Part shown: positions 1-23,290 of the stretch, one piece after another
How the letters are laid out: each line of letters starts with the position of its first letter
Position numbering within the stretch: the first letter of the stretch is position 1
IMG/VR virus record: IMGVR_UViG_3300035034_001986
Span: 1-23,290 of that record
DNA length: 23,290 bases
Strand: one strand, 5' to 3'
DNA from: a virus
Program-made: the position numbers and the translations under genes
The notes under the pieces: generated by a model
What the model saw: the letters and a program-made list of their open reading frames with translations, nothing else
Databases searched by the model: none
What the model was told of the DNA's origin: nothing

Positions 1-127
1 AACAGGCTAATTTATATAATAATAATTTTTAATAATAAAAGTTAAGTAAGTTAAGTAAGTTGAGGTGATCACTGCTCACTGGGCTTTACAGAGTTTCAAA
101 AATTGAGTCTTAATTGAGCAAGTTGAG
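1..127. repeat. Left terminal inverted repeat (127 bp)
   Basis: Bases 1-127 are a perfect reverse complement of 23164-23290; the match breaks at base 128 (C here, T in the mirrored right copy). Inside it are an uninterrupted A/T tract at 8-40, two tandem 9-mers TTAAGTAAG at 42-59, the palindrome GTGATCAC at 65-72, and AATTGAG or AGTTGAG elements at 101-107, 112-118 and 121-127. This layout resembles an unwinding element plus iterons, but no function is shown. It could be a real molecule end, the edge of a longer internal inverted repeat, or an assembly product. Confidence 0.97.
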
Positions 128-154
128 CAGGCGGAATAAAAATAACTTTAGGGC

Positions 155-184
155 TTGCCTTTTATCCTCAATTCTTTTTATAAT
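155..184 (+). promoter_or_regulatory. Sigma70-like promoter for the leftmost operon
   Basis: TTGCCT at 155-160 and a perfect TATAAT at 179-184 are separated by 18 bases. The pair lies just inside the left TIR and 24 bases before the first start codon, so transcription would start near 190 and read the helicase-SSB operon. The match to the bacterial housekeeping consensus suggests host RNA polymerase is used; no phage RNA polymerase gene is seen. Confidence 0.7.
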
Positions 185-207
185 GACTACAGAAAGAATA
201 GTTAAAA

Positions 208-1680
208 ATGAATATAGAAACATACAAATACAAAACAAAACCATTTCAACATCAAAAAGAACTTTTTGAACGTACCGCAGATTATCAGTACTATGCTCTT
301 TTTTGGGAGCAGGGTTGTGGTAAAACAAAACCAGTTATTGATACTTGTGCTTATCAGTATCTAAAAGGCACAGTTGACGCTTTGCTTGTTGTAGCTCCAA
401 ACGGAGTTCATCGCAATTGGATAACAGATGAACTCCCTGCTCATTTACCGGATGAAGTTGCAAAAGATGCTTGTTATTTTTATTGGCAGTCAAACAAAGC
501 AAATAACAAAGGTTATCAGGAACAGTTAAAAAATCTCCTAAAACATAAAGGTCTTTTAGTTTTGACAGTTAGCTATGAGGGCTTTATGACAAAACAAGCT
601 AGAAAGTTTATCTGGAAATTACTAAAACAACGTAAAGTTTTCTATGCTCTTGATGAAGCCCATAAAATAAAAGAACCAAAAGCAAAAAGAACAATATCAA
701 TCAATGCCTCTGGTAAGTATGCTGTCTTTCGCAGGCTGTTGACAGGTACTCCAATTGCAAAAGGACCATTTGATGCTTACTCACAAGTTAGGTGGCTTTC
801 TGACCAATTTTGGAAAGACAGAGGGTTTGGTGGATTCCTTTCTTTCAAAACTCATTTTGGAATTTGGATGAAAGCTGCTGATGTAAAAGAACAGCAGGGT
901 TATGATCCTGGTTATGATCAACTAGTGGGTTACAGGAATATAGAAGAGCTGAATAAATACATTGATAAAGTTGGTGACAGGTTAACAAAAGAAACAGCAG
1001 GTTTGGACTTGCCCCCAAAACTATTTCAAAAGCGTTTCTTTGAAATGACCCCAGCTCAAGTGAAAGCTTACAATGAGTTGAGGGAAGAGTATATTACTGA
1101 ACTTGAAAGTGGAGAAGTTGTAGAAGCAACACTCGCAATTGTGAGGTTACTAAAGCTACAGCAAATAACATGTAACTATGTGACAACAGAAGCTGATGAG
1201 CCTACTGTTTTAATTAGTGATAAAAATCCTCGTCTTGACGTTCTAAAAGATATAACTGATAATTTAACAACTCCTGCAATCATTTGGGCTAGATTCTCAC
1301 GAGACATTGACCAAATAATGGATTTACTTGGAGACAAAGCTTGTCGTTATGATGGTAAAGTTGATGACGAGGGTAGAGCAGTAAATAAAAAAGCTTTTCA
1401 AAATGGTGAAAAACAATTCTTTGTTGGCAACCAACAAGCGGGTTCAACAGGGTTAACACTTATTCAAGCAAAGACTGTTATATACTACTCCAACTCTTTT
1501 GGGCTTGTTGACCGCCTTCAAAGTGAAGATAGAGCACATAGAATTGGACAACATAATCCAGTAAACTACATTGACATTATGTGTAAAGGAACTGTTGATG
1601 AACACATTGTAAAATCTTTGCGCAGCAAGTTTGACCTTGCTTTACAAATAACAGGTGACAATATGAAGGAATGGATATGA
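208..1680 (+). CDS. SNF2-type superfamily 2 DNA helicase/ATPase
   Basis: This 490-residue protein has the ordered motifs of SF2/SNF2 ATPases: Walker A GCGKT at residues 36-40, a DEAH box at 150-153 (ALDEAHKIK), LTGTP at 179-183, and the C-terminal motif VI HRIGQ at about 444-448 preceded by DRLQSEDR. It is close to the minimal phage SNF2 length, with no accessory domain. Family members translocate on double-stranded DNA and act in replication, recombination or transcription; which one here is unknown. It is the first gene after the left TIR and its promoter. The next gene overlaps its stop codon, so the two are probably translationally coupled. The motif set makes the family certain; the role is inferred. 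Confidence 0.93.
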   Translation: MNIETYKYKTKPFQHQKELFERTADYQYYALFWEQGCGKTKPVIDTCAYQYLKGTVDALLVVAPNGVHRNWITDELPAHLPDEVAKDACYFYWQSNKANNKGYQEQLKNLLKHKGLLVLTVSYEGFMTKQARKFIWKLLKQRKVFYALDEAHKIKEPKAKRTISINASGKYAVFRRLLTGTPIAKGPFDAYSQVRWLSDQFWKDRGFGGFLSFKTHFGIWMKAADVKEQQGYDPGYDQLVGYRNIEELNKYIDKVGDRLTKETAGLDLPPKLFQKRFFEMTPAQVKAYNELREEYITELESGEVVEATLAIVRLLKLQQITCNYVTTEADEPTVLISDKNPRLDVLKDITDNLTTPAIIWARFSRDIDQIMDLLGDKACRYDGKVDDEGRAVNKKAFQNGEKQFFVGNQQAGSTGLTLIQAKTVIYYSNSFGLVDRLQSEDRAHRIGQHNPVNYIDIMCKGTVDEHIVKSLRSKFDLALQITGDNMKEWI

Positions 1681-2030
1681 CCGTTTATGTAGTACAAGAA
1701 TTGCGATACAAAAACGAATTAGGTGATTTAGTCCCTAAATATAACTTAGAGCCTGCAACAAAGTTTGGTGAGTTAAAATTTATTGCTCAACACAATGCAA
1801 ATCAGTTTGCTGCGCAAGAAGCTTTAGAACTCATGCGCGATAAAATGTATGAATTTCAAGAAGGTGATAGCTTATTGTTAATAGGGAGTCCAATTTTTAT
1901 TGGCCTTGCAACAATGATTGCAGCAGAGTATGTAAATGAATTTTATTTTTTGCAATGGTCACCAAGACACAAAAACTACACACAAATAAAATTGAATGTT
2001 AATAACTTTATGGAGGACTATAATGAATGA
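1677..2030 (+). CDS. Conserved phage protein of unknown function
   Basis: The product is about 117 residues and opens MTVYVVQE. The start at 1677 is preferred because it overlaps the helicase stop as ATGA and has GAAGGA at 1665-1670 six bases upstream; an in-frame ATG at 1671 sits directly against that Shine-Dalgarno site and is less likely. From memory, small proteins beginning T(V/I)YVVQE with a later LLL(I/V)G.P segment are common in phage early regions, often beside helicase or SSB genes; their function is unknown. A hydrophobic stretch GSPIFIGLATMIAAEY lies in the C-terminal half but is not convincing as a membrane helix. No catalytic motif is visible. Confidence 0.75.
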   Translation: MTVYVVQELRYKNELGDLVPKYNLEPATKFGELKFIAQHNANQFAAQEALELMRDKMYEFQEGDSLLLIGSPIFIGLATMIAAEYVNEFYFLQWSPRHKNYTQIKLNVNNFMEDYNE

Positions 2031-2565
2031 CTACTCAGAATTTAAAACAGAAACACAGAGTGAAAATATCTTAAAAAAGTTAAGTAACCTTGCTCGTAAA
2101 ACAAAAGAAACAGAACTTGAAATTGAGGAGCTAACAGAAAGCCTTGCAGCAGCTAAACAAAAATTTAAATTTTTGGTTGAAGATGCAATTCCTTCTGTAA
2201 TGGATGAAGCAGACCAAGAGTACATTAGAACTTTTGATGGTATTGAAATATCAGTTTCTGATGAGGTTTTTGCAAGCATTCCAAAACCTCTAAAAGATAA
2301 AGCTTACAAATGGCTTGAAGAAAACAACCAAGGTGGCTTAATCAAGCGAAAATTTGTTGTTGAATTTAGCAAAAACGATAAAGAATGGGCAGATGAGTTT
2401 GAAGACCGTTTACGTGGAGACAACCACAAACCAAAATTTAGCAAAGATATGTCAGTACACTGGCAAACCCTCAACTCTTTTGTTAAAGAGCAACTGAAAG
2501 AGGGGAAGAATTTACCTGAGGACTTGTTTGGCATTTACCAACGTCGGACAGCCAAAGTTAAATAG
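2023..2565 (+). CDS. Conserved phage early protein, N-terminal coiled coil
   Basis: The protein is 180 residues long from the ATG at 2023, chosen because GGAGG at 2012-2016 is correctly spaced from it; an upstream in-frame ATG at 1996 has no such site. The start lies inside the previous gene's last codons. Residues of about 10-50 are rich in Glu, Lys and Leu with heptad-like spacing (ETELEIEELTESLAAAK) and probably form a coiled coil. A DGIEI segment, a WLEENNQGGLIK segment and the C-terminal LPEDLFGIY resemble a family of phage proteins of unknown role found beside SSB and polymerase genes. Its position between helicase and SSB suggests a DNA replication or recombination accessory, which is inference only. 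Confidence 0.75.
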   Translation: MNDYSEFKTETQSENILKKLSNLARKTKETELEIEELTESLAAAKQKFKFLVEDAIPSVMDEADQEYIRTFDGIEISVSDEVFASIPKPLKDKAYKWLEENNQGGLIKRKFVVEFSKNDKEWADEFEDRLRGDNHKPKFSKDMSVHWQTLNSFVKEQLKEGKNLPEDLFGIYQRRTAKVK

Positions 2566-2586
2566 TCCATTGGACTTTAAGCAACG

Positions 2587-2607
2587 AATGAACAATGAAC
2601 AATGAAC
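2587..2607 (+). repeat. Three tandem AATGAAC heptamers in the SSB leader
   Basis: AATGAAC occurs three times without gaps at 2587-2593, 2594-2600 and 2601-2607. It is followed at once by the AAAGGA Shine-Dalgarno site (2608-2613) of the SSB gene. Each copy carries an ATG in a different frame: the first opens a 5-codon ORF, the second is in frame with SSB, and the third opens a 4-codon ORF. This could be a translational operator or an RNA site bound by the SSB, or chance slippage. Confidence 0.6.
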
Positions 2608-2621
2608 AAAGGATAATTATT

Positions 2622-3431
2622 ATGACTTCCAAACAAGTAGCAAAGAAAAAAGAAACAGGATTGACCTCATACAATTATGGAGACATGGCTGGAAAAGGTT
2701 TTGAAGAAGTATCAAAAGATGATATGGTCATTCCGTTTTTAAATATTTTGCAAACAAATAGCCCACAAGTTGACGATGATAGTATACCAGAAGCTAAAGC
2801 AGGTATGTTCTTCAACACCGCAACACAAGAGTTGTATGAAGAAATTGTTTTTCAACCCGTGTACAATACAAAGCATTTTGTTGAGTGGGTTCCACGGAAT
2901 GAAGGTGGTGATGGAGCTCCAGTTGCAATTTATGACGTTGATAGTGATGTTGTTGAAAAGGCAATTGAAAGCAACGGTGGTAACAAATATGGAGGCCTCA
3001 CTGTTAATGGTAACAATCTTGTTGAAACTCACTATGTCTATGGTAATTTACTGTCAGCAGATGGTAAAGACCTTCTCGATTTTGTTGTCCTTGCTTTTAG
3101 CAGCACTAAAATCTCACCTAAGAACAAGTGGTTTATGGGCATGATGAAAGTTCATAAAGATGTTCCTCTTATTGCCCATCGAGCAATTCTTGGAGCGGTT
3201 AAGCAGAAAAACAAACTTGGAACTTTTTACAATGTTGTGATCCAACCCCTTAAAGGTACATGGAAAGAGTCTTTGATTAATCCAGAAACTCAGAAGCACC
3301 TTCTTGATGAAGCTGTAGCTAATTTAGAAATGCTACAGGCTGGGGAAAAGAAAGTAGATTATTCACAACAGAATTCTTCCAATGGTGGTTCTGATCCTGT
3401 TGCCGAAGGAAATGACGACATTCCTTTCTAA
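2622..3431 (+). CDS. Single-stranded DNA-binding protein with acidic tail
   Basis: The protein has 269 residues from ATG 2622, chosen because AAAGGA at 2608-2613 lies eight bases upstream; the upstream in-frame ATG at 2595 is inside the heptamer repeats and lacks such a site. The last residues are GNDDIPF after a Gly/Ser/Gln-rich linker. This is the signature acidic tip of bacterial and phage SSBs, used to recruit replication partners. The core does not show a recognisable classical OB-fold pattern by eye, so it belongs to a divergent phage SSB group. It lies in the same operon as the SNF2 helicase and just before an intergenic hairpin. The SSB call rests mainly on the tail and the context. 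Confidence 0.7.
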   Translation: MTSKQVAKKKETGLTSYNYGDMAGKGFEEVSKDDMVIPFLNILQTNSPQVDDDSIPEAKAGMFFNTATQELYEEIVFQPVYNTKHFVEWVPRNEGGDGAPVAIYDVDSDVVEKAIESNGGNKYGGLTVNGNNLVETHYVYGNLLSADGKDLLDFVVLAFSSTKISPKNKWFMGMMKVHKDVPLIAHRAILGAVKQKNKLGTFYNVVIQPLKGTWKESLINPETQKHLLDEAVANLEMLQAGEKKVDYSQQNSSNGGSDPVAEGNDDIPF

Positions 3432-3454
3432 GAAATAACTCGCTTCACGGGTTA

Positions 3455-3482
3455 GGGGGCAGTAGCAATAGTTACTGCCCCC
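3455..3482. terminator. Intergenic GC-rich hairpin after the SSB gene
   Basis: GGGGGCAGTA at 3455-3464 pairs perfectly with TACTGCCCCC at 3473-3482. The stem extends by a G-T and a C-G pair to a four-base loop. It lies between the SSB stop and the next operon. No T-run follows, so it is not a classical intrinsic terminator; it may be a pause, a transcript 3' end protected from exonuclease, or a protein site. Confidence 0.55.
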
Positions 3483-3514
3483 ACTTAAAATCATTATTAG
3501 AAAGAACGTCAGAA

Positions 3515-4708
3515 ATGGAATGGTCAAAAGAACAGCAAACAGCAATTCAAAAAGCTGAGGATTGGTTGCAAAGTGATCAACAAGTTTTTCGCCTTTTTGG
3601 GTATGCAGGAACAGGTAAAACAACACTAGCAAAACACCTCGTTGAAAAAGTAGGGGGTAAAGTTTTGTTTGCAGCATTCACTGGTAAAGCTGCTCATGTA
3701 CTCGCTTCAAAAGGTTGTGCAGGAGCTTCAACAATACACCAATTAATTTACAACCCAAAAGGGAGTAGCAAGGTAAAACTCAAAAAGTTAGAACTTGATC
3801 TACTAATAGCAAAGCAAGAAAATGATCAACAAGTTGTTACAAAACTCAACATGGAAATTAAAATAGAAGAAGATAATGCAAAAAGACCTTCTTTTTGTTT
3901 AAACACAGACTCAATTGTGAAGACCGCAGAGCTACTTATCATTGATGAATGTAGTATGGTTGACCAACAAATTGGTGAAGACCTATTGAGCTTTGGAACA
4001 AAAATACTTGTCCTTGGAGACCCTGCTCAGTTGCCTCCTGTTAAGGGTACAGGGTTTTTTACTTATAAGTGTGAACCAGATTTCTTGCTAAGTGAAATTC
4101 ACAGACAAGCTCAGGATAGTCCAATTCTTAAAATAGCAACAAGAGTTAGAGAACAAAAACAAATTGCACTTGGAAAATATGGTCTTTCAAAGATTATTTT
4201 AGTGAAAGAAATAAACAAAAAAGAAATTTTAGAGTGTGACCAAGTCATTGTAGGTAAAAACAAAACACGGTTCTCCTACAACAAAAGAATAAGAGAGTTA
4301 AAAGGATTTGTTGGAAACTTACCAGAAATTGGTGACAAATTAGTTTGCTTGAAAAACAATCATGAGTTAGGATTACTCAATGGAGCTATGTTCTTTGTTG
4401 AAGAAACAATGGTTCTTCAAGACCAGGATAAAATTAAATTAGTTTTGAGAACTGAAGGTTCAGATGCAGTACTTGAAGTCATTTCCCACACTCATAATTT
4501 CATTGGAAAAGAGCTACCATTTTGGCAATCTGATGAAGCAGAGAGTTTTGACTTTGGATATGCAATCACTTGCCATAAAGCACAGGGTAGTCAGTGGGAT
4601 CATGTTGTCTTAATTGATGAGAGTTTTTCGTTTCGAAAAGACAGGTACAAATGGTTGTATACTGGAGTAACAAGAGCAGCAGAAAAATTAACAATTATTA
4701 GGGTATAA
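3515..4708 (+). CDS. RecD/Dda-like superfamily 1B DNA helicase
   Basis: The 397-residue protein has Walker A GYAGTGKT at 29-36, motif Ia AAFTGKAAHVL, motif II IIDECSMVD, motif III LGDPAQLPPV, an IHRQA element, and C-terminal motifs V/VI AITCHKAQGSQWD and YTGVTRA. This order is typical of 5'-3' SF1B helicases such as RecD2 and T4 Dda. The length is that of the compact Dda class. Dda remodels forks and helps initiation of T4 replication; a similar role here is inferred. It starts a new block after the hairpin at 3455-3482 and ends one base before the nrdA start codon, so it is co-translated with ribonucleotide reductase. Confidence 0.92.
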   Translation: MEWSKEQQTAIQKAEDWLQSDQQVFRLFGYAGTGKTTLAKHLVEKVGGKVLFAAFTGKAAHVLASKGCAGASTIHQLIYNPKGSSKVKLKKLELDLLIAKQENDQQVVTKLNMEIKIEEDNAKRPSFCLNTDSIVKTAELLIIDECSMVDQQIGEDLLSFGTKILVLGDPAQLPPVKGTGFFTYKCEPDFLLSEIHRQAQDSPILKIATRVREQKQIALGKYGLSKIILVKEINKKEILECDQVIVGKNKTRFSYNKRIRELKGFVGNLPEIGDKLVCLKNNHELGLLNGAMFFVEETMVLQDQDKIKLVLRTEGSDAVLEVISHTHNFIGKELPFWQSDEAESFDFGYAITCHKAQGSQWDHVVLIDESFSFRKDRYKWLYTGVTRAAEKLTIIRV

Positions 4709-4709
4709 C

Positions 4710-6497
4710 ATGAGAGAAAACACAATCCAAGAGATACGTAATTTAATTTCTGTTGATGATAGCAGGGACGAACTTCTAACTCCATTCGGAAAAACCACTT
4801 TAGACAGAGGTTACAAGTTGGAAGACGAAAGCTATCAAGATGTTTTTGCTCGTGCTGCTGTTGCATTTTGTGGAGGTGACTATGAACTAGGTCAAAGGCT
4901 TTATGACTACAGCAGTAAACTTTGGTTGAGTTTTGCTAGCCCTTTAATTAGCAATGGGGGAACAACACGAGGTCTTCCAATTAGTTGTTTTTTAAACTAT
5001 GTTGATGACTCCATCCGTGGGCTTAGTGATAATTTTGAAGAAAATGCTTTTCTTGCAACTTCCGGAGGAGGAATTGGAAGTTATTGGGGGCACATTAGAG
5101 CAATAGGTGAAAAAACCAAAAAAGGAATTGAGTCTCCAGGAGTTTTTCCTTTCATGCACTGCATTGATTCACAAATGTTAGCTTACCACCAAGGCAACAC
5201 TCGACGTGGTGCTGCTGCTATGTACATGGATATTTCACACCCTGAAATTATTAAGTTCATTGAAATGCGGAAACCTACTGGAGATGAAAACGCGAAAAAT
5301 GAAAACTTACACCACGGTATTGGAGTCACTGATGAGTTTATGATTGCTGTCAGGGATGATCTTGACTGGCAACTCAAAGACCCAAATTCAGGCAACATCC
5401 ATGAAACTGTGAAAGCCAGGAACTTGTGGATTAAAATTTTAACAACTCGGGTTTCAACAGGTGAACCCTTTGTATTCTTCAAGGACACCGCAAAACGTGC
5501 TTTACCATTAGCCCAACAGATGCTTGGATTAGAACTTCACCACTCTAATTTGTGTACAGAAATAACTTTAGCAACAGCTAAAGACCGTACAGCGGTTTGT
5601 TGTTTGAGCAGTGTTAATATTGCAAAGTATGATGAGTGGAAGCCTTATGAGGAACAGTTTATCAGAGATTGTGTAACAATGCTTGACAATGTGTTGGAGG
5701 TGTTCATCAAAAAAGCACCAAAGGAACTTTGGAGAGCAACCAAAAGTGCAGAGAGCGAGCGTTCCATTGGGCTTGGGACATTGGGCTTTCATACATACTT
5801 ACAAAATAACAAAATTAGTATTGAGAGTGAAGAAGCAATTGAGTTCAACAAACACTTCTTTAAAATGATGAAAGTAAATGCTGTAAAGCAAACTCAGAGT
5901 TTAGCACTTGAACGAGGTGAACCTTCTGATCTTAAAGGTACTGGACGAAGGAATGCCCACCTGTTAGCAATTGCCCCAAATGCAACTAGCTCAATTATCT
6001 GTGGTACAATTAGTCCTGGGATTGAACCAATTCCAGGAGGAGTATTCAACCACAAGACTAAATCAGGGTCTAAGGAAGTCAGAAATTTAGCTTTAGTAAA
6101 ACTCCTAAAAACCTTAGGCAGAGATAATGAAGAAGTTTGGTCTAGTATTAGTGTTAATGACGGTAGTGTTCAGCATTTGAATTTTTTAACAGATGAACAA
6201 AAAACAATTTTCAAAACAGCCGTTGAAATTAATCAGGTAAAACTTGTTGAACTTGCAGCAGACAGGCAAGAATATATTTGTCAAGCCCAAAGCTTGAACT
6301 TGTTTGTCCAACCTGACATTGACACAAAAACCCTCCACAAACTGCATTATCTAGCTTGGGAGAAAAAATTGAAATCATTGTATTATTTACGAAGTGATGC
6401 TGAAAAAGGTGTTGAAAAAATTGGCAACATGATTGAACGAAAAGAACGAAAAGAATTTAATTGTACAGAAGAAGTCTGTACAGCATGTGAGGGATAA
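4710..6497 (+). CDS. nrdA: Class I ribonucleotide reductase, alpha subunit
   Basis: NrdA reduces ribonucleoside diphosphates to deoxy forms together with NrdB. At 595 residues it is much shorter than the E. coli enzyme (about 760) and has no N-terminal ATP-cone, so dATP feedback inhibition is probably absent, as often in phages. Catalytic features are present: N280-L-C282-T-E284 matches the thiyl-radical Cys439/Glu441 site, C93 and C297 fit the active-site redox pair, and LYYLRSD near the end carries the two Tyr of the radical path. The C-terminal CTAC (C590, C593) is the shuttle cysteine pair that thioredoxin or glutaredoxin would reduce. No such reductant is encoded in the window, so host reductants are probably used. 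nrdB follows directly. Confidence 0.96.
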   Translation: MRENTIQEIRNLISVDDSRDELLTPFGKTTLDRGYKLEDESYQDVFARAAVAFCGGDYELGQRLYDYSSKLWLSFASPLISNGGTTRGLPISCFLNYVDDSIRGLSDNFEENAFLATSGGGIGSYWGHIRAIGEKTKKGIESPGVFPFMHCIDSQMLAYHQGNTRRGAAAMYMDISHPEIIKFIEMRKPTGDENAKNENLHHGIGVTDEFMIAVRDDLDWQLKDPNSGNIHETVKARNLWIKILTTRVSTGEPFVFFKDTAKRALPLAQQMLGLELHHSNLCTEITLATAKDRTAVCCLSSVNIAKYDEWKPYEEQFIRDCVTMLDNVLEVFIKKAPKELWRATKSAESERSIGLGTLGFHTYLQNNKISIESEEAIEFNKHFFKMMKVNAVKQTQSLALERGEPSDLKGTGRRNAHLLAIAPNATSSIICGTISPGIEPIPGGVFNHKTKSGSKEVRNLALVKLLKTLGRDNEEVWSSISVNDGSVQHLNFLTDEQKTIFKTAVEINQVKLVELAADRQEYICQAQSLNLFVQPDIDTKTLHKLHYLAWEKKLKSLYYLRSDAEKGVEKIGNMIERKERKEFNCTEEVCTACEG

Positions 6498-6501
6498 CAG
6501 A

Positions 6502-7467
6502 ATGAGTAGTATTTTTGATAAAAGAACCAGTTACAAACCGTTTAACTACCCATGGGCTTATGAAGGTTGGCTAACAAGTGAAAAAGCTCACTGGATGACA
6601 AAAGAAGTTCCGTTAGGTGATGACGTACGTGATTGGAAAACAATTTTAAACTCAGGTGAAAAGAAACTGTTAACTCAAATTTTCCGTTTCTTCACACAAG
6701 CTGATTGTGATGTAGCAGTAGGTTATGTAGAACGTTACTTACCTCAGTTTAAACAAATTGAAATACGGATGATGTTACTTTCAATTGCTGCTCGGGAATG
6801 TGTTCATATTGATGCTTATTCAAAGTTGATTGAAGAACTTGGACTACCAGAGGTTGAGTATAGTGCTTTTCTTGAGTATGGTGAAATGAAAGAAAAACAT
6901 GACTACATGTTTCAACAGCGTGATGGGTTAGAAGGACTAGCCCAGGACATGGCAGTGTTCAGTGCTTTTGGAGAGGGTTTGCAACTATTTAGCAGCTTTG
7001 TTATCCTATTGAACTTTACACGGTTTGGTAAAATGAAAGGAATGGGGCAGCTTGTAACTTGGTCAATTCGTGATGAATCACATCATGTTGACTGCATGAT
7101 TAAACTTTATAAGACTTTGTTAGATGAAAATCCAACAATCTGGACTGACAGGTTTAAGTCAAAACTCTATGCAACTTGTGAATACATGGTTGGAATGGAA
7201 GACAAATTTATTGACTTAGCTTACCAGGAAGCAGGAGACATTGAAGGACTAACACCCGAAGAAGTAAAGCAGTACATCCGCTATATTGCCAATAAACGTC
7301 TTGGACAGCTTGACCTGAAACCAATGTTTTCAGAACAAATGGTGAATCCTTTACCTTGGGTTGATTCAATTGTTAACGGAAAAGAACATACAAATTTCTT
7401 TGAAAACAAACCAACAGTTTACACTAAAGCCTCAGTGACAGGTAATTGGAATGAAGCTTTTGACTAA
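6502..7467 (+). CDS. nrdB: Class Ia ribonucleotide reductase, beta subunit
   Basis: The start at 6502 is chosen over an in-frame ATG at 6433 because GAGGG at 6489-6493 precedes it and it follows the nrdA stop; the product is 321 residues. The ferritin-like metal ligands are visible: D68, E99, H102, E158, E192 and H195. Y106 sits seven residues after E99, the same spacing as the tyrosyl-radical Tyr122 after Glu115 in E. coli NrdB, so a tyrosyl-radical (class Ia type) enzyme is expected. The protein supplies the radical to NrdA. It is the last gene before the hairpin at 7498-7535, so helicase, nrdA and nrdB probably form one transcription unit. Confidence 0.96.
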   Translation: MSSIFDKRTSYKPFNYPWAYEGWLTSEKAHWMTKEVPLGDDVRDWKTILNSGEKKLLTQIFRFFTQADCDVAVGYVERYLPQFKQIEIRMMLLSIAARECVHIDAYSKLIEELGLPEVEYSAFLEYGEMKEKHDYMFQQRDGLEGLAQDMAVFSAFGEGLQLFSSFVILLNFTRFGKMKGMGQLVTWSIRDESHHVDCMIKLYKTLLDENPTIWTDRFKSKLYATCEYMVGMEDKFIDLAYQEAGDIEGLTPEEVKQYIRYIANKRLGQLDLKPMFSEQMVNPLPWVDSIVNGKEHTNFFENKPTVYTKASVTGNWNEAFD

Positions 7468-7497
7468 ATAAAAATAGTTAACCCAAGTGGTGGTTAA

Positions 7498-7535
7498 GGC
7501 TGTCCCCAATTTTGGTTTAGTGGTTGGGGACAGCC
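7498..7535. terminator. Intergenic hairpin after nrdB
   Basis: GGCTGTCCCC at 7498-7507 pairs perfectly with GGGGACAGCC at 7526-7535 around an 18-base loop. There is no T-run. The right arm GGGGACAG is close to GGGGGCAG of the hairpin at 3455, so the two structures that bracket the helicase-nrdA-nrdB block look related. It may end or stabilise that transcript. Confidence 0.55.
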
Positions 7536-7557
7536 AACAAACGAAAGGTCCATAAGC

Positions 7558-8103
7558 ATGAGAGCTAAAGAATTTTACAACTTCATGGAAGAGCGTGAGT
7601 CCATACGGATTAAACGTGAACAGGGTTCAGAGTGGCCTTGGACAGAAGATGAAATTTTACAACAATATAAATTTACAAATGTAAAACGTGAACACGACAA
7701 AACAACGATGAAATTGAAAGAACTTTTTTATGAAAATTCCGAGTTTCAGTCATATTCACTTAAAAGCCACTTTATCAACTGTATTATATTTCGATTTATT
7801 GGTAAGTGGGAAACCTGTCGTGACATTGGCTATACCTCAGAGTTGGATGTCAAACACATACGTAAAACTGTAACTGATATTAGAGAGCAGGGTAAAGTAG
7901 CATTCACTTCTGCTTATATATTACCAGCTTTTGGAGATAAAGACCCTAAAATTGATATTCTTATAAGGAGGGTTTTCTTGCCGATGTGGTCACAACTTGA
8001 ACCTCTGCTCACAACCATCCGCGAAACCAATTGCTGGGAGCCTCTCTTCACTGAAATGAAGAATATGGATGGGTTTGGAGGAGCTCAAAGAGGTTTTGCT
8101 TGA
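7558..8103 (+). CDS. Thymine pyrophosphorylase/5-hmdU DNA kinase-like, N-terminal part
   Basis: The 181-residue frame carries the N-terminal signature I associate with the alpha-glutamyl/putrescinyl-thymine pyrophosphorylase (aGPT-Pplase)/5-hmdU DNA kinase family: FYNFMEERESIRIKRE, then WPWTEDEILQQYKFTN and VKREHDKTT near residues 25-50. These proteins act on thymidine hypermodification in phage DNA: 5-hydroxymethyluracil is activated and then decorated. The ORF runs out at GFGG and an early stop, while the rest of the domain continues in the +1 frame from about 8080, so this is half of a gene split by a frameshift. AAAGG at 7544-7548 precedes the start. The ThyA-like gene downstream fits the same pathway. 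Family recognition is from memory of motifs, without a database search. Confidence 0.75.
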   Translation: MRAKEFYNFMEERESIRIKREQGSEWPWTEDEILQQYKFTNVKREHDKTTMKLKELFYENSEFQSYSLKSHFINCIIFRFIGKWETCRDIGYTSELDVKHIRKTVTDIREQGKVAFTSAYILPAFGDKDPKIDILIRRVFLPMWSQLEPLLTTIRETNCWEPLFTEMKNMDGFGGAQRGFA

Positions 8104-8404
8104 TACAATGTTTACCCCTATTTGGGCTAATGGTAAACCTGATGACTATAACACTTTTTGCCCAGTTGGCCCTGGAGCTGAGAGAGGACTGAATCGTTTA
8201 ATGGGTCGTGAATACAAGCAGCGAGTTGTGTTTGAGCAGAAACTAAAAGAGATGAAATTACTTTTCAAAAAACGAGATAAGTATTGGAAAGGTCCTGAAC
8301 TTTGTCTGCACGACATTCAATTCCAACTTTGTGAGTGGGATAAGTATCAGCGTGTAATTCTGGGGCAAGGTCGTCCACGAAATAAATATAAGAGAGTACT
8401 GTGA
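8069..8404 (+). CDS. Thymine pyrophosphorylase/5-hmdU DNA kinase-like, C-terminal part
   Basis: This +1 frame continues the preceding gene. FCPVGPGAERGLNRLMG, LCLHDIQFQLCEWDKY and the terminal GQGRPRNKY are the C-terminal signature of the aGPT-Pplase/HMUDK helical domain, and EVLLDTMF fits where the N-terminal part stops. An independent start (ATG 8069) exists, with no clear Shine-Dalgarno site of its own. Joined, the two parts would give about 280 residues, a plausible full domain. Removing one base near 8078-8092, for example one A of the CAAAG run, restores one frame. It could be a real mutation, a programmed +1 shift, two interacting polypeptides, or a sequence error. Confidence 0.7.
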   Translation: MGLEELKEVLLDTMFTPIWANGKPDDYNTFCPVGPGAERGLNRLMGREYKQRVVFEQKLKEMKLLFKKRDKYWKGPELCLHDIQFQLCEWDKYQRVILGQGRPRNKYKRVL

Positions 8405-8544
8405 AACCGTTTGAATATATTTTAAATTTAGGGTACAACCTATGTAAATGCAACCAGTGTAAACAACAAAAGAAAAAACGTAGTAACCTAAAAACTGCTG
8501 CAAGACAAAAAGTAAAACAAGAAATAAAGAAAGAAATAGAATGA
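8401..8544 (+). CDS. Small basic Cys-rich protein, 47 aa
   Basis: A GTG start at 8401 overlaps the preceding TGA as GTGA and opens a 47-residue frame ending at 8544. The middle holds a CKCNQC cluster, followed by a strongly basic tail (KQQKKKRSNLKTAARQ). This pattern suggests a small zinc-knuckle-like nucleic-acid-binding protein. The function is unknown. The coupling to the modification gene and the uninterrupted frame support it as a real gene. Confidence 0.55.
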   Translation: MKPFEYILNLGYNLCKCNQCKQQKKKRSNLKTAARQKVKQEIKKEIE

Positions 8545-8731
8545 TGCTCGTTTCAAGATCAGTTGATTAGCTGTCAACAGTGCTGCAACAGTAAATTCGT
8601 TACTAAAAGCTTGGCTAGAAATCAAACCTTTTGTTGGGGAACTTGTTAACTTAGGAAAACAAACAACAGCACTAGCTTTACCTAAAGCTGAACTAAACCG
8701 TGTTTTCAATTTACCAAAGGAAGTAAAATAA
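8541..8731 (+). pseudogene. Broken small ORF before the ThyA-like gene
   Basis: The frame from 8567 to the stop at 8729-8731 reads AVNSAATVNSLLKAW, then EIKPFVGELVNLGKQT, ending LNRVFNLPKEVK. It looks coding and its stop overlaps the next ATG as TAATG, but it has no ATG, GTG or TTG start. An in-frame TGA at 8564-8566 would be Trp in NDARFKIS-W-LAVNS. A start ATG at 8541 or 8544 lies in another frame. A decayed or mis-sequenced gene of about 60 residues is the best explanation. Confidence 0.4.
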
Positions 8732-9744
8732 TGTATGTATTTAATGTAAGGAATGTAAGTGATGCTCTACCTATCGTCTTGCACAAACTGAGTGAAGTTG
8801 GAGTTGAGCGAGATAGCCAAAATGGGTATGTTACAAAATTTTCTGGACCTGTCACAACAAAATACAACCGTCCACAAGAACGAGTTATGTTTCACCCTGA
8901 GCGGGATTGTAACCCATTCTTTCATCTTTTTGAAAGCTTATGGATGTTAGCAGGTAGAAATGATGTTGCTTGGTTGGAACAATTCAACTCTAATATTTCA
9001 AATTACAGTGATGATAAAGTTACTTTCCATGGAGCTTATGGCCACCGTTGGATTAAACATTTTCACTTTGATCAACTTAAAAAAATTATTGAAGCTCTGT
9101 CAATAAATACTGATGATCACCGTTGTGTACTACAAATGTGGGACGCTAAAGTTGATCTTTGCAAACAAGGTAAAGATTTTCCTTGCAGCTTAATGGCTGT
9201 TTTCAGTGTGAATGATAACAGCCAGCTAGACATGACTGTCTACAACCGATCAAACGACATTGTCTGGGGAGCCTATGGTGCTAACGCTGTTCACTTTTCA
9301 ATGTTGCAAGAATATGTTGCAGCAGCACTTGGCCTCCCTATGGGTAAGTATTGGCAAGTTTCAAACAATTTGCACGCTTATAAGGATACTCTTGAAAAAG
9401 TCAAAGGTCTTGAAAGCATGGGTGAAGAATTGTCTGGTTTATCAGTTTCTAAAAACCCTTACGACACAGTCAAACCTTATCCTATGGTTTCTACTTCAAT
9501 TAAAAGTTGGAATTTTGACTTAGAAGTTTTCATGGCAAAAGGTCCTGTCTGTGGACTTAATGATCCATTTTTTAAACAAGTTGTCACTCCCCTCTGGTGG
9601 GCTTGGAAAGCATTCAAACAAAAAGACGATCCTCGTCGTTTCACAAATGCTCTAAACAATGCAAAAAATTGCAGAGCTGAAGACTGGAAGCTAGCCTGTT
9701 GCGAGTGGTTACAACGACGTGAGGAAAAAGCAAATGCAAAATGA
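8731..9744 (+). CDS. ThyA-like thymidylate synthase or dUMP hydroxymethylase
   Basis: The 337-residue protein belongs to the thymidylate synthase fold. FESLWMLAG at 67-75, GAYGHRW at 101-107, the nucleophile region DFPCSL with C152, and NRSND at 172-176 followed by GAN with N185 match the family in order. N185 sits where thymidylate synthase Asn177 selects uracil; dCMP hydroxymethylases carry Asp there, so dUMP is the expected substrate. Phage members of this family make either dTMP or 5-hydroxymethyl-dUMP with methylene-tetrahydrofolate, and the sequence alone does not settle which. The neighbouring aGPT-Pplase-like gene favours hydroxymethylation. AAGGA at 8717-8721 precedes the start. The next gene starts inside its 3' end. 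Confidence 0.85.
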   Translation: MYVFNVRNVSDALPIVLHKLSEVGVERDSQNGYVTKFSGPVTTKYNRPQERVMFHPERDCNPFFHLFESLWMLAGRNDVAWLEQFNSNISNYSDDKVTFHGAYGHRWIKHFHFDQLKKIIEALSINTDDHRCVLQMWDAKVDLCKQGKDFPCSLMAVFSVNDNSQLDMTVYNRSNDIVWGAYGANAVHFSMLQEYVAAALGLPMGKYWQVSNNLHAYKDTLEKVKGLESMGEELSGLSVSKNPYDTVKPYPMVSTSIKSWNFDLEVFMAKGPVCGLNDPFFKQVVTPLWWAWKAFKQKDDPRRFTNALNNAKNCRAEDWKLACCEWLQRREEKANAK

Positions 9745-10291
9745 GGTCTTAAATAAAATAGCCCACACAAGAGCAGCAGGCGCGGTCAAGAGATGTCATG
9801 TTATGCGGATTCTTGGTGAGTATAATAATGCTATGCACCAATGGAATACAACAATGCTTTTATGGTATTTGTTTCCTGAGAAATTCACAAAGCTTGCTCC
9901 CTATTGCCTTTCTCACAACATTGGTGAAGTTGTAATGGGGGATATACCTGCTACAGTTAAATGGTCTCTTGGGGAAACGGTAAATCAAATTGAAAAAATT
10001 GAAGAAGAAACAATTGGGTATTTAGGGTTTCCAACTTGTTCAGAACTAGAGTATGATGACTTAAAAATTGTCAAAGCTTGTGATTCTCTGGAACTTTATT
10101 TGTTTTGTCTTGAACAGTTGCAAATGGGTAATATGCTTGTTTTTGGGTGTAAAGAAAATCTTGAAGCTCACTTCAGAACAGGCTGGTTACCAACTATCGC
10201 TCTTGACTTTTATTATTCTCTAGTGCAAGGTGGTTTGCCCTTAAGTACACAGGAAAGCGGTGGTAAAAGACTTAGAACAGTTAAAGTCTGA
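9734..10291 (+). CDS. HD-family phosphohydrolase, YfbR/5'-nucleotidase-like
   Basis: The start at 9734 follows GAGGAA at 9721 and overlaps the ThyA-like gene; a GTG at 9719 is the other option. The 185-residue protein has the YfbR-like layout: H22 and H35 in the first helices, LSHNIGEVVMGDIPATVKW at 59-77, and D117 in ACDSLE. YfbR-type enzymes remove phosphate from deoxynucleoside monophosphates. In phages with unusual bases such activities lower unwanted pools, so the setting beside ThyA-like and dCMP deaminase genes makes sense. The metal-binding HD pair reads H61-N62 here, an Asp-to-Asn change that may weaken or abolish metal binding. Confidence 0.75.
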   Translation: MQNEVLNKIAHTRAAGAVKRCHVMRILGEYNNAMHQWNTTMLLWYLFPEKFTKLAPYCLSHNIGEVVMGDIPATVKWSLGETVNQIEKIEEETIGYLGFPTCSELEYDDLKIVKACDSLELYLFCLEQLQMGNMLVFGCKENLEAHFRTGWLPTIALDFYYSLVQGGLPLSTQESGGKRLRTVKV

Positions 10292-10491
10292 TTGGAAAGA
10301 GCACCCCTGTTTGCAAAAAATATACTTGTAGGAATGTTGAACAACTTTCAGAAATGTTGGTCAAAAACCACAACACTCTAGTTAGTGTTGAAGGCTTGGC
10401 ATCAGGATACTTATATCAAAAACAAATTGAACGAACACAAAAACTAAGAAAGGAACTTGAGGAATGCAAAGAGCAAATGAAAAACAAATAG
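10260..10491 (+). pseudogene. Small gene with frameshift in an A6 run
   Basis: A GTG at 10260 with AGGAAA five bases upstream opens VVKDLEQLKSDWKEHPCLQK and stops at 10329-10331. From the six-A run at 10315-10320 the +1 frame continues as YTCRNVEQLSEML, VSVEGLASGYLYQKQI and a charged KLRKELEECKEQ end, stopping at 10489-10491 inside the next gene. Taking one A from the run joins both into a protein of about 76 residues with a C-terminal coiled-coil-like segment. Function unknown. Programmed frameshifting or transcript slippage on A6 is possible. Confidence 0.5.
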
Positions 10492-10904
10492 GGGGTGATC
10501 ATTACAGGTGTAAGTACCAACATTGGGACTTTGCTACAAAAAACCATTTAGACTATCTACAAGGTTGCGCAACAAAATATGTTTCACGTTGGCGCAAAAA
10601 GAATGGAATACAGGACTTAAAGAAATCTCTCCACTATGTAGAAAAGTTATCTGAAAACTTTAAAGAAAGATTTGGTGAAAAAGCCTCAATACGTGAATTA
10701 AGTTTATTTCAACAGTTTAATGAACTAATTGATGAAGAGACTAAAATCATTGGGTTGATTTGCAATTACAAAACTCTAAAAAACTTGAAAGAAGCAGAGG
10801 TCAGGATTAAAATGTTGATTCAAATGGAAGAGGCAAAGCAGTCCAAAATTGACCCAACAGGTCAAGACAGCCCATTTGGGGTTGATAAAAAAAGTAGACA
10901 TTGA
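10464..10904 (+). CDS. DUF3310 protein, T7 gp1.7 nucleotide kinase-like
   Basis: The first 65 of 146 residues carry the DUF3310 signature: KQIGGDHY, then QHWDF, LDYLQGCATKYVSRW and DLKKSLHYVEKL. T7 gp1.7 with this domain phosphorylates dTMP and dGMP without a normal Walker motif, so a thymidylate kinase-like role in the local pyrimidine pathway is likely. The rest is a helical, charged extension that gp1.7-type proteins also tend to have. AAGGA lies about ten bases before the ATG. It overlaps the end of the frameshifted small gene by 28 bases and precedes the DNA polymerase gene. Confidence 0.85.
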   Translation: MQRANEKQIGGDHYRCKYQHWDFATKNHLDYLQGCATKYVSRWRKKNGIQDLKKSLHYVEKLSENFKERFGEKASIRELSLFQQFNELIDEETKIIGLICNYKTLKNLKEAEVRIKMLIQMEEAKQSKIDPTGQDSPFGVDKKSRH

Positions 10905-10925
10905 TAATTCAGGAAAAAACAACTA

Positions 10926-12923
10926 ATGCAAAATTCACTCTTTGCACCAAAGATTACATGGAAAGCCCCTGAGCTCTCATCCTTACCTAGTTGGAAAGGT
11001 GTAAAGCGCCTTGCAATTGATTGTGAAACTTGTGACCCTCAACTCAAAAAATTAGGTATTGGTGTTCGCAGAGGAGGCTATATAACAGGAGTTAGTTTTG
11101 CAATTGAGGGTGGACCAAAACATTACTTACCAATGCGACATGTAGGGGGAGGTAACTTAGACCCCCAAGCTGTTCTAGGGTACTTGAGAGAGAATGCGGC
11201 TGAATTCGATGGTCAACTTGTTGGAGCAAAAATTAGTTATGACTTGGACTACTTGTGGGCAGAAAGTATATTCTTTCCAAAGGTTAGCTTCATTCGTGAT
11301 ATCCAAGTTGCTGAACCTCTAATTGATGAGAACCAATGGTCGTTTGGGCTTGCTAAAATTGGAACAAAGTACGGAATTGAAGCAAAAGACGAGGAACTAC
11401 TAAGAAAAGCTGCTTTAGAATTCAAAATTGATCCAAAAGCTGAAATGTATTTGCTCGAGGCAGGTTATGTAGGTGCATATGCTGAACAAGATGCAGTTAG
11501 TCCTCTTTTGATTTTACGGGAGCAGGAAAAAGAAATTGAAAAACAAGACCTCTGGGATATTTGGAATTTAGAAAGCAAAGTAACTCCAGTTCTTGTTAAA
11601 ATGAGAGCAAGAGGAGTCAAAATTGATCAAGACAAATTAGCTCAAGTTGAAGAGTACAGTCGCAAAGAAGCTGCAAAGGCAATGAAAGACCTACACAGAC
11701 AAACAGGAGTCTTAATCGATCCAATGCATGTCATGAACAACAACCAATGTAAAAAATTGTTTGATGCAGCAGAAATAAAATTAGGAAAGACCGCAACAGG
11801 AAAGTGGCAAATTGACCAAACTGTTCTTGAAGCAACAGGGGAACTTGGAGCTACCCTCAACTGGGCGCGTAAAATATCAAAACTTCGTACAACATTTGCC
11901 CAGTCAATCAGAAATTATATGGTTGACGGGAGAATTCATTGTACTTTCAACCAGATTGCTATGGATGATGGTTCAGGAAATAAGAATGCAGGAGCTCGCT
12001 ACGGTAGGTTAAGTGCTGTTGACCCCAACCTACAACAACAACCAAGTCGTGACGATTTCGCTGATTTCTGGAGGAGTATTTACATTCCTGAAGACGGTGC
12101 AATCTGGGATTGTAATGACTACAGCCAACAAGAACCACGATGGACAACACATTTTGCAGCGATAATGGGGTTCACAGGAGCTCCTGAAATGGCAAAACGC
12201 TACCGAGAAAACCCTGCTTTGGATAACCATAGTATGATGACTCGTCTTGTTCATGGAAAAAAAGTTGATTCAATGAATGCAAAGCAATACAAAAGTGCTC
12301 GTTCAGGATGTAAAGCCATTTTCCTTGGTTTGTGTTATGGAGAAGGTGGTGCAAAATTATGCAAAGACTTAGGATTGCCTACTCGCTGGGCTTTGTGTAA
12401 ACAGAGTGGAGGTGTACAATACTTTGAGAACAGAGGTGAAGCACTTGCCTATAAACAATCAAGAGGGGTACAGGGTTTTCTTTATGAAGCAGCAGGAGGA
12501 GAAGGTCAAAAAGTACTGGATGGTTTTGACCAAAAAGTTCCTTATGTACGTTTACTTGCCAGCCAAGCAAAACGTAGAGTTGATAAAAAAGGTTTTATCA
12601 GGACGGTAGGTGGTCGTAACTTGCATTTTCCTGTTCGTGAAGACGGTAATTATGATTTCACACATAAATCTCTAAACAGACTTATACAAGGTAGCAGTGC
12701 TGATCAAACAAAAGCAGCCATGGTTGCAATTGACAGAGAAATGCCAGACACGTTTATGCAGTTACAAGTACATGATGAAATTAACAGTAGTGTAGCAAGC
12801 GTCCAAGAAGCAAAACAAATAGCAGAAATTATGAGCAACTGTGTTCCAAACACTCTTGTACCTTTTAAAGTTGATATCGAAATTGGACCAAGTTGGGGAG
12901 AAATAGAGGATGTATCAAAATGA
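10926..12923 (+). CDS. Family A DNA polymerase with 3'-5' exonuclease
   Basis: This is the replicative polymerase, 665 residues, close to T7 gp5 size. The exonuclease domain is intact: IDCET (D32, E34), YDLDY (D106) and YAEQD (Y185, D189). The polymerase domain has motif A DYSQQEPR (398-405, a phage variant of DYSQIELR), motif B with K463 and YG 471-472, and motif C HDE at 616-618. The residue matching E. coli Phe762 is Leu467, a variant common in environmental phage PolA proteins and linked in surveys to temperate or slower phages. No separate thioredoxin-binding loop is evident. The stop overlaps the dCMP deaminase start as ATGA. It gives no protein-primed (family B) signature. Confidence 0.97.
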   Translation: MQNSLFAPKITWKAPELSSLPSWKGVKRLAIDCETCDPQLKKLGIGVRRGGYITGVSFAIEGGPKHYLPMRHVGGGNLDPQAVLGYLRENAAEFDGQLVGAKISYDLDYLWAESIFFPKVSFIRDIQVAEPLIDENQWSFGLAKIGTKYGIEAKDEELLRKAALEFKIDPKAEMYLLEAGYVGAYAEQDAVSPLLILREQEKEIEKQDLWDIWNLESKVTPVLVKMRARGVKIDQDKLAQVEEYSRKEAAKAMKDLHRQTGVLIDPMHVMNNNQCKKLFDAAEIKLGKTATGKWQIDQTVLEATGELGATLNWARKISKLRTTFAQSIRNYMVDGRIHCTFNQIAMDDGSGNKNAGARYGRLSAVDPNLQQQPSRDDFADFWRSIYIPEDGAIWDCNDYSQQEPRWTTHFAAIMGFTGAPEMAKRYRENPALDNHSMMTRLVHGKKVDSMNAKQYKSARSGCKAIFLGLCYGEGGAKLCKDLGLPTRWALCKQSGGVQYFENRGEALAYKQSRGVQGFLYEAAGGEGQKVLDGFDQKVPYVRLLASQAKRRVDKKGFIRTVGGRNLHFPVREDGNYDFTHKSLNRLIQGSSADQTKAAMVAIDREMPDTFMQLQVHDEINSSVASVQEAKQIAEIMSNCVPNTLVPFKVDIEIGPSWGEIEDVSK

Positions 12924-13351
12924 CAAGTAAATGGGATGAACGATTTTCACAATTATGTCTTCTTGTAGCAAGTTGGTCAAAAGACCCTTCTACAAAAGTT
13001 GGAGCAGTAATTGTTGACAACAACAACCGCATTTTGGGCGTGGGGTATAATGGGTTTCCAAGAGGAATTTCTGACTTAAAAGAGCGATATGAGGACAAGC
13101 CCACAAAGTACCGTATGGTAGTTCATGCTGAAGCAAATGGAATTTTGAATTCAACAGGTAATGTGCAGGATGCAACTTTGTATGTTTCCCCTCTGCCTCC
13201 CTGTTGTGAATGCAGCAAACTAATTATCCAAGCTGGTATAACTAAAGTGAAAATTTATGCTCCAATTGAAATTAGTGATAAGTGGAAAAACGAGTTTGAC
13301 TTTAGTTCTGAAATGCTAACAGAAGCTGGAATTGAGCTTAGTTTTGTCTGA
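12920..13351 (+). CDS. dCMP deaminase
   Basis: The start at 12920 overlaps the polymerase stop; the product is 143 residues, the usual size for the family. Zinc site and proton donor are present: H69-A-E71 (HAEANGI) and PCCEC with C95 and C98. GFPRG at 46-50 and the early SKDPSTKVGAV segment are typical of deoxycytidylate deaminases rather than cytidine deaminases. The enzyme converts dCMP to dUMP, which is the substrate of the ThyA-like enzyme upstream. T4-type dCMP deaminases are allosterically controlled by dCTP and dTTP; whether this one is cannot be read here. Confidence 0.93.
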   Translation: MTSKWDERFSQLCLLVASWSKDPSTKVGAVIVDNNNRILGVGYNGFPRGISDLKERYEDKPTKYRMVVHAEANGILNSTGNVQDATLYVSPLPPCCECSKLIIQAGITKVKIYAPIEISDKWKNEFDFSSEMLTEAGIELSFV

Positions 13352-13736
13352 ACGTGATATGAGAGGAAAGGTTACAAAGTACCTTCAGGAGTTGGACGCA
13401 ATAGCTGTTGAAAACCCTGCTTACCCAGGAACACCCGATGTAAATTTTATTGAGGGGTGGTTTGAATTAAAGTGGTTGCGCGATTGGCCAAAAGGTGAAG
13501 ACACAGTAGTTAAATTTAGCCATTACACTCCACAACAAAAAGTATGGATGAAGCGCAGACACACAAAAGGAGGCAGAGTTGCTTTACTTGTGCAATGTAA
13601 AAGAGAATGGTTTATGTTCAAATACCCTCAGTTGATAGATGTTGGGAAATTAACTAAGACAGAAATGTTTGAACAGTGTCACACTTACACAAACACAATG
13701 ACAAAGGAGGTCCTAATAAAATGGGCATTGAACTAA
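13332..13736 (+). CDS. VRR-NUC-like PD-(D/E)xK nuclease
   Basis: The frame of 134 residues opens with TTG at 13332 overlapping the deaminase end; an ATG at 13359 (MRGKVTKYL) is an alternative start, and neither has a strong Shine-Dalgarno site. PGTPD at 32-36 followed by FELKW (E45, K47) forms the PD-ExK nuclease core, and YTPQQKVWMKR is typical of VRR-NUC proteins. Related phage nucleases cleave branched or flap DNA or take part in recombination. It sits between replication enzymes, and its last codons contain the strong Shine-Dalgarno site of the HTH gene. Confidence 0.8.
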   Translation: MSLVLSERDMRGKVTKYLQELDAIAVENPAYPGTPDVNFIEGWFELKWLRDWPKGEDTVVKFSHYTPQQKVWMKRRHTKGGRVALLVQCKREWFMFKYPQLIDVGKLTKTEMFEQCHTYTNTMTKEVLIKWALN

Positions 13737-14050
13737 CAAAAGGCGAAGAGCTGTGGGTTCAGCGTAAACGACTCAACTTAACTCAGAAACAAATGTCTGT
13801 AGTTTACAAAGTAGCTTTAGACAAGTACACACATTGGGAAAGAGATGAGCGTAGTGACCACATACATACTTACAAAGTCAGAGATTTAACTGGAGGTGAA
13901 CTCTCACAAATACTTCGTAGAAGAGTTGGAATGCTGCAAAGTGAACTTGCACTTGCAATTGGTTGTTCTGAAACTTGGGTAAGAATGATGGAAAAAGGAC
14001 AAGTAAAAGCAAATAGATTAGTGGAATATTGGGGAAGAAATGACAAATAA
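13721..14050 (+). CDS. Double helix-turn-helix transcriptional regulator
   Basis: The ATG at 13721 is chosen because a full AAAGGAGGT (13703-13711) lies nine bases upstream, the strongest ribosome site in the window. The 109-residue protein has two HTH-like units: RKRLNLTQKQMSVVYKVALD around residues 15-45, and RRRVGMLQSELALAIGCSET around 67-95. Both have the XRE layout of a short basic helix, Q.ELA and a W or S recognition start. It probably regulates phage promoters, perhaps the repeated TTGCGT sites, but no operator is identified. The primase-helicase starts within its last codons. Confidence 0.8.
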   Translation: MGIELTKGEELWVQRKRLNLTQKQMSVVYKVALDKYTHWERDERSDHIHTYKVRDLTGGELSQILRRRVGMLQSELALAIGCSETWVRMMEKGQVKANRLVEYWGRNDK

Positions 14051-16382
14051 AACAACAGAGTTTCTAAAGTTATACAACGAAAAAGGACCATGGATACTTA
14101 CTTCAATCCACCCTGATAGAAAAGGTATAGAGACAAAAACATTTGATAACAGTTCAATTAACCAACTTGAAAAATGGGTAGCAAAATATAATGGAGAACG
14201 TAATTTATATTTTCATGTCAATTCTACCCTCTACCCTTTAACAAAAAAGGCTGATCGCAAAGACATCAAAAGTGTTGACTACCTACATGTAGACATTGAT
14301 CCAAGAGAGGGTTATGACCTTAATCAAGAGCGTGACCGTACACTTGACTTACTCATGAAGAATCGCCCAAAAGGTGTACCCGCTCCAACTTGCATCATTT
14401 TCTCAGGTGGTGGCTATCAGGGTTTTTGGAAGCTGAAAGAGTCAATTAAGGTTGATGGTGACATTGGGCTTGCTGAGGATGCAAAGCGCTACAATCAGCA
14501 GCTTGAGCATTTGTATGCTGCTGACAACTGCCACAACATTGACCGTATTATGCGTCTTCCAGGAACGATGAATATTCCAGATGCGCGTAAACGCAAAAAA
14601 GGTCGCGTTGAAACTGAGGCGTATCTCGTTGAGTTTGATGCAAGCCGTGAATATGACTTGAGTGAGTTTAACCAAGCCCAAACAGTACAGACAGGAGCAG
14701 AAAGTTTTAGTGGAGGTATCAACCATGTACCAATTCAAATTAGCGGTAACATTGAACGCCTAGTAAATGTTGATGACTTAGATCAATGGGATGTTCCTGA
14801 CCGCCTCAAAGTTGTTATTGTTCAGGGTAGAGACCCAGAAAACCCTAAAAATGGAGACAATAGTAGGAGTGCATGGGTTTTTGATTGTGTCTGTAATTTA
14901 ATACGTTTTGAAGTTCCTGATGACGTTATTTTTAGTATTATGACAGACCCAGAGTTTGGAATTGCAGCGAGTATACTTGAACAAAAAGGTAATGTTGAAA
15001 AATATGCAATACGACAAATTGAACGAGCAAAAGAACATGCAATTGATCCATGGCTTGTTAAACTCAATGAACAATTTGCAGTCATTGGTAGTATGGGTGG
15101 AAAATGCCGCATTGTTGAAGAGACTTATGATGCAGGGCTAAAACGTAGCCGCCTAACAAAACAGTCTTTTGAAGATTTCCGTAACAGGTATTTGAACAAG
15201 TTAATTCAAGTTGGTGAAACCCAAGAAGGTCAAGCAAAGTTTATGCCTGTGGGCAAGTGGTGGTTGATTAATGAGAAACGTCGACAATATGATTTCCTTG
15301 GTTTTTATCCTGGAGAAAGTGATCCTAATACCTATAATTTATGGAGAGGTTTTAGTGTACCCACAACTCCTGGAGACTGTGAACCTTTCTTAGACCATAT
15401 ACGTAGGAATGTTTGCAGCAACAGAGATGACCTTTATGATTATGTTATTGGTTGGATGGCACGCTGCGTCCAAAGCCCAGACACTACAGGGCAAGTCGCA
15501 CTTGTGTTACGGGGTGGGCGAGGGACTGGTAAAAGTTTCTTTGCAAAACAATTTGGAGCTCTTTTTGGACGACACTTTATGCAAGTAAGCAACTCTGGAC
15601 ATTTGGTAGGTAATTTTAATTCACATCTACGTGATGTAGTTTTGCTTTTTGCAGATGAAGCTTTTTACGCAGGTGACCGCAAACATGCAAGCGTATTGAA
15701 AACACTAATTACAGAAGAAACAATTCCAATTGAAGCTAAAGGAGTGGACATTGAAACTGCTCCAAACTATGTCCACTTGATTATGGCAAGTAACGACATG
15801 CATGTGATTCCTGCTGGTGGAGATGAAAGGCGCTTTTTGGTTCTGGATGTAGGTAACGAAAATAAACAAGATACAACTTACTTTAGCAACTTGGCAAAGA
15901 AACTTGAAGATGGAGGATATGCGGCGCTGCTGCATTTCTTGATGAGTTACGACCTTTCAGAGTTCAATGTTCACACAGTTCCACAAACAGATGCACTACG
16001 TGAGCAAAAACTTTTGAGTTTACATGTTGAAGAAGAGTGGTGGTATCAAAAATTATATAATGGAACAGTCCTACAAAATGACACAGAGTGGCAAGAGGTG
16101 ATACCTAAAGAAGCACTAGTGGATGATTTTATTGACAATGCAAAACGCTTTAACGTCACTCGTAGAGGTACAGCAACGAGCCTAGGTAGGTTCTTAGGTA
16201 AACTTGTCCCAAACATTCAACAAAGACAGATGATGGGTAAAGTAAATAGAGTTGCTCCGGATGGTTTTAGTTATGTTGAAACAAAACGAATGTACCATTA
16301 CATATTACCTAGTTTAGAGGAGTGCCGAAAACATTGGGACAAAAGCTATGGAAAAGAAACTTGGCCAATAACTGAATTATAA
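14040..16382 (+). CDS. AEP-type primase fused to SF3-like helicase
   Basis: The 780-residue protein combines two activities. The N-terminal part has archaeo-eukaryotic primase features: HVDID with D85 and D87, SGGGYQGFW at 122-130, and HNIDRIMRLPGT around 165-175. The C-terminal part is a DUF5906/superfamily 3-like AAA+ helicase with Walker A GGRGTGKS at 492-499, Walker B-like VVLLFADEAF, and a sensor-like LIMASND followed by GGDERRF. Such fusions unwind DNA and prime synthesis, and in many phages and plasmids they replace separate DnaB and DnaG proteins and open the origin. With the polymerase and SSB this gives a nearly self-sufficient replisome. The start overlaps the HTH gene and has GGGGAAG upstream. 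Confidence 0.92.
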   Translation: MTNKTTEFLKLYNEKGPWILTSIHPDRKGIETKTFDNSSINQLEKWVAKYNGERNLYFHVNSTLYPLTKKADRKDIKSVDYLHVDIDPREGYDLNQERDRTLDLLMKNRPKGVPAPTCIIFSGGGYQGFWKLKESIKVDGDIGLAEDAKRYNQQLEHLYAADNCHNIDRIMRLPGTMNIPDARKRKKGRVETEAYLVEFDASREYDLSEFNQAQTVQTGAESFSGGINHVPIQISGNIERLVNVDDLDQWDVPDRLKVVIVQGRDPENPKNGDNSRSAWVFDCVCNLIRFEVPDDVIFSIMTDPEFGIAASILEQKGNVEKYAIRQIERAKEHAIDPWLVKLNEQFAVIGSMGGKCRIVEETYDAGLKRSRLTKQSFEDFRNRYLNKLIQVGETQEGQAKFMPVGKWWLINEKRRQYDFLGFYPGESDPNTYNLWRGFSVPTTPGDCEPFLDHIRRNVCSNRDDLYDYVIGWMARCVQSPDTTGQVALVLRGGRGTGKSFFAKQFGALFGRHFMQVSNSGHLVGNFNSHLRDVVLLFADEAFYAGDRKHASVLKTLITEETIPIEAKGVDIETAPNYVHLIMASNDMHVIPAGGDERRFLVLDVGNENKQDTTYFSNLAKKLEDGGYAALLHFLMSYDLSEFNVHTVPQTDALREQKLLSLHVEEEWWYQKLYNGTVLQNDTEWQEVIPKEALVDDFIDNAKRFNVTRRGTATSLGRFLGKLVPNIQQRQMMGKVNRVAPDGFSYVETKRMYHYILPSLEECRKHWDKSYGKETWPITEL

Positions 16383-16384
16383 AC

Positions 16385-16412
16385 TTGCGTTCTGTTGATT
16401 TGTTGTTATAGT
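16385..16412 (+). promoter_or_regulatory. Sigma70-like promoter, repeated 14-mer copy 1
   Basis: TTGCGT at 16385-16390 and TATAGT at 16407-16412 are 16 bases apart, just after the primase-helicase stop. The 14-mer TTGCGTTCTGTTGA (16385-16398) recurs exactly at 19495-19508, also in a promoter position. It would drive the small-gene operon from 16440. Confidence 0.6.
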
Positions 16413-16439
16413 CAATAAAGAAATTGAGGGAGAAAAGAA

Positions 16440-16728
16440 ATGATGAACGATCTTGAGTTTAAAGCTTGGTTAATGTCATTAAAAATACCTGAAAATACTT
16501 GTAGATTTGATAATGGTTTTCACCAGAGCAGTGATACAATTTTAGGATTGACTACTAGATTTTGTACAGCAAGTAATTCACAAAAAATCAAAAATATTGT
16601 GGCAAGATGAAGAAATTGCAAGCTTAAGGAAAGCCTTGCTTCACAATCTTGAGCGAGTTGTTTTTGACTGTGCTAAAATAAATATTTACCTAGAAGAGGG
16701 CAACCACGATGATGTTGGTACTTGGTAA
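16440..16728 (+). pseudogene. Small gene with frameshift in an A6 run
   Basis: An ATG pair at 16440/16443 after GAGGGAG (16426-16432) opens MMNDLEFKAWLMSLKIPENT and stops at 16608-16610 (56 codons). From the six-A run at 16582-16587 the +1 frame continues as SKILWQDEEIASLRKALL, RVVFDCAKINIYLEEG and ends at 16726-16728. Removing one A would give a protein of about 95 residues. Function unknown. The same CAA AAA A context is seen in the lesion at 10315. Confidence 0.5.
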
Positions 16729-17053
16729 TAAACTCCCTAACTCTGCTGTTATCTGTTCTTCTGAAGAAGTTGTTCATTGGATTATTTCTAGTCCTTGGGC
16801 AAAGCGCATGGAATACACACAACTCCTTCCTGGTTACCTTAGCTGTCATGTTATACACAACGGCCAAGGACAAGGTGTATGTATTGTTGAAACCACTAAA
16901 GTAAAAACAGAACCTCCAGTGTGCTATAAATTTTCAGAATGTGAACATGTTTTTGATGTTGAAGTACTTAGTGTTTTTCACTATCGAGAAACGTGCCGTA
17001 AATGCAAATTGCAACGAGACTTTGATAGCGGGGATTGTCATTCTTATGACTAG
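16709..17053 (+). CDS. Hypothetical protein with C-terminal Cys/His cluster
   Basis: The 114-residue frame starts with two ATG codons (16709, 16712); GAGGG lies about ten bases upstream. I do not recognise the family. The C-terminal half has spaced Cys and His residues (CYKFSECEH, then HYRETCRKCKLQRDF) that could bind zinc, in the arrangement often seen in small phage proteins. The middle contains GQGQGVCIVE. It overlaps the end of the broken gene before it and the DenV start after it, which supports real translation. Confidence 0.6.
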   Translation: MMLVLGNKLPNSAVICSSEEVVHWIISSPWAKRMEYTQLLPGYLSCHVIHNGQGQGVCIVETTKVKTEPPVCYKFSECEHVFDVEVLSVFHYRETCRKCKLQRDFDSGDCHSYD

Positions 17054-17456
17054 AATCAATTGTATACCTCCAGAGGAATTAACAACTCTACACCTACTAG
17101 CAGAATATAGGGAGTTGCCTCGTGTATTTACCTTAGCTCAAGCTGCTTCTGTTAAAAACAGCAACAGAGAATTGAAAGAGTTGCCAGAAAATTACTGTTT
17201 GGGAAAAGGTCATGTTACCTTCTTTTATAACAAATTGCGCTATTGTTGGTTACGTTGGCTCTGTATAGCAGCTGAATTAACAAAAAGAGGAATACGTTGT
17301 GACCCAAACATTCGAACAAGTATTCTAAAAGCTATAGCACCTTTGTCCATTACTACACTGTGGAATAATTGGGAACCAAAACCTTGCGACCAGTATATTA
17401 ACCGAGAGAGAATTAGGGAGAGATTAGATGAATACCACGCTAAAAATGGTAAGTGA
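17046..17456 (+). CDS. denV: Pyrimidine-dimer DNA glycosylase, endonuclease V
   Basis: The start at 17046 gives MTRIN at the N-terminus, as in T4 endonuclease V, whose exposed Thr2 amine forms the Schiff base with DNA; 105 bases of open frame upstream are therefore not translated. The catalytic pair T2 and E23 is conserved in the same numbering, inside HLLAEYRELPRVF, and LGKGHVTFFYNKL follows. At 136 residues the length equals the T4 enzyme (138). The enzyme nicks DNA at UV-induced cyclobutane dimers. It could protect thymine-rich phage DNA in sunlit habitats. It overlaps both neighbours by a few bases. Confidence 0.93.
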   Translation: MTRINCIPPEELTTLHLLAEYRELPRVFTLAQAASVKNSNRELKELPENYCLGKGHVTFFYNKLRYCWLRWLCIAAELTKRGIRCDPNIRTSILKAIAPLSITTLWNNWEPKPCDQYINRERIRERLDEYHAKNGK

Positions 17457-17916
17457 TTTTAACACTGCTTTTAATATTGAACAAGCTGATGAAGAGTTTC
17501 CACGGTTTATTGACCGTGATTTAGAGACTGTTGAAATTTTAGAGATAGTAGTAGAAATACTACAAAAAACATCCCACCAACTCTTGAAAGCAATTGAAGC
17601 AAAGAATACTAATGTAACATTATTAAGATCACACTTGATGATTGAGGAATTAGCAGAGGTTTTAGCTTCCATTGCAGAAGGTGATATGGTTAGTTGTTTA
17701 CATGAACTCGCAGATTTGCGCTATGTTTGCGACGGTACTGCTATTTGTTTTGGGCTTGATAATAAGTTAGAACGTGCTGTTTCTGAGGTACATAAAGCAA
17801 ACCTAAGTAAACTTGATGGGGCAGGCAAGCCCATCATCAGTGCAGCTGGTCGTGTTGTAAAGAGTGAAAACTTTGTTGCAGTAGATGTTAATCATCTTTT
17901 TTCAAAGGAGAACTAA
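17428..17916 (+). CDS. MazG-like nucleotide pyrophosphohydrolase
   Basis: The 162-residue protein has the all-alpha NTP pyrophosphatase pattern: EELAE, then HELADLRYVCDG, forming the ExxE...ExxD magnesium site, followed by VHKANLSKLDGAGKPI, which is typical of the phage MazG/PRA-PH-like subgroup. Such enzymes hydrolyse dNTPs to dNMPs and pyrophosphate. Together with the HD hydrolase and dCMP deaminase it could steer the pyrimidine pool. The start at 17428 has GGAG about seven bases upstream; an ATG at 17446 is less likely. It overlaps the denV end. Confidence 0.85.
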   Translation: MNTTLKMVSDFNTAFNIEQADEEFPRFIDRDLETVEILEIVVEILQKTSHQLLKAIEAKNTNVTLLRSHLMIEELAEVLASIAEGDMVSCLHELADLRYVCDGTAICFGLDNKLERAVSEVHKANLSKLDGAGKPIISAAGRVVKSENFVAVDVNHLFSKEN

Positions 17917-17917
17917 A

Positions 17918-18076
17918 ATGAAAATAAACTTTTTAGGGTTACTAATACTTTTATTTATTGGGTTAAAACTAACAGAACAAATTGATTGGTCATGGTGGTG
18001 GATTTTTTCACCTTTACTTATCCCATTTTTTCTCATTAGTCTTGGTACTTTTTTCTTGGTATTTTTCAAAAAATGA
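17918..18076 (+). CDS. Small membrane protein, transmembrane Fragile-X-F-like
   Basis: AAAGGAG at 17904-17910 fixes the start at 17918, giving 52 residues. Two hydrophobic segments, about 4-17 and 29-50, flank LKLTEQIDWSWWW. That Trp-rich motif matches the small phage proteins annotated as transmembrane Fragile-X-F proteins; their function is unknown. Both ends are short and a hairpin in the inner membrane is likely. The stop overlaps the next ATG as ATGA. Confidence 0.75.
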   Translation: MKINFLGLLILLFIGLKLTEQIDWSWWWIFSPLLIPFFLISLGTFFLVFFKK

Positions 18077-18249
18077 AAATTATTTTAATTGGAAAGCAGG
18101 GTTCCGGAAAAACCACTTGGGCAAACAGGATTGCGTGTGCAATGGTAAAAGAGGGTATACAAGTACAGGTTAGCAAAGGTTCAAAAGTTTTAGTTTGTGA
18201 TCCAGGAGTTGAAGTAGAAATTCAAATATTTACAGAAAGTAAAAAGTAA
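18073..18249 (+). CDS. 58-residue P-loop protein
   Basis: The frame starts at 18073 in the ATGA overlap and ends in a TAATG overlap with the exonuclease gene, so it is tightly coupled on both sides. The start MKIILIGKQGSGKTTWANRI is a perfect beta strand plus Walker A P-loop (GKQGSGKT). The protein ends at 58 residues, far too short for a complete kinase or ATPase; no Walker B is present. DPGVEVEIQIFTESKK at the end forms a second strand. Two related possibilities are a miniature nucleotide-binding protein working as an oligomer and a trimmed remnant of a nucleoside kinase. Confidence 0.7.
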   Translation: MKIILIGKQGSGKTTWANRIACAMVKEGIQVQVSKGSKVLVCDPGVEVEIQIFTESKK

Positions 18250-18761
18250 TGAAACATTTAATGATTAACTTAGAAACACTAAGTACAAACCCAGCAGCAA
18301 CAATTATTGAAATAGGAGCTGTTCTGTTTGATCCTAAAACTGATGCTTTGGGTAAAACTTTTGAAGTTGGTATCAACCAAAATACAGTTAATAGGCATGT
18401 TGACTTGAAAACTGTTGCTTGGTGGTTTAAACAAAGTCCAGAGGCTTTGAAAAATGTAGCTACAACAAGGGGTGGAGGACTTTCACTTGTAGGAGCTATG
18501 CAACAGTTTATTAACTTTGCTAGGCAAAACGGAGTTAGTCATGCTTGGTCTCATGGAGCAAGTTTTGATATTCCAATTTTACGTAGTGTAGCAGAAGCTT
18601 TGAACTTAGAATTACCATGGAAATTTTGGAATGAAATGGATACACGTACCTTGTACTTTGTAAAAGGTCCACCTTTAGTTGTACGTAAAGGAATACACCC
18701 CAGTGCTCTTGATGATGCAATCTACCAAGCTAAATGTGTACAAGAGGCTTACCAACGATGA
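18249..18761 (+). CDS. DexA-like DEDDh exonuclease, first Asp replaced
   Basis: The 170-residue protein matches the T4 DexA/RNase T-like 3'-5' exonuclease group (DUF5051 type): LMINLETLSTNP at the start, IIEIGAVLFDP, HGASFDIPIL with D107, and HPSALDDA with H150 and D155. These are Exo I, II and III. The Exo I motif normally reads D-x-E with both acids binding catalytic metal; here it reads N7-L-E9, so one ligand is lost. The protein may be inactive, or serve as a DNA- or RNA-binding version. It is coupled to both neighbours by 1- to 4-base overlaps. Confidence 0.8.
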   Translation: MKHLMINLETLSTNPAATIIEIGAVLFDPKTDALGKTFEVGINQNTVNRHVDLKTVAWWFKQSPEALKNVATTRGGGLSLVGAMQQFINFARQNGVSHAWSHGASFDIPILRSVAEALNLELPWKFWNEMDTRTLYFVKGPPLVVRKGIHPSALDDAIYQAKCVQEAYQR

Positions 18762-18949
18762 TCCACAATTTAGAGGACAAGCGACACAATGAGTACACTG
18801 CTTACGTTGAAGAGTTTTTAAGGAACATAGAAGAGGACAAAAGATATTATATAGCATTAACTGGACTCAGAAAAACAATTTATGATGAAGCAATCAAACA
18901 AGGTTTTAACAGTGACATTGCTTTGATTTTGTGTATGGAGGTGCAATGA
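18758..18949 (+). CDS. Hypothetical protein, 63 aa
   Basis: The start at 18758 overlaps the exonuclease stop as ATGA, and AGAGG lies about ten bases upstream. The short acidic and basic protein (HNLEDKRHNEYTAY at the start, GFNSDIALILCME near the end) is probably helical. I do not recognise the family. Its end overlaps the start of the Ntn hydrolase as ATGA, so it is part of a coupled chain of genes. Confidence 0.6.
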   Translation: MIHNLEDKRHNEYTAYVEEFLRNIEEDKRYYIALTGLRKTIYDEAIKQGFNSDIALILCMEVQ

Positions 18950-19389
18950 CTACAGTAGCATATAAGAATGGAATATTAGCAGCAGACACTTTAGTTACCG
19001 CTGGGGATACTCGGGTTGACTATGAAACAAAAATATTCAAAGTAGGTAGGTATAAATTTGCACTTGCTGGTAATATATTTGCTGGATATAAAATACGTGA
19101 TGCAATTTTGGAAGGCCGTGAGTTTAGTGGCCTCCAATTGCCGTCCTTAAAACGTGAAAATTTCAATTGCTTAGTTGCAGACGCAAACAACCTGTATTTT
19201 TTAGACAATGAACTTTATCTGCAACCAATAAACAAGAATAATTGTTATGCACTTGGAACAGGTGATCAATATGCACTTGGAGCAATGGCCGTGGGGGCTT
19301 GTGCAAAGAAAGCGGTAGGAATTGCTTGTGAGCTTGACATTTATTCAGGAGGAAAAATCAATGAAGTTCGTCTTTCTTGGGCTAAGTAG
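18946..19389 (+). CDS. HslV/proteasome-like Ntn hydrolase
   Basis: The start at 18946 has GGAGG (18937-18941) upstream and gives MTTVAYKNGILAADTLVT, the N-terminus of the HslV-like Ntn hydrolase family. After Met removal Thr2 would be the nucleophile. The later ALGTGDQYALGAMAVGA and ELDIYSGGKI segments match phage homologues annotated as proteasome-like or HslV-like peptidases. At 147 residues it is a little shorter than HslV (about 175). No HslU-type unfoldase is encoded, so it may work with a host ATPase or act on small substrates. Phage targets are not known. Confidence 0.78.
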   Translation: MTTVAYKNGILAADTLVTAGDTRVDYETKIFKVGRYKFALAGNIFAGYKIRDAILEGREFSGLQLPSLKRENFNCLVADANNLYFLDNELYLQPINKNNCYALGTGDQYALGAMAVGACAKKAVGIACELDIYSGGKINEVRLSWAK

Positions 19390-19486
19390 CCTGCTTTTGT
19401 TGTCTTGTGTTGCACAAAAAGAGGATGATTTTCTTTTAAAATCAAACTGTTATTACAAATATGAACAAAATTGCAATTTGGGTTAG
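19361..19486 (+). CDS. Small lipoprotein nested in the Ntn hydrolase end
   Basis: GGAGGA at 19348-19353 lies seven bases before an ATG at 19361 that opens a 41-residue frame, overlapping the previous gene by 29 bases in another frame. It reads MKFVFLGLSSLLLLSCVAQK, a signal peptide with a lipobox-like LLSC and acceptor Cys16, then a short acidic and Cys-containing tail. It would be an outer- or inner-membrane lipoprotein in a Gram-negative host. Rz1-like spanin, bacteriocin-release type lysis lipoprotein and receptor-blocking lipoprotein are all possible; the small size and lack of Pro argue against Rz1. Confidence 0.65.
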   Translation: MKFVFLGLSSLLLLSCVAQKEDDFLLKSNCYYKYEQNCNLG

Positions 19487-19494
19487 GTTAGTGG

Positions 19495-19523
19495 TTGCGT
19501 TCTGTTGAACAAAGCCTTATATT
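19495..19523 (+). promoter_or_regulatory. Sigma70-like promoter, repeated 14-mer copy 2
   Basis: TTGCGT at 19495-19500 and TATATT at 19518-19523 are 17 bases apart. The same 14-mer TTGCGTTCTGTTGA starts the promoter at 16385. It lies just after the lipoprotein stop and would drive the small genes from 19580. Confidence 0.6.
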
Positions 19524-19579
19524 AAGAATATGGACAGCAAACAAGTCCACCATAGAAACAAAGATAGAAAGAAATTAAA

Positions 19580-19788
19580 ATGACAAACAAACAAAACCAC
19601 AATAAATCAGTCAAACTTTACTTTTAGCCACGGCAAAGAAGCCAAAGGTAAAGGTACTTGGGCATTTGCTGCAAAAAAGTAATGACGACATAGATAACGT
19701 ATTTTTCGCTCCCTTCGGTACTGTCAAACAAGGTGCAAAAGCTGCTGCTGAGCATTTTGGAGTTACTACTGTTTGGGTTCAACCTTAA
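19580..19788 (+). pseudogene. Small gene broken by two +1 frameshifts
   Basis: The ATG at 19580 opens a frame that stops at 19625-19627. The +1 frame continues as NQSNFTFSHGKEAKGKGTW and AFAAKK to a stop at 19680-19682; a further +1 shift at the six-A run 19673-19678 gives SNDDIDNVFFAPFGTVKQGA and then HFGVTTVWVQP to 19788. Dropping one A from AAA at 19604-19606 and one from the A6 run joins all into about 70 residues. The layout (F.F..GK.., GTWAF, then a hydrophobic VWVQP end) resembles small conserved phage proteins of unknown function. Confidence 0.55.
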
Positions 19789-19812
19789 TTAACTTTTACA
19801 TAGGAGATAAAA

Positions 19813-20028
19813 ATGCAAAATTACAAATTTATACAATATCTTGTAGCACCTGTTGTTACACTAAGTGTGATTATAGCAATATTACATGTTTGGGCTAACA
19901 CCCCCGTGGTCTACTTTAGTTGGAGCTCAGGTGAATGTGTTTACATTGTAGATGCCCAAGGTGAACATGGATGCAATGCATTAGAAAGTGGTGTTCTAGT
20001 GAAATATGAAAGGGAGTGGGTAAAATGA
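19813..20028 (+). CDS. Small single-pass membrane protein, 71 aa
   Basis: AGGAGA precedes the ATG by about six bases. Residues about 7-27 form one transmembrane segment (IQYLVAPVVTLSVIIAILHV), followed by a soluble part with FSWSSGECVYIVD, a second Cys in HGCNALE and YEREWVK at the end. Small phage proteins with a membrane anchor, a SW.(S/T)GECV motif and a terminal WV are known but of unknown role. The stop overlaps the next ATG as ATGA. Confidence 0.65.
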   Translation: MQNYKFIQYLVAPVVTLSVIIAILHVWANTPVVYFSWSSGECVYIVDAQGEHGCNALESGVLVKYEREWVK

Positions 20029-20225
20029 CTTCTAAATGAACAGAGACAGAAGGTCTAGTATTAAAAGAAGCAATTGAAGACAAAAAAGGAACTAATAAAG
20101 ACGTTTTTAAAGAACTCACTAAAATACTAGATGGAAGAACAGAGAAAGCAATAACACAGTTGTGTTGAAAAAAGAAGTTTGGTAATGAAAACAACAAAAA
20201 CAACTTTTCAAGTACAGCAAAATAG
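20025..20225 (+). pseudogene. SANT/Myb-like ORF with two in-frame TGA codons
   Basis: The ATG at 20025, in ATGA overlap with the previous gene, opens a 66-codon frame to the TAG at 20223-20225 interrupted by TGA at 20037-20039 and 20166-20168. Reading TGA as Trp gives MTSK-W-TETEGLVLKEA, then ELTKILDGRTEKAITQLC-W-KKK, where the first Trp falls exactly where SANT/Myb-like helices carry it (KWT..E). It looks like a small DNA-binding protein, inactivated by TGG-to-TGA changes or read by stop-codon readthrough. Confidence 0.5.
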
Positions 20226-20234
20226 AATGGTAGC

Positions 20235-20318
20235 TTGGAAAATGACGAAATACGTGCCGATGTACGTAGTGAATATGAACAGCTAACAAAGTGGTTAGCA
20301 GCAACTGGGGATGTTTGA
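20235..20318 (+). CDS. Short acidic peptide, 27 aa, TTG start
   Basis: The frame from TTG 20235 reads ENDEIRADVRSEYEQ and ends KWLAATGDV, its stop overlapping the next ATG as TGATG. Composition and coupling look coding, but there is no clear ribosome site and the start could be lost; an ATG at 20228 is in another frame. It may be a remnant. Confidence 0.3.
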   Translation: MENDEIRADVRSEYEQLTKWLAATGDV

Positions 20319-20629
20319 TGAAATATGTAATGTTTGCAAATAATGGTGTTTTAGAAAAACACTTTATTAAGAGTTTTGGGGTATCTGTTAAAAATGATGA
20401 TAGTTGTGTAGGTTTCTTTGGAACTGGTCTAAAGTATGCACTTGCTATTCTTGTTAGGACTGGAGCACGAGTCGTTATTTACAGTGATAAAGAAGTGTTT
20501 AAATTTGACAAGGTTAAACAAGAACTAAAAGGTAAAGTTTTTGACTTTGTTACAATGAATGGGGAGATCATGCCTTTTACAACTGAGTTGGGTAAAACTT
20601 GGGAGCTGCTACGTTGGAATCAACGGTAG
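20318..20629 (+). pseudogene. 3'-truncated ATP-binding (GHKL-like) phage protein
   Basis: From ATG 20318 the 103 residues contain GVSVKNDD and VGFFGTGLKYALAILVR at 31-47, the glycine-rich lid pattern of GHKL ATPases, then FTTELGKTWELLRWNQR and a stop. Phage homologues that I recall continue with a REL..N..DE segment, so the gene appears cut right after NQR. The cut coincides with the sharp rise in GC content near 20630. It is probably the left half of a recombination or chimera junction. Confidence 0.45.
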
Positions 20630-20915
20630 CCAAGTACCCCGCTTGCTTCTTGCGATTGAGGGTTATCGGGTTATTGACACTGTGGCGGGCTTCATTCCGC
20701 AAGTATGCCACGGCAAGTCACATGGTTGGAGCGGCATTGCAGGCGGTGTAAATGGGTCGTTTGCAACTTGGAAGAAGGGTTACAAGCAAATGGAGTTTTG
20801 CCCACAAGCAACACGAGCGGCGGCACAAAACGTATTAGATGGGTACACTGCTTGGGCGGGTGAACGTATGGCTGACTACGGTGCAATCAAAGACGCTCGT
20901 AATCAATTGAAGTAA
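20559..20915 (+). pseudogene. 5'-truncated phage protein at the GC junction
   Basis: The open frame begins with an ATG at 20559, but up to about 20630 it only shadows the GHKL-like gene in another frame. Beyond that it reads LLLAIEGYRVIDTVAGF, then HGWSGIAGGVNGSFATW and AQNVLDGYTAWAGERM, which looks coding and has the GC-rich composition of the right segment. It is most likely the 3' part of a phage gene whose own start was lost at the junction. I do not recognise its function. Confidence 0.45.
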
Positions 20916-20967
20916 CCAACATCGGCGAAAAGCTGGACACACAATGAACCAATGTAAGGGTGAATAG

Positions 20968-21885
20968 ATGGAAGTGTATTACAACGAATTTGACAAGAAA
21001 AAATGTGCCATGCTTTCACAGCTGATGAAAGACGGACATATAACCAAGGGGTATATTGATGACAGACCAATCCAAGACGTGCAAGCAGATGAGCTTGCAG
21101 CTTACACTAGATGCCACTTTTTCTCAGGCATCGGACTCTGGGATCACGCGCTTAACCTCGCGGGATGGCCTGAAGATAAACCCGTTTGGACAGGCAGTTG
21201 CCCCTGCCAGCCTTTTAGTCCCGCTGGACGGCAAAAAGGTAAAGCAGATGATAGACACTTATGGCCTGAATGGCTCCGCCTCATCTGCGAGCGCAGACCT
21301 GCAACAGTCTTTGGAGAACAGGTTGCAAGCGCAGTTACCCACGGGTGGCTTGATGATGTTTATCAAGGGCTGGAATCGGAAGGCTACGCCGTTGGGGCGG
21401 CTGTATTGCCAGCTAGCTCCGTCGGTGCGCCCCATAGGCGTGAGAGATTATGGTTTGTTGTCAAGCAAGCAAGTGGACAGCCCAGCAATGTGGTCAACAC
21501 CCAACACGATGGGCCATCTGCCCCAGCGCAGCCTAGAGGCTATGGACAGGCAATTTGCCACAACGAGGAAGGGGCGGACAGCGCCGTCAAATTTAAGGGA
21601 GCAAGTCAACCCAGCAATGTGGCCAACGCCAACGGTTCGGGACCACAAGGACACAGGGGACTTGAGCAAGAGCCAATTCAGAAAGGACGGCAAGGAGCGC
21701 AACGACACCCTTGGCAGAGTGGCATATGGGTTGACTGCCCAGACGGGAAACAAAGGCTCGTTGAACCCTCAATTCAGCTGTTGGTTAATGGGTATCCCGC
21801 AAGAGTGGCTATACTCCATGCAGCTGGCGATGCAATCGTACCACAAGTCGCCTCGGGGTTTATCATCGCCGCCTCAAAAACTTAA
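20968..21885 (+). CDS. C5-cytosine DNA methyltransferase (Dcm-like)
   Basis: The 305-residue frame starts after AAGGG (20956-20960). Methyltransferase motifs are in order: I FFSGIGLWDHAL (FSGIG 52-56), IV SCPCQPFSPAGRQ with catalytic C80, VI FGEQV (117-119; usually ENV), VIII APHRRERLWFV (154-164), and a final motif X-like GDAIVPQVASGFI. It would transfer methyl from S-adenosylmethionine to cytosine, probably to protect phage DNA. The region after motif VIII is Gln/Gly/Asn-rich and low in hydrophobics, and the other frame over the same bases carries the WPTP/LNP-type phage sequence (see 21059). GC content and codon use differ from the left 20.6 kb, so it was acquired separately. Confidence 0.85.
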   Translation: MEVYYNEFDKKKCAMLSQLMKDGHITKGYIDDRPIQDVQADELAAYTRCHFFSGIGLWDHALNLAGWPEDKPVWTGSCPCQPFSPAGRQKGKADDRHLWPEWLRLICERRPATVFGEQVASAVTHGWLDDVYQGLESEGYAVGAAVLPASSVGAPHRRERLWFVVKQASGQPSNVVNTQHDGPSAPAQPRGYGQAICHNEEGADSAVKFKGASQPSNVANANGSGPQGHRGLEQEPIQKGRQGAQRHPWQSGIWVDCPDGKQRLVEPSIQLLVNGYPARVAILHAAGDAIVPQVASGFIIAASKT

Positions 21886-21889
21886 CTAA
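21059..21889 (+). CDS. Overprinted ORF on the methyltransferase gene (WPTP/LNP-type)
   Basis: This 276-residue frame lies +1 inside the methyltransferase gene and covers nearly all of it. ATG 21059 has AAGGGG at 21046-21051, a good ribosome site. Its sequence is family-like throughout: SASADLQQSLENRLQAQL, then KGWNRKATPLGRLYCQLA, MWSTPNTMGHLPQRS, RKGRTAPSNLREQVNP, MWPTPTVRDHKD and GSLNPQFSCWLMGIPQEW. From memory these blocks recur in phage and prophage proteins annotated near cytosine methyltransferases. Either both frames are translated, or ribosomes shift +1 from the methyltransferase, or one frame is an old annotation shadow. Conservation tests would decide. Confidence 0.45.
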   Translation: MTDQSKTCKQMSLQLTLDATFSQASDSGITRLTSRDGLKINPFGQAVAPASLLVPLDGKKVKQMIDTYGLNGSASSASADLQQSLENRLQAQLPTGGLMMFIKGWNRKATPLGRLYCQLAPSVRPIGVRDYGLLSSKQVDSPAMWSTPNTMGHLPQRSLEAMDRQFATTRKGRTAPSNLREQVNPAMWPTPTVRDHKDTGDLSKSQFRKDGKERNDTLGRVAYGLTAQTGNKGSLNPQFSCWLMGIPQEWLYSMQLAMQSYHKSPRGLSSPPQKLN

Positions 21890-21952
21890 AACACAATTAA
21901 TCAAGCGTTGTTTGGGCGAGCTATTTAACACCTACTTAATGGAGATTTAATA

Positions 21953-22240
21953 ATGGATACAGAAACAAAAGACGAAATGACAACAAAACTTATTGAGGCT
22001 CTGCCTAGTGTTAGTTCCAAGATGGCAGAGATATTAGACGCCGTTCAGGGTGTAGTTGTAGACTACGCGCCAGAGGTTGGTGAGGCTTTGCTGATGATTA
22101 CACGACTCGAAGCGATTGACTCTTTAGTGTGGGGAGGTGTGATGATGGCCATAGCTATTGCTCTCTTTATTGTCACCAGACACTCTTTTGAGTGGGTAAA
22201 GAATGAGTCCCCCAGCATGGAACTGGGTTGGTGTCCTTGA
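21953..22240 (+). CDS. Small membrane protein, possibly holin-like
   Basis: GGAG lies about eight bases upstream of the ATG. The 95 residues start with a helical acidic part and have one transmembrane segment at about 57-75 (IDSLVWGGVMMAIAIALFIV) with charged ends. Size and topology fit small phage membrane proteins such as holins, but no lysin is nearby, so the lysis role is weak. It belongs to the GC-rich right segment. Confidence 0.55.
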   Translation: MDTETKDEMTTKLIEALPSVSSKMAEILDAVQGVVVDYAPEVGEALLMITRLEAIDSLVWGGVMMAIAIALFIVTRHSFEWVKNESPSMELGWCP

Positions 22241-22292
22241 ACCTAAGCTATACATAGCAAAGCAGGTATATGACGCAGCCCTTGGTGGGTGA
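22203..22292 (+). CDS. Possible 29-aa peptide overlapping the previous gene
   Basis: An ATG at 22203 in another frame opens MSPPAWNWVGVLEPKLY and ends VYDAALGG with TGA at 22290-22292. Its composition looks coding, but the ribosome site is poor. It may be the tail of a frameshifted version of the previous gene or a small peptide. Confidence 0.3.
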   Translation: MSPPAWNWVGVLEPKLYIAKQVYDAALGG

Positions 22293-22332
22293 ACTCTTTA
22301 ACAATTATTTAACCAAACGAAAGTAAAATATC

Positions 22333-22410
22333 ATGATTAGATCATTTATAATTACATCAATTTTCACGCTGGGCGTTGCGATTTTGCTGGTGGCAATCGC
22401 GCTATCATAG
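22333..22410 (+). CDS. Possible 25-aa transmembrane peptide
   Basis: An ATG at 22333 opens a 25-residue frame, MIRSFIITSIFTLGV then AILLVAIALS, made almost wholly of one membrane helix. It is short enough to be chance, but its position between a membrane protein and a coupled pair suggests a real membrane peptide. The ribosome site is weak. Confidence 0.35.
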   Translation: MIRSFIITSIFTLGVAILLVAIALS

Positions 22411-22437
22411 GCTGATCCTGCGTGGGAGTTTAAGCGA

Positions 22438-22734
22438 ATGACTAAGACGCTGGCATTGCTGGAGGAATTCCCATACAAAGTGGATGGTTTTGCTAGCGAG
22501 ACGTTTGTTGGCGGCAACTGCACAGATTTTACATATGAAGCATGGGAGCTTCTGGCAGACGCTGGGTTCACGAACCTTAAAGAAGTTGTGCTGGCAAAAG
22601 GCGACCTGACACATATGGTGCTGCTTATCAACGATATGTTGGTGTTTAGCGTAGGCTCAGACGCACAACGTATCCTTACGCCTAGTTACTTTAATGAGTG
22701 GGATGAAGTATATATCAGCGGGGTTAAGCAGTAA
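22438..22734 (+). CDS. Hypothetical protein, possible Cys-His protease-like fold
   Basis: GGGAG at 22423-22427 precedes the ATG. The 98 residues contain GNCTDFTYEAWELL with C28 at a helix start, and GDLTHMVLLINDMLVF with H59, followed by acidic residues. A Cys opening a helix and a later His on a strand is the layout of papain/transglutaminase-like and NlpC-type proteins, a group with phage members. This is a weak fold-level match only. The stop overlaps the next start as TAATG. Confidence 0.5.
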   Translation: MTKTLALLEEFPYKVDGFASETFVGGNCTDFTYEAWELLADAGFTNLKEVVLAKGDLTHMVLLINDMLVFSVGSDAQRILTPSYFNEWDEVYISGVKQ

Positions 22735-22994
22735 TGATAACGACAATAGAAAACATTAACGGCAAAGATTACACGGTTATTAGTGAGCAGTTTGATTCAG
22801 GCCAGCAATGCGGGCAGCTTCCAGCCCTGCCGCGCTACCCAAGGAACGATGAGGCCACGATTAGGTTGCTCCATCTATATCGGGCGCATGGGATTAAGGT
22901 GTGGATGTGGTTTGAGTCTGAATACTACAGCATAGATTGCCTAGAAGATGGAGTAAAGCCTGAAGTGACCCACGCAACAAAAGAATGCCTATAA
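22734..22994 (+). CDS. Hypothetical phage protein, 86 aa, likely frameshifted
   Basis: The frame reads MITTIENINGKDYTVISEQF at the start and IKVWMWFESEYYSIDCLEDG later, then stops at 22992-22994. In the +1 frame from about 22970 a coding-looking stretch TQQKNAYNAFLKAIKETGN, then YLKMSWFGRNRKDNNKCN, runs on to 23088 without its own start. Loss of one C in the ACCCACG at 22967-22973 would fuse them into a protein of about 118 residues. The family is not recognised. Confidence 0.55.
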   Translation: MITTIENINGKDYTVISEQFDSGQQCGQLPALPRYPRNDEATIRLLHLYRAHGIKVWMWFESEYYSIDCLEDGVKPEVTHATKECL

Positions 22995-23163
22995 CGCATT
23001 TCTAAAGGCAATCAAAGAGACTGGTAATGCGTATTTAAAGATGAGTTGGTTTGGTCGGAACAGGAAAGACAATAATAAATGTAATTGAAGTTAGAACCAT
23101 GTAACTCTCTTTGGAGAGTTAGGCGAAAGCCAAGTGAATCTAGTCAGTTTCAACAAAACGAAA
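22995..23163. other. Non-genic right flank with hairpins
   Basis: Apart from the frameshifted tail noted up to 23088, no independent gene is seen. Two hairpins follow each other: AACTCTC (23103-23109) pairs with GAGAGTT (23114-23120) around TTTG, then GGC-GAAA-GCC at 23122-23131 is capped by a GNRA tetraloop. No T-run follows. A structured RNA or a site near the right TIR is possible; no known RNA class is recognised. Confidence 0.45.
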
Positions 23164-23290
23164 CTCAACTTGCTCAATTAAGACTCAATTTTTGAAACTC
23201 TGTAAAGCCCAGTGAGCAGTGATCACCTCAACTTACTTAACTTACTTAACTTTTATTATTAAAAATTATTATTATATAAATTAGCCTGTT
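23164..23290. repeat. Right terminal inverted repeat (127 bp)
   Basis: A perfect reverse complement of 1-127; position x in the left copy equals 23291 minus x here. The A/T tract therefore lies at 23251-23283, the tandem 9-mers at 23232-23249 and the palindrome at 23219-23226. The neighbouring unique sequence differs from the left side, so the ends are not simple duplications of one larger block. Confidence 0.97.

Follow-up and report, generated by a model that had tools for sequence, protein, structure and literature searches.

An hmU-tailoring island with a frame-broken PF18723 gene and a truncated Nmad5 gene in a Mesyanzhinovviridae-like phage: probable decay of a glycosyltransferase-type locus

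Thymidine hypermodification is understood as the formation of hmdU, followed by the action of a kinase and then by amino-acid transfer. Phage M6, whose thymidine hypermodification cassette is of a kind with those of SN1 and Bordetella FP1, carries 5-NedU. In the excerpted text of PMC9476957, the cassette of Pseudomonas M6, SN1 and Bordetella FP1 has PF18723 and Nmad5 beside a ThyA-like gene. Excerpts of PMC9599517 place TS and aG/PT-PPlase1 genes near PolA on the podovirus backbone of HTVC023P-type pelagiphages and report a glucosyltransferase-like gene in some of these phages; the same excerpts contain no report of a broken PF18723-like gene in them.

The DNA analysed here in full (“the window”) is a 23,290-base record, a fragment of a phage genome. 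The genes named in a preliminary description of it were recovered at the same positions, in the order seen in Mesyanzhinovviridae phages such as M6. Its replication-module gene order and its homologues mark the window as part of a Mesyanzhinovviridae-like phage genome. The features relevant to the island are as follows.

4710..6497, + strand: ribonucleotide reductase (RNR) large subunit, Pfam E 6.1e-113; upstream border of the island
6433..7467, + strand: RNR small subunit, Pfam E 8.1e-69; upstream border of the island (coordinates of the open reading frame; first ATG at 6502)
7558..8103, + strand: N-terminal part of HMUDK_hel (PF18723), frame 1; Pfam E 1.3e-24, profile positions 5-177 of 281
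8069..8404, + strand: C-terminal part of HMUDK_hel (PF18723), in another frame; Pfam E 1.3e-7, profile positions 198-275 of 281
8077..8092, + strand: lesion in the PF18723 gene; frame change, with the conserved GFGG[ST]GF[MI][AT]KE shortened
8402..8545, + strand: small ORF of 47 codons; weak co-linear match to Nmad5 positions 107-133 that is not significant on its own (E 0.56)
8567..8728, + strand: C-terminal remnant of Nmad5 (PF18757); E 7.7e-11 with our own profile, covering positions 133-181 of 184
8731..9744, + strand: intact ThyA-like gene, putative deoxyuridylate hydroxymethylase, from the tree, active-site columns and phrog_5131 (E 1.1e-128)
9719..10291, + strand: YfbR-like HD-domain 5'-deoxynucleotidase, Pfam E 1.2e-10
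10464..10904, + strand: DUF3310 protein, Pfam E 4.7e-7
10926..12923, + strand: family A DNA polymerase (PolA), Pfam E 1.4e-46; full-length against relatives
12920..13351, + strand: dCMP deaminase, Pfam E 5.9e-23; phrog_174 E 1.6e-43
17428..17916, + strand: MazG/PRA-PH-like pyrophosphohydrolase, Pfam E 3e-8

The HD nucleotidase-like, DUF3310, dCMP deaminase and MazG-like genes of the preliminary description are thus present, with family matches far above chance; the HD protein also resembles the dATP triphosphohydrolase family (phrog_7076, E 6.8e-9). The same description had listed an aGPT-Pplase/5-hmdU kinase-like gene. Here the PF18723 match at 7558-8103 (+ strand) stood, while its reading as a single gene and as a kinase did not: PF18723 denotes the helical protein that partners the 5-hmdU DNA kinase rather than the P-loop kinase itself, and in the window the domain is found only in two frames. 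When both frames were aligned with 10 clade members, the spacing from the GG to the K codons was 4 nt, against 15 in the 10 relatives, a net shortfall of 11 nt. The shortening lies within a conserved helix-hairpin-helix-like motif, and neither frame encodes the hairpin residues, which every one of the 10 aligned clade-mates retains. The C-terminal piece retains the conserved GPG..RG and CE.DKY.R stretches. Overall, the PF18723 protein keeps 52 of 71 clade-invariant columns (the 19 lost include one X at the joined frames and two gaps at the lesion), against 79 of 82 for the ThyA-like protein, and it sits on a long branch (1.6) in the whole tree. From this alignment, PF18723 in the window is probably a frame-broken pseudogene without the hairpin of its helix-hairpin-helix-like motif.

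Between the PF18723 and ThyA-like genes we found a remnant that was absent from the preliminary list. Detected with an Nmad5 profile built without rows from the window, it also matched in Pfam (E 3.3e-5, 24.5 bits, below the cut-off of 27). Its N-terminal part is missing and 8567..8728 has no ATG, GTG or TTG start; of the Nmad5 gene no more than a C-terminal stub is left here. Each of the 17 other window genes tested lies in a single frame and can be aligned with a homologue along its full length or most of it. Elsewhere in the window, the gene at 20291-20629 also seems shortened, covering the first 97 of 394 positions of phrog_8203; damage is therefore not confined to the island, which weakens the notion that only island genes are broken.

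The ThyA-like gene, in contrast to its broken PF18723 neighbour, is well conserved. Its product matches Pfam Thymidylat_synt (E 7.6e-24), and it keeps Cys and Asn at E. coli ThyA positions 146 and 177, which we take to be the catalytic and the dUMP-selecting residue, respectively. Asn185 of the window protein aligns with E. coli Asn177, bearing out the earlier claim of a ThyA-like enzyme with the dUMP-selecting Asn. The preliminary description had also proposed synthesis of 5-hydroxymethyl-dUMP, to be checked by phylogeny. In the tree, the window protein groups with SPO1 gp29, which is distant, and with M6 gp58 and the PaMx11 homologue (support 100/100), while six thymidylate synthases fall outside, separated from the hydroxymethylase side by a branch of 4.7; the proposal was not refuted, and grouping with the SPO1 and M6 hydroxymethylases lends it support. 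At E. coli position 80, all six synthases have Trp, the window protein has Ile, and the other hydroxymethylase-side rows printed have Met or Ala. By its place in the tree, the gene should encode a hydroxymethylase making 5-hydroxymethyl-dUMP. The protein further groups with five PF18723-glycosyltransferase-ThyA-like loci (support 81/89).

Which tailoring chemistry had accompanied this enzyme is suggested by the PF18723 clade. Across 153 PF18723 loci, counted without deduplication by contig and including the window and its own copy L001, the partner was a kinase at 72, a GT1-like glycosyltransferase at 22, a TAGT at 22 and none of these at 39, two loci with both kinase and TAGT being counted in each. 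A tree of distinct PF18723 sequences, which left out identical sequences and rows whose match spanned fewer than 200 profile positions, comprised 53 sequences with a kinase, 28 with none of these partners, 23 with GT1, 16 with TAGT, two with both, and the window. PF18723 thus accompanies a P-loop kinase or one of two glycosyltransferases that are unrelated to each other; a kinase and a glycosyltransferase hardly ever occur together, and records with a glycosyltransferase but no kinase reach 77 kb. We found no description of this exchange of partners in the open literature searched, the coverage of which was incomplete. The two window halves group independently with a glycosyltransferase clade (N half 100/99, C half 99/92). 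All 21 clade-mates in the whole tree have a glycosyltransferase, none has a kinase, and in each of the 21 the glycosyltransferase gene starts after the start of PF18723 and before the ThyA-like gene. This suggests that the lost decoration was likelier a sugar than an amino acid or polyamine.

In the window, the 326 nt between the PF18723 and synthase genes hold no tailoring enzyme. Using profiles some of which were built from loci gathered in this analysis, we found nothing in the 23,290-base record that matched the P-loop kinase family PF18748 (at E 10), the amino acid:DNA transferase PF18724, PF20691 or the GT1-like profile, and thus neither a GT1-like nor a TAGT glycosyltransferase gene; FAD, PLP and radical-SAM genes were likewise absent from the fragment. 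The preliminary description was right that genes attaching side chains are not seen. Its proposal that a 5-hmdU kinase activates hmU was not supported: the record contains no kinase domain, the gene for the helical domain is broken across two frames, and each of its halves belongs with glycosyltransferase loci; an intact 5-hmdU kinase was rejected. A 58-codon stretch with a weak P-loop (18073-18246) was considered as a kinase and set aside, its match to the kinase profile being E 0.24. The record being a 23-kb fragment, a kinase or glycosyltransferase could lie elsewhere in the genome. Also counting against decay of a glycosyltransferase-type island, the nearest relatives of RNR, PolA and primase are kinase-type phages. 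A PolA scan of genome_contigs, run as a host search, returned no relative.

The break might instead be a sequencing or assembly error, concealing a working protein whose tailoring partner lies elsewhere in the genome. Only one record, itself a fragment, carries it: exact 28-base patterns from either side matched 0 stretches in viral_contigs, a search with the C-terminal PF18723 piece gave no second copy, and L175, an independent contig from this phage that matches at 99.96% with 2 mismatches and without gaps, covers 12387-17287 only, with the break outside. An error nevertheless seems unlikely, as the shortfall of 11 nt within the most conserved stretch is no one-base slip, conservation is lowered across the remaining PF18723 protein beside a conserved neighbour, a second island gene is truncated too, and so little DNA is left where every clade-mate has a glycosyltransferase. 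That the two pieces are translated from their overlapping ORFs (overlap 8069-8103) as a split, working protein we think very improbable: conserved residues remain in both pieces, and an ATG at 8069 is in frame with the second, but neither frame encodes the hairpin, and no other split locus was seen among rows from which short matches, and with them any such genes, had been left out.

A further alternative is an M6-type island for 5-hmdU kinase and amino-acid hypermodification, with the missing genes outside the fragment. The gene order is that of M6 and FP1, in which kinase, ADDT, PLP and radical-SAM genes lie between RNR and the ThyA-like gene. By this arrangement, however, those genes would be expected at 7468-8730, where they are absent; the record is without PF18748 and PF18724 matches, and the PF18723 clade is without kinases. 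This makes the alternative improbable, somewhat more so than an error. As for a true thymidylate synthase, which would leave ordinary thymine in the DNA, the retained Cys152 and Asn185 agree with it but are common to both kinds of enzyme, while the fully supported split, its branch of 4.7 and the lost Trp leave it with hardly any probability.

We favour, with a probability of roughly 0.6, the reading that a once glycosyltransferase-type hmU-tailoring island has decayed and that, if no tailoring genes lie beyond the fragment, 5-hmdU is probably left bare in this phage. RNR and dCMP deaminase would supply dUMP, the ThyA-like enzyme would hydroxymethylate it to 5-hydroxymethyl-dUMP, and PolA could incorporate hmdUTP. 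The neighbouring island for decorating hmU in DNA would have decayed to a PF18723 pseudogene and an Nmad5 stub, its tailoring enzyme gone. As the relatives' partner is a glycosyltransferase, the ancestor probably carried glycosylated hmU.

To compare folds, we modelled the intact relative L116 with AlphaFold2 (pLDDT 93.9). Among the best 16 VIA rows for this model were Mag1 (Z 9.3, rmsd 4.3, 175 aligned), AGOG (8.7), Tm OGG (8.6), MUTYH (6.1), OGG1 (5.8) and queuine salvage DUF2419 (9.5), the next row being at 3.9, and Z below 13 may be common for helical folds. Foldseek with the same model gave no match at E 0.001, and sequence searches for a solved PF18723 structure gave none for one protein and two non-significant ones for the profile. 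The predicted fold may resemble that of HhH-GPD DNA glycosylases. Tentatively, and at somewhat less than even odds, PF18723 may be no part of a kinase as such and may instead be a subunit with a DNA-glycosylase fold, recognising or flipping 5-hmU in DNA and passing it on to exchangeable tailoring enzymes: a P-loop kinase in amino-acid hypermodification, or either of two glycosyltransferases that are unrelated to each other. On this view, glycosylated, base-J-like hmU would mark a large class of phages, and the window would be a natural decay product back at bare hmdU. If PF18723 were such a general hmU-recognition subunit, the chemistry on phage hmU would be predictable from the neighbouring gene, and a sugar-hmU class of phage DNA would be directly testable. 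The window would show the tailoring layer lost while hmdU synthesis was kept.

Compared with known systems, the window shares with M6, SN1 and FP1 the order RNR - island - ThyA-like - HD - DUF3310 - PolA - dCMP deaminase, but lacks ADDT, PLP, radical-SAM and P-loop kinase genes in the fragment, and its PF18723 is broken and of another clade and its Nmad5 truncated. With PaMx11 and Epa5 and their kinase-ADDT-FAD cassette it shares the ThyA-like enzyme and backbone, but the fragment is without their kinase, ADDT and FAD genes. In its PF18723 clade it resembles the IMG/VR loci with the order PF18723 - glycosyltransferase - ThyA-like (L098, L116, L162), and in L141 (TAGT and Nmad5) Nmad5 stands just before the ThyA-like gene, as in the window; in all four, PF18723 is intact and a glycosyltransferase present, both of which the window has lost. 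The HTVC023P-type pelagiphages, in the excerpts of PMC9599517, resemble the window in that a PF18723-like gene neighbours a ThyA-like gene and PolA. SPO1-type Bacillus 5-hmU phages are an unrelated group, with gp29 far away in the tree, but share with the window a dUMP hydroxymethylase and bare hmU as the predicted final base.

The virus record, a fragment, is 23,290 bases long and is the window in full. Its genes run on one strand in the order SNF2-like helicase, Dda-like helicase, RNR large and small subunits, PF18723 pieces, ThyA-like gene, HD gene, DUF3310, PolA, dCMP deaminase, primase (named after its M6 and FP1 homologues) and MazG-like gene, and this replication-module order is that of the Mesyanzhinovviridae M6, FP1 and PaMx11. 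In M6 and FP1 the interval from RNR to the ThyA-like gene, its content in FP1 being read with profiles, holds ADDT (PF18724), PLP and radical-SAM genes, a P-loop kinase (PF18748), PF18723 and Nmad5. The features of the window that matter here, all on that one strand, are:

7468-8730, the same interval in the window
7558-8103, first piece of PF18723, helical partner of 5-hmdU DNA kinase
8069-8404, second piece of PF18723
8567-8728, Nmad5 stub
8731-9744, ThyA-like gene

The PF18723 gene of the window is broken. Its profile match is split over two frames, and the frame shifts where 4 nt separate the GG codons from the K codon, as opposed to 15 nt in 10 clade-mates, all 10 of which read GFGG[ST]GF[MI][AT]KE when aligned. 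The window keeps 52 of the 71 PF18723 columns invariant across 18 clade-mates, with one lost column being our own join of the pieces and two the lesion itself; when the clade-mates are left out one at a time, none keeps fewer than 71 of 79. Against the clade, the PF18723 of the window has a mean identity of 0.38, versus 0.57 among the others. Each of the 17 other window genes tested aligns in one frame, for most or the whole of its length, with a homologue. The ORF at 20291-20629, however, covers only positions 1-97 of 394 of phrog_8203 and seems cut short, so the PF18723 gene is not the only damage in the window. It is overlapped by an ORF (20559-20915) with no family match. Nearby, a C5-cytosine methyltransferase ORF (20968-21885; Pfam DNA_methylase, E 3.4e-20) overlaps by about 830 nt another in a different frame (21056-21889; phrog_1008 'DNA methyltransferase', E 1.9e-22), in a region of about 0.51 G+C, compared with 0.345-0.407 across the first 21 kb. 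A 58-codon ORF at 18073-18246 has a clear P-loop motif, GKQGSGKTT; known kinases are longer.

An AlphaFold2 model of the PF18723 protein from an intact relative, L116 (29 rows, pLDDT 93.9), is mostly helical, with helices at 162-169 and 180-189 flanking a loop around the conserved GFGGTGFM, which we take to be a helix-hairpin-helix. Foldseek gave no match to this model at E 0.001. With VIA-align, the 16 best rows were DNA glycosylases and the queuine salvage protein DUF2419 (Z 5.5-9.5; next row 3.9), scores weakened by the program's own warning for helical folds. These proteins presumably share the HhH-GPD superfamily fold, and the likeness of PF18723 to DNA glycosylases is suggestive only. 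If it is right, the break in the window would take out the DNA-binding hairpin.

The ancestry of the island was examined in loci gathered by PF18723 search (best 80 of 339) and by ThyA-like search (best 80 of 567, some also in the first set). A tree built from these best-match loci, with 123 distinct PF18723 sequences, puts the window in a 22-row set (SH-aLRT 100) whose other 21 rows comprise 18 partnered with a GT1-like glycosyltransferase, 3 with TAGT and none with a kinase. Placed separately, each with 44 other rows, the two halves both join 13 sampled clade members (N half 100/99, C half 99/92). A glycosyltransferase gene lies between PF18723 and the ThyA-like gene in 21/21 clade loci; a fuller island, L141, carries PF18723, TAGT, APH-like, HAD-like and nucleotidyltransferase-like ORFs (the last three named by inspection of the sequences, not by search), Nmad5 and the ThyA-like gene. 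Full-length Nmad5 lies immediately upstream of the ThyA-like gene in L141 and in M6, where one 37-codon ORF separates the two. In the window the N-terminal part is missing: what remains at 8567-8728 aligns to an Nmad5 profile, built without the window sequence, from position 133 to 181 out of 184 (E 7.7e-11 over 655 window pieces), and the Pfam Nmad5 match (E 3.3e-5) is below that database's cut-off. Since the RNR, PolA and primase of the window have kinase-type phages as nearest relatives, its genome is mosaic.

More generally, the two glycosyltransferase kinds are group 1/4-like (Glycos_transf_1, E 8.5e-7 for L055; L098 below Pfam cut-offs) and TAGT (PF20691; E 1.2e-20 for L147, 1.2e-30 for L029). 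Across 50 whole, possibly incomplete records per search, the GT1-like profile matched 17 and TAGT 11, with none having both and neither found in the 12 kinase-type records; the kinase profile matched 7, all kinase-type or the controls M6, PaMx11 and May, and none of the other 43. Among the best-match loci, kinase and TAGT occur together near PF18723 at only two, L056 and L146. In Bacillus phage Goe26 (L090, 2053-3963), PF18748 and PF18723 form a single fused protein near a ThyA-like gene. Within the 123-sequence tree, 28 distinct rows have PF18723 and ThyA-like genes with neither partner in the DNA examined, 25 of them falling into a single set similar in arrangement to the pelagiphages of PMC9599517. 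L047 (9051-9896) and similar loci have PF18723 beside the ThyA-like gene and neither partner in the DNA examined, L047 with a SAM methyltransferase-like gene just upstream (Methyltransf_23, E 2.2e-8).

In a 32-protein tree, the window ThyA-like protein groups with those of SPO1 (gp29, a dUMP hydroxymethylase by record annotation), M6 and PaMx11 (100/100, branch 4.7), while six thymidylate synthases, including E. coli ThyA, fall away from it; T4 gp42, with a very long branch and an apparently misaligned Asn column, was given no weight. The protein retains the Cys of E. coli position 146 and the Asn of position 177, and it has Ile at Trp80, which is present in 6/6 synthases. It also clusters with five loci of the PF18723 clade (modest support, 81/89), retaining 79/82 invariant columns and a mean identity to the clade of 0.54 versus 0.58 among the others. 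Most likely, we infer, RNR and dCMP deaminase would supply dUMP, which the ThyA-like enzyme would hydroxymethylate; putative phage or host kinases would make hmdUTP for PolA. In intact relatives, PF18723 may recognise hmU in DNA, on which a kinase or glycosyltransferase would then act; the window phage has probably lost this tailoring step, and its hmdU would stay bare unless genes not seen here provide it.

A dUMP hydroxymethylase occurs in every Mesyanzhinovviridae analysed in PMC11946847, and the base in M6 DNA is 5-NedU (PMC6449724). M6-type cassettes contain Nmad5, aGPT-Pplase1, a kinase and aGPT-Pplase2 (PMC9476957). TAGT in T6-like phages likely adds a second glucose to glucosylated hydroxymethylcytosine (PMC13390438), and in pelagiphages TS adjoins aG/PT-PPlase1 near PolA, some clades carrying a glucosyltransferase-like gene (PMC9599517).

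Follow-up and report, generated by a model that had tools for sequence, protein, structure and literature searches.

The window analyzed here, the whole 23,290-base stretch of an IMG/VR phage record, contains two frames on the same strand that are overprinted on one another at positions 20968-21889. The longer of these, alpha, runs from an ATG at 20968 to a stop codon at 21883-21885; the second, beta, lies in the +1 frame and extends from TTG 21056 or ATG 21059 to a stop at 21887-21889 (276-277 aa). ATG 21059 is the likelier start, because the sequence AAGGGG lies 7 nt ahead of it. A first-pass annotation of this DNA had given the two frames these same extents (305 and 276 residues) and beta a ribosome site of its own, and the pairs of peptides that it had drawn from identical bases were confirmed by translating both frames. 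Upstream of alpha, the window encodes a helicase, a ribonucleotide reductase, a thymidylate synthase, a DNA polymerase, a primase, and an exonuclease. Directly upstream there is another overlapping pair of ORFs on the same strand, of which one (20291-20629) matches phrog_8203 and the other (20559-20915) is without any match. The features of the locus are:

20968-21885, + strand: alpha, putative catalytic subunit of a C5-cytosine methyltransferase, 305 aa (PF00145, phrog_363, and M.HhaI matches)
21046-21051, + strand: Shine-Dalgarno-like AAGGGG within alpha codons, 7 nt 5' of the beta ATG (from the sequence)
21059-21889, + strand: beta, encoded in the overprinted +1 frame, 276 aa with ATG 21059 as the start (phrog_1008, conservation tests)
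21202-21210, + strand: alpha motif IV, PCQ, with the invariant catalytic Cys80 (family alignment)
21424-21447, + strand: alpha motif VIII, GAPHRRER
21491-21502, + strand: first beta WSTP block, TRD-like
21617-21652, + strand: second beta block, MWPTPTVRDHKD, the same bases reading NVANANGSGPQG in alpha
21761-21808, + strand: beta block read as motif IX, LNPQFSCWLMGIPQEW, overlapping alpha RLVEPSIQLLVNGYPARV
21826-21846, + strand: alpha motif X, GDAIVPQ

Alpha has the attributes of a C5-cytosine methyltransferase: a PF00145 domain (E 3e-20), motifs I, IV (PCQ), VI (EQV/ENV), and VIII, and a sequence match to M.HhaI (E 4e-17). In the family alignment Cys80, Glu117, and Arg158/160 are invariant, and the motif X block reads GNAIVPQV in the family and GDAIVPQV in the window. 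The AlphaFold model of alpha matches the folds of M.HhaI and M.HaeIII; it is confident for a catalytic domain (residues ~1-167) and for the motif-X helix, with low confidence from ~174 to 245, the place expected for the TRD, and the segment between domain and helix is predicted to be disordered. Three rows from phage records were left out of the alignments used for structure prediction.

The conservation of the second frame was examined in 250 loci, comprising 80 viral loci retrieved by alpha alone, 160 retrieved by beta (80 viral and 80 from bacterial genomes), nine seeds, and the window; removal of near-duplicates left 209. Both frames are present, in the +1 register, in all 250. With tblastn, 165 phage records matched beta and 622 matched alpha, and in the records checked the matches of the two frames are co-located, for example at 25798-26547 and 25790-26689 in K1ind2. 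None of the 160 loci fetched with the beta profiles, in a search that favors close relatives, has a free-standing beta; all overlap alpha. Searched separately, as had been proposed, the two proteins fall into distinct PHROG families, phrog_363 for alpha (E 6e-63) and phrog_1008 for beta (E 2e-22).

The +1 frame of the window is open for 279 codons, whereas synonymous shuffles of alpha leave it open for 111 on average (p = 0.005, which is the floor for 200 shuffles), and in the same test the other sense frame is open for 31. Among 72 non-redundant relatives that had been fetched with alpha alone, a median of 286 of 315 codons are open in the +1 frame, versus 145 in the shuffles. A beta profile built from nine sequences, with shuffled synonymous codons of alpha as the control, gave median scores of 215 bits for the real genes and 80 bits for the shuffled ones, and every one of the 199 non-seed genes exceeded all of its own shuffles. 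The ~80 bits that persist in the shuffles are a shadow of alpha conservation, and hence raw similarity alone would overstate beta.

Both frames are conserved and under selection. At fourfold-degenerate sites where the alpha residue is conserved, differences among 86 independent pairs amount to 59% before beta, 36% between the region of the beta start and motif VIII, 33% across the TRD, and 17% over the motif IX region, and rise again to 50% past motif X (Wilcoxon p < 1e-7, 86 pairs). Alpha is under constraint at its synonymous sites only within the stretch that it shares with beta. In gene pairs that are 75-85% identical, the third codon position of alpha is the most variable ahead of beta (0.357); in the C-terminal half it is the first position of alpha, which is the third of beta, that varies most (0.203 vs. 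0.112 and 0.147). We also employed a conservative test that redraws only those codons that differ between two genes. When the C-terminal half of the window is compared in this way with locus L005, beta differs by 34% versus the 55% expected (z -9.0), and alpha differs by 50%. In the N-terminal half the effect has the same direction and is smaller, and for the window itself selection on this half of beta is weaker (z -0.9 to -4.7); over 92 pairs, 91 go in the same direction in each half.

A beta-frame start codon accompanied by a Shine-Dalgarno-like match of 4 nt or more, correctly framed and placed, is found in 76% of 194 loci versus 19% in shuffles. This ribosome site often coincides with the D-x-R-S-I codons of alpha, where the arginine is encoded by AGG in 48 of the 194 loci versus 9% elsewhere, and a stop near the beta start closes the beta frame upstream. 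The register, the openness of the frame, the synonymous constraint, and these start-site data all support the original suggestion of a conserved dual-coding gene.

Insertions were seen at three of the loci. In a Dokdonella MAG (JADJQH010000006.1), an intein-like insert lies in alpha exactly at the catalytic site, PC/CQ, and cuts the beginning of the beta frame away from the remainder, which is open, suggesting that the N terminus of beta is dispensable; downstream of it there is a HEARO RNA (RF02033, under the gathering score) at 2800-3035. In the record IMGVR_UViG_3300035698_013655, an insert of ~590 nt (about 2378-2967) follows FGEQVASAV and holds, in the frame of beta, an HNH-like ORF; the alpha frame is open across the insert, beta restarts with a Shine-Dalgarno site at 2917, and a search of the insert against Rfam gave no intron match. 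In Gammaproteobacteria UBA7966, an inserted HNH-like ORF separates the motif IX of beta from the motif X of alpha, and the alpha frame is again open.

The methyltransferase motifs are partitioned between the frames. Motif X is found in alpha at 196 of 209 loci and in beta at one; motif IX is found in alpha at none of the 209, and alpha does not have the IX and X in one chain that mark a standard single-chain enzyme. Because of this uniform absence of motif IX, alpha is best considered a subunit and not a complete standard single-chain enzyme. Beta contains TRD-like WxTPxxRDxKD blocks and the sequence LNPxxxxWLMGxPxxW, whose WLMG block is present at 189 of the 209 loci. By its position and by its likeness to single-chain actinophage enzymes, in which the corresponding block and then motif X occur in one chain, this sequence is read as the conserved motif IX. 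When beta was aligned by hhalign with single-chain sequences, only this short block matched, in the actinophage enzymes, and the canonical P0094 and Matisse sequences gave no match; the equation with the known motif IX depends on one short conserved block. Searches of beta against Pfam, NCBIfam, and PDB sequences gave nothing meaningful, and for its N-terminal third no relative was seen outside the overlap. Predicted alone, beta gives a poor model (pLDDT 60, pTM 0.25) that is better around motif IX and a central segment, and comparison of this model with PDB folds returned no match. A subunit that takes up its fold on a partner could give a lone model of this kind, though this is no proof; since the model is poor and has no structural match, the folding of beta as a small domain is something that we infer.

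We think it very probable that the locus specifies a split DNA (cytosine-5) methyltransferase, with a catalytic alpha and a separately translated beta that contributes the TRD and motif IX in trans. Alpha would fold as the large AdoMet-binding catalytic domain, with motifs I-VIII and a C-terminal motif X helix, and its interval between VIII and X would be without a folded small domain. Beta, presumably initiated at the internal ribosome site and read in the +1 frame of the alpha gene, would provide the target-recognition region and motif IX and would pair with alpha to form one active enzyme, which most likely methylates the phage's own DNA as a protection against host restriction. As an alternative to dual coding, the first-pass annotation had proposed a frame switch through which one product family gave rise to the other. 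Part of this idea survives, in that the C-terminal part of beta (TRD and IX) corresponds to a piece of a C5 methyltransferase and the frame of IX and X varies among relatives; however, the best reading of beta is that of the subunit which alpha lacks, and not that of an alternative methyltransferase.

A programmed +1 frameshift after motif VIII would generate a single chain with motifs I-VIII, the TRD, and IX, and the order of the elements is compatible with it: the TRD and motif IX directly follow motif VIII in the +1 frame, and in phage Shida the alpha frame stops after VIII and the +1 frame holds IX and X. We nonetheless regard such a product as very unlikely. The second frame of a programmed frameshift would be without an independent start, but beta has one, with its enriched Shine-Dalgarno-like site (76% of loci vs. 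19% in shuffles) and an upstream stop that closes the frame, and the N-terminal half of beta is constrained as well. Motif X, moreover, remains in alpha, and therefore the fusion would be without it. The +1 shift that had been envisaged near 21450 is thus unneeded.

It is decidedly improbable, too, that beta, though a genuine overprinted protein, does something else, be it the regulation or inhibition of alpha or an unrelated task, and that alpha is a complete methyltransferase. Alpha does possess all the catalytic motifs and motif X, and the lack of Pfam or NCBIfam matches to beta and of relatives of its N-terminal third outside the overlap agrees with such a view; but this leaves motif IX missing from every alpha and present in nearly all of the betas (189 of 209), alpha is predicted to be disordered at the expected place of the TRD, and there beta is better conserved than alpha when the window is compared with its closest relatives. 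Finally, we give next to no credence to an artifact in which the second frame merely reflects alpha conservation and base composition. Since shuffled alpha genes still score ~80 bits, part of the raw tblastn similarity is indeed a shadow of this kind, but the real scores surpass all shuffles in 199 of 199 genes, the fourfold-site constraint starts and stops with beta, and the start-site enrichment is independent of both these results; the codon shuffles and the conservative redraw test rule out a shadow of alpha conservation.

The putative split methyltransferase can be set beside more distant enzymes. In single-chain controls the +1 frame has 14 stops (Dcm of E. coli K-12), 12 (Matisse), and 11 (P0094). 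Matisse and P0094 have both IX and X in the main frame; in Dcm motif X was seen and the motif IX pattern used gave no match. Second frames full of stops, which the first-pass annotation had named as evidence against dual coding, occur only in these distant single-chain enzymes, whereas all 250 close relatives keep both frames. Inside the canonical enzyme of Streptococcus phage P0094 there is a 139-aa +1 ORF (1430-1849) annotated as a "DNA methyltransferase," with 141 codons open versus 66 in shuffles (p 0.003); this "second methyltransferase" was considered as a relative of beta and rejected as unrelated.

In split relatives from phages of Paenibacillus, Bacteroides, Stenotrophomonas, and Erythrobacter and from an N15-like element, motif IX is in the +1 frame and X in alpha. 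In mycobacteriophage Shida, alpha ends after VIII and both IX and X are in the overlapping +1 frame; in Graduation and ReT1v-2 both are in the main frame and the +1 frame is not significantly open. In a small tree of the catalytic domain, the main split group clusters with Rani and BKO1-TP3 (87/85) and the branches elsewhere are long; that the split arose once is plausible without being proven. We suggest tentatively, and with rather less than even confidence, that the overprinted alpha/beta pair is the standard form of a large class of methyltransferases in phages of Proteobacteria, Cyanobacteria, Firmicutes, and Bacteroidetes, and that IX and X have moved between the overlapping frames to give no fewer than three arrangements, one with IX in beta and X in alpha, one with both in beta, and one with both in alpha. 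If this is true, frame-switching, and not gene fusion or fission, redistributed the enzyme's domains between two subunits.

In the deposited annotations of Rhodococcus phage ReT1v-2 and Erythrobacter phage ZS04 most of the methyltransferase frame is uncalled, and in that of ReT1v-2 the +1 frame is called instead. In Krischvirus LF73P4 both frames appear to be shifted together in the TRD region, so that the N-terminal part of beta becomes continuous with motif X of alpha; this joint shift is either a sequencing error or the mark of a decayed gene. Both overlapping frames are annotated in GenBank for Kagunavirus K1ind2 ("putative C-specific methylase" and "putative Mte8-like protein") and for Paenibacillus phage Rani (gp51, "g50 Internal gene"), without a functional link or a selection test between them. 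The families phrog_363 and phrog_1008 are both labeled "DNA methyltransferase" and kept separate, and their matches are silent on their being two frames of one gene. Our literature search found no paper that describes or explains this overprint in phages.

The hundreds of loci constitute an unusually large set of a long and deeply conserved same-strand overprinted gene pair from phages with double-stranded DNA, and they could serve to measure how two proteins evolve on shared bases. If the layout of M.EcoHK31I is the normal one in a widespread phage family, many database entries for a "DNA cytosine methyltransferase" would be half-enzymes whose partner is missing or is listed as a protein in its own right; a synthetic, codon-optimized version of just the annotated gene would then be predicted to lack activity.

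The small subunit of M.EcoHK31I, about 176 aa long, is encoded inside the large-subunit gene in another frame, and both subunits are required in vitro; M.EaeI resembles this enzyme. M.EcoHK31I (YGGCCR) is described as a two-polypeptide C5 methyltransferase (Lee, Kam, Shaw 1995, as cited in PMC3404938). According to PMC3404938, its large subunit holds motifs I-VIII and X and its small subunit holds IX, and the same account places its predicted TRD in the large subunit; in the cited literature it is an exception among C5 methyltransferases. Compared by description, the layout of our locus is similar, with I-VIII and X in alpha and IX in beta, and here also the gene of the small chain lies inside that of the large chain in another frame, which is +1 in 250 of 250 loci. 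Unlike M.EcoHK31I, however, the locus is phage-encoded, with no neighboring restriction enzyme noticed in the window; beta, at 276 aa, exceeds the M.EcoHK31I small subunit in length and extends back over motifs I-IV; and the TRD-like blocks are in beta. By structural criteria only, then, the locus may work like M.EcoHK31I. M.AquI (CYCGRG) is also an alpha/beta C5 methyltransferase, with a natural two-chain split within the variable region (PMC3404938). Our locus shares with it the division into two chains, but the beta of M.AquI has both IX and X, whereas here X is in alpha and both chains are encoded on the same DNA; phage Shida, unlike the window, looks M.AquI-type, with IX and X both in the second chain. 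What is new here is the extent of the overprint, the evidence of selection, and the varying motif partition, in a kind of system that was already known.
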